Part shown: positions 1 through 64,000 of the stretch, in pieces
Layout of the letters: every line of letters starts with the position of its first letter
Numbering within the stretch: position 1 is the first letter of the stretch
NCBI RefSeq assembly: GCF_000828715.1
Contig: NZ_AP014583.1
Location: 3,594,001-3,658,000 of the forward strand
From: Winogradskyella sp. PG-2
Lineage (GTDB): Bacteria > Bacteroidota > Bacteroidia > Flavobacteriales > Flavobacteriaceae
Reading direction: 5' to 3'
Length of the DNA stretch: 64,000 nucleotides
Notes under the pieces: model-generated
Seen by the model: only the letters and a program-made list of their open reading frames with translations
The model's database searches: none
What the model was told of the DNA's origin: nothing
Made by a program: the position numbers and the translations under genes

Positions 1-492
1 CTAAACATCAGGCCAGTTGATGTTGAAGATGCTCCATTCATTTTAGAATTAATGAATACTCCAAAATGGATTAAAAATATTGGAGATAGAAATGTGAGAA
101 CAGTTGAAGCTGCTGCAGATTATATTAAAGAAAAAGCATTTCCGCAATTAAAGACTCATGGTTATGGTAACAATGTCATCATCAGAAAAGATGATAACAT
201 AAAACCCGGTACTTGCGGACTATATCACAGAGAAGATAGAGACGATGCAGATATTGGTTTTGCTTTTTTACCAGAATACATAGGGAAGGGTTATGCATTT
301 GAGGCTTCAAATGAAATCATGATTGCTGCAAAAAAAGACTATGATTTAAAAGAATTAAGTGGTTATACACTTAAGGAAAATTTAGCATCTAGAAAACTAT
401 TAGAACGTTTAGGATTCAAATTAAAAGGAATTGGAAAACTGCCAAGCAGTGATGAAGAATTATTGCATTATTATCGCTTATTAGACTTTTAG
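1..492 (+). CDS. GNAT family N-acetyltransferase, 5'-truncated by window edge
   Basis: The frame is open from the first base, so the start lies upstream; 163 residues are visible. The fragment begins with the IRP-VDVEDA stretch typical of the first strand of RimJ/RimL-type acetyltransferases. It then has the acetyl-CoA loop region (GFAFLPEYIGKGYAFEAS) and the late NLASRKLLERLGFK segment common to this subfamily. These enzymes move an acetyl group from acetyl-CoA to an amine, often a protein N-terminus; the substrate here is unknown. An internal ATG at 52 would remove the conserved first strand and is unlikely to be the true start. Gene family is sure, role is not. Confidence 0.85.
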   Translation, partial: LNIRPVDVEDAPFILELMNTPKWIKNIGDRNVRTVEAAADYIKEKAFPQLKTHGYGNNVIIRKDDNIKPGTCGLYHREDRDDADIGFAFLPEYIGKGYAFEASNEIMIAAKKDYDLKELSGYTLKENLASRKLLERLGFKLKGIGKLPSSDEELLHYYRLLDF

Positions 493-596
493 ACAAGTCT
501 TTTACAATTAAACTTAAATAAGCGTAGATTTAAATACTTTTTAGTATTCAAATAAATAGAATAACTACATTTATACTTGTTTAAGACCTGTTAACT

Positions 597-1685
597 ATGA
601 AGTCTATTTATTATACTTTTATTTTATTGTTTTCATTTATAAGTAGTTCTGCTCAGCAATTGAATTTAGAAACAGCTCTAGATGCTAGTATCAATGAAAC
701 TTCTGGTCTACTCTATCTCAACAATACACTGATTACTCATAATGATTCATCTAATGCCAATGAATTATATGATGTAGATACATCGACAGGAGCAGTTACA
801 AGAACTGTTATCGTAAATAATGCTGCAAATGGTGATTGGGAAGATCTTACACATGATGGTACTTATATATACATAGGTGATTTTGGAAATTACGATGCCT
901 CAAGGACAAACCTAAGGGTCTATCGCATATTAATTACTGATTATTTTGCAAATACGAGTGTAACTGCAGATGTTATAAATTTTAGCTATAGTAACCAGAC
1001 TGATTTTACACCAAGTCCAACAGCTACAAATTTTGATGCTGAAGGACTCATACACTTTAATAACAAACTATATGTCTTTTCTAAAAATTGGCTAAATGGA
1101 AATACTGACATTTATGAACTTTCTAAAACGCCAGGAACTTATAGTATTACTAGTATAGATACGATTGCTGCTCAAGGTTTAATATCTGGAGCAACTTATA
1201 ATGCCTTAGATAACAGTGTTATACTAAGTGGTTATGATTTTAATGGAGCATTTCTTATCCAGTTGAGTGATTTTAGTTCAGGTTTATTTTCAAATGGTTC
1301 TGTAATTAAAACAACTGTCTCTGTACCTACAAATTATTCGCCTCAGATTGAAGGCATAACTCCTATTAGTGCAAATGAATATTATGTATCAGCAGAGGAA
1401 AATACTCCTGATGCTTCAGGACTTTATAGTTTCAATGTTTCCACATTAAGTCTTAGGTCATCTGATATAAAATCTTTTTCTTTTTATCCTAATCCAGCTA
1501 AAGACTATATTACATTAAGTCATAAGGGTTGCATTACAAAAATTTATAGTATTACAGGACGTTTGGTTAAGACCACAAATAAGAAAAGAGTTAATATTTC
1601 TGAGTTAACAACTGGAATTTACTTGATAAACATTGAAGTAAATGATAGTGGATTTTCTGTAACAAAACGCTTAATCATCAACTAA
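597..1685 (+). CDS. Secreted protein with C-terminal T9SS type A sorting domain
   Basis: The 362-residue product starts with a Sec signal peptide (about residues 1-19, ending SSSAQ). Residues 20-285 look like a beta-propeller-type repeat fold with recurring D/G-rich strands; I see no catalytic motif. The last 75 or so residues are a type IX secretion sorting domain: the FYPNPAKDYI motif, then IYSITGRLVK, ISELTTGIYLINI and a basic tail. That domain sends proteins through the outer membrane, usually to be anchored at the surface. The start is the first ATG after a plausible AT-rich promoter. Function beyond export is unknown. Confidence 0.85.
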   Translation: MKSIYYTFILLFSFISSSAQQLNLETALDASINETSGLLYLNNTLITHNDSSNANELYDVDTSTGAVTRTVIVNNAANGDWEDLTHDGTYIYIGDFGNYDASRTNLRVYRILITDYFANTSVTADVINFSYSNQTDFTPSPTATNFDAEGLIHFNNKLYVFSKNWLNGNTDIYELSKTPGTYSITSIDTIAAQGLISGATYNALDNSVILSGYDFNGAFLIQLSDFSSGLFSNGSVIKTTVSVPTNYSPQIEGITPISANEYYVSAEENTPDASGLYSFNVSTLSLRSSDIKSFSFYPNPAKDYITLSHKGCITKIYSITGRLVKTTNKKRVNISELTTGIYLINIEVNDSGFSVTKRLIIN

Positions 1686-1686
1686 A

Positions 1687-2022
1687 TTGAATTACAACAG
1701 AAAAATATTTAAACTGATACAAACAACTAGTAATAGTGAAACTTCTGGTGATACGTTTTTTTAATATAAGCAAAATGGTAATATACTTACTTCTCATTAT
1801 TCAAGAGGAAACATAAAATATGGACACCTTATTGGTATTGTAGATAAAGATGGAACTATAAATATGCGTTACCATCAAGTAAGTTTAGATGGAATTTTAA
1901 TGACAGGAGTTTGTATTTCAAAACCTGAAATACTTGCTAATGGAAAAATTAGATTGCACGAAAAATGGAAATGGACTTCTGGAGATTATTCTGAAGGTGA
2001 ATCCATAATTGAAGAGCAATAA
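1687..2022 (+). pseudogene. Small conserved flavobacterial protein broken by an in-frame stop
   Basis: The frame starting at TTG 1687 (reads LNYNRKIFKL) and running to TAA 2020-2022 encodes about 110 residues, interrupted by one TAA at 1762-1764. Both sides of the stop stay in frame, and the sequence is coherent: YKQNGNILTSHYSRG, MRYHQVSLDGILMTG, KIRLHEKWKWTSGDYSEG. I recognise this as a short family widespread in Flavobacteriia, often labelled 'N-acetylglutamate synthase' in databases; that label is doubtful, since the protein lacks a GNAT fold signature. The usual ATG appears replaced by TTG. It begins 1 base after the upstream stop and ends 4 bases before the end of holA. Confidence 0.7.
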
Positions 2023-2026
2023 TACA

Positions 2027-3031
2027 TTAGCCTAAAATCCTTACTAACAATTCTTTAAGCAAGTCACCTTGAGCCACAGCGTTAGATCCTACTCCTTTAC
2101 TTTTTACATCAAATTCGCGTAATAAACTAATCACTGAACTTACTTTCTTCATAGGATAATTTCGCGCAGCAGTTAGGTATTCATTCACAAAATAAGGGTT
2201 AACCCTTAGTGCTGAAGCTACACTTCGTGGATTCTTGTCAGACATCCCATGAAGATGCAATAATTGAGAAAAGAAATTGAACAATAATGACACCGTGACC
2301 ACCATTGGATTATCCTTTGGATTATCAGCAAAATACTTCGCAATTTTATGTGCTTTTATGACATTCCGTTCACCAACAGCTTTACGTAACTCAAAATTAT
2401 TATAGTCTTTACTAATACCTATATTTTCTTCAATATGTTCTGGTGTAATCTGAGTGCCTTTTGGTAAAACGATTTTTAATTTATTGAGTTCATTATCTAT
2501 TTTCCCTAAATCAGTTCCTAAAAATTCAACCAACATTTGAGATGCTTTAGGTGAAATATTATAACTCTGACCAGAAAGTACACGTCTTATCCAATCAGCA
2601 ACTTGGTTTTCATAAAGCTTCTTACTTTCATATACAACACCAACTTTATTAATTGCTTTATACAAAGCTTTACGCTTATCTATTTTTTTGTATTTGTAAT
2701 TAACCACCAGAACAGTCGATGGTTGTGGATTTTCAGCATATTTAGCTAACTTTTCAATTGTTCTGCTTAAATCTTGTGCTTCTTTTACTATAACAACTTG
2801 GCGTTCTGCCATCATTGGATAACGCTTAGCATTGCTTACAATATCATCAATTGATACATCGCGGCCGTATAATACCATTTGGTTAAATCCCTTTTCAGCT
2901 TCTTCTAAAACATTGTCCTCAATAAAATCCGAAATCTTATCAATATAATAAGCCTCCTCACCCATTAAAAAATAGATAGGTTTAATATCGCCTTTCTTTA
3001 TTGCAGAAACTAATTGTTTTACGTCGTCCAA
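2027..3031 (-). CDS. holA: DNA polymerase III delta subunit
   Basis: The 334-residue protein matches HolA in length and layout. The N-terminal domain has the degenerate Walker-like PIYFLMGEEAYYIDKI stretch, followed by MMAERQVVIVKEAQDL, a middle lid domain, and a C-terminal helical collar domain (LLFNFFSQLLHLHGM, then HVNPYF-like VNPYFVNEYL). Delta opens the beta sliding clamp within the clamp-loader complex. The gene runs divergently from the nuclease-domain gene at 3080, a pairing I know from other Flavobacteriia. The start ATG at 3031 is the first in frame and leaves a short 48-base divergent promoter region. Confidence 0.95.
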   Translation of the reverse strand: MDDVKQLVSAIKKGDIKPIYFLMGEEAYYIDKISDFIEDNVLEEAEKGFNQMVLYGRDVSIDDIVSNAKRYPMMAERQVVIVKEAQDLSRTIEKLAKYAENPQPSTVLVVNYKYKKIDKRKALYKAINKVGVVYESKKLYENQVADWIRRVLSGQSYNISPKASQMLVEFLGTDLGKIDNELNKLKIVLPKGTQITPEHIEENIGISKDYNNFELRKAVGERNVIKAHKIAKYFADNPKDNPMVVTVSLLFNFFSQLLHLHGMSDKNPRSVASALRVNPYFVNEYLTAARNYPMKKVSSVISLLREFDVKSKGVGSNAVAQGDLLKELLVRILG

Positions 3032-3043
3032 TCTCTTAAATTG

Positions 3044-3075
3044 TTTGTCTGAGTGACTTTATAGCATTAATTTTG
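3044..3075 (+). promoter_or_regulatory. Bacteroidota-type promoter for the nuclease-domain gene
   Basis: TTTG at 3044-3047 and TAATTTTG at 3068-3075 are separated by 20 bases, a match to the Bacteroidota sigma-ABfr consensus (TTTG, 17-23 bases, TANNTTTG). Transcription would start about 5-8 bases downstream, right at the GTG start codon at 3080, so the mRNA may be leaderless. Confidence 0.65.
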
Positions 3076-3079
3076 TGTA

Positions 3080-3529
3080 GTGCAAGAACTCAACTTTCCT
3101 AAGTTTGAATACCGATTCAAAAGTACAGAAAATAAAGTTTCTATTTTTGATGTCATTCGGAAAAAATTCATCATTCTTCAACCTGAAGAATGGGTGCGTC
3201 AACACTGTATAAACTATTTAATTAATGACAAGAAATTTCCTAAGTCTTTAATCAACGTTGAAAAAGAATTAACTATTAATGGTCTGAAGAAACGTTATGA
3301 TATTGTTGTTTTTAATCCTGATGGCAGTATTCAGCTCATCGTAGAGTGTAAATCACATAAAGTTAAAATCAACCAAACGACTTTCGATCAAATAGCACGT
3401 TACAATTTAGTCTTAAATGCTTCATATTTAATGGTTACTAATGGTTTAAATCATTATTATTGTGAAATGGATATGCTAGCAAAACGTTATACGTTTTTAA
3501 AAGACATTCCTAATTACACTTTAGAATAG
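3080..3529 (+). CDS. Type I restriction R-subunit N-terminal (HSDR_N-like) domain protein
   Basis: This 149-residue protein is a stand-alone PD-(D/E)XK-type nuclease domain. The pattern KRYDIVVFNPDG, then IVECKSHKVKI, supplies the acidic residue and the ExK catalytic pair, and the region resembles the N-terminal domain of HsdR. There is no helicase part, and no hsdM/hsdS nearby. Stand-alone copies next to holA are common in Flavobacteriia, so it is a housekeeping gene of unknown role rather than part of a restriction system. The start is GTG at 3080, supported by the promoter immediately before it. The stop abuts the next gene's ATG with no gap, so the two are co-transcribed. Confidence 0.8.
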   Translation: MQELNFPKFEYRFKSTENKVSIFDVIRKKFIILQPEEWVRQHCINYLINDKKFPKSLINVEKELTINGLKKRYDIVVFNPDGSIQLIVECKSHKVKINQTTFDQIARYNLVLNASYLMVTNGLNHYYCEMDMLAKRYTFLKDIPNYTLE

Positions 3530-4522
3530 ATGCATAAAACAAAGGATATAGCAGTTGTGATTTTAAACTGGAATGGGCAAAAATTGCTTCAACAGTTTTT
3601 ACCTTCTGTAATTAAATATTCTGATGATGCAAATATCTATGTTGCAGATAACGCATCAACTGATGACTCTGTTACTTTTATTTCCGAGCATTTTCCGACA
3701 GTAAAAATTATTCAAAATACTGAAAACGGTGGTTATGCAAAAGGATATAATGATGCACTTAAAACTGTTGAAGAACCTCTGCTCTGCTTATTGAATAGCG
3801 ATATTGAAGTAACCGCACATTGGTTACGACCAGTTTTAGACACATTCAATTCTGATGTTGACACTGCTATTATTCAGCCTAAAATTCTCGATTACAAAAA
3901 CAAATCTCTTTTTGAATATGCTGGCGCAGCTGGTGGATATATAGACAAGTATGGCTATCCATATTGTCGTGGACGCATTTTTAATACCATTGAGGAAGAT
4001 AAAGCACAATACAATGATACTGAAGTAATTTTTTGGGTTTCTGGTGCTTGTTTTTTTATTAGAAACTCAGTTTTTAAGAATCTCAATGGTTTTGATGAAT
4101 CTTACTTTGCACACATGGAAGAAATTGATTTGTGTTGGCGTGCGTTTAATACTAATCTCAAAGCAAAATATGTTGGTTTATCTACCGTGTTTCATGTTGG
4201 TGGTGCAACATTAAGTAATACCAATCCAAAGAAAACGTATTTAAATTTTAGGAATAGTCTTTTTACATTAGTAAAAAACACAGACTCAAATGTCTTTATT
4301 AGAACTATAACCCGAATGTCATTAGATGGTATTGCTGGAATTAGATTTTTATTACAATTAAAACCACAATATTTTTTCGCTATTATAAAAGCACATGGCT
4401 CATTTTACATAAATTTAGGTAGAATTTTAAAACAGCGTAGACTATTACCAAAACAATCCAACTACTTTGAATCTAAATCTATTGTTTGGTCCTACTTCAT
4501 TAAAAAACGAACAAAATTTTAA
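3530..4522 (+). CDS. Glycosyltransferase family 2 protein
   Basis: The 330-residue protein has the GT-A fold start AVVILNWNGQKLLQQFLPS, the nucleotide-sugar site VADNASTDDS, and the DXD-like LLNSDIEVT. These are followed by the rhamnosyltransferase-type motifs WVSGACFFIRNSVF and HMEEIDLCWRAF. A C-terminal hydrophobic stretch (about residues 262-280) may attach it to the inner membrane. It would transfer a sugar to a surface glycan or lipid carrier; the sugar is unknown. Its ATG directly follows the preceding stop, so translation is probably coupled. Confidence 0.88.
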   Translation: MHKTKDIAVVILNWNGQKLLQQFLPSVIKYSDDANIYVADNASTDDSVTFISEHFPTVKIIQNTENGGYAKGYNDALKTVEEPLLCLLNSDIEVTAHWLRPVLDTFNSDVDTAIIQPKILDYKNKSLFEYAGAAGGYIDKYGYPYCRGRIFNTIEEDKAQYNDTEVIFWVSGACFFIRNSVFKNLNGFDESYFAHMEEIDLCWRAFNTNLKAKYVGLSTVFHVGGATLSNTNPKKTYLNFRNSLFTLVKNTDSNVFIRTITRMSLDGIAGIRFLLQLKPQYFFAIIKAHGSFYINLGRILKQRRLLPKQSNYFESKSIVWSYFIKKRTKF

Positions 4523-4559
4523 TTGTTTATAAAACTGTTAAAAGATTTGTTAATCGTTG

Positions 4560-4589
4560 TTGAGTCATGTTTTCTTTTCTATAATTTTG
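4560..4589 (+). promoter_or_regulatory. Promoter for the OmpA lipoprotein gene
   Basis: TTG at 4560-4562 and TAATTTTG at 4582-4589 are 19 bases apart and fit the Bacteroidota promoter consensus. The predicted start of transcription leaves a leader of about 30 bases before ATG 4627. Confidence 0.55.
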
Positions 4590-4626
4590 AGTTATTATAA
4601 TGAAAAATTAAAACTAAGATTCAATT

Positions 4627-5484
4627 ATGAAGAAACTAATGTTATTGAGTGTATGTGGAATGTTCTTGTTATCATCTTGTGTAGCAAAGAAAGAACATGT
4701 TGCACTTCAAGAAAAATATGAAAAATCTCAGGATTTACTAAACACAGCAACAGTAAAATTAAATGCATGTCTTTCTGATGCAGCAGCAGCAAATGCAAGA
4801 GTCGAAACGATGAAAGATCAATTAGCTGATTTACGTAAATCTAATCAAGACTTAATTGATACTAAAGGTAACTTAACGACATTGACTAAAAAGGGTGCAG
4901 AAAATCTTGAAAAATCGTTAGAAAGCTTAAAAGAGAAAGATTTAAAAATATCACGTCTACAAGATGCCCTGACTAAAAAAGATAGTGTGACTCTAGCTGT
5001 TGTGACTAGTCTTAAAAAAGCAGTTGGTATAAGCGATCCAGACATAGAGGTTAATGTAGAGAAAGGTGTTGTATTTATTTCTATTGCTGACAAATTACTA
5101 TTTAAAAGCGGTAGTTATGACGTAACTGATAGAGCAAATGAAATTCTTGGCAAAGTTGCACAAGTTATTAATAGCAAACCTGATTTTGAAGCTATGGTAG
5201 AATCACATACAGATAACAAATCATATAGCAAACCACCTTTATTAGATAATTGGGATTTAAGCGTAAAACGTGCAACTTCTGTTGTAAGAGTTTTAGAAAG
5301 TTTAGATGTAAATCCACAACAATTAATTGCTGCAGGAAGAAGTTCTTATGTACCATTAGTTGAAAATGATACAGCAGAAAATAGAGCTAAAAATAGACGT
5401 ACACGTATTGTTGTATTACCAAAGATTGATCAGTTCTACGAAATGATTGAAGAAGAAATGAAAAATTTATCTGCTGAAAATTAA
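4627..5484 (+). CDS. OmpA family lipoprotein
   Basis: The 285-residue protein has a lipoprotein signal with lipobox LLSSC (Cys18). A long coiled coil with many K/E/L heptads follows (about 25-130). An OmpA-type peptidoglycan-binding domain occupies about 140-270, with SKPDFEAMVESHTDNK, NWDLSVKRATSVVRVLE and NRRTRIVVLPK. Such proteins tether the outer membrane to peptidoglycan. The gene has its own promoter and is followed by a strong hairpin terminator, so it is likely monocistronic and well expressed. Confidence 0.92.
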   Translation: MKKLMLLSVCGMFLLSSCVAKKEHVALQEKYEKSQDLLNTATVKLNACLSDAAAANARVETMKDQLADLRKSNQDLIDTKGNLTTLTKKGAENLEKSLESLKEKDLKISRLQDALTKKDSVTLAVVTSLKKAVGISDPDIEVNVEKGVVFISIADKLLFKSGSYDVTDRANEILGKVAQVINSKPDFEAMVESHTDNKSYSKPPLLDNWDLSVKRATSVVRVLESLDVNPQQLIAAGRSSYVPLVENDTAENRAKNRRTRIVVLPKIDQFYEMIEEEMKNLSAEN

Positions 5485-5503
5485 TTATAGCGGATTTAGA
5501 TAT

Positions 5504-5536
5504 AAAAAAAGCCAATGCAAATGCATTGGCTTTTTT
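5504..5536. terminator. Bidirectional intrinsic terminator
   Basis: The arms GCCAATGCA (5511-5519) and TGCATTGGC (5522-5530) form a 9-bp perfect stem with a 2-base loop, flanked by A7 and T6. It sits between the convergent OmpA and vWA genes and can serve both. Confidence 0.9.
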
Positions 5537-5554
5537 GTTTGGTGATAATAAATC

Positions 5555-7654
5555 CTAATTTAAATTATCATAAGACTTCACAAGTCTAATAAACTCGGCT
5601 CTATAACCTTCCTTATCTTCGCTTCTACCATGTTCTGCTAATTCAATGACTTTAGATACAGAAGCTTTATTAAAATATTTAGATTGTCTAAGTTGCATAC
5701 TGAATAATGCTACTGCTGATACAAAATTCATACTCTTTGATGCTTCAGAAATGTCAGTGCTTTGAATATGAACCATTTCTATACTTTTAGTTCCGTCTGG
5801 TTTCTTATATCTAAATTTCACAGTAAATAATTCATCATCATAATTTAAGTTAACTTCAGATTTAGTGTATTTTAAATTGGGGATTTTCTTTAGGTAATCA
5901 CTTTCTAAACCAGTCGGAATAACTTCATATAAAGCCGTAACTGTATGTCCGCTTCCTAATTCGCCTGCATCCTTTGTGTCATCTACAAAATCTTCGTCAG
6001 CTAATAATCTGTTTTCATAACCAATTAAACGAAAGGCTTGTACTTTCTTTGGATTAAACTCTACCTGAATCTTAACATCTTTAGCAATAGTAAAAAGTGT
6101 GCCGCCAAATTCTTTTCCAAAGACTTTCTGAGCTTCTTGCATGTTATCAATGTAAGCATGATTACCATTTCCTTTATCTGCTAAGGTTTCTAATTTTGAA
6201 TCTTTATAGTTTCCATACCCGAAGCCTAAAACGGATAAGAATACTCCAGACTTGCGCTTCTCTTCAATTAAAGTTTGCATTTCACTATCACTAGATGCAC
6301 CAACATTAAAATCTCCATCAGTAGCTAATATTACTCTGTTATTTCCATTTTTCTTAAAATGCTTTTCTGCAAGTTTATATGCTAATTCAATTCCTGCACC
6401 ACCTGCTGTAGAACCTCCAGCTTGTAGATTATTTAACGCATCCAAAATCTTTTCTTTATGATCACCAGAGGTTGGTTCTAAAACCACTCCAGCAGCTCCT
6501 GCATATACAACAATAGATACTTTATCTTTTGCTCTTAGTTGCTTAACGAGTAATTTAAAAGCTGGCTTTAATAAGTCTAGTTTATTATAAGAACTCATAG
6601 AACCTGAAACATCTATTAGAAAAGTTAAGTTAGATGCTGGTAATTCTTCATTTTTATACGTTTTACCTTGAAGTCCAATTCTAACTAACTGCGTTTTATC
6701 ATGCCAAGGAGTTGTAACCACTTCTGAATTAATAGAAAAAGGATGTTCATCTTTTGGTTGTGGATAATTATAATTAAAATAGTTAACCATTTCTTCAACC
6801 TTAACTGCATCTGGTCTTACACGCTCACCATTATTAATCATTCGTCTAACATTACTATAAGATGCTTTATCTACATCAATTGAAAAGGTTGATAATGGTG
6901 TTTGACTAGCACGTTTAAATGGATTCTCTACAATTTTTGCATACTCATCATTATTATCAATTTTATGATTACCATTATGAGTTTTAATTAAAATAACACC
7001 ATTTACTCCACGAGAACCATAAATTGACGTTGCAGCACTATCTTTTAAAACCGTTGTGCTCTTAATTTCATTTGGATTAATCTTACTTAGGTCACCATTG
7101 TATGGAACTCCATCGATAACATATAACGGTTGTCTATTACCATTTACTGAACCATAACCTCTAATTCTTACTGTAGACTTAGTTCCTGGCTGACCAGAAG
7201 TATTAATAACTGTAACTCCTGCAGCTTTACCCGCTAGAGATTGAGATACATTGGTAAAGCGTTTACTTTTAATTTGCTCTGATCTTACTACACTTGCTGT
7301 GCCTGCATAAGCCTTTTTAGTCGTAGTGCCATAACCAACAACTACAACTTCTTCTAAAGTATTATCATCTACTAATAATGCGACATTTATTTCTAGAGCG
7401 TTTTTAACTTTTTTGCTTACAGATTTATAACCTATATAGCTAAATACAAGTACATCTTCTGGTTTTGCTTTAATAATATATTTACCATCCATATTAGTTT
7501 GAGTACCTCTAGTTGTACCTTTAACAATAACATTTACACCTTGTATAGGTATGGCGTCAAAGTCTGCTGTTACAGTTCCTGAAATGGTTTTTTCTTGTGC
7601 ACTAATCTTTAGAGCTGTCAGCACAAATAATAAAATGAGTCCTAAATTTTTCAT
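5555..7654 (-). CDS. vWA-domain (YfbK-like) protein with carboxypeptidase-regulatory and TonB-plug N-terminus
   Basis: The 699-residue protein has a signal peptide (1-19), a CarboxypepD_reg-like domain (about 23-95), and a SusC-type plug domain (about 108-225; VIRIRGYGS-type and PLYVIDGVPYNG motifs). The vWF-A N-terminal region (about 240-330) and a vWA domain (about 340-510) follow. The vWA domain has the metal site DVSGSMS and LATDGDFNVG. A DUF3520-like C-terminal region ends the protein. There is no TonB-dependent beta-barrel, so the plug has probably been reused as an interaction domain. The vWA/DUF3520 half resembles Ca-activated chloride-channel-like (YfbK) proteins. It probably sits in the periplasm or outer membrane; partner unknown. 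Confidence 0.82.
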   Translation of the reverse strand: MKNLGLILLFVLTALKISAQEKTISGTVTADFDAIPIQGVNVIVKGTTRGTQTNMDGKYIIKAKPEDVLVFSYIGYKSVSKKVKNALEINVALLVDDNTLEEVVVVGYGTTTKKAYAGTASVVRSEQIKSKRFTNVSQSLAGKAAGVTVINTSGQPGTKSTVRIRGYGSVNGNRQPLYVIDGVPYNGDLSKINPNEIKSTTVLKDSAATSIYGSRGVNGVILIKTHNGNHKIDNNDEYAKIVENPFKRASQTPLSTFSIDVDKASYSNVRRMINNGERVRPDAVKVEEMVNYFNYNYPQPKDEHPFSINSEVVTTPWHDKTQLVRIGLQGKTYKNEELPASNLTFLIDVSGSMSSYNKLDLLKPAFKLLVKQLRAKDKVSIVVYAGAAGVVLEPTSGDHKEKILDALNNLQAGGSTAGGAGIELAYKLAEKHFKKNGNNRVILATDGDFNVGASSDSEMQTLIEEKRKSGVFLSVLGFGYGNYKDSKLETLADKGNGNHAYIDNMQEAQKVFGKEFGGTLFTIAKDVKIQVEFNPKKVQAFRLIGYENRLLADEDFVDDTKDAGELGSGHTVTALYEVIPTGLESDYLKKIPNLKYTKSEVNLNYDDELFTVKFRYKKPDGTKSIEMVHIQSTDISEASKSMNFVSAVALFSMQLRQSKYFNKASVSKVIELAEHGRSEDKEGYRAEFIRLVKSYDNLN

Positions 7655-7744
7655 AATGTTTGAGTTATAAGTTTATGTAAACCTAAAAACAAACATCATT
7701 TTTTTAAACTTATAATGAGTGAAGTAAGTCTCTGAGTGAGTTAA

Positions 7745-8827
7745 CTATCCAAGAACTGCTTTTATGGTTTTATTACGCTGAATTTTACCGCTTGCAGTTT
7801 CAATTAGCTTATCTGCTTTATAAATCTTCTTAGGGATTTCATATTTTGTTAAGCCTTTTAACTGCTTAATTCTGTCTTCTATAACTTCAATAGAGCCTGT
7901 TGGATTTTCAACTATTAAGATGAGTTTTTCGCCAAGATCGACATCAGATTCTCCTGCTACTATATAACGTTCATCTATTACAGATTGTAATTTGTCTTCT
8001 ATTTGCTCAGGAAATAATTTTATTCCACCAGAATTAATAACATTGTCAAAACGTCCTAATAAATTAAAACTAGTTTCAGATTTTAAATCGACAATATCGT
8101 TAGTAACTAAAGCTCCTTCTACTAATTTAGGAGCATTAATAATTAAACATTGTCTTTCATCTTGTTCAAAATTTACATTAGCTAACGCGCTAAAATAAGT
8201 TTCTCCATTAGTCGTTTTAGATTGTAATGAACGCACAGCAACATGAGTCACAGTTTCCGTCATACCATAAGTTTCATAAAACTTTGACCTACTTACTTTA
8301 ATCTTTTCTAATAATGGTTTGGTTATTTTTGATCCACCAATGATTATGGTTTTGATATTCTTTGTAGAATCAATTGTGTGCTTTAATTGTAAAGGAATCA
8401 TAGCACAAAAATCATAGCGCTTATTATAGTCGAAAATCGGATCTGCACTTGGCTCTACAAAATCAATTTCTAGTCCAAGTACTAAGGCACGCACAAACAT
8501 CATTTTACCAGCTATATAATGACTTGGCAGGCAATGTAACGCTTTATATCCAGGCTTTAATCCAAAAAAATCACCTGTTGCAATAGCAGAATTCACCATA
8601 GCCTGTTTAGATAATTTAATTCGTTTTGGTTGGCCTGTAGAACCTGAAGAATTCATATGCAAATAATTCTTCTCGTTTAACCAATCAATTAAAAAATTAC
8701 CTGTAACTTTTTCATATTGTTCACCTTCTTTAATAAGGCTATAAGCAACCTCTTTTAACTCTTCATGATTAAAATGAAGTCCATTAAACTTAAAGCGATT
8801 ATGAACTTTATTGAACTTAGGTGTCAT
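7745..8827 (-). CDS. menE: o-Succinylbenzoate--CoA ligase (MenE)
   Basis: This 360-residue AMP-forming enzyme activates o-succinylbenzoate with CoA in menaquinone synthesis. It has the P-loop YLHMNSSGSTGQPKRIKLSK, FYETYGMTETVTH, the hinge GRFDNVINSGGIKLFPEQIE and the catalytic ASGKIQRNKT lysine region. It is shorter than MenE of enterobacteria, as usual in Bacteroidota. The start is ATG at 8827, sharing one base with the stop of the upstream CPBP gene (TAATG). A longer frame reaches 8893, but it would run into that gene and adds a basic, non-conserved leader. The gene is last in the DUF2490-menC-CPBP-menE operon. Confidence 0.9.
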   Translation of the reverse strand: MTPKFNKVHNRFKFNGLHFNHEELKEVAYSLIKEGEQYEKVTGNFLIDWLNEKNYLHMNSSGSTGQPKRIKLSKQAMVNSAIATGDFFGLKPGYKALHCLPSHYIAGKMMFVRALVLGLEIDFVEPSADPIFDYNKRYDFCAMIPLQLKHTIDSTKNIKTIIIGGSKITKPLLEKIKVSRSKFYETYGMTETVTHVAVRSLQSKTTNGETYFSALANVNFEQDERQCLIINAPKLVEGALVTNDIVDLKSETSFNLLGRFDNVINSGGIKLFPEQIEDKLQSVIDERYIVAGESDVDLGEKLILIVENPTGSIEVIEDRIKQLKGLTKYEIPKKIYKADKLIETASGKIQRNKTIKAVLG

Positions 8828-9762
8828 TATTCTATTATTTTGTAATCTTCTTTTGGTGGTGCTGTAACTTTTCCGAATAAACGATCTTGCCAATTTTTCC
8901 AGTCATATTTTTTTGACAATATTAGTAGCATAATTGGATAAATAATTAGCACAGGGAATATAATTTCAGAAATCATACTCATCGAAGGATCTGCTGTACT
9001 TTTAAAAACTGCATCTGTCTGCAAAGCTGTCCAATCTGCTGTGACTAATAAAGATGCTAATAAATTATTACCTAAATGCCATCCCAAAGCAAGTTCTAAT
9101 CCATCATCCATCAAAGTCATTATACCCAATAACAAGCCTGTACCTATATAGAAAATCATCATTTTCCAGAATCCGATAGCTCCAATTTCTGGATTAGCTG
9201 AGTGTGCGATTCCAAATAATACAGAAGTTAATATTAAAGGAAACCATTTATTCTTAACCAAAACACCAACATGTTGCATTAAATACCCTCTAAAAAGGTA
9301 TTCTTCTAAACCAATTTGCAATGGAAAAAGTAGAATGCTTATCAAAAATAGTATGGCAAATTTACCTGCATTAAATTGAAAAACAATCTCAGAAGAATCC
9401 ATATAATAACCTATTCCAAAAGCGACTAATGTAAATGTACAAACCATTAAAAATGAGAATAGAATCCTCTTAAAATCTACTTTTGACCGTGCTGTAGTCA
9501 ACGATAAAATACTACGTTGGTGTATAAATTTCACCAATACAAATAAGAGTCCAAGCAAAAATGCAAACGGTAATAAATTAATGATTAAAAATATACTGGA
9601 TGGCCAATCCTTAAATAGTTCCATTGCAGCATCTAATTCACCTGGATCAGAAGTTAAATAAACTACAAAATTAGCAAGAAAAATACCAGCAACTAAAATT
9701 GTTGTTAGTATAAACATCCATAATTCACGTTGCCCTTTATATGCTTGTTGTATATAATTCAT
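8827..9762 (-). CDS. CPBP family intramembrane metalloprotease
   Basis: The 311-residue polytopic membrane protein has the CPBP/CAAX-protease motifs EEYLFRGYL (EExxxR), FGIAHSAN and WHLGNN. These three conserved regions build the metal site of Rce1/abortive-infection-type proteases. About seven to eight hydrophobic segments are visible. Its place between menC and menE is tight (2 bases from menC, one-base overlap with menE) and suggests co-expression. A direct role in quinone synthesis is not known. Substrate unknown. Confidence 0.85.
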   Translation of the reverse strand: MNYIQQAYKGQRELWMFILTTILVAGIFLANFVVYLTSDPGELDAAMELFKDWPSSIFLIINLLPFAFLLGLLFVLVKFIHQRSILSLTTARSKVDFKRILFSFLMVCTFTLVAFGIGYYMDSSEIVFQFNAGKFAILFLISILLFPLQIGLEEYLFRGYLMQHVGVLVKNKWFPLILTSVLFGIAHSANPEIGAIGFWKMMIFYIGTGLLLGIMTLMDDGLELALGWHLGNNLLASLLVTADWTALQTDAVFKSTADPSMSMISEIIFPVLIIYPIMLLILSKKYDWKNWQDRLFGKVTAPPKEDYKIIE

Positions 9763-9764
9763 AA

Positions 9765-10802
9765 TTATAAATTAAATTTCCAATTCTTTTTTAAATCGTA
9801 GTGCAAAGTACCATTTTTTATAGTTAATGGCGAATCAAAGTTGTTTGTAAATAAACTCCCTGTACCTAATCCTTGGGGCATACTGTTCTTTAGTGTATAC
9901 GTCCATTGTGCTATGGCATTTAGACCAATATTACTCTCTAATGCACTTGTAATCCACCATTTAATATTTAAATTCTCAGCAAAATCAATCCACTGTTGAC
10001 TTCCCTTAAAACCACCAACTAAACTAGGTTTTAAAATAATATATTGAGGACTTATGGTTTTGAGTATCTTTTGCTTTTCATTTTCTGAAAAAACACCTAT
10101 CAATTCTTCATCTAAGGCTATTGGTAATGGTGTGACTTCGCAAAGCTTAGCCATACTTTCAAATTGCTTGGGCATAATTGGCTGTTCTATGGAATGTAAT
10201 TGATATTCAGAAAGTCGCTTTAGTTTCTCTAAAGCGTTATTTTCTGAAAATGCTCCATTAGCATCAACACGCAATTGTATATCAGAAACTGAGAATTCTT
10301 TTCTAATAGATTTTAAAATATCTAATTCTGTTTGAAAATCTATAGCACCAATTTTTAGTTTTATACAATCAAAACCAGCATTAATCTTATCCTTAATCTG
10401 TTCTCGCATAAAATCCTCGCTTCCCATCCAAACTAAACCGTTTATAGGAATACTATCAAATCCTTTTGTAAATGCAGAAGGAAACAATTGAAATTTATCA
10501 ACACTATCTAAGGATTTAAATGCAGCTTCTAGTCCAAACTGAATACTTGGGAACTCCGTAAGTTCATTTAATAGCGTTTCTAAACCTAAATTGATGTTAC
10601 TACAAGTCCATATCAATTTATCCTCATAATCTGATCTATCATCTATTGATAAACCTCTTAAGATTCCGCATTCTCCAACTCCAGCAATACCATCTCTTTG
10701 TAACGTAATAAACCAAGTTTCTTTAATTTTTATGACACCTCGCGATGTGCCACTTGGTCTTTTAAAATTTAAAATGTATCTATGATAGCTTGCTTTTATC
10801 AT
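9765..10802 (-). CDS. menC: o-Succinylbenzoate synthase (MenC)
   Basis: The 345-residue enolase-superfamily enzyme dehydrates SHCHC to o-succinylbenzoate. The active-site set is complete: KxK in FDCIKLKIGA, metal ligands in LRVDANGAF, HSIEQPI and IALDEE, and the second-shell lysine in IILKPSLVGG. It lies 1 base downstream of the DUF2490 gene and 2 bases upstream of the CPBP protease gene, within one operon. Confidence 0.92.
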   Translation of the reverse strand: MIKASYHRYILNFKRPSGTSRGVIKIKETWFITLQRDGIAGVGECGILRGLSIDDRSDYEDKLIWTCSNINLGLETLLNELTEFPSIQFGLEAAFKSLDSVDKFQLFPSAFTKGFDSIPINGLVWMGSEDFMREQIKDKINAGFDCIKLKIGAIDFQTELDILKSIRKEFSVSDIQLRVDANGAFSENNALEKLKRLSEYQLHSIEQPIMPKQFESMAKLCEVTPLPIALDEELIGVFSENEKQKILKTISPQYIILKPSLVGGFKGSQQWIDFAENLNIKWWITSALESNIGLNAIAQWTYTLKNSMPQGLGTGSLFTNNFDSPLTIKNGTLHYDLKKNWKFNL

Positions 10803-10803
10803 C

Positions 10804-11508
10804 TTAAATTTTGTGATGCATACTAAACTGTAGCTGTCCTTTTCCCCAACTCACCGTTTTTTGATTCATCCAACCAAACTGAAAGCGGATTTTTGGGTTC
10901 AGCACATAACCAAATCCTAAATAGGTTCTATTTCTATCAAATATTTGAACAGTTCTACCATCACCAATATCAGTACCTCCATTTATAAATACCTCATTAT
11001 ATAAAGCGGCATATATTGCTTTTGGTGCTATTTCTTTTTTGTTTAGCGGTACGTTTAAAAATAAGTTGTAACGATAGCGTGTTCTAAATTCTTGATCTTC
11101 AACAAAGCGTTGCTCGTAACGGAATCTGTGTGTTACATAAAAACGACTCCCTAATTTTTGTGGAATTAATGCTTCTTGATAAATTCTACTTTCAGCAGAT
11201 GTGTCATCACTGTCACCAAATTGTCCGGTAGTAACATTTCCATAACCTAATGTAAACTTTACACCAGCATTTTTTGGTGAAAATGTAATTCCCGAACGTA
11301 ATAATAATTGCTCTTTATCTCCTAAACCTTGCCAATCTCTATATTGAAAATCACCTTGAATTCCCCATTGGCTTTCTTTAAATTGATGATTAAAAAAATA
11401 CATATACCATGCACCAGTTTGAGATTGATCTATTTGTGAAAAGGCATTATTTAATCCAAAAAATAATAGAAGTCCGAAAAGCTTCAATTTCATAATTATA
11501 GTTTTCAA
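10804..11508 (-). CDS. DUF2490 outer-membrane-type protein
   Basis: The 234-residue secreted protein has a signal peptide ending NNAFSQ. A string of amphipathic beta strands with aromatic ends follows (QTGAWYMYFFNHQF, GIQGDFQYRDWQG, RFRYEQRF, RFQFGWMNQ). DUF2490 proteins are predicted outer-membrane beta-barrels of unknown function. ATG 11493 (MKLKLFGL) is a likelier start than 11508 because it gives a cleaner signal peptide. It is the first gene of the menC-menE transcription unit. Confidence 0.8.
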   Translation of the reverse strand: MKTIIMKLKLFGLLLFFGLNNAFSQIDQSQTGAWYMYFFNHQFKESQWGIQGDFQYRDWQGLGDKEQLLLRSGITFSPKNAGVKFTLGYGNVTTGQFGDSDDTSAESRIYQEALIPQKLGSRFYVTHRFRYEQRFVEDQEFRTRYRYNLFLNVPLNKKEIAPKAIYAALYNEVFINGGTDIGDGRTVQIFDRNRTYLGFGYVLNPKIRFQFGWMNQKTVSWGKGQLQFSMHHKI

Positions 11509-11588
11509 TTTTAAAATATAAAAATACGCATCTGCAGATTTTTAACCGAGTATTTATCTAAAAAAAGTATATTTTTAAAGAAAAATAA

Positions 11589-12486
11589 ATGCCAGATTTT
11601 CCTAATATAATTTTATATGCCATTCCTTTCTTTGTTTTGGCAATGTTATTAGAGTTATATGTTACTGCAAAGCAGCATATAAAGACTTATGAAACCAAAG
11701 ATGCTTTTTCATCTATTGCTATGGGATTAGGAAATGTAATACTAGGATTTGCGAGCAAGGCATTGGTCTTGTTTGTATTCTTTTGGGTTTATGACAATTT
11801 TAGACTATTCACAATTCCTGTAATTTGGTGGTCTTTTGTATTACTTTTTTTCGCAGACGATTTTGCTTACTATTGGTTTCATCGCATATCGCACGAGTGT
11901 CGTTTATTTTGGGCATCTCATGTAGTTCATCATTCATCGCAACACTATAACTTAAGCACAGCGTTAAGACAAACTTGGTCTGGTGGCTTTTACACCTTTA
12001 TTTTTTTGGTTATGGTTGCCATTATTAGGCTTTCATCCTGCTATGATTTTGTTGCAGATGTCTATTAGTTTATTGTATCAATTTTGGATTCATACTGAAG
12101 CCATTAATAAAATGCCAAAATGGTTTGAGGCTATTTTTAATACACCATCTCACCATAGAGTTCATCATGGGAGCAATCCTATATACTTAGATCGAAATCA
12201 TGCAGGTATTTTAATTATTTGGGATCGATTTTTTGGGACATTTCAACCAGAACTGGGAGATGAAAAAGTGACTTATGGCTTAGTAAAGAATATCGAGACA
12301 TACAATCCTGTTAAAATTGCATTTATTGAGTGGTGGAGAATGTTTAAAGATACTTTTACTGGTGAAAAATCATTAAAAAATAGAATTCTATATCTAATAA
12401 AACCACCCGGTTGGAAACACGATGGTACAGGAAAAATTTCTGATGATTTAAGGAAAGAGTGGCTCAATTCAAAAACAATAAAATGA
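11589..12486 (+). pseudogene. Sterol desaturase/fatty-acid hydroxylase family protein, frameshifted at a T7 run
   Basis: Two overlapping frames together give one approximately 298-residue membrane di-iron oxygenase. Frame one (from ATG 11589) has the histidine motifs HRISHE and HVVHH. After the T7 run at 12001-12007 the family sequence continues in another frame (WLWLPLLGFHPAMI, YQFWIHTEAINK, TPSHHRVHH). Removing one T restores a continuous protein reading FIFWLWLPLLGF. The third histidine box lies after the shift, so the gene as written encodes an inactive protein. This could be a homopolymer sequencing error. The end overlaps the next gene by 4 bases (ATGA), which argues that the unit is, or recently was, functional. 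Confidence 0.85.
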
Positions 12487-13274
12487 CATTTAATAATAAA
12501 GTAGTATGGATTACTGGAGCGTCTAGTGGTATTGGTAAAGCTTTAGCAATAGAGCTTTCTAAACAAAACTGTAAACTCATTTTATCTTCGCGAAGAAAAA
12601 CTGAGCTATTGGAGGTAAAAAATCAATGCTCGTCTCCAGAACAAGTAAAGGTTCTAACTTTAGACTTAGCAGACTATCTCAATATGAAACCTATTGCAGA
12701 AAGTGCTATTGCTTTATTTGGCAAAGTTGATATTCTTATTAATAATGGTGGAATCAGTCAACGCTCTCCTATTATTGAAACATCTATTGAAGTTGATAAA
12801 AAATTAATGGAAATTGACTACTTAGGAACGATTGCTTTATCTAAAGCTATCTTACCACATTTTGTTGCTCATTCATCCGGACATTACGTCGTTGTATCAA
12901 GTCTTATGGGTAAATTCAGTTCGCATTATAGATCAGCGTATTGCGGAGCAAAGCATGCTTTACATGGCTTTTTTGATGCACTACGTTTAGAGCATGATAA
13001 AGACAATATTAAGGTTACTATGATATGTCCAGGTTTTGTAAATACTAATGTAGCTCGTAATGCCTTAACGGCAGATGGTAGTAAACAAGTGCATCAAGAT
13101 GAAATGACCGAAAATGGATTAGAAGTCAATGCCTTTGTAAAGAAAATGATTAAAGCCATTCGCAAAGAAAAGTTTGAGGCCTATATTGGTAAGTTTGAAA
13201 AGTTTGGTGTTTTTGTTAAACGTTTATCACCAAGACTTATTCATAATTTAGTTATGCGAAGTAAAGTACGGTAA
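12483..13274 (+). CDS. Short-chain dehydrogenase/reductase (SDR)
   Basis: This 263-residue classical SDR has the cofactor loop TGASSGIG, structural INNGG, catalytic Ser in VVSSLMG, and YCGAK (YxxxK). The downstream substrate region (CPGFVNTNVAR) resembles the DHRS7-like subgroup acting on lipids or steroids. The start ATG 12483 overlaps the desaturase stop as ATGA, so the two are translationally coupled and may act on the same lipid. Specificity is not predictable. Confidence 0.88.
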   Translation: MTFNNKVVWITGASSGIGKALAIELSKQNCKLILSSRRKTELLEVKNQCSSPEQVKVLTLDLADYLNMKPIAESAIALFGKVDILINNGGISQRSPIIETSIEVDKKLMEIDYLGTIALSKAILPHFVAHSSGHYVVVSSLMGKFSSHYRSAYCGAKHALHGFFDALRLEHDKDNIKVTMICPGFVNTNVARNALTADGSKQVHQDEMTENGLEVNAFVKKMIKAIRKEKFEAYIGKFEKFGVFVKRLSPRLIHNLVMRSKVR

Positions 13275-13285
13275 TATATTGTGTC

Positions 13286-13481
13286 GCTTAACGTCTCGGC
13301 TATGGTTAGTACGGGAATTGAAAGTAGTGAACTTTCGATTAAGCACTTAGCCAAAACTTTTTATTTTGTTTTATCTTTTTTATTCTAAAGCCAAATCAAA
13401 AGATTTGGCGGTCTTGGTTAAAAGCTCTTAACATTGGGTTAAGCTCCAAAACCCGTATTAATTATAGCCATTGTTATAAAC
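13286..13481. repeat. Structured intergenic element A (inverted repeats, cassette-boundary-like)
   Basis: An 18-base arm at 13298-13315 (GGCTAT..TTA.TACGGG) pairs with 13452-13469 (CCCGTA.TAA..ATAGCC), with three mismatches. Between them lies a perfect hairpin, GCCAAATC-AAAA-GATTTGGC (13390-13409). A second pair, GCTTAAC (13286-13292) and GTTAAGC (13438-13444), crosses the first. The right edge reads ATTGTTATAAAC, similar to edges at 15259 and 35345. The right arm lies inside the end of the next gene. Confidence 0.6.
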
Positions 13482-14513
13482 AGTTGATTCCAGTTTTTTT
13501 AATAATTCAGGATTAGATGGTCTTATTTCTTCAGGACTAATAACTCTACCTTCTTTATCTAAAAATATGAATCTAGGTAGAGCACCAATATCATAAAACT
13601 TTACAAAATCTGATTTTGCTCCAGAATAAAGTTGTATTCCTTCAATTGAACTTTTAGTAATATACTTCTCCCATTTATCAAATTCTCTATCCGTGCTAAT
13701 GGAGATAATTTGAAGTTCATCATTATTATTAGAAAAGTGTTCCTCTAGTTGTTTTAGAAAAACATATTCTACTTTACAGGGTTTACACCAAGTAGCCCAA
13801 ACATCGATGTAAAGGTATTTGCCTTGAAAGTCTTTTAAAGATATATTATTGTTATCAATATCTATGAAAGAAAAGTTGTTCCCTATTGTACTTACTAAAG
13901 ATTCTTTATACAAGTATTTTGTATTCTTCTGTTTAAGAATATCAGAGAATTCCCTAAATTTCAATTTCACATAAGTCCTTAAGCTATCAACTATGTTTAG
14001 TGAAATCCCTTTTTCATTAATTAAGACACCTTTTTCATCAATGAGTATTTCAAGCTCCTCTTGTTCTATTCCATTGCGAACCGTTTCAGATAATTGGTGT
14101 TGATGTTTTTTAGAATAGGCTAAGAAATTATTAGCCAAGTTAAAGTTGCCAGAATATTCTTTAGACTCGAAAAGTTTCTTCTCATCTAAAGTTAGAGCTA
14201 TTTTGCTATTTTTGGAAATTACTAATTCACCCAATTCACCCTGTTTCCCGTCTATAAATGAATAAATTTGATAAAGTTTATTTTCTAGAATATTCATTGT
14301 ATCTATAACTATATTTGATTCTTTAAATCGAAGAACAGACTTTATCTCCCATGACATATCTTTGTCATAAATAATTAAGCTGTCCAGTAATTGATGATTA
14401 GTGACATTAACTTCGATTACAGAAAAAGGATCTTTTCTTTCTTCTTTGCAACCCAAAATTAAAGTAGATACCAGAAATATAATTATAGATGGCTTTATCA
14501 TTTTATTTAACAT
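13458..14513 (-). CDS. TlpA-like thioredoxin-fold lipoprotein
   Basis: The 351-residue protein has a lipoprotein signal (IFLVSTLILGC, lipobox LILGC), a poorly conserved N-terminal region of about 200 residues, and a C-terminal thioredoxin/AhpC-TSA-type domain (about 215-345). The redox motif is WATWCKPC, and the cis-proline region is IGALPRFIFLD. Such proteins are periplasmic thiol-disulfide reductases. ATG 14501 (MIKPSIIIFL) gives the better signal peptide; ATG 14513 lies inside the repeat-like ATTGTT motif. The last codons (YNNGYN) are encoded by element A's right arm, suggesting the gene travelled with its boundary sequence. Confidence 0.82.
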   Translation of the reverse strand: MLNKMIKPSIIIFLVSTLILGCKEERKDPFSVIEVNVTNHQLLDSLIIYDKDMSWEIKSVLRFKESNIVIDTMNILENKLYQIYSFIDGKQGELGELVISKNSKIALTLDEKKLFESKEYSGNFNLANNFLAYSKKHQHQLSETVRNGIEQEELEILIDEKGVLINEKGISLNIVDSLRTYVKLKFREFSDILKQKNTKYLYKESLVSTIGNNFSFIDIDNNNISLKDFQGKYLYIDVWATWCKPCKVEYVFLKQLEEHFSNNNDELQIISISTDREFDKWEKYITKSSIEGIQLYSGAKSDFVKFYDIGALPRFIFLDKEGRVISPEEIRPSNPELLKKLESTVYNNGYN

Positions 14514-14573
14514 TGTTTATAACGTGTTTGTGTATGGCTGGCAACGATTTTCGGTTCGAGTGAGTTACACAAA
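14511..14573. repeat. Structured intergenic element B
   Basis: It begins ATTGTTTATAACG (14512-14524) and contains the perfect 8-bp inverted repeat TTTGTGTA (14527-14534) / TACACAAA (14566-14573), enclosing a GC-richer loop. The edge motif resembles those of elements A, C, D and E. Confidence 0.45.
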
Positions 14574-14655
14574 ATTTAAATAATTTAAAGATAAATAAAT
14601 TTTAGTGTATTCAGAGGTATGTGCTATACAAGTTTTTGTAAAACGTTTTTTTAAT

Positions 14656-14793
14656 TCAATTTTCTTTTAAGATATAGCGTGTAATAAAAGTACCATTTCC
14701 GTCATTTTTACCTGCATCACTTTCTACAGCACTTGTTACGAATACCAAATCCCAACCTTCAGAAATCATTGTAGTTAATTTTAATTTTCTCAT
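14656..14793 (-). pseudogene. 45-residue remnant resembling the C-terminus of a DUF4177-type protein
   Basis: An ATG at 14793 opens a 45-codon frame ending TGA 14656-14658. Its core SEGWDLVFVTSAVE and the ending TFITRYILKEN look like the C-terminal half of small DUF4177-like proteins (GW-LV then a FKR-like ending). The usual N-terminal strand is missing, so this is probably a cassette gene that has lost its front. It lies between elements B and C. It could instead be a genuine short protein; no other support is visible. Confidence 0.45.
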
Positions 14794-14832
14794 TTAATTT
14801 ATTTTTATGTTATTGTAGATATCCGTATCAAA

Positions 14833-15273
14833 TGTTTTATAACGCTGCGCTATGTGCAGTTGTCTATTTTTTTGTGAAGATAATTAAAAAATCGTGTTGA
14901 TGCTTGGCAATATTCATCTTAAGTTATGAATTTTAATTGGCAATTATCAACTTTAAGCTAGCTTGCGCAGCAAGGGTTTGCTTTGATTTTTGATTTATTG
15001 GGAACAAAAAAAGAGCAACCAATTGCATTTAGCGATCTGATATGTTGAGTAAATGCGCCGAAGCGGGTAATCTAGCTGATAGTTATATCATGTATATTAT
15101 AATGCAATTGGTATAGCGCAGCGATGATGTCGAACTGCTTTTGGATATCGAGTCTGCGCAGCAGCATAGACAAAAGTGCGCCGCAGGCGTATTCGACATC
15201 ATCGTTCCGGCTATGAAGCGCAGGAACGGTTTGGTTGGTTAGGCCTATGCTTTATAGCCATTGTTGTAACCAG
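14833..15273. repeat. Structured non-coding element C, about 440 bases
   Basis: No credible gene is present. It opens with TATAACGCTGCGC and closes with TTTATAGCCATTGTTGTAAC. Nested perfect inverted repeats fill it: ACCAATTGCATT (15018-15029) / AATGCAATTGGT (15101-15112); GATGATGTCGAA (15123-15134) / TTCGACATCATC (15192-15203); CGTTCC (15203-15208) / GGAACG (15223-15228). Smaller hairpins also occur, such as CTTGC-GCA-GCAAG near 14964. It is visibly richer in GC than flanking DNA. It could be a recombination site array, a structured RNA, or both. Confidence 0.6.
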
Positions 15274-15278
15274 TTATT

Positions 15279-15503
15279 TTATTCATGAGCATAAATATTA
15301 ATTGATTCACTATCTTCCTTTTGAAACAATAAATAGGTGCAATAAATACTAACGATAAGCTTTGTTAATATACTAAAATAACTAAAGTATTGTATTAGAG
15401 ATTCTGTAATAGGTACATTGGGTGTACTTAACCTCACATAAAGACGTATAAAGAAAAAAGCCCACCCAATGATTACCAAAAAAACAATTAAGAACTTTCG
15501 CAT
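15279..15503 (-). pseudogene. Truncated Pr6Pr-like membrane protein
   Basis: This 74-residue frame has two hydrophobic segments (residues 4-22 and 40-62). The sequence IGWFAV-type start, PITESLIQYFSYFSILTKLIV and YCTYLLF matches the N-terminal third of the Pr6Pr membrane family (usually about 200 residues). Here the frame ends abruptly six bases from element C, so the gene seems cut off at that junction. It begins 10 bases downstream of the NlpE-META pseudogene. Confidence 0.6.
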
Positions 15504-15513
15504 AAGTCGTCCT

Positions 15514-16340
15514 TTATTCCTTTAATTTAAATTTAGCCAGTGTCGCCATACAGTTTTTATTGATATTGAGCATACCATCCAGTAGAGAATAATTATTTCC
15601 GGATTCTATAACTCCAATAAACTTTGTAGAGCGTTCCATATACTTACAGGCCATAAGTGTATTTGCAAAAGGGCCTGATTTGTAACTATTACCATTCATC
15701 AAGTCATATCCTCCTGAAAATAGATTGCAACCATTATGTCCAGGAAGTGTTCCTTTGTCACTATTAAAAGTTAACTGAATCGTTTATCACTATCTGCTTG
15801 CTCTATGGCTTCACCCATTAATTCTATCAATACCCATGTTTTATTTTCTAAATTAGAATTGGCTGTGTTTTTCATAAGTTTATAATTTTCGGCTAATTCA
15901 CCTGTTATTCTATGACCTTCTTTGTCTAAATAGAACAATACATTTTAACCAACCTGATAGGACTGTGTATATCCATCAGCAGAAGAGAGTTTGATTTTAC
16001 CACCTTCGGGATTCCAAGTATACGTTCCAGAATCAGTCATTGGTACTTCCGACTTACCTAAATACTCTAGTGAGCGTGAAAATTCACCGCTCTTAAATAA
16101 TGAGATTTTTGTTTTTATACCTTCGCAATCGGCATAGGGTACAACACCTTGGTAAATACCATACCAATCTAAAGAGTTCTTATTATTATCCGCTGTAGCT
16201 GGGCTAATTGCAGTTTTAGATTCTGTTTTTTCTTCGGTACTGTTTTCTATTTTGGGAGCATTCCTTTGTCTTTTCGCCACATGGTACTATTAATAATGCG
16301 CTCAACATTAAATATTCAATAAAAATTTGTTTGTTTTCAT
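15514..16340 (-). pseudogene. NlpE-like plus META (HslJ) domain lipoprotein, multiply disrupted
   Basis: Pieces in three frames join into one gene. From ATG 16338-16340 a signal-like start (MKTNKFLLNI, then LMLSALLIVPCGEKTKE in another frame) leads into an NlpE N-terminal domain. That domain runs SLDWYGIYQGVVPYADCEG to GKIKLSSADGYTQSYQVG, which hits an in-frame TAA at 15945-15947. The frame resumes at NVLFYLDKEGHRITGELAENYKL, shifts again near 15777, and ends in a META domain (GHNGCNLFSGGYDLMNG, FANTLMACKYME, LATLAKFKLKE-type end). At least three frameshifts and one stop make it a pseudogene. Intact relatives are envelope stress or copper-response lipoproteins. Confidence 0.82.
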
Positions 16341-16371
16341 CGTAATTAAGATATCATTAGTTTATGTTTAT

Positions 16372-19300
16372 TCAATTTTTTTTAAACTTAAGTAAAGGTA
16401 TTTCATCTTTGTATAGTGTAAGTTGAAGTTGTTCATAGGTATAGCGATTAACTTGTCCGAGATTTTCAATATAAGCTTTAGTAAGTTCAGGATTTGGACA
16501 CATCATATCTGTGCTGGTCACTGGTCCAAAAGTTATTTTTCCCAACGCTATTATCAATACTTCTCCTATTATGTTATTACAACCCTCGTGACCCAAAAAG
16601 GACATATTCCTGATGTTTATTTCTAGAACGGGATTGCCTTTTTCAAAGGTGTATTGTGCAATTTCAACTTCTTCTCCATTAATCCAAACGGACTCCAATA
16701 ACCAAATGTCGTTAAGTCTAATAGGATCATTTGGTGTGATGTTATTAATGTGCTCTTCCATAGCGGTTATTTCTTTTAATGTCATCCCTTCTCGTATAGA
16801 ATCCTTTAGCATATTTAAGCGAAAGAGGTCCTCGTCTGTATAATCGGGATCTTCAGCATCCACAGCTTTAAGGTCTTTTGTTTTCTTGCCGAGTTTGATT
16901 TTAAAATCATCACTAGGCCCTTTTACCGTTACTGGAATACCAATAATACCAAAAGGAGGTAACCCTATGCGCATCTTAAGACTAAGCTCGCCATCTAGTG
17001 CAATTTGACCTTCTGTTCTTAAGCGGAAAGGCCGCACTTTAAATTTGAATCGTTCTAACTCCAATACATTACTCTCGATAGTAGATTTAATTTTAATTTC
17101 TGAGACTTTAGGATCATTAAGCGCATTAAATCCTGATTTTTTAGATAATCGTCCCATCAACTTATAATCCTCAAACTGAATATTACTTCCTGTAAGTTCA
17201 CCTCCTCCCTTTAATGACCGTAATTCGGGGATCATTTCTTTATTTAAAGTTCCTGATAATTCATAATTTGTAGATATACTTCCGGAAGCCTTCTCCGCAG
17301 CAGGCAAAAGTTCCTCAAATAAAACCATGGAATTATAAGCCTTTTTTATATTAAGGTTTTGCGCTTTAATTTTCATAGAAAACAAGGCCTTTTCAGGTGA
17401 TAATGCATTATAAGCACCTTCTAGCTTAGCTGAGCCATCTACCATATTCAACTGTCCTTTTTTAAGGATTAGAGCTCTATTATTTATACCCAGATTTCCT
17501 GTGAGTTTAGAAATTTCTAGTGAATTGTATTGTAAGCTATCGATGTTTAATCCAAGAGAAATATCTAAATTAGATGGCACTTGTAAAACACCGTTGGTCA
17601 CTCCGGCTTTAGTGTAGGCGGTTGTTAAACTATCCGAGTTTGTTTGTATTACCTCTACTTTTGGAAAGAACTCAGTGATATCAATTTTTTTAGAGTATAA
17701 GTCTAAATCGCCTCGCAGAACATCTTTTTTGTAAAGGAAATATTTTAAATAATCTTTAAAGTGACCATTTAAAGTTGCATTAGACCTACCGTAATGTACT
17801 TTTAAGTCTGTAAAGCCTACTCTGTCATTTAAAAATATAAAGTTACCTTCATCAATATACAATGGTTGTTGAAGCGCATCTGATTCTAAATTAATATTCT
17901 GCAACTTTAATGTTCCGCTATGTTTTTTTTCTTGGGATGTATCATTGAGCTGTCCTACCATACTTATATTCGAATCCATCTTTCCTTCAGAAAATAAGAA
18001 AGGTAGAGCTATAGCTTTATTAAGTGTGGTAAAGTCAATTTTACCTTTGGCTTGTATATTATATTTTAGATTGTCAAAATCCTGAAACTTTCCCTTGGCT
18101 TTAAATGGATTATTTAGGAAGCTAAAACTCAAAGTATCAATATCTAAAGTAGACGATGCATAACTATCACCATCATTTTTAATCTTTGCACTAATATTAA
18201 TATTTTTTAAAGGTTCTGGATGACGTGCTGTTAATAGCGTTCCATCCTTCAACGTAAAATACCCTTTAGATTTTGGAAACTTTGACGTTTTGGGTTGATA
18301 CACACCTTCGGTCATCCAATCGGATTCTAAAACACCTGAAAACTTCACATTAGGTAGTGTAAGGGCTTTGTTAAGCTTATCTAAATTTACTTTTGAGGTT
18401 ATACTATATTTAATGAATAGCGAATCTGAGCTTCCGTCAAGGTAAAGGTTACCATAGGATTTTTCGTCGTCGATTGTAAAACTCAAAGTATCAACCTTAA
18501 CATTAAAACAATTAGGTTTAAACCTTCCTTGTATTTTTATGAGAAGATTTTCTAAGTTATACTCGGAAGTGTTATGAGTAATGGCACCTTCTGTAATTTC
18601 TAGGTCTAGGATGGCTTCTTCTTTTCTATATTCGGAAGGCACATTTCCAACAGAACTAATTAGATGCAAATCAGCATTTAAATTTCCTTTTAAAACTTTT
18701 AAATCTTTAGACCATTCTACATATTTTGGGGGTAATGCGCTCGCCAACTTTTTGAAGTCACCATTGTTGGTTTTAAAATTTAAATCATAGGCAATACCGT
18801 CTTCAAATATATTTAACAATCCTTCAAAATCAAGGTCTAAGCCATTAATCCATATCGAATTCTTATCCAGTTCTACCGATAAATTTTTGGTATCGTATAC
18901 GGTGAATGATTTTGCCCTTAATTTCTTCCCTTTAAGATACTCTATTTTATCAAAGACTAAATCAATATTGTCTATAGTTAGTTTAGACCCAAGCTCTAAC
19001 TTTCTCTCAAGAAGCTTAAGGTCACCATCATAATTAACCCCTTTGGAATATACAGTTACGCCGTTTTCTAGGTTTCTGTAAATGATACTGGTATTTGTCA
19101 GCACCAGACCTTCAAAACTTAAGTCTATGTTAGAATTAGCCTCTATTTCTTCTTCAATGTTATCTGCAGTTTTAGCAATATTATAATTAACACGACTAAA
19201 CTGATCCTTAATTATTTCTATTTCAGAGTCAGTGACATAAGTTTTATTGACCTCGATTGCCCGTGAGAAAATGAGTCTAAAAATATTAACACCAAAACTC

Positions 19301-19587
19301 AATTCTTTAGCTTTAATTAGTGATGTTTCTGAAAATGGTGCATTACCTTGAATAGTTACATTTTCAAAGGAAAGTGTGAGGTCCGGAAAATGGGTGAAGA
19401 AAGAAATATTAGAGTCATCAAAACTAAATTGAGAATTGATATTGTCGTTCACAGCAGTTTTTATCTTTGTTGAAATATTATCTTCAAAAATTGAAGGAAT
19501 GATTAACATTCCCATAAAAACTAATGCTATAAATATTATAACTGATGTTATAAGTTTTCGTAAGATGTTGTTTTTATTAATTACCAT
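16372..19587 (-). CDS. AsmA-like protein with C-terminal META domain
   Basis: The protein has 1071 residues from ATG 19587 (MVINKNNILRK); a frame extension to 19635 adds a tyrosine-rich non-conserved leader and is rejected. One N-terminal transmembrane segment (about 10-32) precedes a long AsmA/YhdP-type beta-rich body with the AsmA C-terminal region (SLKMRIGLPPFGIIGIPVTV). The last 110 residues are a META/HslJ domain (RLNDIWLLESVWINGE, GHEGCNNIIGEV, DMMCPNPELTKAY). AsmA-like proteins bridge inner and outer membranes and influence lipid transport. The META tail is an unusual addition, and the neighbouring pseudogene carries another META domain. Confidence 0.85.
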   Translation of the reverse strand: MVINKNNILRKLITSVIIFIALVFMGMLIIPSIFEDNISTKIKTAVNDNINSQFSFDDSNISFFTHFPDLTLSFENVTIQGNAPFSETSLIKAKELSFGVNIFRLIFSRAIEVNKTYVTDSEIEIIKDQFSRVNYNIAKTADNIEEEIEANSNIDLSFEGLVLTNTSIIYRNLENGVTVYSKGVNYDGDLKLLERKLELGSKLTIDNIDLVFDKIEYLKGKKLRAKSFTVYDTKNLSVELDKNSIWINGLDLDFEGLLNIFEDGIAYDLNFKTNNGDFKKLASALPPKYVEWSKDLKVLKGNLNADLHLISSVGNVPSEYRKEEAILDLEITEGAITHNTSEYNLENLLIKIQGRFKPNCFNVKVDTLSFTIDDEKSYGNLYLDGSSDSLFIKYSITSKVNLDKLNKALTLPNVKFSGVLESDWMTEGVYQPKTSKFPKSKGYFTLKDGTLLTARHPEPLKNINISAKIKNDGDSYASSTLDIDTLSFSFLNNPFKAKGKFQDFDNLKYNIQAKGKIDFTTLNKAIALPFLFSEGKMDSNISMVGQLNDTSQEKKHSGTLKLQNINLESDALQQPLYIDEGNFIFLNDRVGFTDLKVHYGRSNATLNGHFKDYLKYFLYKKDVLRGDLDLYSKKIDITEFFPKVEVIQTNSDSLTTAYTKAGVTNGVLQVPSNLDISLGLNIDSLQYNSLEISKLTGNLGINNRALILKKGQLNMVDGSAKLEGAYNALSPEKALFSMKIKAQNLNIKKAYNSMVLFEELLPAAEKASGSISTNYELSGTLNKEMIPELRSLKGGGELTGSNIQFEDYKLMGRLSKKSGFNALNDPKVSEIKIKSTIESNVLELERFKFKVRPFRLRTEGQIALDGELSLKMRIGLPPFGIIGIPVTVKGPSDDFKIKLGKKTKDLKAVDAEDPDYTDEDLFRLNMLKDSIREGMTLKEITAMEEHINNITPNDPIRLNDIWLLESVWINGEEVEIAQYTFEKGNPVLEINIRNMSFLGHEGCNNIIGEVLIIALGKITFGPVTSTDMMCPNPELTKAYIENLGQVNRYTYEQLQLTLYKDEIPLLKFKKN

Positions 19588-19957
19588 TATCTTAAAAAAA
19601 TAGTTTGAGTAAAAATAAGAATATTGTGTATACAATACTTTAATTCAAGGACTATTCAAATGTGTCTATTCTGTTATTTTAAGGTAAGCTTTAGACGCAC
19701 AATTATTTGGAATATTTATTTGTTACTAGTTTCAATTTTGATTTATATTTTACTTTCGGCCGTTGATCAATTAATGAAGCACAACGCAGGGCTATGTGAA
19801 GCCTCGTTTTGGATTTTAAATATAGCGAATTTATTGCTAATATTTAGAAATACAGATTAAACGTGTACAAATCAATATTATTGAGATTCATTAGCACTTA
19901 AACGTTTTAGTTAAGCTGCGTTTTAATGCAGTTTAGGTGTTGTTGTGGTGTCGTTTT
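19588..19957. other. Intergenic region, no credible gene
   Basis: A 78-codon plus-strand frame at 19624-19860 lacks any recognisable domain. It starts inside the upstream region of the AsmA gene and is not called. An imperfect inverted repeat, CACTTAAAC (19895-19903) / GTTTAGGTG (19931-19939), with an inner CTGC/GCAG hairpin lies near the right end, next to the cassette-like gene at 20014. Confidence 0.5.
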
Positions 19958-20013
19958 TTATTTTTCTTCAAGCCAAACATTTCCCTTTTTGAATGAATAT
20001 GATTCTGTGGCTT

Positions 20014-20604
20014 TTACAATAGGGTCTTTAAATTTCGTTGTCCTGTGTGGTTTTTTAGCATTTTTTCATACCGCCTTTTTATCTTCTTCATAGTCTGCTG
20101 ATTTTGCGTATACTTCTGGGGCGCCTGGTTCACTATTGTCAAAGTTGTCTTGGTCAAGTCTATACTCTCAATTAAAATTTTCAATTTCACTTTTAGCTGG
20201 CCATAATTTACGGGGTTCAATTTCTTAAACTTATCAGGTTTGTAAAATGTGTTTTCATAAAAGTCCAAATAGTTTCCAAGAGCACAAACAACTTGAGAAC
20301 TCGCAAACCTTGGTTCAAACAGCCATATTTTCAAATAATAGTTTTCTCCAAGTTTGTTTAATTCATTTTTCCAAGAATCATTAATTGCAATTAGTCCACT
20401 TAAAATTTTGGACTTTGTTTGTCTTGTTGGTTCAGGTTTTTGGCTGCTGGTTAAAGAAATTCCGCTCCAAGGGTGGACTCGAATCTTTGCATAATCTATT
20501 TGGTATTCTTTTAAATTGTCCAAGTTGAAATTCTTATGCGTTTCAACCCAATGGTCAATGTCATTATATCTTCTTTTATGTCCGCGAATCTTCTTTGTTT
20601 TCAA
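20014..20604 (-). CDS. Conserved hypothetical protein of cassette type
   Basis: The 196-residue soluble protein has no signal peptide or membrane segment. Features are a basic start (KTKKIRGHKRRYNDIDHW), HPWSGISLT, YLKIWLFEPRFASSQVVCA and a lysine-rich end. I believe similar proteins occur scattered in flavobacterial accessory DNA, function unknown. The start is TTG at 20604, since no ATG fits. A second frame beyond the stop reads TKFKDPIVKATESYSFKKG and NVWLEEK to TAA at 19958, overlapping the present C-terminus. The true end may therefore be there, with a one-base indel near 20035. It is flanked upstream by element D. Confidence 0.6.
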   Translation of the reverse strand: MKTKKIRGHKRRYNDIDHWVETHKNFNLDNLKEYQIDYAKIRVHPWSGISLTSSQKPEPTRQTKSKILSGLIAINDSWKNELNKLGENYYLKIWLFEPRFASSQVVCALGNYLDFYENTFYKPDKFKKLNPVNYGQLKVKLKILIESIDLTKTTLTIVNQAPQKYTQNQQTMKKIKRRYEKMLKNHTGQRNLKTLL

Positions 20605-20630
20605 TGTTTCTTTTTAATGCACCATAACGG

Positions 20631-20756
20631 TTTTGTATAACGTTTGTGACGGTCTGGCGGCTGTGATTCGGCAGAACCAAATTTGCGGTAGCAAATGTTG
20701 GGAAGCTGGCGTGAGCCAGCGTGCGATTCAGCAGCACGACAAAGCCGCATCTACGT
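20631..20756. repeat. Structured intergenic element D (three-way-junction-like)
   Basis: It starts at GTATAACG (20635-20642). An outer helix, GCGGCT (20657-20662) / AGCCGC (20743-20748), encloses two perfect hairpins: ATTTGC-GGTA-GCAAAT (20681-20696) and GCTGGC-GTGA-GCCAGC (20705-20720). The second has a GNRA-type tetraloop. It is GC-rich compared with its surroundings and ends where the IS1182 remnant begins. Confidence 0.55.
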
Positions 20757-21013
20757 GTATTCCCGAAATATTAATCTACAAATAATACGGGGATGTTCAT
20801 CAGGATCGATACTCTTTTGTCTGCTTGATCCATAAAATTGCTTAGTAAAACAATAAAGATTATCTAAGAATAAAACTTCTTTTAATGACCTGTAAAATTG
20901 GGTGTAGGCACTCAATCACCGAATCGAAAATTATTGAATAATTTTTCCTGATATTCCTTCTTTCCTTGCAGAACTAATGATACGCTTTTATTCGATGTCT
21001 TAGACTTTTGCAT
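20757..21013 (-). mobile_element. Remnant of an IS1182-family transposase (N-terminal part)
   Basis: From ATG 21011-21013 the minus strand reads LQGKKEYQEKLFNNFRFGD, then an in-frame TGA. After a one-base shift it reads FYRSLKEVLFLDNLY, FTKQFYGSSRQKSIDPDEHP and IICRLIFREY. This is the start of IS1182-type (DDE, DUF772) transposases. The catalytic domain is absent; sequence similarity stops at element D. No terminal inverted repeats were found. Confidence 0.72.
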
Positions 21014-21183
21014 CAAGCAAAATGGCTACAATACATTGTAGCAGAGAGCTAAAAAGTTTAATCTATAAATCAAACTGATGGTTTATTCCTAAAATTGCTG
21101 GAAGTTTTATTATCTCCTTTTTGGACAAGAAAAGCAAGCTTAAAAATATCCCCCAAGATATAGAAGGTTGATTTTTAAAGTAT

Positions 21184-21606
21184 ATGAATGGTATTAGAAA
21201 TGTTTTTATTGCTACTGAAATCTACAAACGAACAGCTATTTCTATACACAATGAAATTTCAAAAATTCTGAATATTGACGATGATATAACGAACTTCCCT
21301 AGTTTCGAATCTTATCTAGACTTAGCAGACAAAAAAAATATTCTTGGAATTTACAAATTAAAGGAATCAACTAGTCCTAAAGCTCCAGAAATCATAGAAC
21401 TTCGTGTGAATGGCAACATATTGACTGCTTTTTCAGAAAAATATCCTGAATTTAAATATTATTGGCATAATAAAAATACTTTTTTAGGTATGTTAGGTGC
21501 TAACATAGTAATGTCTAATATCAAGTTTACTAAATCAAAAAATATAGAGTTTTACTTCTCAGGAGGTAAGAGTGATTTTGCTTATTATACCAAAGTAAAG
21601 GACTAA
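21184..21606 (+). CDS. Hypothetical protein
   Basis: This 140-residue frame is a possible real gene: even amino-acid composition, no signal peptide, an ATG start, and beta-rich C-terminal half (EIIELRVNGNILTAF, MSNIKFTKSKNIEFYFSGG). I do not recognise a family. It stands alone between the two transposase remnants, so it may be a passenger gene. There is no clear promoter; an A/T-rich stretch precedes it. Confidence 0.5.
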   Translation: MNGIRNVFIATEIYKRTAISIHNEISKILNIDDDITNFPSFESYLDLADKKNILGIYKLKESTSPKAPEIIELRVNGNILTAFSEKYPEFKYYWHNKNTFLGMLGANIVMSNIKFTKSKNIEFYFSGGKSDFAYYTKVKD

Positions 21607-21744
21607 TAAAATTATCGAAAATCAATAGTGACCTAAACGTTTAATAAAGAGGAATAAATATTTGTGTGGATATGCAATAAAATTTTAGACTTTAAGTTGA
21701 ATGACTATGCTGCTTGATTGTTGTTATACATATTTACTTCAAAT

Positions 21745-22032
21745 TCATTTATACCTTATGTAAGAGTGTCTTTTTCTCTTGTTATATTAAGTTTCTATCG
21801 AAATAAAAGTAGACAGCTCTGCTTGATTCTTTTGGTCATAATTATGTTTATATGTCCATTCTATCTTCAGGCTTTTAAAGAAGCTTTTAGCTATTGCATT
21901 ATCCCAACAATTACCCTTTCTACTCATACTTTGTTTTACCAATCCATTATAGTTTTTTAGAATGTTGGTGAATTTACAGCTAGCATATTGAGTTACTCTG
22001 TCTGAATGAAAAATCAGTTCTTTAGTAATTTA
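21745..22032 (-). mobile_element. Remnant of an IS3-family transposase (C-terminal integrase part)
   Basis: The minus strand reads ELIFHSDRVTQYASCKF, KQSMSRKGNCWDNAIAKSFF, SLKIEWTYKHNYDQ, then a stop and YNKRKRH. This is the end of an IS3-type OrfB integrase core. The second catalytic Asp (HSD) is kept, but the catalytic Glu of the WDNAxAESFF motif is Lys. An in-frame TAA interrupts the end, and the N-terminal half is missing. The element is dead. Ends and target duplication were not identified. Confidence 0.8.
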
Positions 22033-22562
22033 CATAAAAGTTTTAGGCAAGTGATTCTGTCGAGACTTTGATGTGTTGTGATAGGATTTGCAAAGGACTA
22101 TTTGAGCTATAATTAATTAGGTCAACCATTTATAATTTATTAGATAATAAAATCTTATCTTTTGGATTATCTAGCTTATAATTTCAACAAAATTATTTTT
22201 TTGTGATTGGTGTCTTTTTGCTTGAAGTTCCGTTATACCAATTCACAAAAATTATTATTGTAACATAAAATTGTAAAAAAGTCTTAACGTTATTTGTTAC
22301 AAAATCTAAATTTAGTATTATCATTTTTAACGCTAAATACTAAAGAAACTAGATATCTCAAATTTGAGAGATTTTGTATTAAAATTATTAGGAGTGTTTG
22401 TTCAGTTTTTTGCATACTTTTTTAAAAATAATAGCGCTAATATTTTTCTTTTTCGTTAAGAATTAATTAAATTGCAGAATGATTAGTTAATTTATTTTAG
22501 CTAACTTTCCCTAGTCTTTTAAAAAATTCTTAATTAGATTACAATTAAAACCAGTTATATTA
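22033..22562. other. Intergenic region upstream of the envelope gene run
   Basis: No gene is seen. It holds a perfect 14-base palindrome, TCTCAAATTTGAGA (22356-22369), and a weak promoter match, TTG at 22472-22474 with TATTTTAG at 22493-22500 (18-base spacing, one mismatch). These could drive and control the run starting at 22563. The left part is probably further IS debris. Confidence 0.45.
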
Positions 22563-23195
22563 ATGAAGAATATTAAATTAATACAAGACGCAGTAGATAC
22601 ATGGTATATACCCTTAATTTTTGGCCTTATTTTTGTTTTTTTAGGAGTATATTGCACTTTTTTTTCAGAGGACACGTTTTTAACTCTTTCGAAGATCATT
22701 GGATACGCTGTTTTGGTTTCAAGTCTTATAGAATTGTACGTAATTCTAGCTCATAAAAAAAAGAAAGTTACTTCTCAAGGAAGCTTAATGTTTGCATTTA
22801 TTGATTTAGCTATTGCTCTAATTCTAATTTCGAGACCTCAGATTAGCTTTATTGTGCTTTCCATTCTAATAGCTATGGTTGTGTTTGTGCGCTCTATATA
22901 CACCATATTTCGTTCCTTCGACCTAAAAGCTGTTGGCGTAAATGACTGGTGGCTTGCACTTCTTATGGGGCTTATCGGTATTGCGCTTTCTTACATTTTA
23001 ATTAATAACCCTAAACTTGCTGGTAAAACAGTTGCATTTTGGATTGGGATCGCTTTTGTAGCGACAGGAGTGTTAAGTGTTTTTATATCTTTTAAATTGA
23101 GGAAATTAAGAGCTGTTTCTGATAAAATTGGTTCAGAACTTAGGATTAAATGGGATGCAATTAATGAAGAAATAAATGAGAAATTGAATAATTAA
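22563..23195 (+). CDS. HdeD/DUF308 family membrane protein
   Basis: The 210-residue protein has six hydrophobic segments in two repeats of three (starting about residues 14, 43, 75, 97, 127 and 153) and a charged C-terminal tail. This is the HdeD/DUF308 layout. HdeD is linked to acid resistance in E. coli, but the family role is generally unknown. It opens a same-strand run of envelope genes; the next gene begins about 20 bases later. Confidence 0.8.
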   Translation: MKNIKLIQDAVDTWYIPLIFGLIFVFLGVYCTFFSEDTFLTLSKIIGYAVLVSSLIELYVILAHKKKKVTSQGSLMFAFIDLAIALILISRPQISFIVLSILIAMVVFVRSIYTIFRSFDLKAVGVNDWWLALLMGLIGIALSYILINNPKLAGKTVAFWIGIAFVATGVLSVFISFKLRKLRAVSDKIGSELRIKWDAINEEINEKLNN

Positions 23196-23214
23196 TTTGA
23201 TCTTAAAATTAAAT

Positions 23215-24078
23215 ATGATGTATAGTAAATTAGCCAAAAAAAATAAGCTATATACCACAAGGTTTATATTAAGCCTTGTTTTATTGTTTTTTTATAGTAT
23301 GAGTTTTTCCCAAACATTTACTATGGGAAAAAAGTGTAGAGCCTCCCTAGAGACGGCTCATTCAGCCTTAAAGTCAGAAATGTATAATGAAGCACTGGAA
23401 TTATTTGGTGCATTTTCCTCAAAATGTAAAACAAAAGATGCTAAAGAAGCTGCTGCCATAGGTAAAGCAGAGGCTTTTAATGGTTTAGAACAATACTCGG
23501 ATGCAATTGTAGAAGCAGATAAAGCCCTAAAGATTACAAAAGATAAAAGTTTAAATGGTCATTTTCAAAAAGCATTAGCACAGAATAAATCAGGAGATAT
23601 CGAGGGGTCTAAAACTTCCTTAGAGCGTGTTATGGCACTGACAGAAAATAATCAAAATATATCAGAAAGAGCATCAAACTATGCGCTCATAGCAGCATTA
23701 TACGAACGTCAGTTAAATGATATTGGTACTGCCCAAGAATATTTGAATAAAGCGAAGCAGCTAGATCCAAAGAATATTAATGTATTAATACAAGAAGGCA
23801 CAATGTATTCTACTATTAAAGATTTTAATCGGGCTTTTCAAATCTATGATTCAGCTCAGGTCCTAGATCCGAATAATTTAGAATTGGCTACTGCTCGTGT
23901 AAATTCTCGACTCCGCATGTTAGAATTTAAGTATGGAACGACAAAAGCACAAGAATTACGTAATAAAATGACAGTAGACGAGAAATCTCTTATTTGTGCA
24001 GATTTAAACACTTCTAAAGCACTCGGACTTAATGATATGAACAAGGATTTATTTTTAGCCTTAATATGTAATCAATAA
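23215..24078 (+). CDS. Tetratricopeptide-repeat protein, exported
   Basis: Taking ATG 23215, the protein has about 287 residues with a signal/anchor segment (LSLVLLFFYSMSFSQ). At least four to five TPR-like helical pairs follow (HSALKSEMYNEALELFGAF, GLEQYSDAIVEADKALKI, NDIGTAQEYLNKAKQLDP, DFNRAFQIYDSAQVLDP). A TTG six codons upstream is possible but less likely. TPR proteins of this kind are periplasmic scaffolds. It lies directly before the OmpA-type lipoprotein gene. Confidence 0.82.
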   Translation: MMYSKLAKKNKLYTTRFILSLVLLFFYSMSFSQTFTMGKKCRASLETAHSALKSEMYNEALELFGAFSSKCKTKDAKEAAAIGKAEAFNGLEQYSDAIVEADKALKITKDKSLNGHFQKALAQNKSGDIEGSKTSLERVMALTENNQNISERASNYALIAALYERQLNDIGTAQEYLNKAKQLDPKNINVLIQEGTMYSTIKDFNRAFQIYDSAQVLDPNNLELATARVNSRLRMLEFKYGTTKAQELRNKMTVDEKSLICADLNTSKALGLNDMNKDLFLALICNQ

Positions 24079-24090
24079 AAATCATATATT

Positions 24091-24747
24091 ATGAAAAAAT
24101 TAATAGTTTTAAGTTTATCCATGTCTTTGTTTTTTGGATGTGGAGCAATACAAAATATGAAGAAGCAACAAAAAGGGACCCTTGCGGGAACAGCTGGAGG
24201 TGCCTTACTAGGAGCTGCGGTTTCTAAAGGTAGTGTTTGGGGTATTTTAGCAGGTGCAGCCGTAGGCGGAGTTGCGGGTAATTTAATAGGGAAGAAGATG
24301 GATACGCAAGCGAGAGAATTAACACAAGCAGTTCCAACTGCAGAGGTTAATAGAGTTGGTGAGGGCATCAACATGACATTTGATTCGAGTTTAGCATTTA
24401 AAATAAACTCGGCCGAGCTTAGTAGTAGCTATTTACAGGACTTATCAGCGGCAGCACAAGTTTTTAAGAGTTATCCTGACACGAATATACTTATCGAAGG
24501 TCATACTGATGATTCAGGGGCTGCAGAGTACAACTACGCCTTATCAGAAAGGCGAGCGAAATCAGTGTCAAACTATTTTATTTCACAGGGCATAAGTGCC
24601 TCAAGGTTGACAACAAAATGGTTTGGAGAGACACAGCCAAAGTATCCAAATGATGATGCTAGTAGAGAAAAGAATAGACGTGTTGAACTCGCTATTTATG
24701 CAAATGACGCCATGGTTGGCGAAGCAAAAAGCGGTAAACTAGACTAG
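24091..24747 (+). CDS. Glycine-zipper plus OmpA-domain lipoprotein
   Basis: The 218-residue protein has a lipobox (LFFGC, Cys17). A glycine-zipper region (about 30-70; GTAGGALLGAAVSKG, GILAGAAVGGVAGNLIG) comes next. An OmpA peptidoglycan-binding domain (about 95-205) has ILIEGHTDDSGAAEYNY, LSERRAKSVSNYF and REKNRRVELAI. This matches the YiaD-type architecture of outer-membrane lipoproteins. It sits 12 bases after the TPR gene and 3 bases before the next. Confidence 0.9.
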   Translation: MKKLIVLSLSMSLFFGCGAIQNMKKQQKGTLAGTAGGALLGAAVSKGSVWGILAGAAVGGVAGNLIGKKMDTQARELTQAVPTAEVNRVGEGINMTFDSSLAFKINSAELSSSYLQDLSAAAQVFKSYPDTNILIEGHTDDSGAAEYNYALSERRAKSVSNYFISQGISASRLTTKWFGETQPKYPNDDASREKNRRVELAIYANDAMVGEAKSGKLD

Positions 24748-24750
24748 TTT

Positions 24751-25318
24751 ATGAAAAGTATAAGGGTATTGATCCTATTATCTTTACTTTTTTTTTTCAA
24801 AAAATAATGTTTGGAGTCAACATAATTATGAAGAAATAGAATATCATAATGGATTAAAAGGGACGAGTAGGTTGACCATCGGTATTGGCCATACGCACGT
24901 ATCTGAGGGGAAGATTGATGGGAAAACTGAATGGTTAACACTACCATCATGGGTATTAAATTATGATTATTGGCTCTCCAATAATTGGGCGATAGGTTTA
25001 CAAAACGATATCGTTCTAGAATCCTTTTTTATCGAAACTGGAGAGGATGAAATTTTAGAACGTTCTTATCCTGTGACTTCGGTTCCAGTTTTATTATACA
25101 AGCCAGCTAAACGGCTTATGATTATAGCAGGTGTTGGTGCAGAATTTACACATGAGAAAACCTTGACATTAACTCGATTAGGTCTTGAATATGGTTTTCA
25201 TTTACCAAATAAATGGGAGGTTGGAGCCGCCCTTGTTTGGGATAATAAGTGGAATTATTACAATTCTTGGGGACTTGCCATTACTATCAGTAGACTATGG
25301 CTTAAAGACAAACATTAA
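24751..25318 (+). pseudogene. Small outer-membrane beta-barrel protein, frameshifted at a T10 run
   Basis: ATG 24751 opens a signal peptide (MKSIRVLILLSLLFF) that runs into TAA after ten Ts at about 24787-24797. Taking out one T continues as FSKNNVWSQHNYEEIEY, LTIGIGHTHVSEGKIDGK and LPSWVLNYDYWLSNNWAIG, to TAA at 25316-25318. Intact, it would be about 188 residues, with alternating strands and an aromatic end typical of a beta-barrel. The length-variable T run sits inside the signal peptide, where slippage would act as an on/off switch; sequencing error is equally possible. Confidence 0.8.
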
Positions 25319-25337
25319 TTTAACAAATACTTTTATA

Positions 25338-26186
25338 ATGAAATTACTATTATTACTCTTTTTTAGCGCAAATTTGTTCGCGAGTCCTGTATCAAAAGAC
25401 ATCGCAAAAGCCTCAAAACAGGAGACTGCTAAAATTACAACTGAATCGAAGTCAGCAGGAATCTGGCATGACTTAATTACGCCAGATCTCGAAGCATCAA
25501 AAGCCTTTTATGGTGATCTTTTAGGATGGACCTTTTCAGACACTAACTTTAAAGGATTGCGTTATACTATTATTTATAACGGAGGAAATGTCATTGGAGG
25601 TATGATTGAAATTAAATCCGCTAAAAATGCGACGTGGATCAGTGCTCTACCGCTTGATAATACTACTCTAAGTACAAGAATAAAAGCAGTTATCGCCTCT
25701 GGCGCTAAAGCCATACTCCCTCCTATAAAACTTCCTGGGCGAGGTAAGCAAGTAGTTTTCGAAGGACCTTCGGGTGAAGAATTTTCTTTAATTTCTGAGA
25801 ACGAGTTTACAGTACAATTAGACGATTCTTCTAAAAATGGAAATTGGATTGGGATGGAATTATGGGCAGATAATCCTGCACAAGCCTCTACATTTTATGA
25901 CAATGCCTTTGGTGTTTCAACAACAAAGAGTACTTACGACAACAAACCGTACTGGACGTTTAATGCAGATGATAAAATTGTCGCAGGAATGTTACAGAAC
26001 CCTATAACCAATCAAGGGTCACAGTGGGTACCGTATATTCAGCAAAACGACATTAGCGCTATGCTGCCTGCATTAAAGAAGTCAGGAGCTAATATCCTAA
26101 TGAACCCTAATAAAAACATCAGAGATGGAAAAATTGGTATCTTTCAAGATCCTCAAGGTGCCATATTCGCTGTACAAACACTTTAA
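25338..26186 (+). CDS. Exported VOC (glyoxalase/dioxygenase-fold) protein
   Basis: The 282-residue protein from ATG 25338 has a signal peptide (MKLLLLLFFSANLFASP) and two VOC modules: about 40-150 (GIWHDLITPDLEASKAFYGD) and 165-280 (WIGMELWADNPAQASTFYD, FQDPQGAIFAVQTL). The frame stays open back to 25185, but that would overlap the barrel gene and lose the signal peptide. VOC proteins of the CFP32 type bind small molecules or metals. Export to the periplasm is unusual for them. Ligand unknown. Confidence 0.85.
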   Translation: MKLLLLLFFSANLFASPVSKDIAKASKQETAKITTESKSAGIWHDLITPDLEASKAFYGDLLGWTFSDTNFKGLRYTIIYNGGNVIGGMIEIKSAKNATWISALPLDNTTLSTRIKAVIASGAKAILPPIKLPGRGKQVVFEGPSGEEFSLISENEFTVQLDDSSKNGNWIGMELWADNPAQASTFYDNAFGVSTTKSTYDNKPYWTFNADDKIVAGMLQNPITNQGSQWVPYIQQNDISAMLPALKKSGANILMNPNKNIRDGKIGIFQDPQGAIFAVQTL

Positions 26187-26226
26187 TACTTATTCAAATC
26201 ACTCAATTAAAAATAGTTAATACATC

Positions 26227-26409
26227 ATGAAAATAGTAAAAAAATGCCTTCTCGTATGTCTTATAATCTTAGGGTCTGAAATGTTATCTAGCTGTGGTAA
26301 CGCAAGATGGGGAACCAATGCTGGTGTCAGTATGACTTGGGGTCCTAATGGTCCTCGTGTACGACCACACGTGGATGTTGATCTCTTTAACGGTGGTAGA
26401 ATACGATAA
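26227..26409 (+). CDS. Small lipoprotein
   Basis: The 60-residue protein has a clear lipobox (EMLSSC, Cys23) and a glycine/asparagine/arginine-rich mature part (GNARWGTNAGVSMTWGPNG, VDVDLFNGGRIR). I know no function. It lies in the envelope gene run, 40 bases after the VOC gene. Confidence 0.7.
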   Translation: MKIVKKCLLVCLIILGSEMLSSCGNARWGTNAGVSMTWGPNGPRVRPHVDVDLFNGGRIR

Positions 26410-26501
26410 GTAGAACTCGCGAAAAGTTAATAATTTATTAAATCAAATATTATGAATTTTAAAAAGTAAAAAAAGTAGTAGCTATAGCCTTTGCACTACA
26501 A

Positions 26502-27545
26502 ATGATTTTTATGCCAACGTCTTTTGGCTGTACAGGAATTGTTGTTAAAACACAAAACGGAGTCACAATCCCAGCAAGAACAATGGAGTTTGGATTTGAC
26601 GTTCGCTCTAAATTATTAGTCATTTCAAAAGGAACGACGATAAAATTTCTGAGTTCGATTGATGGTAAAGATGGGTATACTATGAAAACCAAATATGGTT
26701 TTGCGGGTATGAATGCTGTAGAAAAGAATATTGTAGTTGATGGTGTAAATGAAGCAGGACTTTACTTAGGCTGTTTTTATTTTGCTGGATTTGCGAACTA
26801 TGAAAAACTAACTCCGAAAAACCAGTCTACAGCAGTGTCTATCGAAGAATTAGGAAATTATGTGCTTGGAAGTTTCGCAACTGTAGATGAAGTTATAGAA
26901 GGACTTCAAGATATAACGCTTGTAGGGTCATTCATCGAAGATATTCAAGGTGAAGCGCCATTTCATTATGCAGTTACTGATAAAACGGGTCGTTCTGTGG
27001 TTATTGAATATACGAAAGATGGACTACAAGTATACGAAAACACGGTAAATGTAGTCTGCAACAACCCAACTTATGATTGGCATTTAACCAATTTAAGAAA
27101 CTACGTGAATTTAGCGCCAAATAACGCTAAAGGATTTACTTTGAATGGAGAAAACTATACCCCGCTTGGTGAAGGCACAGGTATGCTTGGCTTACCAGGA
27201 GACTACACCTCTCCTTCTCGATTTGTAAGAGCAACTGCTTTTATTAATACAACACTTCCAAGCAAGAATATAGAAGAAGGCATATTTCGTGCTTTCCATA
27301 CATTAAACGCTTTCGATATTCCAAAAGGCGCAGTAAGGCAACCTACCCCAACTGGCGTCCATACAGATTACACCGTTTGGACATCGGCTGTGGATACCAA
27401 AAATTCAGTGTACTATTATAAAACGTATAAAAACCAAAATGTAAAGAAATTGGTGTTAAAAGATATCTTAGATCAAGCTAATGGCCAAATGTTAGTGATA
27501 GAGTCAGAGACACCAAGAATCTACGAAAACGTTGTTAAAGGCTAA
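26502..27545 (+). CDS. Choloylglycine hydrolase-type N-terminal-nucleophile amide hydrolase, signal peptide frameshifted
   Basis: The protein fits the linear-amide C-N hydrolase (CBAH) family: nucleophile Cys in FGCTGIVVKTQNGVTIPARTMEFG, later DKTGRSVVIEYTKDG, VVCNNPTYDWHLTNLRNY, GLPGDYTSPSRFVRATAF. Such enzymes cut amide bonds in bile salts, penicillin V, N-acyl homoserine lactones or N-acyl ethanolamines. From ATG 26502 the leader is only nine residues. ATG 26452 (MNFKK) hits TAA, but one extra A in the A5 run at 26461-26465 gives VKKVVAIAFALQMIFMPTSFG before the Cys. That would be a full signal peptide whose cleavage exposes the nucleophile. It is therefore likely secreted, with a frameshift or base-call error. 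Confidence 0.82.
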   Translation: MIFMPTSFGCTGIVVKTQNGVTIPARTMEFGFDVRSKLLVISKGTTIKFLSSIDGKDGYTMKTKYGFAGMNAVEKNIVVDGVNEAGLYLGCFYFAGFANYEKLTPKNQSTAVSIEELGNYVLGSFATVDEVIEGLQDITLVGSFIEDIQGEAPFHYAVTDKTGRSVVIEYTKDGLQVYENTVNVVCNNPTYDWHLTNLRNYVNLAPNNAKGFTLNGENYTPLGEGTGMLGLPGDYTSPSRFVRATAFINTTLPSKNIEEGIFRAFHTLNAFDIPKGAVRQPTPTGVHTDYTVWTSAVDTKNSVYYYKTYKNQNVKKLVLKDILDQANGQMLVIESETPRIYENVVKG

Positions 27546-27551
27546 TAAATA

Positions 27552-29321
27552 ATGAATAAGTTTTTAGTTATAATCATTCTAATTTTGTCTATAGTCTTGG
27601 GATGTAAGGAAAACACAAAGAGTTCTGAACCTGATGAATCCCAAACTAAAACAAAATTGTCAACACAACAAACGATTTATTTTGGTGGGGATATCATAAC
27701 CATGGATGGTAAAGTATTGGAACTTGCAGAAGCTGTAGTGGCGCAAAATGATGAAATTGTATATGTGGGATCCCTCGCTGAGGCTAAAACAGAATTTCCA
27801 AAGGCAACAGAACACAATCTCAAGGGCAACACCCTAATGCCTGGTTTGGTAGAGCCTCACGTACATCCTTCATTAGCAGCTACGATGCTACCTAATGAGA
27901 TTATAGCGCCATATGACTGGGTACTGCCAAACGGAACCAAAAAAGGGGTCACAGGACATGATGCCTACATGGAACGTATTACAAACTCCATTAATGAGAA
28001 TGCAAAAGAAGGTGAAATGTATTTTATTTGGGGATATCATCAGTTATGGCATGGCGAATTATCACGAGATATGATCAATACCATAACTAAAGACAAGCCG
28101 GTTGGGATTATCCACCGCTCGTTTCATGAAATTTATCTTAATGATGCCGCAATTGCCTTGTTAGGTATTACAGAAGCCGACTTTAAGGGGAATCCTCAAG
28201 TAGAATGGGAAAAAGGTCATTTTTACGAAGGTGGCTGGTTAGCATTGGTTCCCAAAATGGCCACAATCATGCTTGAGCCTACACGTTACATGAAAGGTCT
28301 AGGCATGATGACCCAATTAATCCAACAAAATGGAATTACTACTGTCGCTGAACCTGGTTTCCCAAGTTCTGATTTCGATGGTGAGTTAACGCTTCTCAAA
28401 AAGGAAATGTCAAAAGAACCACCATATGACGTGTATCTCATTCCAAGTGGTACGCAATTATTTGGAATGAAAGGCGGTAATAAAGAGGCTATGGCTTTTA
28501 TGGAAACTTTAGAAAGTGCCTACAGCACAGACAATATCCATTTTTTACCCAAACAAGTGAAATTGTTTTCTGATGGAGCAATTTATAGCCAAGCCATGCA
28601 AATGAAAGAGAATTATGACGATGGACATAATGGTGAATGGATGACCCCATTAGATTTGTTCCAAGAACAAATAAGCATGTACTGGAACAATGGTTATAAA
28701 ATTCACGTACATTCTAACGGTGATAAAGGCATTCAACAGGTCTTAGACTATTTAGTTGAAGATCAAAAAAGAAAACCGAGAAAGAATCATCGGTTTACCC
28801 TACACCACATGGGTTACTTTACAGACGATATGGCCGCACAAATTGCAGAAATGGGCATTGAAGGTTCTGTAAACCCCTATTACTTATGGGCTTTAGCCGA
28901 TAAGTACAGTGAAGTGGGCTTAGGAAAAGACCGAGGAGAGAACTTAGTACGCATAAATAGTTTAGTGAAGCGTGATGTGCCAGTATCATTTCACTCTGAC
29001 TTTTCTATGGCGCCTATGGAGCCATTAACACTTGCTTGGACCGCTGTAAACCGAGTAACCTCTCAAAACAATGCGTTTTCTCAAGACCAACGTATTTCAG
29101 TCTATGATGCAATGCGTGCCATAACTATAGATGCGGCACGTACGCTTAATTTAGAAAAGCAAATCGGTTCTATAGCTGAAGGGAAACGCGCTAATTTTGT
29201 GATTTTAGATAAAAGTCCTTTTACAATAGACCCTATGGAAATTAAAGATATAAAAGTGTTAGCAACAATTTTTGAAGGTCGCTTTAATATCATTAAATCG
29301 AATAACCTTAGAGCGAGATAA
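27552..29321 (+). CDS. YtcJ-type amidohydrolase lipoprotein, copy 1
   Basis: The 589-residue protein has a lipobox (IVLGC). Its amidohydrolase-3/YtcJ body has the metal site LMPGLVEPHVHPS (usual GxxDxHxH shows E for D), KLFSDGAIYSQ, HVHSNGDKGIQQVLD, HHMGYF, SFHSDFSMAP and the late ANFVILDKSPF. These zinc enzymes hydrolyse N-formyl, N-acyl or imide compounds, or isomerise exocyclic bonds; substrates are rarely known. It lies 6 bases after the Ntn hydrolase, which suggests a joint task on amides at the cell surface or in the periplasm. Confidence 0.87.
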   Translation: MNKFLVIIILILSIVLGCKENTKSSEPDESQTKTKLSTQQTIYFGGDIITMDGKVLELAEAVVAQNDEIVYVGSLAEAKTEFPKATEHNLKGNTLMPGLVEPHVHPSLAATMLPNEIIAPYDWVLPNGTKKGVTGHDAYMERITNSINENAKEGEMYFIWGYHQLWHGELSRDMINTITKDKPVGIIHRSFHEIYLNDAAIALLGITEADFKGNPQVEWEKGHFYEGGWLALVPKMATIMLEPTRYMKGLGMMTQLIQQNGITTVAEPGFPSSDFDGELTLLKKEMSKEPPYDVYLIPSGTQLFGMKGGNKEAMAFMETLESAYSTDNIHFLPKQVKLFSDGAIYSQAMQMKENYDDGHNGEWMTPLDLFQEQISMYWNNGYKIHVHSNGDKGIQQVLDYLVEDQKRKPRKNHRFTLHHMGYFTDDMAAQIAEMGIEGSVNPYYLWALADKYSEVGLGKDRGENLVRINSLVKRDVPVSFHSDFSMAPMEPLTLAWTAVNRVTSQNNAFSQDQRISVYDAMRAITIDAARTLNLEKQIGSIAEGKRANFVILDKSPFTIDPMEIKDIKVLATIFEGRFNIIKSNNLRAR

Positions 29322-29420
29322 ATAATTTAACAAGTGCAAATAATAAAACTTATTTGTTGATGTAAAAACCATTAAAAATTCAACCTAACAATATTAAATT
29401 TTATATAAATACAGATAAAA

Positions 29421-31175
29421 ATGAAAAAAATGAAAGACTTATCCACATTAGTACTGCTGTTGGCTGTGCTATTTATAGGCTGTAAGGACAACTCAAAAAC
29501 ATCTTCAGAAGATGGAACATCTGCCGTTGCCGAACCCTACAAATTACAACAAACTGTCTACTATGGTGGTGATATTGTCACTATGGCTGGAGAGACGCCA
29601 AACTATGTAGAAGCAGTTGTACAACGCGAAGGCCAAATTATTTTTACGGGGTCTAAAGCCGATGCTATGGCGCGTTTCGAGGGTAAAGCAGACTTAGTCG
29701 ATTTAGAAGGCAAAACGATGCTTCCTGGATTTATAGATGGCCATGGTCACGTTTTTAATGTAGGCTTACAGGCTGTTTCTGCCAACCTTTTACCGGCGCC
29801 AGATGGTGACGCAAACAGTGTTGAAGCCTTACAAAAAATTCTCAAAAAATGGATTTCTGAAAATGAAAACTTTATTAAGACTACCGGTTGGGTTATTGGA
29901 TTTGGATATGACGATTCACAACTGGACCGCTACCCTACCAAAGAAGATTTAGATGCTATTTCTACGGAAGTCCCAATCATTATTATACACCAATCGGGTC
30001 ACCTTTCCGTTGTAAATTCAAAAGGACTTGAAATGGTAAAATATAATGCTGAGACTAAAGATCCCAAAGGCGGTAAAATAAGACGTGTTGATGGAAGTAA
30101 TGAGCCTAATGGTGTCTTAGAAGAAGTTGCTCACTTTATGGTATTACTTACTGGTGTGCTACCTAATATGACCCCAGAATTGCAAGACGATATGCTTGTT
30201 AAAGGTCAAAATCTCTATGCTTCATTTGGATATACTACTGCTCAAGAAGGTCGTAGTACACCAGATGGTTCCGCTACTATGGAACGTGCGGCAGAAAAAG
30301 ACGCCTTAATACTAGATGTTGTCTCGTACGTAGATATACTAAGTAATAGAAAGGGTGCAGATTCTAAATACAAAGGAAAAACGTATACCAATAAATACAG
30401 AGTGGGTGGTGTTAAATTGAACCTTGATGGCTCACCACAAGGAAAAACCGCCTGGTTATCTCACCCTTACCACATTGTACCTAGTGGAGAACCAAAAGAT
30501 TACCACGGGTATGAAAGTATGACCGATGAGGAAGCCTACAAACATGTTGCTGACGCTTATGAGAACAACTTGCAAATTATGTCACATTGCAACGGGGACT
30601 CCGCTATTGACCAATACATTAAAGCCGTTAAAAAAGCAAATGCCGAATTTGGTAATGATGATCGTAGAACTATAATCATACACGCACAAACCGCTAGAGA
30701 AGACCAATTAGATAGTTTTGTAGAAGAAAAAATATGGCCTTCATTTTTCCCGATGCATACCTTTTACTGGGGTGATTATCACGTAAATTCAGTATTAGGA
30801 AAAGAACGTGCTTACAAAATATCGCCTACAAATACGGCATTGAAAAAAGGACTTAAATTTACAAGTCATCACGATGCACCTGTTGCTTTACCAAGTTCTA
30901 TTCGCGTACTATCTGCAACAGTAACAAGAATGTCTCGTAGTGGCGCCGTTATAGGTCCAGAAGAGCGCGTTACCACATATCAAGGGCTTAAGGCACTTAC
31001 AGATTGGGCAGCTTACCAACATTTTGAAGAAGCTACCAAAGGCACCATAGAGAAAGGGAAAGTTGCTGATTTTGTGATTTTAGACAAAAATCCGCTAAAA
31101 ATTGATCCTTTAGAATTAGAAAACCTTAACGTTGTTGCTACCTATAAAGGGGGTAAAGCCATTTACAATAAATAA
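29421..31175 (+). CDS. YtcJ-type amidohydrolase lipoprotein, copy 2
   Basis: The 584-residue protein has a lipobox (LFIGC). The same family motifs appear as in the neighbour, but the first metal site is standard: MLPGFIDGHGHVFN, KLNLDGSPQGKTAWL, MSHCNGDSAIDQYI, IIHAQTAREDQ, TSHHDAPVALP and ADFVILDKNPL. The two copies are clearly paralogous but far diverged, so they probably have different substrates. A 99-base gap separates them. A hairpin at 31182-31214 follows. Confidence 0.88.
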   Translation: MKKMKDLSTLVLLLAVLFIGCKDNSKTSSEDGTSAVAEPYKLQQTVYYGGDIVTMAGETPNYVEAVVQREGQIIFTGSKADAMARFEGKADLVDLEGKTMLPGFIDGHGHVFNVGLQAVSANLLPAPDGDANSVEALQKILKKWISENENFIKTTGWVIGFGYDDSQLDRYPTKEDLDAISTEVPIIIIHQSGHLSVVNSKGLEMVKYNAETKDPKGGKIRRVDGSNEPNGVLEEVAHFMVLLTGVLPNMTPELQDDMLVKGQNLYASFGYTTAQEGRSTPDGSATMERAAEKDALILDVVSYVDILSNRKGADSKYKGKTYTNKYRVGGVKLNLDGSPQGKTAWLSHPYHIVPSGEPKDYHGYESMTDEEAYKHVADAYENNLQIMSHCNGDSAIDQYIKAVKKANAEFGNDDRRTIIIHAQTAREDQLDSFVEEKIWPSFFPMHTFYWGDYHVNSVLGKERAYKISPTNTALKKGLKFTSHHDAPVALPSSIRVLSATVTRMSRSGAVIGPEERVTTYQGLKALTDWAAYQHFEEATKGTIEKGKVADFVILDKNPLKIDPLELENLNVVATYKGGKAIYNK

Positions 31176-31181
31176 TAAAAC

Positions 31182-31214
31182 GAGGCTTACTTTTTAAATA
31201 AAAAAGTAAGCCTC
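31182..31214 (+). promoter_or_regulatory. Long perfect hairpin between amidohydrolase 2 and the next gene
   Basis: The arms GAGGCTTACTTTTT (31182-31195) and AAAAAGTAAGCCTC (31201-31214) form a 14-bp stem with a 5-base loop. No T run follows on the plus strand, and the next ATG is only 10 bases away. It may therefore stabilise the upstream mRNA 3' end or hide the next start, rather than act as a classic terminator. Confidence 0.6.
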
Positions 31215-31223
31215 TACAATACC

Positions 31224-31697
31224 ATGTCAGAGAACATTCAACAATTAAGTAAACAAAAAGTATCCTATCCCAGTGCTCAAGCGGACATTATGGTTGATGA
31301 CGTCTTTATTGACGATTTATCTCTACAACACACGTTAAAAACAAATTATACCGACTTGTTTGCTCAAGGGCGTTTTAAAGAATTTTTCATGCTCTACTTA
31401 GGGAGAACACTTAAAGATCTCTATCATAGTAAAAACGAATACTTAAATTCAGCATTGCCCAACGACGGCGAAACACATATTGCCCCATTATATGGTTGTT
31501 CAGACTCCTGCTGCGTTTACCTCTATGTTAAGGTCGCAAGACAACAATCACTAATTCACTGGGAGCAGATTGGACGTAATGCGGCATTTTTAAGCCCATC
31601 AAAAGCAACAAATATTGAATGGATTCCAGATTTCCAACCCATCACATTTGATTTCGATAACTATCAACAAATCTCAAACATTTTAAATCATGATTAA
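31224..31697 (+). CDS. Hypothetical protein with GCSDSCC motif
   Basis: The 157-residue protein has no signal peptide or membrane segment. Notable is LYGCSDSCCVYLYVKV in the middle (about 91-106), where three cysteines could bind metal. A tryptophan/aspartate-rich end follows (IEWIPDFQPITFDFDNY). I do not recognise the family. It overlaps the cystatin-like gene by 8 bases, so both are translated together. Confidence 0.65.
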   Translation: MSENIQQLSKQKVSYPSAQADIMVDDVFIDDLSLQHTLKTNYTDLFAQGRFKEFFMLYLGRTLKDLYHSKNEYLNSALPNDGETHIAPLYGCSDSCCVYLYVKVARQQSLIHWEQIGRNAAFLSPSKATNIEWIPDFQPITFDFDNYQQISNILNHD

Positions 31698-32055
31698 AAA
31701 TATTATTAAAGTATCACTTCTAGCAACTGCCGTATTAGTGTTTGTTAAATGTAAAGAGGATCAAAAAGTAACACCAACAGAGAATACAGAAAAAATAGTG
31801 GAACAAAAACAACATCGCGTGGGTGGATGGCAGTCAATAGACGTCAACGACACCGTAAAAGACTTAGCAAATTTTGTAATAGCTGACAAACAAATCACAA
31901 GTCCATTAAAAAAATTGTCAAATGCCTCAACTCAAATAGTTAGCGGTAAAAACTATAAATTCGATATGTTACTCGAAAACGGAGAACTTTGGACTGCTCA
32001 AGTCTATGTGAATATACAGAAAGAAAAAAGCGTCACTAAGCTAGAAAAAAAATAG
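31690..32055 (+). CDS. Cystatin-like lipoprotein
   Basis: The 121-residue protein has a lipoprotein-type leader (ATAVLVFVKC) and a cystatin domain (about 42-118). The domain shows the N-terminal glycine pair in RVGGWQSIDVND, LANFVIADKQI, the inhibitory loop QIVSG (cystatin QxVxG), NYKFDMLLENGELW and AQVYVNI. Cystatins block papain-like cysteine proteases by inserting the QxVxG loop into the active site. Bacterial cystatins are rare and little studied. This one would be anchored in the envelope, in the same gene run as a cysteine-nucleophile amide hydrolase. Confidence 0.78.
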   Translation: MIKNIIKVSLLATAVLVFVKCKEDQKVTPTENTEKIVEQKQHRVGGWQSIDVNDTVKDLANFVIADKQITSPLKKLSNASTQIVSGKNYKFDMLLENGELWTAQVYVNIQKEKSVTKLEKK

Positions 32056-32082
32056 AGGACTAACTAAAAAAGATATTGTCAA

Positions 32083-32475
32083 ATGAAAACTAAACTAACT
32101 CTCTTATTTACCCTATGTTTGTCGCTTCAAATGATTGCTCAAAATAGTGATTGGAAAGTATTAGGAAAAAAAGATGTTACCTACAAACATGAAGAAGATG
32201 TTGTCAACCTTCGCGGTTCAGAGAAAGATATCAAAAAATTCAAAATTCGATGCACCCAAGGTACCTTGAAATTAAAAAAAGTCGTTGTAATTTATAAAGA
32301 TAAGTCAAGAGACGAAAAAAAACCAAAAGGAACAGGTATTATTAATAAAAATATGAGTTCCTTTACCTTTTCAATTGATAAAAATAAAACACCAGATAAA
32401 ATTGAGTTATCCTATGAAGCCATTGGCAATATGGTACTCACAAAACGAGCGAAAATTGAACTTTTAGGACGTTAA
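32083..32475 (+). CDS. Secreted hypothetical protein, lysine-rich
   Basis: The 130-residue protein has a signal peptide (LLFTLCLSLQMIAQ). The very basic, beta-rich mature part includes DVTYKHEEDVVNLRGSEKD, TLKLKKVVVIYKDKSRDEK and KIELLGR. Proteins with this look (a DUF2541-like fold of short strands) are known in Bacteroidota without function; I am unsure of the assignment. It is co-oriented with the cystatin gene, 27 bases downstream. Confidence 0.65.
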   Translation: MKTKLTLLFTLCLSLQMIAQNSDWKVLGKKDVTYKHEEDVVNLRGSEKDIKKFKIRCTQGTLKLKKVVVIYKDKSRDEKKPKGTGIINKNMSSFTFSIDKNKTPDKIELSYEAIGNMVLTKRAKIELLGR

Positions 32476-32498
32476 TGTCCTACACAAAATCTTAAACT

Positions 32499-33245
32499 AT
32501 GTTAAATAAAACAATTTTATCAAACACTCTATTATTAGTGTGTTTTTTTATGAGCATGACTATGTCTGCTCAAGATACTGATGCGAGTACGGTAGATGCC
32601 TCGAAACCAACCAATTTATATACGCAAGTCAACGCTGCTTTTGAATATCAAGCCCACAAAAATGCATCAGATTTGTACGGTACACGTATAAATGTGCAAT
32701 ACGCCTTTGACCCTGATAATCTATTATTAGTTGAGGTCCCATTTCTGTACAATGAGGCTACCAAAAATTTTGGAATTTCTGATACGCGAGTACGTTATTT
32801 TCATGCGCTAAAAAGAAATATTACTGAGCGTTTAATAGCTATTGCTCCATATGCTGATATAACTATACCAACAGGATCATTTTCTAACGGTCTTGGAGCT
32901 GATGTTTGGTCACTCTCGGCAGGTGTTGTTGCTGGTTATGTAGTATCGCCTAAAATTGCCATGTTTCCAGGAATAGGATACGTACATGTCACTAAACCAA
33001 ATGATTACCCTGGGAATTCTCAAAATGGTATTAATTTACAAACGAATATGAGTGTTAGTTTTACCCAGAGAGCTTTTCTTTTTATTAATCCTATTGTTAC
33101 TTTTTTATCAGATACAATATGGAGTGGTGAGTTCAATTTCAATTACATGATTACTCCTAATAAATTTAAAGTAAACGCGGGGTATTTTCCTAATTTCACC
33201 AACGATATCAATACATTTAGAGTTGGTGCAACACTATTTTTATGA
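32499..33245 (+). CDS. Outer-membrane beta-barrel protein
   Basis: The 248-residue protein has a signal peptide (residues 1-25, SMTMSAQ) followed by regular amphipathic strands (LYTQVNAAFEYQAHKN, RINVQYAFDPDNLLLVEVPF, FNFNYMI) and ends in F-x-VGATLFL, a typical outer-membrane assembly signal. It looks like a transporter or porin-type barrel of 12 or so strands. Its stop overlaps the start of the next gene by 4 bases (ATGA). Confidence 0.78.
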   Translation: MLNKTILSNTLLLVCFFMSMTMSAQDTDASTVDASKPTNLYTQVNAAFEYQAHKNASDLYGTRINVQYAFDPDNLLLVEVPFLYNEATKNFGISDTRVRYFHALKRNITERLIAIAPYADITIPTGSFSNGLGADVWSLSAGVVAGYVVSPKIAMFPGIGYVHVTKPNDYPGNSQNGINLQTNMSVSFTQRAFLFINPIVTFLSDTIWSGEFNFNYMITPNKFKVNAGYFPNFTNDINTFRVGATLFL

Positions 33246-33628
33246 AAGAAAAAACAATTAAAAGTCGGTTAATAACTATTTTATTTCGTTTTCTAATAAT
33301 TAGCGGTATTGTATTTTGTGTCGTACTTTGGATCTGCTCATGGACTTATTCTGAAGGTACTCGTTCTGGAAATCTGATTAAAGTCTCTAAAAAAGGCGTT
33401 GTATTTAAAACTATTGAAGGAGAGTTAAACCTTGGTGGAGTTAGTATCGCCGAAGGCTTAGAAGGAAATATTTGGTCTTTTACAGTTTTAGATGACGAAT
33501 TGACTAATGTCTTTAAGCCCTATGAAGGCAAAAAAGTTAAAGTGCACTATAAGGAGCGATATAAGACAATGCCATGGTTAGGAGATACCAATTATATCGT
33601 TACTGAAATTGAAGAACTCAAGCCATAA
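33242..33628 (+). CDS. Single-pass inner-membrane protein
   Basis: The 128-residue protein has one transmembrane segment (about 14-36) and a small soluble beta domain: SEGTRSGNLIKVSKKGVVF, KTIEGELNLGG and YEGKKVKVHYKERY. Similar proteins in Bacteroidota are often mislabelled '6-phosphogluconate dehydrogenase'; they lack any dehydrogenase fold. Role unknown. It overlaps the barrel gene by 4 bases. Confidence 0.7.
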   Translation: MKEKTIKSRLITILFRFLIISGIVFCVVLWICSWTYSEGTRSGNLIKVSKKGVVFKTIEGELNLGGVSIAEGLEGNIWSFTVLDDELTNVFKPYEGKKVKVHYKERYKTMPWLGDTNYIVTEIEELKP

Positions 33629-33656
33629 ATGAATACTTAAAGGATTCCATTATACT

Positions 33657-34316
33657 ATGAAAACTAATATTTATCTTATTTTAACTCTTGTAAGTCTTAT
33701 GTCATGCAAATCAGCAGTAAATAAAAAAACGCTCTGGATAAACAGTTCAAAAGTAGACTGCGTAGGCGTTGGGCCCATGAAATGTTTACAAGTTAAATTT
33801 AATGCTAGTGAAAACTGGAGCAACTTTTATGATGCTATTGAAGGTTTTGAATATCAACCAGGTTTCGTATATGAATTAGAAGTTCAAGTTGACACCTTAG
33901 ACAAAGCCAATTTACCGGCAGACAAATCAATATATGTTTACAAATTACTTAATGTTGTTTCAAAAAAACAAGATGCTAAATTACGCCTGAATGATATTTG
34001 GGTCGCTACACATATTGAAAACAAAGAACTATCACGCGTAGAACCAATGCCTCAAATAGAATTATCATTAAAAACAATGCAATTAATGGGTACAGATGGC
34101 TGTAATAATATTCGTGGATCTATAAAAACACTTACAGATGATGCGATCTCTTTTGGCCCTTTATTAGGTACAAAAAAGTTATGTCCTAATATGACGACGC
34201 CTAATGCATTTAATACAGCTTTTGAAGGTGTTACATCCTATAAACTAGACCAATTAGAACTTATGTTTTTTGATAACGCTAACAAAGAGGTGATACGATT
34301 TAAAAAAGTAGACTAA
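33657..34316 (+). CDS. Lipoprotein with DUF4377 and META domains
   Basis: The 219-residue protein has a lipobox (LVSLMSC). A DUF4377 domain (about 25-105; WINSSKVDCVGVGPMKCLQV, FYDAIEGFEYQPGFVYEL) is followed by a META/HslJ domain (about 110-219; LNDIWVATHIENKEL, LMGTDGCNNIRGSI, GTKKLCPNM). META proteins are envelope stress or heat-shock-associated. This is the third META domain in the accessory region, with those at 15.5 and 16.4 kb. Confidence 0.85.
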   Translation: MKTNIYLILTLVSLMSCKSAVNKKTLWINSSKVDCVGVGPMKCLQVKFNASENWSNFYDAIEGFEYQPGFVYELEVQVDTLDKANLPADKSIYVYKLLNVVSKKQDAKLRLNDIWVATHIENKELSRVEPMPQIELSLKTMQLMGTDGCNNIRGSIKTLTDDAISFGPLLGTKKLCPNMTTPNAFNTAFEGVTSYKLDQLELMFFDNANKEVIRFKKVD

Positions 34317-34334
34317 AAGGACACTTTTAGTAAG

Positions 34335-34365
34335 TTGCGTATATTTTATAAAACCATTATTTTTG
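34335..34365 (+). promoter_or_regulatory. Promoter for the porin-family gene
   Basis: TTG at 34335-34337 and TATTTTTG at 34358-34365, 20 bases apart, fit the Bacteroidota consensus. They would give the last gene of the run its own transcript. Confidence 0.55.
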
Positions 34366-34381
34366 AATAAACTACATCATT

Positions 34382-34924
34382 ATGAAAAGAATATTTATTA
34401 TTGTATTAGTATTTATGTCTTACGGAATGCACTCCCAAGGTATAGATTTTGGAATAAAAGCAGGGGTGAATTTTTCTACATTGAGCGATGCTGCTGCTTT
34501 TGATAATAAAGCTGGTTTTGTGGGAGGAATTTTTGCTGGTATAAATTTTAATGATAAATGGGGTATTAGAGCAGACGCCTTATATTCAAAACAAGGTGCC
34601 AAAATAACTGATGGAGACTTTGATTTAAGTTACCTCAATATCCCCGTTGTTATAAAACGTAGATTGTTTAGTAAACTACATCTTCAAGTGGGACCTCAAT
34701 TTGGCTTTCAACTTGATAAAAAAACCGTAATACCTGATGTCGATAGCATCGATACTAAAAAGTTTGATTTATCAGGAGTTGTTGGATTAGGCCTTGATGT
34801 GCCCCTGGGTTTACGATTAGAAGCGCGCTACGTATTTGGACTTTCTGATGTTTCAGATATTGTAGATTTTGACAATGGTAAAAACAGAGTATTTACAATA
34901 CTTCTAGGGTATTCGTTCTTATAG
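34382..34924 (+). CDS. Porin family (outer-membrane beta-barrel) protein
   Basis: The 180-residue protein has a signal peptide (VLVFMSYGMHSQG) and the eight-strand OMP_b-brl_2 layout: DFGIKAGVNFSTLSD, GFVGGIFAGINFNDKWG, RADALYSKQGAKI, LSYLNIPVVIKR, GVVGLGLDVPLGLRLEARY. It ends in an aromatic-rich strand (FTILLGYSFL). These small barrels are common in Bacteroidota and usually of unknown function. Own promoter upstream, strong terminator downstream. Confidence 0.88.
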   Translation: MKRIFIIVLVFMSYGMHSQGIDFGIKAGVNFSTLSDAAAFDNKAGFVGGIFAGINFNDKWGIRADALYSKQGAKITDGDFDLSYLNIPVVIKRRLFSKLHLQVGPQFGFQLDKKTVIPDVDSIDTKKFDLSGVVGLGLDVPLGLRLEARYVFGLSDVSDIVDFDNGKNRVFTILLGYSFL

Positions 34925-34962
34925 TTAAATATATTACATACTGTACGCACTAACCTTTAAAT

Positions 34963-35006
34963 AAACACCTAATCTTAGTTTCTAAACTAAGATTAGGTGT
35001 TTTTTT
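34963..35006. terminator. Strong intrinsic terminator ending the envelope gene run
   Basis: The arms AAACACCTAATCTTAG.. (34963-34981) and ..CTAAGATTAGGTGTTT (34984-35002) form a very long perfect stem with a tiny loop, followed by T7 at 35000-35006. Confidence 0.92.
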
Positions 35007-35234
35007 AAATTACAAATGATAGCACTAGTAAATATGTATTCCATATTTTTTTACTTTAAGCTATTCTCGGCTTTTACCAAGCCTCCAAACTTATTCCACA
35101 ATTGTATTACATTACAGATTCTAAAATGTCATAGACATGACTTTAAAGATTCAAGACAAACGCATCGGTTTTCTAAAGTTATCAATAGTCTAATCGAAGG
35201 TTATAATTTGCTAATGTTTCAAAAAAACGGCCTC

Positions 35235-35355
35235 GTATAACCGTCAGTTACGGTTTTAAAGTTACTGTTTTTCGATTAACCACTGACGCTCGTAATTCCG
35301 CGTGGATTTGGACGTAGTCGTATCCGCTGTAATTGCGGTTATACATTGTTGTAAG
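35235..35355. repeat. Structured intergenic element E
   Basis: The outer arms GTATAACCG (35235-35243) / CGGTTATAC (35336-35344) are a perfect 9-bp inverted repeat. An alternative pair, CGTCAGT (35242-35248) / ACTGACG (35282-35288), overlaps it. The right edge reads ATTGTTGTAAG, like elements A and C. No gene lies within. The rest of the 34925-35479 gap holds a terminator, a short ATT repeat and nothing else I can support. Confidence 0.6.
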
Positions 35356-35419
35356 TAGTGTTTTCTAGTTAAAAGAAAAACCAAATAATCCATGATTAAG
35401 TAGGAACACTTGACACCGT

Positions 35420-35437
35420 ATTATTATTATTATTATT
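35420..35437. repeat. ATT trinucleotide repeat, six units
   Basis: Six perfect ATT units occur between element E and the cyclase gene's end. It is non-coding and could vary in length between strains. Confidence 0.7.
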
Positions 35438-35479
35438 GAATTATAAATATGGATGAATGGATCAAATTATAGTTAATAC

Positions 35480-36580
35480 TTAATCATTATTTAGAGGGGT
35501 TACTAACTCTATTTCTTGTTGTTTCCCTTTTAGAGTAATATTACCAGCAGACTTAAATTCTGTATCTAGAAATTTTTGATCAATTTGTTTCATTAAATTA
35601 TTAGATATTAATATATCAGTGTTCATTTCGTTACAAAGTGATTGTATCCTAGAAGCCGTGTTTAAAACATCCCCAGAATACACAATTTCTCTTTTTACAA
35701 TTCCCATTTCACCAGTAATAACATAACCAAAATGCAAGCCAGCTTTAAACTGAGGTTGTGCGTTATATTTTTCATCGAAATAATTAGATTTATCTTTTAG
35801 TAGCGCTGTCATTTTATAAAAACAACTAATACAATGTGCTCTATTAATACCGTTCTGTGTCAACCAAGTAATCACAATTTCATCACCAACGTATTGATAA
35901 ATTTCTCCCTGAGCAGCTAATATTCCTGGAGTCGCTATACTAAAGGTGTCATTCAGAAAATTGAAGTAGCGCTCCTCACCAAGTTGTTCAGCAATAGTAG
36001 TAGACGACTTCAAATCCATAAACATGAAAATACGTTCTTCGCGTTTTGGTCTTAAGTATTTTCCTTTTAGAAAATTGACGAAGGTAATAGGGCCAAACTT
36101 ATCTCTGATAAATAAGAATAAAATGGTCATAAAAGTAATAACAAGCCAATAGATATAGTTAGTCAAAAAAACCAGATTAAATCCTTCTTTAAATTTAAGC
36201 GCAAGGACCTCTACATCCATGGTTTGATTTGTGTTACTCAGCTTAATCATTCCTTGTTCTAAAGTGAATAAAATAAAAAACATCAAGGAGTAAAATACCA
36301 TAATTAAAAACATGGCTTTGAAGTAAGCCATTCTTCTCAGCCAACGCTCCCAAAGAAATACTAAACTGACTCCAACAAATAAACCTGCAACAATTATAAT
36401 AAGAATACTCGATACTATCCCTTCATTAAATTCTATAGAATCCTTATTGCTGGCATAGGTTTCAAAAAATCTAAATAATCGTATTAAAGTCCAGATTAAG
36501 GTTATCCATAAAACGGTTATTATTTTTCCTTTAATGCTATAATGAGAAATTTTTTGTCTTAGGCTTGCGAATATATTCAT
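35480..36580 (-). CDS. Membrane-bound class III adenylate/guanylate cyclase
   Basis: The 366-residue protein has four N-terminal transmembrane helices (about 19-37, 50-73, 88-110, 133-157). A class III cyclase domain (about 180-350) follows: FMFMDLKSSTTIAEQLG (first metal Asp), YQYVGDEIVITW (second metal Asp) and HFGYVITGEMGIVKREIVYS with GDVLNTASRIQ (transition-state Asn/Arg). Both metal aspartates and the Asn-Arg pair are present, so it should be active, making cAMP or cGMP. No receiver or HAMP domain is seen. It stands alone. Confidence 0.9.
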   Translation of the reverse strand: MNIFASLRQKISHYSIKGKIITVLWITLIWTLIRLFRFFETYASNKDSIEFNEGIVSSILIIIVAGLFVGVSLVFLWERWLRRMAYFKAMFLIMVFYSLMFFILFTLEQGMIKLSNTNQTMDVEVLALKFKEGFNLVFLTNYIYWLVITFMTILFLFIRDKFGPITFVNFLKGKYLRPKREERIFMFMDLKSSTTIAEQLGEERYFNFLNDTFSIATPGILAAQGEIYQYVGDEIVITWLTQNGINRAHCISCFYKMTALLKDKSNYFDEKYNAQPQFKAGLHFGYVITGEMGIVKREIVYSGDVLNTASRIQSLCNEMNTDILISNNLMKQIDQKFLDTEFKSAGNITLKGKQQEIELVTPLNND

Positions 36581-36849
36581 GGATGATTTTTATTGATTTG
36601 TTATGTCCATTTATTACATTAATGAAAGTCAATGTTATTTTAATTACTAGTTTTCTGCGAAAACAAATACCTAAAACAAATAATAAGATGATTAAATACC
36701 TGTAAATTAATTCACATTACTTACAACACTTAGATATGGTCAGTTGATATTGACTATATTGTTTGTTAAGCGAAGTTAGCTTTTCAAAAATTAATATTCA
36801 ACTAACAATTTGAAATTAAATAAGTTATTTATTAAAAATAGTTGACAAG

Positions 36850-37527
36850 CTATAATTCTATACTTTCGCCAATTTCTAATAACATCAAATCCTTGTCCTT
36901 TTCAAAGAATTTGTGCTTGGCTTCTTTATGGTCAATTTCTATATAACCAAACGTATCAAAATGATAACCTAAGATCTTATCACACACTACAAAATCACTA
37001 GCCAAGATGGCATCATTGATTCCCATTGTAAAGTTATCTCCTATTGGTAAAATTGCTAAATCAAGTTTGGTTTGTAATGGGATGAGTTTCATATCCATTG
37101 TTAATGCTGTATCCCCAGCTATGTAGATATTTTTATGTTCACCTTCAATAATAAAACCACCTGGTTGTCCACCATACTTGCCATCCGGGAAGGACGAAGT
37201 ATGTATAGCATTAACGTATTTGAGTTTACCAAAATCAAAATCCCAAGAGCCACCATGATTCATAGGATGACCTTCTAATCCTAAAGTTTGATAATGCACA
37301 ACGATTTCGTAATTTGATACAATTACAGCTCCTGTGCGTTTCGCAATAGTTTCCACATCTAATGTATGATCTTGATGTGCATGAGTTACGAGAATATAAT
37401 CTGCTTTTATATTTTCTATATTTATAGCTGATGCTTTTTCGTTTCCAGAAATAAAAGGATCAACAAGGATATGAATGTCTTTTATTTGAATACCTAAACA
37501 GGCATGACCGTAGAATGTAATTTTCAT
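36850..37527 (-). CDS. UPF0173-type metal-dependent hydrolase (MBL fold)
   Basis: The 225-residue metallo-beta-lactamase-fold protein has VDPFISGNE, the metal motif VTHAHQDHTLD (HxHxDH), later AIHTSSFPDG, IAGDTALTMDM and a C-terminal ILGYHFDTFGY. UPF0173 proteins have no firmly known substrate. It lies just upstream of menA on the same strand, an order I know from other flavobacteria. Confidence 0.9.
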   Translation of the reverse strand: MKITFYGHACLGIQIKDIHILVDPFISGNEKASAINIENIKADYILVTHAHQDHTLDVETIAKRTGAVIVSNYEIVVHYQTLGLEGHPMNHGGSWDFDFGKLKYVNAIHTSSFPDGKYGGQPGGFIIEGEHKNIYIAGDTALTMDMKLIPLQTKLDLAILPIGDNFTMGINDAILASDFVVCDKILGYHFDTFGYIEIDHKEAKHKFFEKDKDLMLLEIGESIEL

Positions 37528-37566
37528 CTATTATATTAAAATTAAGGAATGAAATTCTCCTTAAAT

Positions 37567-38472
37567 TTAATGTAAAATATATCCAACTCCTAAAAGCAAA
37601 GCGAATAAGAAAGTTGATAACGCTAAAACTTTTAGCTGATTATCAAAATCACTAGGCTCTTTTGCTGCCTTTATTTTCTTAACATGTATTATAAGAGGTA
37701 TAAAAGCGATTGCATATAAGAAATTATAAGGCTCCACATAGTATAGAAGAGAGAATAAGACGATCATTGTCATGGCACCAATAATTAAAAAATAATGATA
37801 CTTTTTAGCACGATCTAATCCTAATTTTACGACTAAAGTTATTTTTCCTGCATTAGAATCTGAATTAATATCTCTCATATTATTGAGGTTTAATACTCCT
37901 ACACTTAAAAAGCCTAAGGCTATTGCAGGTAATACAACTATATGATCTATTCTGTGCATGTAAAGTAAGTAACTACCAATAGTACTTACTAATCCAAAAA
38001 ATATAAAAACAAAAACGTCACCTAAAGCTCTATAGCCATAAGGCGAGTCACCCATTGTATAATTTAGAGCAGCATAAACCGACAAGCCACCAAGAAAAAC
38101 AAAGAGTAATAGAAATAGAAAATTAGTTGGTCCAAAGGCAGCCCATATAAGAGCTAAGGTTAATAAAATAACCACGATTATATTAAACTTTATAGCGTCA
38201 AGCATTTCTGTTGGTGAAATCTCACCGCTTTGAATAGCTCGCTCTGGTCCCACACGTTCTTCATTATCAGTTCCTCTAACACCATCTCCATAGTCATTAG
38301 CAAGGTTAGAAAGTACTTGCAAACTCATCGTAGTTAATATAGCAAGTATTAAAACCCACCAACTAAATTGACCATTAAAATAAGAGAAACAAGTTCCTAG
38401 AATAATTCCAGAAACTGAAAGTGGCAATGTTCTTAAGCGCATGGCTGAAAGCCATGGTTTAATTTTTTTCAT
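37567..38472 (-). CDS. menA: 1,4-Dihydroxy-2-naphthoate polyprenyltransferase (MenA)
   Basis: The 301-residue UbiA-family membrane protein has eight to nine helices. The prenyl-diphosphate site is NLANDYGDGVRGTDNEERVG (NDxxD-type) and the second Asp-rich loop is NNMRDINSDSNAGK. It attaches the isoprenoid tail to DHNA with loss of CO2, giving demethylmenaquinone. It lies 16 bases downstream of menB. Confidence 0.93.
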   Translation of the reverse strand: MKKIKPWLSAMRLRTLPLSVSGIILGTCFSYFNGQFSWWVLILAILTTMSLQVLSNLANDYGDGVRGTDNEERVGPERAIQSGEISPTEMLDAIKFNIIVVILLTLALIWAAFGPTNFLFLLLFVFLGGLSVYAALNYTMGDSPYGYRALGDVFVFIFFGLVSTIGSYLLYMHRIDHIVVLPAIALGFLSVGVLNLNNMRDINSDSNAGKITLVVKLGLDRAKKYHYFLIIGAMTMIVLFSLLYYVEPYNFLYAIAFIPLIIHVKKIKAAKEPSDFDNQLKVLALSTFLFALLLGVGYILH

Positions 38473-38488
38473 TCAAAAGTAGTTTAGA

Positions 38489-39337
38489 TTAAGGTATCCA
38501 TTTCTTCGGAAAGTTAGGTTTCCTCTTTTCTAAAAAGGCATCTCTACCTTCTTTTGCTTCATCTGTCATATATGCTAATCGTGTAGCTTCACCAGCAAAA
38601 ACTTGCTGACCAACCATACCATCATCGGTAAGATTCATGGCAAATTTCAACATTTTTATTGATGTTGGTGATTTTGCTAATATTTCTTGAGCCCATTCAT
38701 AAGCTTTATCTTCCAATTCAGCATGAGGAATTACGGCATTAACCATTCCCATATCATAAGCTTCTTGAGCAGAATAGTTTCTCCCTAAAAAGAAGATCTC
38801 TCTAGCTTTCTTTTGACCGACCATTTTTGCTAAGTAAGCAGAACCATAACCTCCATCAAAACTTGTGACATCTGCATCAGTTTGCTTAAAAATAGCATGT
38901 TCTTTACTGGCCAAGGTTAAATCACAAACCACATGCAAACTATGACCACCTCCAACTGCCCATCCTGGAACTACAGCAATAACAGCTTTAGGCATAAAAC
39001 GAATTAAACGTTGAACTTCTAATATATTTAAGCGATGGTAACCATCTTCACCAACGTAACCTTGATGTCCTCTTGCTTTTTGGTCTCCACCTGAACAAAA
39101 ACTCCAAATACCATCTTTAGAAGATGGACCTTCAGCGCTTAATAGTACAACTCCAATGTTTACATCCTCATTTGCATCATAAAATGCATCATAAAGCTCC
39201 GAAGTGGTTTTTGGGCGAAAGGCGTTTCGTACATCTGGTCGATTAAAGGCTATTCTTGCAACGCCATTGCATTTAGAATATGTTATATCTTCATAAGATT
39301 TGGCAACAATCCAATCTATATGGTTCATTTTTTTCAA
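38489..39337 (-). CDS. menB: 1,4-Dihydroxy-2-naphthoyl-CoA synthase (MenB)
   Basis: The 282-residue crotonase-family enzyme closes the second ring of the naphthoquinone. It has the CoA-binding and oxyanion features FNRPDVRNAFRPKT, FCSGGDQKARG, VPGWAVGGGHSLHVVCDLT, TSFDGGYGSAYLAKMVGQKK and the MenB-type ending. ATG 39328 (MNHIDWIVAK) is an alternative start three codons in. It leads a menB-menA unit and is divergent from the gene at 39445. Confidence 0.94.
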   Translation of the reverse strand: MKKMNHIDWIVAKSYEDITYSKCNGVARIAFNRPDVRNAFRPKTTSELYDAFYDANEDVNIGVVLLSAEGPSSKDGIWSFCSGGDQKARGHQGYVGEDGYHRLNILEVQRLIRFMPKAVIAVVPGWAVGGGHSLHVVCDLTLASKEHAIFKQTDADVTSFDGGYGSAYLAKMVGQKKAREIFFLGRNYSAQEAYDMGMVNAVIPHAELEDKAYEWAQEILAKSPTSIKMLKFAMNLTDDGMVGQQVFAGEATRLAYMTDEAKEGRDAFLEKRKPNFPKKWIP

Positions 39338-39400
39338 TATTTAGAAGGCAAAAATAAGGAATTAATAATAATGTACTATGATCATTTTTTTATTAGTTTT

Positions 39401-39424
39401 TATTATGCATACATAATATATTTG
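39401..39424 (+). promoter_or_regulatory. Palindromic operator overlapping a promoter -7 box
   Basis: TATTATG-CATA-CATAATA (39401-39418) is an inverted repeat with 7-base arms and a 4-base spacer. Its right end runs into TATATTTG (39417-39424), a perfect TANNTTTG -7 box for the gene at 39445. The same 7-base arms with a 4-base spacer occur at 54908-54925. The spacing fits a dimeric MarR-type repressor. Confidence 0.6.
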
Positions 39425-39444
39425 CATCCGTTTTTATAATTAAA

Positions 39445-39852
39445 ATGATTAATAGCTCTTATCTTAATAGCAGAGACTATACACTCCTTAATGTAAAATT
39501 AGGGAGTGTATATCTTTTTGAAAATTACATTGTTACTGAATTTAAAGAAGGGGTAGATATAAATTTTGAAAACTTTAAAGAAGTCGCTGAAATTATAAAT
39601 AGACAATTCTCAAATAGACCATTTGGCTTTATTGCAAACCGGCTAAACTCATATTCTATTGATCTTACAGATGCAAAAAAATTTAATACACATTTCCCAA
39701 ATTTAAAAGCGTATGCAATTGTTGTTTATAATGCTTTAACACAGCGTGTTTTTGAAATAGAAAACCACTTTTTCGAATTTAATAGAGCAGCTTTTAAAGA
39801 TATAGAAAATGCAACAGAATGGGTTGAAGAAACTCTTCTAACTAGTTCTTAG
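39445..39852 (+). CDS. Hypothetical protein, STAS/SpoIIAA-like size
   Basis: The 135-residue soluble protein includes YTLLNVKLGSVYLFENY, FENFKEVAEIINRQF, PFGFIANRLNSYSIDL and ATEWVEETLL. Small proteins like this are common in Flavobacteriaceae and have an alpha/beta layout resembling SpoIIAA-like (STAS) domains, but I cannot confirm the family. It has its own promoter overlapped by a palindromic operator and is divergent from menB. Confidence 0.7.
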   Translation: MINSSYLNSRDYTLLNVKLGSVYLFENYIVTEFKEGVDINFENFKEVAEIINRQFSNRPFGFIANRLNSYSIDLTDAKKFNTHFPNLKAYAIVVYNALTQRVFEIENHFFEFNRAAFKDIENATEWVEETLLTSS

Positions 39853-39918
39853 AAGATATAACAATACACACTTAAATTTTACTCAATATTTAAAAAAGTA
39901 AAAGTAAACAATACAACA

Positions 39919-40755
39919 TCATTGAACTAAACTAATACCCTTATTAGCTTCAATTGTAATTTGTCGCTCTTTATAAAGTGAACCAATAGCTTTTTTGAAA
40001 CTCTTCTTACTCATTTGAAGCATATCTTTTATCTCTTCTGGATTAGATTTGTCATGTAATGGTAAAAAGCCCCCATTATCATGTAGCTCATTTAATATAT
40101 GCTCTGCATTAGGTTCTATGTTTCTATAACCAATTTGATTTAAAGAAATATCTAGTTTGTTATCGTGACGGACTTTTTTAACAAGGCCTTTTAGTCGGTC
40201 ACCTACACTAATATCTTTGTATATATCATCTTTAAAAACTAGGCCTAAATGTGTTTTGTTAACAATAACATTCATTCCTAATTCTGATGGATGTGACACA
40301 ATTAAATCAACCTCATCAAATTGCGCAACAGTCAATTCTTTATTATCTAAAAAACGATTCGTTTTACTAGAAGCCACTAAACGTTCAGATTCGTCATCTA
40401 AGTAACAATGTACTAAATACCAACCTCCAGATTTCATCTTAAAAGCTTGTTCCTTAAAAGGGCAAAACAATTCCTTTACCAAACCCCAATCTAAAAAAGC
40501 ACCAAAGTTGGTAACTTGATTACAGCGTAATAAAGCAAACTCCCCATTTTTAATATAAGGTTTATCTGTAGTTGCGACTGGTCGTTCTTCATTATCTAAA
40601 TAGACAAATACTTCAATCTTTTCACCTATCTCAAATACTTCAGGTACATAACGATTGGGTAATAAAACTTCATTATCATTTCCATCACCTAAAAATAGAC
40701 CTGGTTCTGTATCTCTTAAAATTTCGAGTATATTGTATTCACCTATATGTATCAT
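39919..40755 (-). CDS. CvfB-like S1 RNA-binding protein
   Basis: The 278-residue protein has CvfB-like organisation. S1-type OB folds start near residue 5 (GEYNILEILRDTEPGLFLGD), 70 (YIKNGEFALLRCNQVTNFGAF) and 150-215 (NVIVNKTHLGLVFKDDIY, GDRLKGLVKKVRHDNKLDIS). A C-terminal winged helix follows (MLQMSKKSFKKAIGSLY). Relatives bind RNA and affect virulence-gene expression in Gram-positives; in Bacteroidota the role is unknown. A -7 box lies 5 bases before the start, suggesting a leaderless mRNA. Confidence 0.88.
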   Translation of the reverse strand: MIHIGEYNILEILRDTEPGLFLGDGNDNEVLLPNRYVPEVFEIGEKIEVFVYLDNEERPVATTDKPYIKNGEFALLRCNQVTNFGAFLDWGLVKELFCPFKEQAFKMKSGGWYLVHCYLDDESERLVASSKTNRFLDNKELTVAQFDEVDLIVSHPSELGMNVIVNKTHLGLVFKDDIYKDISVGDRLKGLVKKVRHDNKLDISLNQIGYRNIEPNAEHILNELHDNGGFLPLHDKSNPEEIKDMLQMSKKSFKKAIGSLYKERQITIEANKGISLVQ

Positions 40756-40759
40756 GCTG

Positions 40760-40767
40760 CAAAGGTA
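40760..40767 (-). promoter_or_regulatory. TACCTTTG -7 box directly before the cvfB-like gene
   Basis: TACCTTTG ends 4 bases before the ATG at 40755, so transcription would start at or next to the start codon. The -33 box is weak (T-rich). Confidence 0.45.
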
Positions 40768-40782
40768 TTCATATTAGTACAA

Positions 40783-40815
40783 AGAAAAAGCGCTATAATT
40801 ATTTAATTATAACGC
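40783..40815 (-). terminator. Intrinsic terminator after the DUF2853 gene
   Basis: On the minus strand GCG-TTATAATT..AATTATA-GCGC forms a stem (40790-40815) with one bulge, followed by CTTTTTCTTT. It separates the DUF2853 gene from the cvfB-like gene. Confidence 0.7.
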
Positions 40816-40842
40816 CTTAATATTTTTAAAAGAGTCTATTTA

Positions 40843-41181
40843 CTAGTAAACAGATGCTTTGTTAAAATGTGTACATAATAAGTAATATACAACAGCTCTA
40901 TACTTATTTCTGTTAGATTGTCCATAAGTATCCATTACTGAAGCAATAGCACTATCTAATTCAGGACCATCTTTTAATCCTAATTTTTTGATTAAGTAAT
41001 TGTTCTTTACCGTAGCTAATTCTTTATCATCAGAACCAGAAACTGTAGATGAATCTGCATTATAAATTGAAGGACCTAAGCCAACTGTTACTTTAGTTAA
41101 TAAATCCATATCAGCATTTACGCCGCACTTGTCTTTTAAATCAGCCGCATACTTTGCGATTAAGTCATCTCTTTTACTCAT
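40843..41181 (-). CDS. DUF2853 family protein
   Basis: The 112-residue soluble helical protein reads MSKRDDLIAKYAADLKDKCG, LLTKVTVGLGPSIYNADS, LIKKLGLKDGPELDSAI and YRAVVYYLLCTHFNK. That is the whole DUF2853 domain, a compact helical fold known from structure but without function. It has its own terminator downstream. Confidence 0.9.
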   Translation of the reverse strand: MSKRDDLIAKYAADLKDKCGVNADMDLLTKVTVGLGPSIYNADSSTVSGSDDKELATVKNNYLIKKLGLKDGPELDSAIASVMDTYGQSNRNKYRAVVYYLLCTHFNKASVY

Positions 41182-41287
41182 TTTGTTATTTGTTTTAGGT
41201 TAAATAAAATTAGTCTTACTAAAGGTAAGTATTTTTTAGACACACAAAAAGTGGAGAAGTCACTTCTAATAATTTTTAACGCTAATT

Positions 41288-43048
41288 TTACTTCACATAT
41301 TTAAAATAGTCTAATAATATCTCGTCGTTACTTTGTGATGGAGTAAATATTTCTAACAATTTTGGTTGCTCAGAAGTATTATAAAATGATGTTAGATGAG
41401 TTTCTAAAGTATTAGAATCATCTGCCTTTCCATATTCAAAGCCATACATTTCACATAATTGCTTTGCTGTTAAATGATGCTTCGTTTCAAAATAGGTGTT
41501 AAAGTTATCCGTATTCTTATGTCCTGGCAAAATTCTAAAAATACCACCACCTTGATTATTTATAACTATAATTCTAAAGTTATTAGGAATATAATTGTTC
41601 CATAGCGCATTGCTATCATAGAAGAAACTTAAATCACCAGTAATGAATGTAGTTCGTTTCTGACGAACTACAGAGGCTCCAATAGCTGTGCTTGTACTTC
41701 CATCAATTCCACTTGTACCTCTATTACAGAACACTTCAATATCTTTTCTAATTTGAAATAACTGCATGTATCTAATTGCAGAACTATTGCCAACTTGCAA
41801 TATACTTTGCTTCGGAATTTCCATTAGAACCGTATTGAAAACCGAAAAGTCTGAAAACGGTATTGTTTTTAAATAAGCTTCATGAAGTTTTCGTCGTTTC
41901 TCTCTAATGGCTAGCCAATTTCCTTTATAATCACTTTTAGTGTAGTGTTTTACTTGTGGTAAAAACTCACTAAGCAATGTATTTGGTGAAACTACTATAT
42001 GCTTACTTAAACAGAAAAACGTATCATTAGCTCTAAAAGGACTCACATGCCAATGATGCTTTGGTTTATATGTTCTTAAAAATGCTTTTATCTTTTTAGA
42101 GACTACCAAACCTCCAAAAGTTAATATTATTTCTGGCTGAAGCATTTTAAAGTCTTCATGCTCTAATGGTGCTATTATTTTATCTATACCTGGAAAAAAA
42201 TCTGGGTGATGTAAATTTGAAGTCGTTTCTGTAAACACCAAAATACTATCATCATCTGCTAGTTCTTCCAACCATCGTTCTTCAATAGAATTCGGTTGTA
42301 ATACACCAACTAAAATCATTTTCCGGTTAGCATTTTGCCAAATATCTAGCAAGCTTTGAATTTCAAAATTATCAATCTTTTCTGTTCTATTTTCAAGCTT
42401 AGAAGGCTTAGGGTTTATAGAAAGTGTATCAACAGTTTCATATAAAGGCTCATCAAACGGAATATTAATATGAATTGGGCCAGATTTTAGCATTGCTATT
42501 GAAAATGCATCATGAATTTCTGATTCATTATATTCTTGAATACTTTTTTGCAATCCCAAAAATTGTTCAAGCTTATTTTCTATGCTTTTAAAAATCGGAA
42601 GTTCATCTTCTTCATTTTCATTCTCTTTATTTTTTAAATCTAATTTTAGATTGGCATTGTATAATACATGTTCTCCGTAAACATTCTTTTGTTTTATGGT
42701 TTGCCCATCACCAATATCTACTAAATGTTTTGGTCTATCTGCGGATAAAACTACTAAAGGTATGTTACTGTAATAAGCTTCTGAAATTGCAGGATAGTAA
42801 TTTAACAAAGCACTTCCTGAAGTACACACAACTGCAACTGGTTCTTGCAACTGCTGTGCAATTCCCAAAGCAAAAAAGGCAGCACAACGTTCGTCTACAA
42901 TACTGTAGCAGTTAAAGTAATCATCATAAGTAAAACCAATGGTTAAAGGAGCATTTCTACTACCTGGAGATATAACAATGTGTTTAATATTATGCGTTTT
43001 GCATAAAGTAACTACCGTTTGAGATAAGGGAATTTTAGAATGCTTCAT
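41288..43048 (-). CDS. menD: SEPHCHC synthase (MenD)
   Basis: The 586-residue ThDP-dependent enzyme joins isochorismate and 2-oxoglutarate. It has the start ISPGSRNAPLTIGF, the catalytic-Glu region DERCAAFFALGIAQ, VCTSGSALLNYYPA, RGTSGIDGSTSTAIGASV and the ThDP/Mg site GDLSFFYDSNALWNN. All family landmarks are present. It lies 32 bases downstream of menF, with a possible promoter of its own. Confidence 0.95.
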   Translation of the reverse strand: MKHSKIPLSQTVVTLCKTHNIKHIVISPGSRNAPLTIGFTYDDYFNCYSIVDERCAAFFALGIAQQLQEPVAVVCTSGSALLNYYPAISEAYYSNIPLVVLSADRPKHLVDIGDGQTIKQKNVYGEHVLYNANLKLDLKNKENENEEDELPIFKSIENKLEQFLGLQKSIQEYNESEIHDAFSIAMLKSGPIHINIPFDEPLYETVDTLSINPKPSKLENRTEKIDNFEIQSLLDIWQNANRKMILVGVLQPNSIEERWLEELADDDSILVFTETTSNLHHPDFFPGIDKIIAPLEHEDFKMLQPEIILTFGGLVVSKKIKAFLRTYKPKHHWHVSPFRANDTFFCLSKHIVVSPNTLLSEFLPQVKHYTKSDYKGNWLAIREKRRKLHEAYLKTIPFSDFSVFNTVLMEIPKQSILQVGNSSAIRYMQLFQIRKDIEVFCNRGTSGIDGSTSTAIGASVVRQKRTTFITGDLSFFYDSNALWNNYIPNNFRIIVINNQGGGIFRILPGHKNTDNFNTYFETKHHLTAKQLCEMYGFEYGKADDSNTLETHLTSFYNTSEQPKLLEIFTPSQSNDEILLDYFKYVK

Positions 43049-43055
43049 GTACCTA

Positions 43056-43063
43056 CAAATATA
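43056..43063 (-). promoter_or_regulatory. TATATTTG -7 box before menD
   Basis: A perfect TANNTTTG lies 7 bases before the menD ATG, in the menF-menD gap. The -33 region is not well matched, so this internal promoter is tentative. Confidence 0.35.
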
Positions 43064-43080
43064 TGGAAATCTATAGGTTC

Positions 43081-44196
43081 TTAATAAAGTACATTGCCAA
43101 TTGTTTTGGTTTTATTAACCGTCTCTTCCCATTCTTTTTCAGGTTTAGAATCTTTGGTTATTCCACCACCAACATAAATAAAAGCTGTACTATCTTTTAA
43201 TTGCATACAACGTAAATTTACATAGAAATTAGACTGTGTTTTTACAGCAGCATAAGCGTTGTTCTCTACATTACGTCTATTGGTATTTCTTGTTTTGTAT
43301 TGGGTTAAATTAAGCTCGCCTAAAAATCCTGTGTAGTATTCGCGATTATAATTTTCATTGCTAAGAATAAATTTTTTTGCTTTCTGCTTAGGAAAGCCAC
43401 AAACAGCTGGTGTTGGGTGTAAAGCTTCAATAACAGATTTTAAATTCACGGAATCTTTAATCTGGCTTCTTATATATGTTTTTAGATGCAATAGATTTCC
43501 TGCTTTTGCTGTTCCAACTTCAGAAATATTAATCTGATTGGAATATGGTTCCACTTGAGTTACGATATAATCAGTAACTATTTTCTGTTCTTCGTACTCT
43601 TTATTGGTCCAAGAAACATCTTTATTCTCAGCATAAGGCTGAGTTCCTGCTAATGAAATTGTAGTGAGCTGCTTCCCTTCTACTTTGAATAGTAACTCTG
43701 GAGTAGCACCTAACCATAAGCCAACTTTTGGATGATACCAGCAATATACCATCGCATTTTTATAAGTATTAAACAATCTTTTAAAAACCTTTAGTGGGTT
43801 TTCAGAGTCTGAAGGTTTTAAAACTTGTCTTGACAATACAACTTTTTCTAAATCACCATTTTTTATAGTCTCTATACCTTTAGAAACAAGAGCTAAATGA
43901 TCTTCTTTGCCTATATTATTGATTGATAAGCAACTCTTATCATCTTCTAAATTGAGCTCAGAAACTTCCAAAGTATTATGTTGACAATGGTTTTTTGGCA
44001 ACAAAATACTTTCCTCTTTTAAGTCAAAAGGTGCAAATACAAATCCGCTTTCAGAAAATGATTCTGTTGTATACAAAGAGTCATCTTCTTGCAACCAACA
44101 TTTAATTATTGAATTAATTGGTCTGCTATATACCACAAAAGGTAATTGACTGGCATACTGAGTTTCTAAAGCCTCAAAAAATGAATCTAGATTCAT
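43081..44196 (-). CDS. menF: Isochorismate synthase (MenF/EntC-type)
   Basis: The 371-residue chorismate-binding enzyme turns chorismate into isochorismate, the first committed step. Motifs: KVVLSRQVLKP, YCWYHPKVGLWLGATPELLF, SLAGTQPY, EVGTAKAGNLLHLKT, ALHPTPAVCGFPKQKA, REYYTGFLGE, VGGGITKDSKPEKEW. It begins 1 base after the thioesterase gene and is followed by menD. No siderophore genes are near, so menaquinone use is likely. Confidence 0.93.
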   Translation of the reverse strand: MNLDSFFEALETQYASQLPFVVYSRPINSIIKCWLQEDDSLYTTESFSESGFVFAPFDLKEESILLPKNHCQHNTLEVSELNLEDDKSCLSINNIGKEDHLALVSKGIETIKNGDLEKVVLSRQVLKPSDSENPLKVFKRLFNTYKNAMVYCWYHPKVGLWLGATPELLFKVEGKQLTTISLAGTQPYAENKDVSWTNKEYEEQKIVTDYIVTQVEPYSNQINISEVGTAKAGNLLHLKTYIRSQIKDSVNLKSVIEALHPTPAVCGFPKQKAKKFILSNENYNREYYTGFLGELNLTQYKTRNTNRRNVENNAYAAVKTQSNFYVNLRCMQLKDSTAFIYVGGGITKDSKPEKEWEETVNKTKTIGNVLY

Positions 44197-44197
44197 T

Positions 44198-44623
44198 CTA
44201 TTTCGTTTTGGGAAGTGAAATTGTAGATAGACGACAAATAGAAATTAAATTATCTGCATCGTCAGTGACTCTGATATCTAAAAGTTGAGTTGTACGTCCT
44301 TTATGTAAAAAAGTGGCTTTTGCATAGACATGACCATCTTTTACACTTTTAAGATGATTAGCAGTAATTTCTAATCCTCTAACGAAATACTTCTCAATAT
44401 CTGTAAAAATATGAGATGCAAAACTACCAACACTTTCAGCTAAAGCTGCAGTAGCTCCACCATGCAAAACGCCATCTGGTTGATGAACTTTTGGTGTCAC
44501 TGGCATTCTTGCAACCAAGAAATTATCACCATAATCTACCATCTCAATTTCTAAGGTTTCCATTAATGTGCCTTTACTCACAGCATTAACTTTAGCCAAG
44601 AATTCTTCTTTAGATTGTTGCAT
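44198..44623 (-). CDS. menI: Hotdog-fold thioesterase, probable DHNA-CoA thioesterase
   Basis: The 141-residue PaaI-family protein has the motif LHGGATAALAESVGS, which carries the catalytic Glu/Ser region, and KATFLHKGRTTQLLDIRV. Its place as first gene of the thioesterase-menF-menD operon points to hydrolysis of 1,4-dihydroxy-2-naphthoyl-CoA, the step done by MenI/YdiI elsewhere. The fold is seen; the substrate is inferred from context. Confidence 0.85.
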   Translation of the reverse strand: MQQSKEEFLAKVNAVSKGTLMETLEIEMVDYGDNFLVARMPVTPKVHQPDGVLHGGATAALAESVGSFASHIFTDIEKYFVRGLEITANHLKSVKDGHVYAKATFLHKGRTTQLLDIRVTDDADNLISICRLSTISLPKTK

Positions 44624-44651
44624 AGAAAATCAGTAGTTTTATTGTCGATTA

Positions 44652-44659
44652 CAAAAATA
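44652..44659 (-). promoter_or_regulatory. TATTTTTG -7 box for the thioesterase-menF-menD operon
   Basis: A perfect TANNTTTG on the minus strand lies 28 bases before the ATG at 44623; the -33 element is not clear. Confidence 0.4.
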
Positions 44660-44677
44660 CTGAAACTACTAAGAATA

Positions 44678-45319
44678 ATGAATTCAGAAGAAAAAGAAAT
44701 CACATATAAAACGAGTAACTCCTACTCTACTTTAAACACACATACATCTCAAACCAAAACGGTTTGGTTTGTTTGTCATGGTATGGGTTATTTAAGTCGT
44801 TATTTTCTTAGATATTTTAAAGACTTAAATCCTGAAGAGAACTATATCATCGCTCCCCAAGCTCCTAGTAAATATTATATTCAGCCAAAAATGCATGTTG
44901 GTGCTAATTGGTTAACACGAGATGAAACTAAATCTGGAATGGAAAATATTATGAGTTATTTTGATAGTGTCTTTGAAGCAGAACAAATTCAAAATGATGT
45001 TAACCTAATCATTTTAGGTTATTCTCAAGGTGTTAGTGTAGCAATGCGCTATATGGCTAAACGTCAATTACAATGTAATCAGTTAGTCTTACATTCAGGT
45101 GGTATTCCTAAAGAGTTAAAGGCCAATGATTTTGACTATTTATCTAAAGAAACTAAAGTAAAATTGATATATGGCACTGCAGATGAATATTTAGATGAAG
45201 CCAGAATTAAATTAGAATCTAAAAGAGCAAAAGAATTATTTGGCAACAGAGTTACTATACTTCCCTTTGAAGGAAAACATGTGGTTAATGTAGATTATAT
45301 TAATAGACTAGTAAAATAA
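44678..45319 (+). CDS. Alpha/beta-hydrolase, carboxylesterase/phospholipase type
   Basis: The protein has 213 residues from ATG 44678 (MNSEEKEITY). A frame extension to 44615 would overlap the divergent thioesterase and its promoter, so it is rejected. It has the oxyanion region VWFVCHGMGYLSRYF, nucleophile elbow LGYSQGVSVAMRY (GxSxG), acid near YGTADEYLDEAR and histidine in FEGKHVVN. Intracellular, substrate unknown. Next to the men operon but divergent. Confidence 0.85.
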   Translation: MNSEEKEITYKTSNSYSTLNTHTSQTKTVWFVCHGMGYLSRYFLRYFKDLNPEENYIIAPQAPSKYYIQPKMHVGANWLTRDETKSGMENIMSYFDSVFEAEQIQNDVNLIILGYSQGVSVAMRYMAKRQLQCNQLVLHSGGIPKELKANDFDYLSKETKVKLIYGTADEYLDEARIKLESKRAKELFGNRVTILPFEGKHVVNVDYINRLVK

Positions 45320-45322
45320 AAC

Positions 45323-45350
45323 CGTCATGAAAAGACAATGACGATTTTTT
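45323..45350. terminator. Intrinsic terminator between convergent genes
   Basis: CGTCAT (45323-45328) / ATGACG (45338-45343) with a 9-base loop, then ATTTTTT. It lies between the esterase and the YtxH gene. Confidence 0.7.
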
Positions 45351-45360
45351 ATGCATACAC

Positions 45361-45684
45361 TTAACTTGTTTGTTGAAGCGTTTTATTCTTTTCTTTAAGA
45401 ATAGCTAATTGCTTTTCTAAAAAAGTAATTGCTTGTTCTGTTTTATAGCTTGTCTTAGAAGCAAAGTTTTTTAAATCTTCTTTGAATTTATCTTTACCAG
45501 ACTCAGCGGCTTTAGACAAATCGTCTTTAACTTCTGTAAAATCATCAACTAATTGATCCTTTATGTCTTTGCCTTCTTTTTTAAGTTTGTCTCTTGTAAC
45601 ACTTCCTTTTTCTGGTGCTAATAATACACCTGCTGCTGCTCCTATTAATGCGCCTAAAACGAGTGCTCCTTTATACTGAATCAT
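45361..45684 (-). CDS. YtxH domain-containing protein
   Basis: The 107-residue protein has a short glycine/alanine hydrophobic segment (GALVLGALIGAAAGVLLAPE) followed by a highly charged amphipathic helical tail with many K/E/D. This is the YtxH (gas-vesicle-associated/stress) layout, common in Bacteroidota stress responses. Role unknown. Confidence 0.88.
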   Translation of the reverse strand: MIQYKGALVLGALIGAAAGVLLAPEKGSVTRDKLKKEGKDIKDQLVDDFTEVKDDLSKAAESGKDKFKEDLKNFASKTSYKTEQAITFLEKQLAILKEKNKTLQQTS

Positions 45685-45721
45685 CTTTTTCTTTTTTAAT
45701 TAAACTAGTTTTACTTATATG

Positions 45722-45822
45722 TAGTAAAACTTACTGTTTTGTTACAAACAAGTTTAATGCCAGATAATTATAGTTAAAACAACAATGCTTTATCTATTGA
45801 AACTTGAATAGGCTTTCCGTTA
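45722..45822. repeat. Direct repeat, copy 1 (matches 48792-48892)
   Basis: About 100 bases nearly identical to 48792-48892, covering the 3' end of a protease-type gene and its downstream sequence. The two copies flank the FG-GAP gene. Confidence 0.8.
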
Positions 45823-45880
45823 TTCTTAATAGTAAATTTTATTGGTACATCTTCATTTCTAGATAAATTTACATAATCAA
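45774..45880 (-). pseudogene. 3'-end fragment of a second aspartyl protease/PDZ gene
   Basis: The minus strand reads NLSRNEDVPIKFTIKNNG, then KPIQVSIDKALLF and TAA (45774-45776). This is paralogous to the end of the gene at 48844 (NGKPIQFSIDKALLF). Nothing upstream in frame resembles the rest of the gene. It is a leftover of a duplicated gene. Confidence 0.75.
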
Positions 45881-45949
45881 AAATTCACTAAGAGACATAA
45901 TTAAAGTATTAACATTAATAGAAGTACAACAACGTTTAATACGAAAAGG

Positions 45950-48460
45950 CTAATTCTTGATTATCTTAAAAGTCTTTTTATTACCAGAAATAACTTCACT
46001 AATGGATAAAAAGTATACTCCGCTATCGTAAGAGCTAAAATCCATATTATTTTCTGAAATAACTTTTTCGAAAATTAATTTACCATCTTGAGAGTACAAT
46101 TGCAAACTATAAGTTTCATTTCCTCTTTTGGTCCATTTAACAGAATTCACAAAAGGATTAGGATATAGACGCATCTGACTTAAGCTATTATTGTCTATTT
46201 CTTCAACACCTAAAGATTCAGAAGTATTTTCATACACTGATATTAAAGCTTGAAAACTTGAATAATTATTAATAAACAAATCATCCTTACCATCATTATT
46301 ATAATCATACATGAATAAATCTCCTCTGGTATAATCATCCAAATTATCGTATGATGCAGAATAAGAATCGATCGGAATTTTTGTGAAATTTATATAATCA
46401 GTCGTATCGTAATAAAAAATATGATTGGCAAATGATTCATAATTCCAAGCGTAAATCTCATTATATCCATCTCCGTCTCCATCATAAAACTCAATATCCT
46501 CAATATCAATATTATCTATAGTTGTAGATATAAAATTATTTGACCCATCATTTTTAAAAAATAGAAGTGGTTGATCCAGTCTAGTACTATGAACAAAAAA
46601 ATCTAGATCATTATCTTGATCAAAATCGTCTATTTTTAAATGACTTCTACCATAATTTCCATTAAAATCTGCGATAATATTACCAGTAAATTCGCCATTA
46701 TCGTTCTCCAATAGATTGACTTCAGTGTGAAATTGACCAGACTCATAAAAATATCTTAATACGAGTATATCTATTTCATCATCATCATTAAAGTCCTCAT
46801 ACATTATTGATAATGGATCATCATTATCAACATTATTTACAACCAATTGCTGAAGACTTTGAAAGCTAAGACCATTATTGTTTTTTGCCCAATAAAAATT
46901 AGGTTGGTCGAATATAACTAAGTCCTTAAAGTCATCTCCATCAATATCTGCAAAAGATAAATGAGTACCATTAAAAATACCTGTCATAGATACAGATTGA
47001 ACAAATTCAAAGTTATCATCTCCTAAATTCTTAAATATCTTTGCTTCATTATCAAATCCTGTGTAATCAATAACATCACCTAAGCCATCATTATTTATGT
47101 CCGTAATATTAATGTGCGTATATGCAGATGCGTTAGGATTTGTACTTACACCAATTAAACTTCTAAGACCGCTTAATTCGTTACTAGCAGTTTTTTCAAA
47201 ATACCCTAAACCATTTTGAGTGCCCACACAAATATCATTTTCTCCATCACCATTCATATCAATAACATAAAAATCGTTTGGCTTAACGGCTTGTTGAATG
47301 CAAATTGTCTTATCTGGTGTATCATTTATATTATTATTAATGAAAATAAATTTGTTTTGGTTAAAGTTTGACACAAATGAAAAATCTAAATTATCATCAT
47401 TATTTAAATCAAGGAAACTAAATTCATCAACACCAAATACATTAACCTGAAAATCTGATAAAACAATTTGTGCATTACTAAAAACATTATTTTGAATGTT
47501 GAATTTGTGCATATCAAGTTGATTTTCTATTGTAGCCAATGTAACATATACATCATGACTTCCATTATCTTGATCTTCAATATGAATTGAACGTGCATTT
47601 ACATAGTTAGAAAACTTTGGAATATTATTTACCACCATTACATCATTAATAACTATAAATCTTGTGGTAGTAGCATTGTAACCATAATATTTTGCCCAAA
47701 TCGCATCATTCTTCCAATATAATACGTCTTTATAGCCATTGCCATCTATATCTAATATTTCAAATGATCTAAGGGAAGATTGTGTTTGTTGTGACCCAGG
47801 TTGGTCAAAAACACCGCTACCATTAATATTAATAATTAATTTATCACCATCCCTTATATAAAAATCAAAATCACCATCATTATCAAAATCATCAAGGTCA
47901 TACAAAAAATCAAAAGTGCCAACTGATACCAAAAACTGAGGAGGTTCTAAACCTCCCATTTGATTATTAATTAACACATAAGCATCTTCGGAATCATCTA
48001 TAGCAATTAAATCCATAAAACCATCATTATTATAATCAAATTTCATTGGATGTATATCATAAGAACCATTAAAGGTTTGTACCGTTACTTCTTCACTAAA
48101 GGTATTATCTTGTTGATTATATAAAACACCTATTGTAGTGAACGAATGATATGTTAATAAATCCAAAAAACCATCATTATCTAAATCTAAAGACACTATT
48201 GGTCTTACTCCAGAGCTCACTAATATTGGCTGATTTAAATTAAAGTCACCATTGTTATTTTTTTGCAGTAAAACATTAAATGAGTCCGTTCCACTAAACT
48301 TCATAATATCTAAATCCCCATCGTTATCAAAATCGTCATAAATAATATTTACACTTAATGAATCAAAGTCATAAATATTGACCCTGTCATCTAAACTTAT
48401 CTGTCCAAAAACATTATTGATAACAAAACAAAGTACATTAAAAAGTAAAATTTTTCTCAT
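45950..48460 (-). CDS. Large FG-GAP/VCBS-repeat protein with T9SS sorting domain
   Basis: The 836-residue protein has a signal peptide (1-19, NNVFGQ). Some twelve or more FG-GAP/VCBS-type repeats follow, with calcium-binding D-x-D-x-D-G patterns (FDNDGDLDIM, LDLDNDGFLDLL, FDYNNDGFMDLI, FDQDNDLDFFV, YDYNNDGKDDLF), forming beta-propellers. The last 75 residues are a type A T9SS domain (MRLYPNPFVNSVKW, YSQDGKLIF, FSSYDSGVYFLSI). It should be exported to the cell surface, where such proteins take part in adhesion or polymer binding. It is flanked by duplicated protease-gene ends. Confidence 0.92.
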   Translation of the reverse strand: MRKILLFNVLCFVINNVFGQISLDDRVNIYDFDSLSVNIIYDDFDNDGDLDIMKFSGTDSFNVLLQKNNNGDFNLNQPILVSSGVRPIVSLDLDNDGFLDLLTYHSFTTIGVLYNQQDNTFSEEVTVQTFNGSYDIHPMKFDYNNDGFMDLIAIDDSEDAYVLINNQMGGLEPPQFLVSVGTFDFLYDLDDFDNDGDFDFYIRDGDKLIININGSGVFDQPGSQQTQSSLRSFEILDIDGNGYKDVLYWKNDAIWAKYYGYNATTTRFIVINDVMVVNNIPKFSNYVNARSIHIEDQDNGSHDVYVTLATIENQLDMHKFNIQNNVFSNAQIVLSDFQVNVFGVDEFSFLDLNNDDNLDFSFVSNFNQNKFIFINNNINDTPDKTICIQQAVKPNDFYVIDMNGDGENDICVGTQNGLGYFEKTASNELSGLRSLIGVSTNPNASAYTHINITDINNDGLGDVIDYTGFDNEAKIFKNLGDDNFEFVQSVSMTGIFNGTHLSFADIDGDDFKDLVIFDQPNFYWAKNNNGLSFQSLQQLVVNNVDNDDPLSIMYEDFNDDDEIDILVLRYFYESGQFHTEVNLLENDNGEFTGNIIADFNGNYGRSHLKIDDFDQDNDLDFFVHSTRLDQPLLFFKNDGSNNFISTTIDNIDIEDIEFYDGDGDGYNEIYAWNYESFANHIFYYDTTDYINFTKIPIDSYSASYDNLDDYTRGDLFMYDYNNDGKDDLFINNYSSFQALISVYENTSESLGVEEIDNNSLSQMRLYPNPFVNSVKWTKRGNETYSLQLYSQDGKLIFEKVISENNMDFSSYDSGVYFLSISEVISGNKKTFKIIKN

Positions 48461-48843
48461 TTATTAATTCTAAAATTTATTACATTAAAAGATGCATAAC
48501 TTATAAGCTCCTAAACATCAGCAGCATTTGTTTTAACAACTTTGGACCTATAGGGCTTATAACATGTAGAAAATAAAAGTAGTATTAAAATCATTAAAAG
48601 GATATACGTATATATACGTATTTTTAAAAAAATTAAGTTTAATATTTATTGAAGTTGTGAGCTAAAGATATTGTAGCCTTTTATTATAAATTTCAGATAA
48701 AATGATAAGACTCACACTATTCTAATAAATTGAGCATCTCACAAGTACATCGCTAACTTCATTTTTGGATCGTCATAGTTTTGTAAATAATCAGTAAAAC
48801 TTTGTTGTTTGTTACAAACAAATTCAGTGCCAGATAATTATAG
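48461..48843. other. Intergenic region upstream of the FG-GAP gene
   Basis: No gene is seen. It contains a perfect 18-base palindrome, ATACGTATATATACGTAT (48604-48621), about 145 bases before the FG-GAP start. That could be a regulator site or just AT-rich symmetry. The left part of direct repeat copy 2 also lies here. Confidence 0.5.
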
Positions 48844-48892
48844 TTAAAACAACAATGCTTTGTCTATTGAAAATTGAATAGGTTTTCCATTT
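48792..48892. repeat. Direct repeat, copy 2 (matches 45722-45822)
   Basis: Shares about 100 bases with copy 1, including the sequence around CCAGATAATTATAGTTAAAA. This copy includes the C-terminal codons of the broken protease gene. Confidence 0.8.
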
Positions 48893-49494
48893 CGCACAAC
48901 AATTAGCACAATGGTTTTATCTTCTTGTAGAAGAGTGTTTATATTGTCATAAAACTCACAGTATGTCGTTTCATTAAATGTTTTTCCATTAATAGTCTTA
49001 ACAACATCGTTTAGTTTTATAGCATTGTCTAAATGATTAAGCTTAGAAATATTATCAGTTAAAATCATTCTTTGGTCTTGTGAATTAACCTGCCATTTGT
49101 ATAACAAGTAATTTGAGGTGATTGGTCAAAGTCAAAATTAATTGCTCATATATCTTTAAAATCAATACTAACAATAGTTAATGAAGGTATTTTTGTTAGT
49201 GCTATAGTAGATTTATTGGTTAGAACTACCTACATTAACCTCCATTAAACTTGAAAGTTTATTTTTTTTCATAATCTCAGAAATCAAGGTGTTATAGCCA
49301 CCAGTATCAAAAATATAGTCATAGGTCTTATCACCTATTTTTACTGGTATAATGAAGTGCCCAAATTTATTCTGAAAAGGAATTTCTTCATAGAAATCAG
49401 TAGCCTTAAGTGTTACCGAATTTATAATACTTAATTGTTCTATGGCTAATTGACAGTAAGACTCAAAAAATAAAAGGAAGGCAATACTGAGCAT
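48844..49494 (-). pseudogene. Retropepsin-like aspartyl protease with PDZ domain, internally deleted
   Basis: The N-terminal part (49213-49494, 93 codons) has a signal peptide (LSIAFLLFFESYCQ) and the aspartyl protease motif YIFDTGGYNTLIS. The C-terminal part (48844-49107) is a PDZ-type domain (KLNDVVKTINGKTFNETTY, IVLIVVRNGKPIQFSIDKALL). Intact relatives are about 400 residues; here only about 100 bases of scrambled-frame sequence separate the halves (readable bits: KSTIALTKIPSLTIVSIDF). The middle of the protease and the second catalytic half are missing, so it is non-functional. Confidence 0.82.
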
Positions 49495-49576
49495 GGTAAT
49501 TTTACGCTTTAGTTCTATCGTTTTATTATAAAGACGAAAGTTTATGCATTTGGTTGCCTAAACCTATTAAATAGTT

Positions 49577-50746
49577 TTAATTATAACCATCTAGCTTTTC
49601 TTGAATCCATTCCGATACGTTTTTGTAGTAGTTATCACTAACTTCAGATTTTTGGCTCTCTAAAAGTTTTTGAGTCTGGGTAAATAGTTCTTTAGCTTTT
49701 ATCTTATCACCCATTTTATCGTAAAGATCACAGATGTTTACATAAACTCTAACATTATTAGGCTTTTTATCTAAAGCCAAATTGTATACCTCTATTGCTC
49801 CTTTATAATTTTCTAAATCTCTTATGTCATTGGCTACGAAATTAAGGTAGCCAGCACTAGCCTCATGTGCATAACCAAATATGGCTTTCTTTTCAGCATA
49901 AAAATCTGAAATACGTTGCTTTAGATTGCCATTAGATGTTTTTATCATATCCTCAATAACCTTTTGGTCTGCAAAATAGTTACGACTCATACTTATTAAA
50001 CCATCACAAATCGAAGGGCCTACAATTTGCCAATGTCCTACACGCTCTATTCGTCTTGGTTGCCAAGCTATGGTCTTGTTTGGATATTTTTTTAATAACG
50101 AATCTATAGTGTTTACATAACCTTTAAATTCTACTTCGCGCCTACCAACATCTCCATGAGATAAATATAAATATTTGCCGAAATTGGTATTTAACTTTAA
50201 TAGGGAATCTGCATGTTTTACAATCACATTGTCTGTATCACCAAACGATGGACTAATACCAATATAGGCATCAAACATATCGCGTTTGTCACTAAATAAA
50301 GTATTACCAACAAAAGCTCCTCCCCAAGAATGTCCTATTACAGACCTAAAACCATCGGTTCTGTAATTGGCTTGTATTAATGGAAATACTTCTTTTTGTA
50401 AATGCTCTTGTAATTCTTTGTTTTCTGGGTTAAACTCAGAACCTCTGTTGTCTGAGACAACACCAACTACAATCATTGGCATAATAGAATAGTTATAGGA
50501 CAAATAACCAATATTACCTTTTACACTATCCCAAAACACCTTGTGCTGTCCATCTAAGACATAAGTAACAGGATAAGTAGCTGTAGAATCAGTCGCATAC
50601 GAATTTGGCAAAAACACTTTAACTATACGCTCTTTCCAAAAGATTTTAGAATCTATAGTGTGCTCTATTTCTGATTGCTCTTGGGCAAATACTAATGAAA
50701 TACTTGATATTAATACAAAAAGGCTAATGGTTTTTAAAACTCTCAT
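49577..50746 (-). CDS. Secreted esterase (putative esterase/Fes family) with C-terminal TPR-like region
   Basis: The 389-residue protein has a signal peptide (ISSISLVFAQ). An alpha/beta-hydrolase of the putative esterase (esterase D/enterochelin esterase) type covers about 25-270, with WKERIVKVFLPNSY, VTYVLDGQHKVFWDS, nucleophile VIGHSWGGAF (GxSxG) and VGHWQIVGPS (His). Helical repeats at 300-385 (YKGAIEVYNLALDKKPNN) look like TPR. It is likely periplasmic; the substrate is an ester of unknown kind. Confidence 0.87.
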   Translation of the reverse strand: MRVLKTISLFVLISSISLVFAQEQSEIEHTIDSKIFWKERIVKVFLPNSYATDSTATYPVTYVLDGQHKVFWDSVKGNIGYLSYNYSIMPMIVVGVVSDNRGSEFNPENKELQEHLQKEVFPLIQANYRTDGFRSVIGHSWGGAFVGNTLFSDKRDMFDAYIGISPSFGDTDNVIVKHADSLLKLNTNFGKYLYLSHGDVGRREVEFKGYVNTIDSLLKKYPNKTIAWQPRRIERVGHWQIVGPSICDGLISMSRNYFADQKVIEDMIKTSNGNLKQRISDFYAEKKAIFGYAHEASAGYLNFVANDIRDLENYKGAIEVYNLALDKKPNNVRVYVNICDLYDKMGDKIKAKELFTQTQKLLESQKSEVSDNYYKNVSEWIQEKLDGYN

Positions 50747-50942
50747 GATGGCTAGGTTTTTAATAAAAACGTAAAAGCTTGGTTTTTAATTGTTTTACAG
50801 GTTAAACTTAACCTAGAAACAACTTTTAATGAGAATTGTTACAGTTACACTTATTGTGTTTGTTTGTAGAGTAGTTACTTAAGTGCAGATTAAAGAAAAA
50901 CTGCTTATCTGGGGTTTTTATATTTTTATACTACTTGTCTAA

Positions 50943-53171
50943 TTAAACAATCTCATTTAATAACGTAGACAATTCTTTACCATAATCTATAAATGCTATG
51001 GTTTCATCTGTCCTTGCTAATTTTATTTTATCATAAATGACCAACGCCTCACCATTACTTTCTAAATGATAAATCTGATGGTTTTCAAAAAAGCGAATAA
51101 TTTCATCCGTAAAGAATGATCTAATTTCGGCTTCCTTATTTCCTAAAATGAGAAATTTTTTAGAAAAATCTGGATACATTTCAAAATCAATATCTTTATA
51201 ACCAGAATATGCTCTCACACGGTCAATTATTTTATCAACCACACCTTCTTTTTCCATAGTAAAAACGGGTATTTTTTTAGGCAATTTCAAGATCATAAGT
51301 GTCGTATTAAAAGTCTCAGCAGTAAAAGCTGCACCTTCACTAAAAGTAACATCCGCAATTTCCCAAGACACATCTAAACCTTTAAATGTTCCTTTAAGAC
51401 AATTTGATTTCCGCTCAATAGGTCTAATTTCAAAAAAGTGAAATTTCTTTAAATATGTCGTATTCCAATCTACTTGATTTGCATATTGATAATCATTTTC
51501 ATTAGCTAAATTTTGTAATCTCGTTTGTCTTGATGATAATTTTACAACTTGATTATTCAATGCGATTTTTAAAGCTCTATTATAAGTTGAGGATGACACA
51601 TGAGATTCTAGTCCTTTAATTATCACTTTACCTCCTGTGGTCTTCTGTATCTTAAGATAATCTACTATGTAATCCATATAGGTAATACCGACTAATCTTG
51701 TTTCAGATAAATCAATATTAACATCTGCTCCAGAGGGAATTTGGGTCACCATTTTATCGATTTTTAAAATGCCTAAAAAGTTTGCAATTCCTTTTACTTT
51801 TATATCATAACTTCCGTCAGGTTTCTTAACTAAATTTGAACCTGAACGATAAATCATTTTAAAAAATTGAGGTATGGACACTTTTGCCAATAGCATATGA
51901 CTAACCATTGCTAATAATAATCCACCAATTAATCCAATTAATAAATTAGTATAAAGCGTCAAAACCATAGTGCCAACAAAAAATATTAATTGCTCTATTC
52001 CTTGATTATAAATTTGTTTAAAAACGGCAGGTGAAGCTAATTTAAAACCTGTATAAACCAGTAAAATTGCAAAAGCACATAATGGCACTTGCCTCATTAT
52101 TGGACTTAATACCACAATAAAAAGTAATAATAAAAGTCCTTGATACATATTTGACCATTTTGTTTTCGCACCATTATGAATATTGACTGTACTTCTAATA
52201 ATGACTGCAATAATTGGCAAACCACCAATCATACCAGCGACCATGGTACTTAATCCAATACCTGTCAAATCCTTATTCAAATCTGTCTTTCGCTTATAAG
52301 GATCAATTTTGTCTACGGCTTTGGCAATAGCTAATGATTCAATACTTGTTATGATTAAAATAGATACAACAGTTGTCCAGAATTCAATAGTACCAATTTT
52401 ACCAAAATTAGGATGCATTATTGAATCCATAACATTATCTGGAATATCCAATAGTAGATGAGGACCTACTTCGTAAGACTTTCCAAAGAATGAAAGCGTA
52501 TGTTGGTCAAAGAAATTGAAAAAATAAACAAACGGAATGGAAAGCGCAATAACCCACATTGGTGTAGGTAAAATATGAAAAAACTTATAGCTAATTTTGG
52601 AATGAAATAATAATAAAAGTAAGCCTACTAAAGCAATAATAACAACAAAAGGATTCGCTTGAGGCAGGTATTTAAATGCATCTACAAGGTTTTGTATAAT
52701 ACTGGGACTATCTGAATGCGTACCTAAGGCAACATGGATTTGTTTTGCAAAGATGATAATTCCAATGGCTGCCAAAATACCATGAATTACAGAAGAATGG
52801 AATATATCTGCTAATCGACCCAATTTCAATAATCCTAATAGAACTTGAATTGCACCAGAAACAACCACAGCTGCCAAAACATAGTTAAATGCTTGACCCG
52901 AACCATCATCCATCAATACAATACCCAAGAGTATGACTGCAATAACGCCTTTAGCAGGTCCATTAACCGATATATGACCACCTCTGTACAGTGTTGTTAC
53001 AACACCACCTACAATTGCTGAAATGATACCTGCCATTGCAGGTGCACCAGCAGCCAAAGCAATACCTAATGAAAGTGGCAAAGCAATAAGTGAGACACTA
53101 ACTGCTGCAATTAAATCACTTTTCCAATTTTCAATTAAACCCCTAAAGCCTTTTTTTGGTATAATTTCCAT
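50943..53171 (-). CDS. SulP family anion transporter
   Basis: The 742-residue protein has an approximately 12-helix SulP core (1-430; SLIALPLSLGIALAAG, GGVVTTLYRGGHISVNGPAKG, TSIESLAIAKAVDKIDPYKR). A STAS domain (about 445-545; INIDLSETRLVGITYMDYIV) follows. About 190 more residues beyond the STAS domain include two strand-rich parts of unknown function. SulP proteins carry sulfate, bicarbonate or other anions across the inner membrane. No carbonic anhydrase gene is adjacent, so the substrate is open. Confidence 0.92.
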   Translation of the reverse strand: MEIIPKKGFRGLIENWKSDLIAAVSVSLIALPLSLGIALAAGAPAMAGIISAIVGGVVTTLYRGGHISVNGPAKGVIAVILLGIVLMDDGSGQAFNYVLAAVVVSGAIQVLLGLLKLGRLADIFHSSVIHGILAAIGIIIFAKQIHVALGTHSDSPSIIQNLVDAFKYLPQANPFVVIIALVGLLLLLFHSKISYKFFHILPTPMWVIALSIPFVYFFNFFDQHTLSFFGKSYEVGPHLLLDIPDNVMDSIMHPNFGKIGTIEFWTTVVSILIITSIESLAIAKAVDKIDPYKRKTDLNKDLTGIGLSTMVAGMIGGLPIIAVIIRSTVNIHNGAKTKWSNMYQGLLLLLFIVVLSPIMRQVPLCAFAILLVYTGFKLASPAVFKQIYNQGIEQLIFFVGTMVLTLYTNLLIGLIGGLLLAMVSHMLLAKVSIPQFFKMIYRSGSNLVKKPDGSYDIKVKGIANFLGILKIDKMVTQIPSGADVNIDLSETRLVGITYMDYIVDYLKIQKTTGGKVIIKGLESHVSSSTYNRALKIALNNQVVKLSSRQTRLQNLANENDYQYANQVDWNTTYLKKFHFFEIRPIERKSNCLKGTFKGLDVSWEIADVTFSEGAAFTAETFNTTLMILKLPKKIPVFTMEKEGVVDKIIDRVRAYSGYKDIDFEMYPDFSKKFLILGNKEAEIRSFFTDEIIRFFENHQIYHLESNGEALVIYDKIKLARTDETIAFIDYGKELSTLLNEIV

Positions 53172-53572
53172 GTATTTAACTATCTGTATTTATAAAATAT
53201 ATAGACTTTATTTGTTAGTGACACCTAACATTTTTGTGTATAAATTAGTTGCTTGGTTGAGCACGTAATTTAGCAAATAAAAACCGAATAGAAAATATGC
53301 GAGGTTTTTTGTATGAAGGCTAGAATTAACAATGTAATATACTTTATTAATTTCTGTTGAAAATTTTTCGACTTTAATACACCTAATAAAATAAGGGGAC
53401 AATTTTCAAAAATTATTTTTCTTATGCTTAAATACATGAACTTTTAGCTTTAGGAATAAGATTAAAAATACTTTTAATCTTACACCTTATCGTATAAATA
53501 TAAATCCAAACGATAAATAGACGTAGGTTAACTTTAAATACTATACTTTTCGGATAATCAACTTAACCTATT
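53172..53572. other. Intergenic region, nothing supported
   Basis: About 400 AT-rich bases lie between the divergent SulP gene and the gene at 53573. A 64-codon minus-strand frame at 53208-53402 has no recognisable features. Promoters for both neighbours must lie here, but none fits the consensus well. Confidence 0.4.
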
Positions 53573-53935
53573 ATGAAATATTTACTTCTAGTATTCTCAT
53601 TACTCATTTTTAATTTTAGCTTTTCTCAAAAAACATCTAGTGACGATGGTCTACATTTTGGTGCTGGAGCTCTTATCTCTGGAACTACTTACGCCTTAGT
53701 ATATGGTAAAACAAAAAATAAAAAGAAAGCATTTTGGTATAGCTTAGGTGTATCTACTATTGCTGGTTTAGCAAAAGAAGTCTATGATGGTTATATTATT
53801 AATGGCAGATTTGACACTAGTGAGTTTCTTGCTACTGGAGCCGGTGGACTTACTGCTAGTTATGCATTTAACATATTTACAGGTAAACGTAAGAAGAAAA
53901 AAGAAGAAGCAAAACTTGCTTCGCTTAATTTGTAA
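53573..53935 (+). CDS. YfiM-like exported protein
   Basis: The 120-residue protein has a signal peptide (LLIFNFSFSQ). The DGLHFGAGALISGTTYALVYG, FWYSLGVSTIAGLAKEVYDGY and SEFLATGAGGLTASYAF regions recall the YfiM/DUF2279 type, which has a conserved H and KE..D. The end is a basic KKKK tail. Function unknown. Its 3' end overlaps the convergent monooxygenase gene by 11 bases. Confidence 0.7.
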   Translation: MKYLLLVFSLLIFNFSFSQKTSSDDGLHFGAGALISGTTYALVYGKTKNKKKAFWYSLGVSTIAGLAKEVYDGYIINGRFDTSEFLATGAGGLTASYAFNIFTGKRKKKKEEAKLASLNL

Positions 53936-54872
53936 GTTTAGTTATAATGTCTTTTACTGGTAGAATTTCTTTAGTGTGCTCTATACTAGGGCCAGCAACC
54001 CAAACCGTCTTATAAGTTGCTTTTTTAGCAGCCTTTTCAGTTGCTTTCATACCAATAGAAAAGCGTACCATTTTTACCCATTTTTTTAATTTACGGTTTT
54101 TGTTTAGTAAGTTTTCAATCCAAGTAGATTTTGTTCCAATTTTTTGAACATATGGAGTATTTATAACTGTACATGGTGTGCCAGAAATACGTTCTGTCAT
54201 TATAATATCTTCAGCGCCGTAATCTACACAAGCTTGTTTGTATTCTTCTGTAACTCCGGCTTCTAAAGACGCAATAAAAGGACTTCCAACACTAACACCA
54301 GACGCACCATAACTTATCATATCATCTATATCAGCTTTGCAACCTACTCCACCTGCAGAAATCACAGGAATAGATAACTCTTTGCTTAATATGCCTGTTA
54401 AATCTTCTGGTGATAATTTTCCTCTGTGACCACCAGCTTCATTATTAACAGCAATGGCGGCATCTGCTCCTAAGTTTTCAACTTTTTTAGCAAATTTTAA
54501 ATCAGTAACATCACAAAATACTTTGATACCAACTGCATGTGCTTGTCTAATTGTTTCTTCAGGACTTCCAAGGGAAGTAATTATAAAATCACAGCCTTCT
54601 TCACAAATAACTTCTAATTGTCCTTTGTATTTTATGTTAGACTTATTTACGATGAGATTAAATCCAAATGAACCACCATCAACTTTATTAGCTTTCAATT
54701 CTTTAAGAGCTACTCTAAGTTCGTCAAATGTTCTATAATTTAATGCTGGAATACAACCAGCTATACCAGCGTTCATGGCTTCAGTTACCATAGCAACATT
54801 CGACACTAAAAACATTGGTGCCTGTATAATTGGATATTTAATATTTAGAAGTTGAGTGAGCTTGGTTGTCAT
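53925..54872 (-). CDS. Nitronate monooxygenase-like flavoprotein
   Basis: The 315-residue TIM-barrel flavoprotein (2-nitropropane dioxygenase family) has KYPIIQAPMFLVSN, GCIPALNYRTFDELR, VNNEAGGHRGKLSPE (His base), PVISAGGVG and YGASGVSVGSPFIAS. It oxidises nitronates such as propionate-3-nitronate, or in some branches reduces enoyl substrates. The promoter (TATATTTG) has a palindrome placed like an operator, so expression is probably controlled by a repressor. Confidence 0.87.
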   Translation of the reverse strand: MTTKLTQLLNIKYPIIQAPMFLVSNVAMVTEAMNAGIAGCIPALNYRTFDELRVALKELKANKVDGGSFGFNLIVNKSNIKYKGQLEVICEEGCDFIITSLGSPEETIRQAHAVGIKVFCDVTDLKFAKKVENLGADAAIAVNNEAGGHRGKLSPEDLTGILSKELSIPVISAGGVGCKADIDDMISYGASGVSVGSPFIASLEAGVTEEYKQACVDYGAEDIIMTERISGTPCTVINTPYVQKIGTKSTWIENLLNKNRKLKKWVKMVRFSIGMKATEKAAKKATYKTVWVAGPSIEHTKEILPVKDIITKLTN

Positions 54873-54891
54873 TTGTAATAGTTTAGAATTA

Positions 54892-54925
54892 CAAATATAC
54901 TAAAATATATTATGCACGCATAATA
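54892..54925 (-). promoter_or_regulatory. Promoter and palindromic operator of the monooxygenase gene
   Basis: TATATTTG on the minus strand (54899..54892) is a perfect -7 box. Upstream of it lies TATTATG-CACG-CATAATA (54908-54925), in the spacer to -33 zone. The arms are identical to those at 39401-39418, pointing to one shared regulator. Confidence 0.62.
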
Positions 54926-54928
54926 GTT

Positions 54929-56158
54929 TTATTCTAGCAAACGATAATAACCACATTTTAGATATGCGCCTTCTGGAAATGATATGGGATGATCCGAATC
55001 ATGATTTGTTTTTAATAGTGTTTCATAAAGTTTTGGCTGAGAATTAAGTACTCTTGTATTTAAATCAAAAAAAGACTGAGACATGACTCTCGATGAACAT
55101 GATGCCAAAACTAATAAACCATTTTTTGCGGTAAGTTGCACTCCTAAATCAGCCAGTTGAGCATACTTCTTTTTTGCTAATTCAATGTCCGCTTGCTGCT
55201 TAGCAAAACTTGGAGGGTCAATAACTACAACATCAAAACGTTTTCCTTTTTTTATAAGATTTTTAAGTTCAACAAAAGCATCACCCGATATAGTTTTATG
55301 AATTCCTGAATAGGAATTTAGTTTTCCATTTTCTCTAGCTAAATCTAATGCCTGCTTACTAATATCTAAACTAGTAACTTCTTTAGCTCCATTAGCTAAT
55401 GCATGTACCGAAAATCCACCAGCATAAGAAAACACATCTAAAACTGACTTACCTTTACTTAACTCACCTACTCTTCGTCTATTATCTCTGTGATCTAAAA
55501 AATAACCTGTTTTATGTCCTTTAATAACATTAGCAGTAAATCTTACACCATGTTCTATAAATTCTACAACTTCATTATTTAGTGTTCCGTAAATGACTTC
55601 ACCATCTTTTAAAGTATGATTTTTACTATTTTGTAAGTTTCTACTTAAACGCATTATAGCAGTGTCTACTTTAGAAATTTGTTGTAAACTAAGAAGTATA
55701 GATTCTAGATAAGGCAACCAAATTTCGGAATACAACTTAACTACCAAGACTGAATTGTATACATCTGCTATTAAACCTGGAAAACCATCATTTTCACCAA
55801 ATATTAAGCGATAACTATTTGTATTAGTATCTAACAATTCTGAACGCTTCTCAAAAGCTAATTCTATTTTATAGTGAAAGAATTCTGAATTAATTTTTGC
55901 TTTAGTCTCGGCATTATGAATAATTTTAATACGAATTGGTGAGTTAGCATCATATAAACCAATACCTATTACCCTATTTTTATTCTTACTAAAAATAATA
56001 GCTAAATCACCTGTACTTGGATTATCGTTAATCTTCTCAATACTATTTGAAAATACCCAAGGATGTCCTTTAACCACAAATTGTTCTCCTTTTGCATTTA
56101 GTTTAACCGCTAAATTTTTTGGGTTTGGAGATGAATTAAATTCAATGTGAAATGACAT
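54929..56158 (-). CDS. Class I SAM-dependent methyltransferase, RlmI-like
   Basis: The 409-residue protein has an N-terminal PUA domain (LNAKGEQFVVKGHPWVFSNS). A methyltransferase domain follows: ANVIKGHKTGYFLDHRDNRR, SAM motif VLDVFSYAGGFSVHAL, VVVIDPPSFAK and LVLASCSSRV with the catalytic Cys. This is the layout of RlmI, which makes m5C1962 in 23S rRNA. The exact target base is inferred from similarity. Confidence 0.9.
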   Translation of the reverse strand: MSFHIEFNSSPNPKNLAVKLNAKGEQFVVKGHPWVFSNSIEKINDNPSTGDLAIIFSKNKNRVIGIGLYDANSPIRIKIIHNAETKAKINSEFFHYKIELAFEKRSELLDTNTNSYRLIFGENDGFPGLIADVYNSVLVVKLYSEIWLPYLESILLSLQQISKVDTAIMRLSRNLQNSKNHTLKDGEVIYGTLNNEVVEFIEHGVRFTANVIKGHKTGYFLDHRDNRRRVGELSKGKSVLDVFSYAGGFSVHALANGAKEVTSLDISKQALDLARENGKLNSYSGIHKTISGDAFVELKNLIKKGKRFDVVVIDPPSFAKQQADIELAKKKYAQLADLGVQLTAKNGLLVLASCSSRVMSQSFFDLNTRVLNSQPKLYETLLKTNHDSDHPISFPEGAYLKCGYYRLLE

Positions 56159-56384
56159 AGTTACTTTTAAACTTCTAAACTTTCATTTATATTAAATGAG
56201 CTGCAAATTTATCTTAAAAAAGCAATGATATGTCATTTTATAGCTTAAAATTGCTGTTTTATCTACTTAAATGGTTAATGATGATAAATAATATTACATT
56301 TGATTATTAGATCCCAATTCTATCATTGATATGTATTTATTACATAAAGTATTAAATCCTTGTCATAACCTATTTTAAAAAGAA

Positions 56385-57050
56385 ATGAAAAATATTTTAA
56401 TTTATGGTGCTTCTGGTCATGCCAAGATGATTGTAGATATTATTCATAAGAATAATAGATACAAAATAATAGGGTTTTTAGATTCTTTTAAACCCAATAA
56501 CGAAGATATTTACGGTTATAAGATTATAGGAAATCTAGATGATCTCACAGCCCTTATAAAATTACATAATATTGAAGGAATTATTATAGCTATAGGTGAT
56601 AACTTCACAAGGCAAAATGCCTTCAATAAAATTTCTAAAATTGCTCCTCAGATAGAATTTGTAGCAGTAATACATCCTACTGCTGTATTAGCTAATGATA
56701 TTATTATACCAAAAGGTACTGTAATTATGCCTAATGCTGTGGTAAATGCTAATGCAAAAATTGGAGAATTCTGTATTTTAAATACTAAGTCGTCTTTAGG
56801 GCATGATTCTAAAATGGCAAATTTTTCTAGTTTAGCCTCTGGCGCTATCATAAGTGGCAATGTAAAAATTGGTGTATGTTCTGCAATTTGTATTAGTGCT
56901 TCTATCATACAAAATATAACCATAGGAGATCATACAGTTATAGGTGCTGCTTCGCTAGTACTAAAATCTATTGGTGATTATAAACTTGCTTTTGGTGTTC
57001 CTATTAATATTATAAAAGAAAGAAATGCTGATTCTAAATATTTAGGCTAA
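56385..57050 (+). CDS. NeuD/PglD-type sugar O/N-acyltransferase
   Basis: The 221-residue protein has an N-terminal Rossmann-like PglD domain (ILIYGASGHAKMIVDII, IGFLDSFKPN, IIAIGDN). A left-handed beta-helix of hexapeptide repeats follows (NDIIIPKGTVIMPNAVVNAN, IGEFCILNTKSSLGHDS, IGDHTVIGAASLVLKSI). These acyltransferases decorate amino-sugars used in surface glycans. It starts the right-hand polysaccharide region and lies 10 bases before the ligase gene. Confidence 0.9.
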   Translation: MKNILIYGASGHAKMIVDIIHKNNRYKIIGFLDSFKPNNEDIYGYKIIGNLDDLTALIKLHNIEGIIIAIGDNFTRQNAFNKISKIAPQIEFVAVIHPTAVLANDIIIPKGTVIMPNAVVNANAKIGEFCILNTKSSLGHDSKMANFSSLASGAIISGNVKIGVCSAICISASIIQNITIGDHTVIGAASLVLKSIGDYKLAFGVPINIIKERNADSKYLG

Positions 57051-57060
57051 ATAATTATAT

Positions 57061-58374
57061 ATGCTTCTTAACAAAATTAGAAATAAATCATTTTGGACCA
57101 TAGATGGTATAAAAGGTGGAAACGTAAAAACTCATTTTGAGGAAATCAAATTCAGTATTAATAATGCAAATTCTAGCAAGGCGAAGCAAATTAAAGATTT
57201 ACATATAAAGCGCTTATTAGAACACTCTGTTAAAACCACGCCATTCTACAGTAAATTGAATGATGCTAATAAAATTTCTGACTTTCCCGTTATAAGAAAG
57301 ACAACAATTCAAAATGACTTTGAAGCTTTTCAATCATATGAATTTAAAGATAAGAACAATTTTAAAGTATCAACTAGCGGATCCACAGGAGTCCCTTTTT
57401 TCTTGTTTCAAAATAAGGCTAAACGTTATAGAAATCATGCCGATAATATTTTCTTTTTTAATCAATCTGGTTTTCATATAGGAAATAGATTATACGAACT
57501 AGAAGTATGGAGAGGCCATAATGAAAAAGGGAAATTAAAATCTTGGCTACAAAACGCCGTTCAATTTGATATCTCGAGATTAACTGATAAGAGAATTGAA
57601 GCTTTTTTAGATTTATTAAAAGCTGATAAACAACTAAATAAAAATATGCTTGGTTTTGCTTCTTCTTACGAGATGATTGCTCAGTATTTAGAGAAAACCA
57701 ATAAAATTCTTAAGAATTTGAATATAAATTCTGCCATTGCAAATTCAGAATACCTTAATCCTTACACTAAAGCTACATTAGGAAAATATTTAGATACTAC
57801 TATACTTTCTAGATATTCTAGTGAAGAAATTGGAATTATAGCTCAACAAACTTTAAAATCACCAAATAGCTTTGTTATTAACCATGCTAGTTATTATGTA
57901 GAAATTTTAGGGCTTGATAATAATACTCCCGTGAAACCTGGTGAGTTTGGAAGAATCGTTGTAACTGATTTATTTAATTATGCCATGCCAATAATTAGAT
58001 ATGATACGGGCGATATTGCAAAGCTAGGATTAAGTAAAGATGGTGCAATGGAATTAGAACAGATTGAGGGTCGAAAGATGGATGTCATCTACGATTCCCA
58101 AGGTAACCTAGTCTCTTCTTTTGTTGTATATACAAAATTCTACAAGTATTATAGCCTATTAAAACAATATCAGTTTATTCAACAAGGAGAAAAAGAATAC
58201 GAAATAAAATTAAATCTTCAGGGTGAAAGTTTTGAGTTTGAGAAAGATTTAATAGATGACATTAAATCTGATTTTGGAAAAGACTCAAAAGTAATAATTA
58301 CTTATGTTGATGAAATTCCCCCCTTATCTTCAGGAAAAAGAAGGAAAGTAATGAATAATTATAAAAAGTCTTAA
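57061..58374 (+). CDS. CapK/PaaK-like adenylate-forming ligase
   Basis: The 437-residue AMP-forming enzyme resembles phenylacetate-CoA ligase: HSVKTTPFYSKLN, P-loop STSGSTGVPFFLF, RYSSEEIGIIAQQ, MPIIRYDTGDIAKLG and a C-terminal domain with SSGKRRKVMNN. The CapK branch occurs in capsule and lipopolysaccharide loci and probably activates an acid for transfer to a sugar. Cotranscribed with the acyltransferase. Its stop overlaps the end of the convergent broken ATP-grasp gene by 4 bases. Confidence 0.88.
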   Translation: MLLNKIRNKSFWTIDGIKGGNVKTHFEEIKFSINNANSSKAKQIKDLHIKRLLEHSVKTTPFYSKLNDANKISDFPVIRKTTIQNDFEAFQSYEFKDKNNFKVSTSGSTGVPFFLFQNKAKRYRNHADNIFFFNQSGFHIGNRLYELEVWRGHNEKGKLKSWLQNAVQFDISRLTDKRIEAFLDLLKADKQLNKNMLGFASSYEMIAQYLEKTNKILKNLNINSAIANSEYLNPYTKATLGKYLDTTILSRYSSEEIGIIAQQTLKSPNSFVINHASYYVEILGLDNNTPVKPGEFGRIVVTDLFNYAMPIIRYDTGDIAKLGLSKDGAMELEQIEGRKMDVIYDSQGNLVSSFVVYTKFYKYYSLLKQYQFIQQGEKEYEIKLNLQGESFEFEKDLIDDIKSDFGKDSKVIITYVDEIPPLSSGKRRKVMNNYKKS

Positions 58375-59474
58375 TATGGCTTTAAGCCAAGAGCCAAAAT
58401 TTCATCGGCAAATTCACCAAAAAATGGACCATTAGGAATTTGGATTTCTATTCCTTGATAACGCGTGTTATACTAAATAAGCATTGGCATATCACTTTTA
58501 TCAATACCAATATCCCAAGATACTATTTTAAAATACGGGATTTTAATATGCATATCACAAACCATCTTAAGGACTTTATCATAATTTGGTATTTCACAAC
58601 CCTTTAACAGAGTGCCTGCAAGTGTTTTTTCTTTGATTTCCCCACTTTTGGTGTGCCCTATGCTTTTAAGATTCCCTAAATCATTAATACCGCAAAACAT
58701 GCCACCTCCACTAAAATTATCAGTTCTATTTCCTGGCTCACCTATTCTAACTGCAGATGACAATATATGGACTCCATCATTATTCAAATAAGAGATTATT
58801 CTTAATGTATTTAATGATGATGGATTAAGAATCTTTAATGAATTACTTTGTTCAACTAGCTCTTGGATAATAAAGTCTTTATGATACAAATCAAATAGTT
58901 CGAAAATATTTAGGTTTTTTATGGTTGTTATATTATTAACTACAGTAAAAACTTCAACCATTTTACCTTTTCCAGATTCTAAAGTAGGCTTAATAATGTA
59001 TTGTTTATTTTTATCATTACAAGCTTCAGCTGCAATCTTAATATCTACTATTTTTTCATTAACATAATAAAACCCATTTATATTCTGAACAATTCTAGTC
59101 GGTTGCTTAAATTCTTTAAACAGTTTGTAAGTTAAATTCTTATCTAGTAATGATGGCCATTGTCTTTTTTGATTTAATCTAAAAGAAATGATTGAACGAA
59201 AAATATCTAATGGTATATAATCTTCATGAAAAACTCCAGTTATACCAGTATAATATCGATGCCAATATGTGTTTTGCAACTTCTATCCTCTGGCTTTATA
59301 ATAATCTTTAGCAGCCCTAACTTGATTGCGCGTTAATTTAGGAATCTCAACTTTACTAAGCGATTTTTTTACATATTTTCGTGAGTTCATCCTTGAATTG
59401 AACTCTATTAAACGTTCTTGGAAACTCAAAACACGCTTAGTAATTAATTTCTTAATAAAATGATAAACTAACAT
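58371..59474 (-). pseudogene. Sugar-transfer-associated ATP-grasp protein interrupted by two TAG codons
   Basis: The frame from ATG 59474 to TAA 58371-58373 encodes about 367 residues, matching the intact neighbours throughout. Two in-frame TAG codons interrupt it: one at 59280-59282, where the neighbours have Tyr (SNGYKL-type), and one at 58473-58475, where they have Glu (PVLIEYNTHRQG). No frameshift is present. The middle is well kept: YIIKPTLESGKGKMVE, LNPSSLNTLRIISYL, FSGGGMFCGI, IPYFKIVSWDIGIDKSDMP. This looks like recent loss of one of three tandem copies. Confidence 0.85.
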
Positions 59475-59606
59475 CTAATAAGCCTTTAGAATTAAATTCA
59501 TTGTCCATCTTATAAAAAATATAATACGATTTTTATTTTTTTCCACTTTAGCAACAAAACGATTAATAGATTTCTAAAACTAATAGAACTCTTTAATAAG
59601 TCAACC

Positions 59607-60704
59607 TTATTTAAGACTTAAAGCTAAGATTTCTTCAGTAAAGTCACCTAAAAAAGGACCATCAGCTATTTGCAAATCAATACCTTGCCTATGTGTATTA
59701 TATTCAATTAAGACAGGTAATTCATCCTTATCTATTCCTATATCCCAAGAAATAATTTTAAAATAAGGTACAAGATAATGCATTGACTTTACCATATCTA
59801 ATACTTTTATATAATGAGGTATTTTGCAATCTTTTAAAACTACACCTGTAGAAGTTTCTGTTAGTACATCACCATTAGGATTATAGCCTTTACCCTTTAA
59901 ATTTCCATTTTTAGAAACACCACAAAACAATCCACCCGTTGAGAAGTTATCTGTATCGCTTCCTAGCTTTCCAATTCTCAAAACAGAAGAAACGATATGG
60001 ACTCCATCTTCATTTAAATATGATACTATACGCAGTGTATTTAAGCTTGATGGATTAAGGGATTTCATTATTTTGCTTTGTTCAATAAACTCTTGAATTA
60101 TAAAATCTTTATTGTATATTTTGAATAATTTTTCTAAACTATAATTCTTATATGTTGTTTTATTATTAACTATTATAAAAGCATTAACCATTTTTCCTGC
60201 ACCAGAGCCAACAGTTGGTTTAATAATCATCTTATCCTTCAATATCTTACAAGCATCAATTGCTTTCTGTAAATCAACAATTTTATTATCTATATAATAA
60301 AACCCATTTATATTTTGAACAACACGCTTTGGTTGGCTAAAGTCTTTGAATAAATTATAAGTTAAATTCTTATCTAATAATGCCGGCCAATGTCTTTTTT
60401 GATTTAATCTAGGGTTTATAATAGAACTAAATAAATCGTAAGGCATATAGTTCTTATGAAATTCACCATTAATACCTTTATAGTATCTGTGCCAATATGT
60501 ATTTCTTAATTTATAGCCGTTAGATTTATAGAATGATTTTAACTCTTTTATCTCTTCTGAGCTTAATTTGGGAAGATTCATTTTATACATAAGAGATTTC
60601 ATATATCTCCTTGTTTTTATAGTAATACGGAGCTCATCAAAACGTCTTTGAAAATAAATTATACGTTTGGTAAATACTGATTTTAAAAAATAATAAAACT
60701 TCAT
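59607..60704 (-). CDS. Sugar-transfer-associated ATP-grasp protein
   Basis: The 365-residue protein has a basic N-terminal helix region (1-60) and an ATP-grasp ligase domain (about 90-360): MIIKPTVGSGAGKMVNAF, FIIQEFIEQS, LNPSSLNTLRIVSYLNEDG, FSTGGLFCGVS, FKIISWDIGIDKDELPVLIEYN. Family members sit in surface-glycan clusters and are thought to form amide or ester bonds between an acid and an amine on the glycan. Middle member of a tandem trio. Complete, with all conserved ATP and Mg residues seen in the paralogue. Confidence 0.87.
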   Translation of the reverse strand: MKFYYFLKSVFTKRIIYFQRRFDELRITIKTRRYMKSLMYKMNLPKLSSEEIKELKSFYKSNGYKLRNTYWHRYYKGINGEFHKNYMPYDLFSSIINPRLNQKRHWPALLDKNLTYNLFKDFSQPKRVVQNINGFYYIDNKIVDLQKAIDACKILKDKMIIKPTVGSGAGKMVNAFIIVNNKTTYKNYSLEKLFKIYNKDFIIQEFIEQSKIMKSLNPSSLNTLRIVSYLNEDGVHIVSSVLRIGKLGSDTDNFSTGGLFCGVSKNGNLKGKGYNPNGDVLTETSTGVVLKDCKIPHYIKVLDMVKSMHYLVPYFKIISWDIGIDKDELPVLIEYNTHRQGIDLQIADGPFLGDFTEEILALSLK

Positions 60705-60737
60705 TTAATTTTTTTAAAATGTGAAATAATCGGTTCC

Positions 60738-61856
60738 TTATTTCCCCACTTTACCCAAAGCAAAAATTTCATCTGTAAATTTACCAAAAAACGGACCTGT
60801 AAACATTTGCATGTCAATGTTTTGATAAAATGTGTTATACTCTATTAAAACAGGCATGTCATTTTTATCTATACCAATATCCCATGAAATAAACTTAAAC
60901 ATAGGAATTACAGGATGCATCTGTTTAACCATTTCAGTTACACCAGCATAATTTGGAATTTGGTAATCTTTTAATAAAATTCCAGATGGGGCTTTATGTA
61001 AATTAGATTTTCCTCCCTCATTTCTATGAATAAATCCTTTACTATGTAATGATCCATCTTCTTTAACAGCGCATGCCATACCACCAATAGAAATATTATC
61101 TGTATCACTACCAGGCTTTCCTATTCTTAAGTATGAAGTCAAAACATTAGCTACACCATTTTTATCTAAATAAGACACAACTCTAAGTGTGTTTAGTGTT
61201 GTTGAATTTAAAGTGGCTAGTTTTGCGCTCTGTTCAACTACTTTTTGAATTATAAAATCTTTATGATATAATTTTAATAAATCAATAATATCTAAATTAT
61301 TTATAGACGTTTTTCCATTATCTACTGTAAATTTTTTAACCATTTTTCCTTGGCCAGATTCTACAGTTGGCTTTATTATAAATTCAGTTTTAATTTTATC
61401 AAATACCTCAATAGCTATAATCTCAGGGACTATAGTATGATTGACATAATAAAACCCATTAATATTACTTAGAACAGTTTCGGGTTGATTAAACCCTACA
61501 AATAAATTAGACGTTAAATTTTTATCTACTAAAGCTGGCCAATATAATTTTCTATTTAAGTTAGGCTCCATTATTGGCCTAAAGATATCTAAGGGAAGAT
61601 AGTCTTTATAAAATTTACCATTAGCAAATTTATAGAATCTGTGCCAATATGTGTTATTAAGTTTATATCCTTTCGACTTATAAAAAGATTTAGCTTCCTT
61701 TATTTCGTGTGGCTCTAATTTTGGTATGTTACTATTTCGTAGGACTTCTTTTATCATCTTACGGGAATTCATCTTAGCATTAAATTCTACCAAACGCTTT
61801 TGATAGTTTAAAACCTGACCCGTAAATAAACCCTTAATTGAATGGTATATAGCCAT
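60738..61856 (-). CDS. Sugar-transfer-associated ATP-grasp protein
   Basis: The protein has 372 residues from ATG 61856, which overlaps the GNAT stop by one base (TAATG). A start at 61889 would add eleven residues inside that gene and is rejected. Same architecture as the next copy: FIIKPTVESGQGKMVKKF, FIIQKVVEQS, LNSTTLNTLRVVSYLDKNG, ISIGGMACAVKEDG, FISWDIGIDKNDMPVLIEYN. It has a longer loop (about 275-285) than its paralogues. First of the three tandem copies in transcription order. Confidence 0.87.
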   Translation of the reverse strand: MAIYHSIKGLFTGQVLNYQKRLVEFNAKMNSRKMIKEVLRNSNIPKLEPHEIKEAKSFYKSKGYKLNNTYWHRFYKFANGKFYKDYLPLDIFRPIMEPNLNRKLYWPALVDKNLTSNLFVGFNQPETVLSNINGFYYVNHTIVPEIIAIEVFDKIKTEFIIKPTVESGQGKMVKKFTVDNGKTSINNLDIIDLLKLYHKDFIIQKVVEQSAKLATLNSTTLNTLRVVSYLDKNGVANVLTSYLRIGKPGSDTDNISIGGMACAVKEDGSLHSKGFIHRNEGGKSNLHKAPSGILLKDYQIPNYAGVTEMVKQMHPVIPMFKFISWDIGIDKNDMPVLIEYNTFYQNIDMQMFTGPFFGKFTDEIFALGKVGK

Positions 61857-62497
61857 TAGTACTTTTTTATCGTGAAGTTCATTGTCCATCTTTTAAAAAG
61901 TACTAGACTAAGATAGAGTTTCACTGGTTTAGAATTAAGCTTCTTTTTAAACTTAATAGTAGATTTATTAAAATATTCACTTACACTTAAATAGGTTGTT
62001 ACTCCTTTTTCTTCTAAAAGTTTGTAACTATGATAACGTAAATATGGAGCCAAATTTTTACCTCTAAAAGCTTCAAAAGTATACATGCTATGCAAATAAC
62101 TTTCTGTTGGCTGTAAATCAAAATAACGTTTTTTAAATGTAAAAGGCTTACATTTAATAAACATATAAGCTGCTATTTCACCTTTATTTTTCAGACCAAT
62201 ACATATTTCACCATTGTTTAAATCTGCTAATAAATCTTTTTGCTCAATTCCTATTATTGTGCTCTTGATGTGATTGATTTCTGACTCTCCGAATAAAGAA
62301 ATTTCAAAATCCTCATCCTCACCCCTAATTACTGGAGGTATAATTGCAGATGTAGCTTCCTTCACCCAATAGTATGGCATAAAATCTAATCCAATCTTAG
62401 CAAGATTATTTCGTACTCCATGCAAAAACAAACCATGTTTAATAATATTTGATATCCATTTTATACGATAGGATATACCTCTTTTATCTCCTTCCAT
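61856..62497 (-). CDS. GNAT-type acetyltransferase of a polysaccharide locus
   Basis: The 213-residue protein has an N-terminal conserved part and a GNAT-like core with CIGLKNKGEIAAYMFIKC, LHSMYTFEAFRGKNLAPYLR (acetyl-CoA loop, RGKxL) and LSVSEYFNKSTIKFKKKL. Proteins of this kind next to ATP-grasp genes may acylate a sugar amine. Translationally coupled to the ATP-grasp gene (TAATG) and 8 bases after the BKACE gene. Confidence 0.75.
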   Translation of the reverse strand: MEGDKRGISYRIKWISNIIKHGLFLHGVRNNLAKIGLDFMPYYWVKEATSAIIPPVIRGEDEDFEISLFGESEINHIKSTIIGIEQKDLLADLNNGEICIGLKNKGEIAAYMFIKCKPFTFKKRYFDLQPTESYLHSMYTFEAFRGKNLAPYLRYHSYKLLEEKGVTTYLSVSEYFNKSTIKFKKKLNSKPVKLYLSLVLFKRWTMNFTIKKY

Positions 62498-62505
62498 AAC
62501 TGATA

Positions 62506-63372
62506 TTATTTATAAACACGACCATAACTGCCATTACCTGGTTCCATTTTCATCTGCTTTCTAAATTCAGCTGGAGTCATTACTTCTCTATTATTGGCTT
62601 TTGCAATAGTATGGACTCTTTCTATAAGTGAAGTATTTGTAGCTAATCGAGTTCTTTCGGCATCAAACCAAATATTATCTTCTAAGCCTACGCGTACACC
62701 TTTTCCAATTGCAATAGCCAAAGAATTCATCATCAATTGTTTGTTACCAATACCAGCAATACTAACTAAAGCATCTTCAGGAATATCGTTTAACATTACA
62801 CCTGTATGCAACAAATTAGTCTGTGCGCAGGCTATGTTTCCAAATAAAAGATTGTAATATAGAGGTGGTTTTATGTAACCTTTTTTGACTAGGTATTTTC
62901 CGAAATTTATCATACCAACATCAAAGACTTCCAATTCTGGGACAATACCCTTTGCTTTCATGGTATTTGCTAAATCTTCAATCATGCTTGGTGCATTCAT
63001 ACTAGCTACTTTATTAAAATTTAAAGAACTCAGCGTTAAACTTCCCATATCTGGCTTGAGATCACCTTCTAGCGACAATACATCTGCTCTTTTATCTAGT
63101 GTATTAAAATTTCTACCGCTTAATGAGGTGCAAATAACAAGATCTGGAGCGTATTTACGAATACCAGCAATCATTTCTGCATAAACCTCTTTCTTGTAAG
63201 TAGGAACACCTGTTTTTTCATCTCTGGCATGTATATGAGCCATCGTAATACCTAATTCATAAGCAAGATGCACATCTTCAACAATTTCATTAATAGTTAC
63301 AGGTACATGAGGTGTCATGTCCTTAGTAGGTATCATTCCTGTAGGAGTGAAGTTAATTATTAACTTGTTCAT
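62506..63372 (-). CDS. BKACE family (3-keto-5-aminohexanoate cleavage-type) enzyme
   Basis: The 288-residue TIM-barrel protein has the zinc site TMAHIHARDEKTG (HxH), start INFTPTGMIPTKDMTPHVP, VGLEDNIWFDAER with the third ligand Glu, and the late ANNREVMTPAEFRKQM. BKACE enzymes join a beta-keto acid with acetyl-CoA, giving acetoacetate and a new CoA ester. Lysine fermentation genes are absent; it is linked instead to ATP-grasp and GNAT genes. It may therefore supply an acyl-CoA for glycan decoration. This is inference. Confidence 0.85.
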   Translation of the reverse strand: MNKLIINFTPTGMIPTKDMTPHVPVTINEIVEDVHLAYELGITMAHIHARDEKTGVPTYKKEVYAEMIAGIRKYAPDLVICTSLSGRNFNTLDKRADVLSLEGDLKPDMGSLTLSSLNFNKVASMNAPSMIEDLANTMKAKGIVPELEVFDVGMINFGKYLVKKGYIKPPLYYNLLFGNIACAQTNLLHTGVMLNDIPEDALVSIAGIGNKQLMMNSLAIAIGKGVRVGLEDNIWFDAERTRLATNTSLIERVHTIAKANNREVMTPAEFRKQMKMEPGNGSYGRVYK

Positions 63373-63535
63373 TAGATTTGGGTTTTAATGAGCCGAAACA
63401 TAGTTTAAATATTAGTAAATCCATAAATATTTCGACGAAAAGAGTTTCTATTAGTATAAATTGAACATTATCAAACTTTTAAGAATAAAATACCAAACAA
63501 ATTAATTAATGGTTTTCATATTATAAATTACTAAA

Positions 63536-64000
63536 TTACTGCAAATTTGACCATTTGTACAAATCGAAATAATTGGATGAATACAGCAGTAAACTTTCTG
63601 CAGGCACTTTTGGTTCTACAAAGGGACTATATGGTCCAGGATACAATCTAATCTTTCCTTTTTTCTGGCGTAGAATTAAAATATTGTCGTATTTATCCAT
63701 TGTAGCCTTATCGATAAGTATCTGTGGTTGAGACATTTTTACATGTAATTGCCATATCATCCACCAATCTAAACCATGCCTTACTATAATTAATGTTTTA
63801 TCAGAATTTTCTATTTTACTAGAAATATTTGCCAAATCATTGTATGCGGCTTCATTAATTACTGAATTTTTAGGTCGCACAATATTATAAAGCAAAGCTA
63901 TAAAAGATATCGAAATTATAACTAATGGGATTTTACGCTTAATGATATCTTTTAGATAAGGAAAAACTAAGACTAATACTACAGCTTGAGGTACAAATAA
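63536..64000 (-). CDS. C-terminal part of a probable membrane protein, cut by window edge
   Basis: The frame is open to the last base; 154 residues are visible before the stop at 63536. It starts in hydrophobic helices (FVPQAVVLVLVFPYL, IPLVIISISFIALLYNIV) and ends with a soluble domain (DKTLIIVRHGLDWWMIW, IRLYPGPYSPFVEPK). This layout, many helices then a periplasmic end, suits a membrane glycosyltransferase, but no defining motif is visible. Confidence 0.6.
   Translation of the reverse strand, partial: LFVPQAVVLVLVFPYLKDIIKRKIPLVIISISFIALLYNIVRPKNSVINEAAYNDLANISSKIENSDKTLIIVRHGLDWWMIWQLHVKMSQPQILIDKATMDKYDNILILRQKKGKIRLYPGPYSPFVEPKVPAESLLLYSSNYFDLYKWSNLQ

What the first reader, a model, noticed from the sequence alone, without database searches (positions are those of the whole stretch)
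22563..34924. Candidate undescribed system: an envelope-anchored amide-hydrolysing gene run with its own cystatin
Fourteen or so same-strand genes with mostly short gaps encode a DUF308 membrane protein, TPR protein, glycine-zipper/OmpA lipoprotein, two to three beta-barrels, an exported VOC protein, a small lipoprotein, a cysteine-nucleophile amide hydrolase (CBAH type), two diverged YtcJ amidohydrolase lipoproteins, a Cys-rich protein, a cystatin-like lipoprotein and a META lipoprotein. Seen: order, signals, family motifs. Known: CBAH enzymes cut N-acyl amides and YtcJ enzymes cut formyl/imide/amide bonds. Inferred: the genes act together on an amide substrate (N-acyl signal, antibiotic or N-acyl lipid) taken in through the barrels, with OmpA/TPR parts as scaffold. 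I know of no described system with this set.
Basis: partly seen in the sequence, partly recalled or inferred. Interest (0 to 1): 0.75.

Follow-up and report, generated by a model that had tools for sequence, protein, structure and literature searches.

The report
Marine envelope amide-cleaving operon with cystatin
A marine bacterium carries a conserved but apparently unstudied gene set for cutting amide bonds at its cell envelope, in which one cutting enzyme travels with, and in relatives is fused to, a cystatin, a kind of protease inhibitor best known from animals and plants.

Summary
The gene run is real. The window lies in a Winogradskyella-like flavobacterium; the block recurs in similar order in Winogradskyella, Kordia, Polaribacter and Tenacibaculum records. 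Kordia keeps nearly the whole run, without the choloylglycine-type hydrolase (CBAH). Here it sits in a 23.6-kb island absent from 8 of 8 congeners inspected. CBAH sits near YtcJ1 in Bacteroidota and Campylobacterota; these CBAHs form a supported clade with one further copy. YtcJ2 carries all four predicted sulfonate-binding residues of newly described metal-dependent bile salt hydrolases; 1 of 20 background YtcJs does. Best reading: an envelope system that cleaves N-acyl amides, perhaps taurine-type conjugates, by two unrelated chemistries, with a cystatin shielding its enzymes from papain-like proteases. Co-inheritance and fusion are shown; substrate, shielding and co-transcription are inferred. 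Two genes here carry frame breaks at homopolymer runs.

The parts
22563..23195 (+). DUF308 membrane protein; matched only in Kordia (30%) among 22 loci
23197..24078 (+). TPR protein; conserved in Kordia (69%) and Tenacibaculum
24091..24747 (+). glycine-zipper/OmpA lipoprotein; conserved in Kordia, Polaribacter, Tenacibaculum
24872..25318 (+). beta-barrel-like protein A; frame broken at a T run near 24795, upstream of this ORF
   Evidence: barrel by appearance, no Pfam match
25338..26186 (+). exported VOC (glyoxalase-fold) protein
26227..26409 (+). 60-aa lipoprotein (CGNARWGTNAGV... type), recurrent next to VOC
26502..27545 (+). CBAH-type Ntn amide hydrolase, nucleophile Cys10 of this ORF; frame broken at an A run in the signal-peptide region (near 26455)
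27552..29321 (+). YtcJ1: Amidohydro_3 lipoprotein, complete metal-ligand set; relatives carry a fused C-terminal cystatin
29421..31175 (+). YtcJ2: Amidohydro_3 lipoprotein with the metalloBSH-like residue set S192 H194 Q340 N391 H446
31182..31214 (.). 14-bp hairpin in the YtcJ2-CysR gap
31224..31697 (+). Cys-containing protein without visible signal peptide (YGCxDxCC), family unknown
31690..32055 (+). cystatin lipoprotein; GG and QIVSG motifs
32083..32475 (+). 130-aa exported protein of unknown family, recurrent in the block
32499..33245 (+). beta-barrel-like outer-membrane protein B (76-86% in five relatives' loci)
   Evidence: barrel by appearance, no Pfam match above cut-off
33242..33628 (+). 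128-aa membrane-anchored protein
33657..34316 (+). DUF4377 + META lipoprotein
34382..34924 (+). OMP_b-brl outer-membrane protein; not found in the related blocks
34963..35002 (+). 18-bp terminator-like hairpin, probable operon end
13275..36849 (.). island: stretch between an SDR gene and an MBL-fold gene; in 8 of 8 congeners fetched, 10 bp to about 6 kb lie between the MBL gene and the nearest matched gene on that side

Best explanation
The block is a horizontally spread operon for hydrolysing N-acyl amides in the cell envelope. An exported Cys-nucleophile Ntn hydrolase (CBAH) and two lipid-anchored metal-dependent amidohydrolases (YtcJ1, YtcJ2) cut amide-linked conjugates that enter through outer-membrane barrels. 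CBAH and YtcJ2 resemble the two known bile-salt-hydrolase chemistries. The likeliest substrates are therefore anionic N-acyl amine conjugates such as taurine- or glycine-type conjugates: N-acyltaurines, conjugated bile salts, or the sulfonolipids of Bacteroidota. The cystatin, separate here and fused to YtcJ1 in relatives, is a companion that keeps papain-like cysteine proteases off the anchored enzymes. Shown: gene order, co-inheritance, fusion, predicted fold, catalytic-residue sets. Inferred: substrate class, uptake, protease shielding, co-transcription.
For: Same block in several genera. 17 of 22 related YtcJ1 loci carry at least one of CBAH, YtcJ2 or cystatin nearby: YtcJ2-type in 11, CBAH in 7, cystatin in 7. 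CBAH adjoins YtcJ1 upstream in flavobacteria and downstream in Campylobacterota MAGs; in a Bacteroidales MAG it lies upstream with two genes between. The 8 linked CBAHs and one further copy form a clade, support 98/98. Cystatin fused to Amidohydro_3 in 25 of 25 hits, the query among them, plus 2 of the 120 rows listed. The invariant residues of 31 standalone cystatins include the GG and QxVxG motifs. The window's cystatin models as a cystatin. YtcJ2 has S, H, Q, N, H at the metalloBSH positions (numbering from PMC13081902).
Against: No substrate evidence. The metalloBSH sulfonate residues come from docking in a preprint, whose sequence could not be compared here; YtcJ2 lacks its C-terminal domain. 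CBAH is below NCBIfam's cut-offs for both bile salt hydrolase and penicillin V amidase, and the active-site Asp is Glu. CBAH and YtcJ2 are each missing from many YtcJ1 loci, and 5 of 22 have none of the three partners. Kordia has the block without CBAH. No sulfoacetaldehyde acetyltransferase over cut-off in the genome. A surface-export motif is not conserved on YtcJ1, so shielding from outside proteases would have to work in the periplasm. The genome has its own papain-like protease with a lipoprotein-like start, which could be the cystatin's target instead. CBAH and barrel A are frame-broken in this assembly.
Confidence: 0.5

Rival explanations
1. The cystatin is a structural or catalytic accessory of YtcJ1, not a protease inhibitor: its wedge binds the amidohydrolase and shapes substrate access, much as loss of the C-terminal domain of a metalloBSH costs about fourfold activity.
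For: Natural C-terminal fusions; an unrelated Cys-containing C-terminal extension at the same position in Campylobacterota, Desulfobulbaceae and gammaproteobacterial YtcJ1; the C-terminal domain matters for BwBSH1 (PMC13081902).
Against: The invariant residues of standalone cystatins include the protease-binding motifs GG and QxVxG (roles recalled); one fusion carries two tandem cystatins (P0095), which fits inhibition better; many YtcJ1s have no cystatin fused or found nearby.
Confidence: 0.25
2. The hydrolases inactivate a hostile or signalling amide (acyl-homoserine lactone, lipopeptide or beta-lactam): a quenching or self-protection island.
For: Patchy island-like distribution; nearest solved relatives of the CBAH are penicillin V acylases; this enzyme family includes AHL acylases (recalled).
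Against: No gene in the set was assigned to resistance, efflux or quorum sensing by Pfam (five members unassigned); two metallo-amidohydrolases plus envelope genes look more like nutrient deconjugation; the metalloBSH-like residues of YtcJ2 point to anionic conjugates.
Confidence: 0.2
3. The system turns over endogenous amide lipids of the Bacteroidota envelope, such as sulfonolipids or glycine and ornithine lipids.
For: Members are envelope-anchored; sulfonolipids place a sulfonate next to an N-acyl amide as taurine conjugates do (recalled); barrels and small lipoproteins are in the set.
Against: YtcJ1-CBAH pairs occur in Campylobacterota, which are not known to make sulfonolipids (recalled); the block is rare in the genus although such lipids would be common.
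Confidence: 0.15
4. Chance neighbours in a variable island, without a common pathway.
For: The insertion site is variable in the 8 congeners inspected; member genes come and go between loci.
Against: Order kept across genera, and CBAH-YtcJ1 or cystatin-YtcJ1 kept across phyla or fused.
Confidence: 0.05

Closest known systems
metalloBSH of Bilophila wadsworthia (preprint PMC13081902; abstract, passages and sections 7 and 9 read)
   Same: PF07969 amidohydrolase, exported; YtcJ2 has the metal ligands, the catalytic His and the four predicted taurine-sulfonate residues at alignable positions, with identical spacing for K to Q (8), H to D (39) and H to S (82).
   Different: Other spacings differ; YtcJ2 lacks the C-terminal domain (584 aa vs a 101-kDa protein); it is a lipoprotein of a marine bacterium near a CBAH; overall relatedness to BwBSH1 not tested.
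Choloylglycine hydrolase family (penicillin V acylase 3pva, bile salt hydrolases)
   Same: Full-length family match (264 bits), Cys nucleophile after the signal-peptide region, active-site Arg, Asn, Arg conserved (roles recalled).
   Different: Below the equivalog cut-offs for both PVA and BSH; the active-site Asp is Glu; linked to YtcJ1.
Cystatins / stefins (PF00031)
   Different: Bacterial lipoprotein, or domain fused to an amidohydrolase. A 2009 survey (PMC2784779, passages read, abstract in part) noted one Polaribacter protein with three cystatin domains fused to 'another gene', which the passages do not name.
YtcJ / N-substituted formamide deformylase (NfdA)
   Same: Amidohydro_3 fold; nearest solved structures of the fusion model are the uncharacterised 3igh and 3icj.
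   Different: 12 of 20 background YtcJs have D, G and I where YtcJ2 has S, Q and N. NfdA itself was not compared.

Membership tests
CBAH (PF02275) superfamily | profile match over curated cut-off | tested here: met
   264.4 vs 20.4 bits
CBAH (PF02275) superfamily | Cys nucleophile after the signal-peptide region, with Arg, Asn, Arg (roles recalled) | tested here: met
   C10, R26, N187, R240; the same residues in 18 of 18 CBAHs aligned
bile salt hydrolase / penicillin V amidase equivalogs | NCBIfam equivalog cut-offs | tested here: not met
   226.6 vs 350 (BSH) and 238 vs 600 (PVA) bits
bile salt hydrolase / penicillin V amidase equivalogs | active-site Asp at position 20 (recalled) | tested here: not met
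   Glu in the window and in 14 of 18 CBAHs aligned, window included
YtcJ-type amidohydrolase (PF07969) | profile match and HxH, Lys, His, His, Asp metal ligands | tested here: met
   193 and 356 bits; ligands present in both
metalloBSH | Ser194, Gln381, Asn443, His544 and His196 equivalents | tested here: met
   YtcJ2: S192, Q340, N391, H446, H194; 12 of 12 full-length cluster YtcJ2-type rows full (two truncated ones dropped); 1 of 20 background rows full. YtcJ1 fails: Tyr at two positions in 23 of 23 rows
metalloBSH | additional C-terminal domain | tested here: not met
   YtcJ2 is 584 aa and its Amidohydro_3 match runs to residue 582
metalloBSH | sequence clustering with BwBSH1 | not testable with these tools
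metalloBSH | taurocholate hydrolysis | not testable with these tools
   needs purified enzyme
cystatin | cystatin fold | tested here: met
   predicted model of the window's protein
cystatin | N-terminal Gly and QxVxG wedge motifs | tested here: met
   invariant in 31 of 31 aligned
cystatin | Pfam gathering score | tested here: inconclusive
   window 18.2 bits (below 22.2); orthologues 26.8 and 29.3, fused domains 43.8 and 34.5 (above)
cystatin | second-hairpin Trp | tested here: inconclusive
   present in the window and many rows, replaced in others
cystatin | inhibition of papain-like proteases | not testable with these tools
   needs assay

The most novel reading that the evidence does not exclude
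An undescribed envelope system in which YtcJ-type metallo-amidohydrolases are guarded by a dedicated cystatin, as a separate lipoprotein or as a built-in domain, and work in one operon with a Cys-nucleophile hydrolase on the same N-acyl (probably sulfonate) conjugates: the two bile-salt-hydrolase chemistries joined in one marine system, with a bacterial cystatin given a defined partner.
Probability: 0.35. Interest if true: 0.8.

Novelty: new variant of a known kind. Interest (0 to 1): 0.62.

Why it matters
Bacterial cystatins are rare and were proposed in 2009 to be emergency inhibitors against host proteases (PMC2784779). A recurrent physical link to one enzyme family gives them a testable native job. 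If YtcJ2 and CBAH act on the same conjugates, marine bacteria join two unrelated deconjugating chemistries in one operon, which would bear on the origin of the metal-dependent bile salt hydrolases and on the cycling of taurine-type or sulfonolipid compounds in the sea.

Tried and rejected
Chance neighbourhood: rejected by order conservation and fusion. A taurine-catabolic link through sulfoacetaldehyde acetyltransferase: best match 316 bits against a cut-off of 676 in the own genome. Surface export by a lipoprotein export signal (PMC5080379, passages read): a crude pattern after the first Cys of residues 12-30 fits 14 of 113 YtcJ1, 19 of 31 standalone cystatins and 1 of 24 fusions; not convincing, and the first Cys is not always the lipobox. 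A known domain for the Campylobacterota C-terminal extension: two examples gave no Pfam match and one no PDB match. Rfam: nothing at gathering score in 19600-37600. tRNA: none in the window. The Cys-rich protein alignment matched 3 of 395 genomes of the order, the own included. The structure lists for the fusion model were filled by the amidohydrolase domain and did not test its cystatin part; contacts between its domains could not be measured, as no coordinates were handed out. A search for marine bile acids was seen as a listing only; it includes a marine Thalassomonas that makes cholic acid (PMC9860883, start of abstract). A reciprocal search in Campylobacterota did not run.
Full report
What is there. 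The window (one contig of 3.81 Mb, G000) holds sixteen same-strand genes from 22563 to 34924 by my count. Pfam assigns DUF308, TPR, OmpA with glycine zipper, VOC, CBAH, two Amidohydro_3, DUF4377+META and an OMP barrel; barrel A, the Cys-rich protein, the 130-aa exported protein, barrel B and the 128-aa membrane protein have no match above cut-off, and the 60-aa lipoprotein was not scanned. Two reading frames break at homopolymer runs, at the start of the first barrel and in the signal-peptide region of CBAH. The relative Winogradskyella DT_119 (L023/L069) has an uninterrupted CBAH frame. The longest terminator-like hairpin of the scanned 18 kb follows the last gene.

Is it conserved. CBAH is rare: 10 of 149 relatives at E up to 1e-3 and, with a profile at E up to 1e-60, 3 of 397 family members, the own genome included in both counts. 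In Winogradskyella DT_119 the order CBAH-YtcJ1-YtcJ2-CysR-cystatin-130aa-barrelB-128aa-(an extra 212-aa lipoprotein)-META is kept at 42-90% identity, with the ends of sLipo and VOC at the contig edge. A scan of the genome-contig collection with a YtcJ1 alignment, through two short peptide patterns and so far from exhaustive, returned 24 loci; 22 (L062-L083) are used here and 2 weak ones (L084, L085) were dropped. Kordia ALOHA_ZT_18 has DUF308-TPR-OmpA-barrelA-VOC-sLipo-YtcJ1-YtcJ2-CysR-cystatin-130aa-barrelB-128aa-(gap)-META, without CBAH; barrel A, CysR and the 128-aa gene match there in two pieces each. A Polaribacter MAG keeps OmpA-VOC-sLipo-YtcJ1 to META. Tenacibaculum SG-28 has VOC-sLipo-YtcJ1-YtcJ2-TPR-OmpA-barrelB. 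Among the 22 loci, YtcJ2-type genes are nearby in 11, CBAH in 7, cystatin (separate or fused) in 7, and at least one of the three in 17; L070, L072, L074, L076 and L083 have none, and L070 and L072 are contigs of about 5 kb. L062 and L069 are the same records as G076 and G066, so they are not extra genomes. A further genome, G091 (L043), has YtcJ1-VOC-sLipo-DUF4136-barrel-YtcJ2.

Island. I fetched the site from 8 of the 65 genus genomes that matched the MenA-like neighbour. In 8 of 8 the flanking core genes lie close together. The SDR gene (12459-13274) and the MBL-fold gene (36850-37527) are 10 bp apart in G030, about 0.7 kb in G061 and 0.8 kb (partial SDR match) in G040. In the other five, 2.0-6.2 kb separate the MBL gene from the nearest matched gene on that side. 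No gene of the block matched between them (tblastn E up to 1e-8, window ORFs of 80 aa or more). The window has 23.6 kb there. GC at third positions is 0.28-0.34 for OmpA to cystatin, against mostly 0.15-0.27 in the flanks, with one flank gene at 0.31. The AsmA-like gene of the same island was matched in 14 of 68 genus genomes, the own genome included, at 46-50% identity in the others. This fits horizontal acquisition.

The hydrolases. CBAH is closest among solved structures to penicillin V acylases, keeps Cys, Arg, Asn and Arg, and has Glu for the active-site Asp (roles recalled). The 8 CBAHs found near YtcJ1, from Bacteroidota, Campylobacterota and an unclassified MAG, form with one further copy of DT_119 (on a 4.4-kb contig) a clade with support 98/98; the other 9 CBAHs of relatives lie outside. 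A 2026 preprint describes metal-dependent bile salt hydrolases of the same PF07969 family (PMC13081902; abstract, passages and sections 7 and 9 read). It names metal ligands, a catalytic His and four residues predicted by docking to hold the taurine sulfonate. YtcJ2 has all of them, with equal spacing for three intervals and different spacing elsewhere. All 12 full-length cluster YtcJ2-type rows have the full set. So do 15 further sequences picked for similarity to YtcJ2, which is not an independent test; a sixteenth row (L003, an own-genome paralogue) reads like a typical YtcJ. Of 20 background YtcJs, 12 read D-H-K-G-H-I at the first six compared places after HxH, 3 read S-H-K-G-H-I, 4 differ more and 1 (L105) has the full set. 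YtcJ1 keeps Ser, His and Asn but has Tyr at the other two positions in 23 of 23 rows. YtcJ2 lacks the preprint's C-terminal domain, so I do not file it as a metalloBSH; it may work like one.

How it probably works. Outer-membrane barrels admit an anionic N-acyl conjugate. CBAH and the lipid-anchored YtcJ enzymes hydrolyse the amide. The products are taken up or used for carbon and nitrogen. The cystatin protects the anchored enzymes from papain-like proteases, from outside or from the cell itself. Gene linkage, fusion, predicted fold and residues are shown; substrate, uptake, shielding and co-transcription are inferred.

Known or new. The library holds only open-licence PubMed Central papers. 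Searches found no paper with the terms. (6 papers) and the 10 listed of 140 showed nothing relevant in the listings. led to the 2009 cystatin survey, which mentions one Polaribacter protein with triplicated cystatin fused to an unnamed gene (PMC2784779, passages). led to the metalloBSH preprint. The families are known. The pairing of cystatin with amidohydrolases and the mixed Ntn/metallo operon appear undescribed in that library.

Noticed in passing
window 16372-19635 (-): AsmA-like (label by appearance) 1087-aa protein ending in a stretch that matches the META gene; in Winogradskyella DT_119 a 739-aa AsmA-like gene follows the META gene of the block, so the two recur together.
   Followed up: partly
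L070, L074, L075, L077, L079, L083 (YtcJ1 C-termini): A different C-terminal extension, GC..SAG(Y/F)xWC...CERPWELAKK, stands where the cystatin is in Campylobacterota, Desulfobulbaceae and gammaproteobacterial YtcJ1; examples from L075 and L083 had no Pfam match and L075's no PDB match.
   Followed up: partly
G000:C1:2344545-2346175: A YtcJ2-like paralogue elsewhere in the same genome is split by a frame break; with the two breaks in the window this suggests homopolymer errors or decay.
   Followed up: no
L042 6114-7514: In W. aurantiaca (G076) the block follows a membrane protein that looks like a short-chain fatty acid transporter (AtoE-like; label recalled from the sequence, no family search).
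   Followed up: no
L071 7992-12199 and L078 6287-9864: In two MAGs an OmpA-domain protein and a large lipoprotein of one family lie beside YtcJ1-CBAH (clusters C2 and C24).
   Followed up: no
G066 (C74, C36, C2): Three CBAH genes in one Winogradskyella MAG, two of them close (87% and 75%) to the window's.
   Followed up: partly
P0107, P0130 and similar rows: Many YtcJ1 relatives at 65-67% identity, some named Polaribacter or Porticoccaceae, one on 145 contigs: perhaps abundant in ocean plankton.
   Followed up: no
window 13275-36849: The SDR-MBL interval is a variable insertion site in the genus: 10 bp to about 6 kb in the eight congeners looked at.
   Followed up: partly
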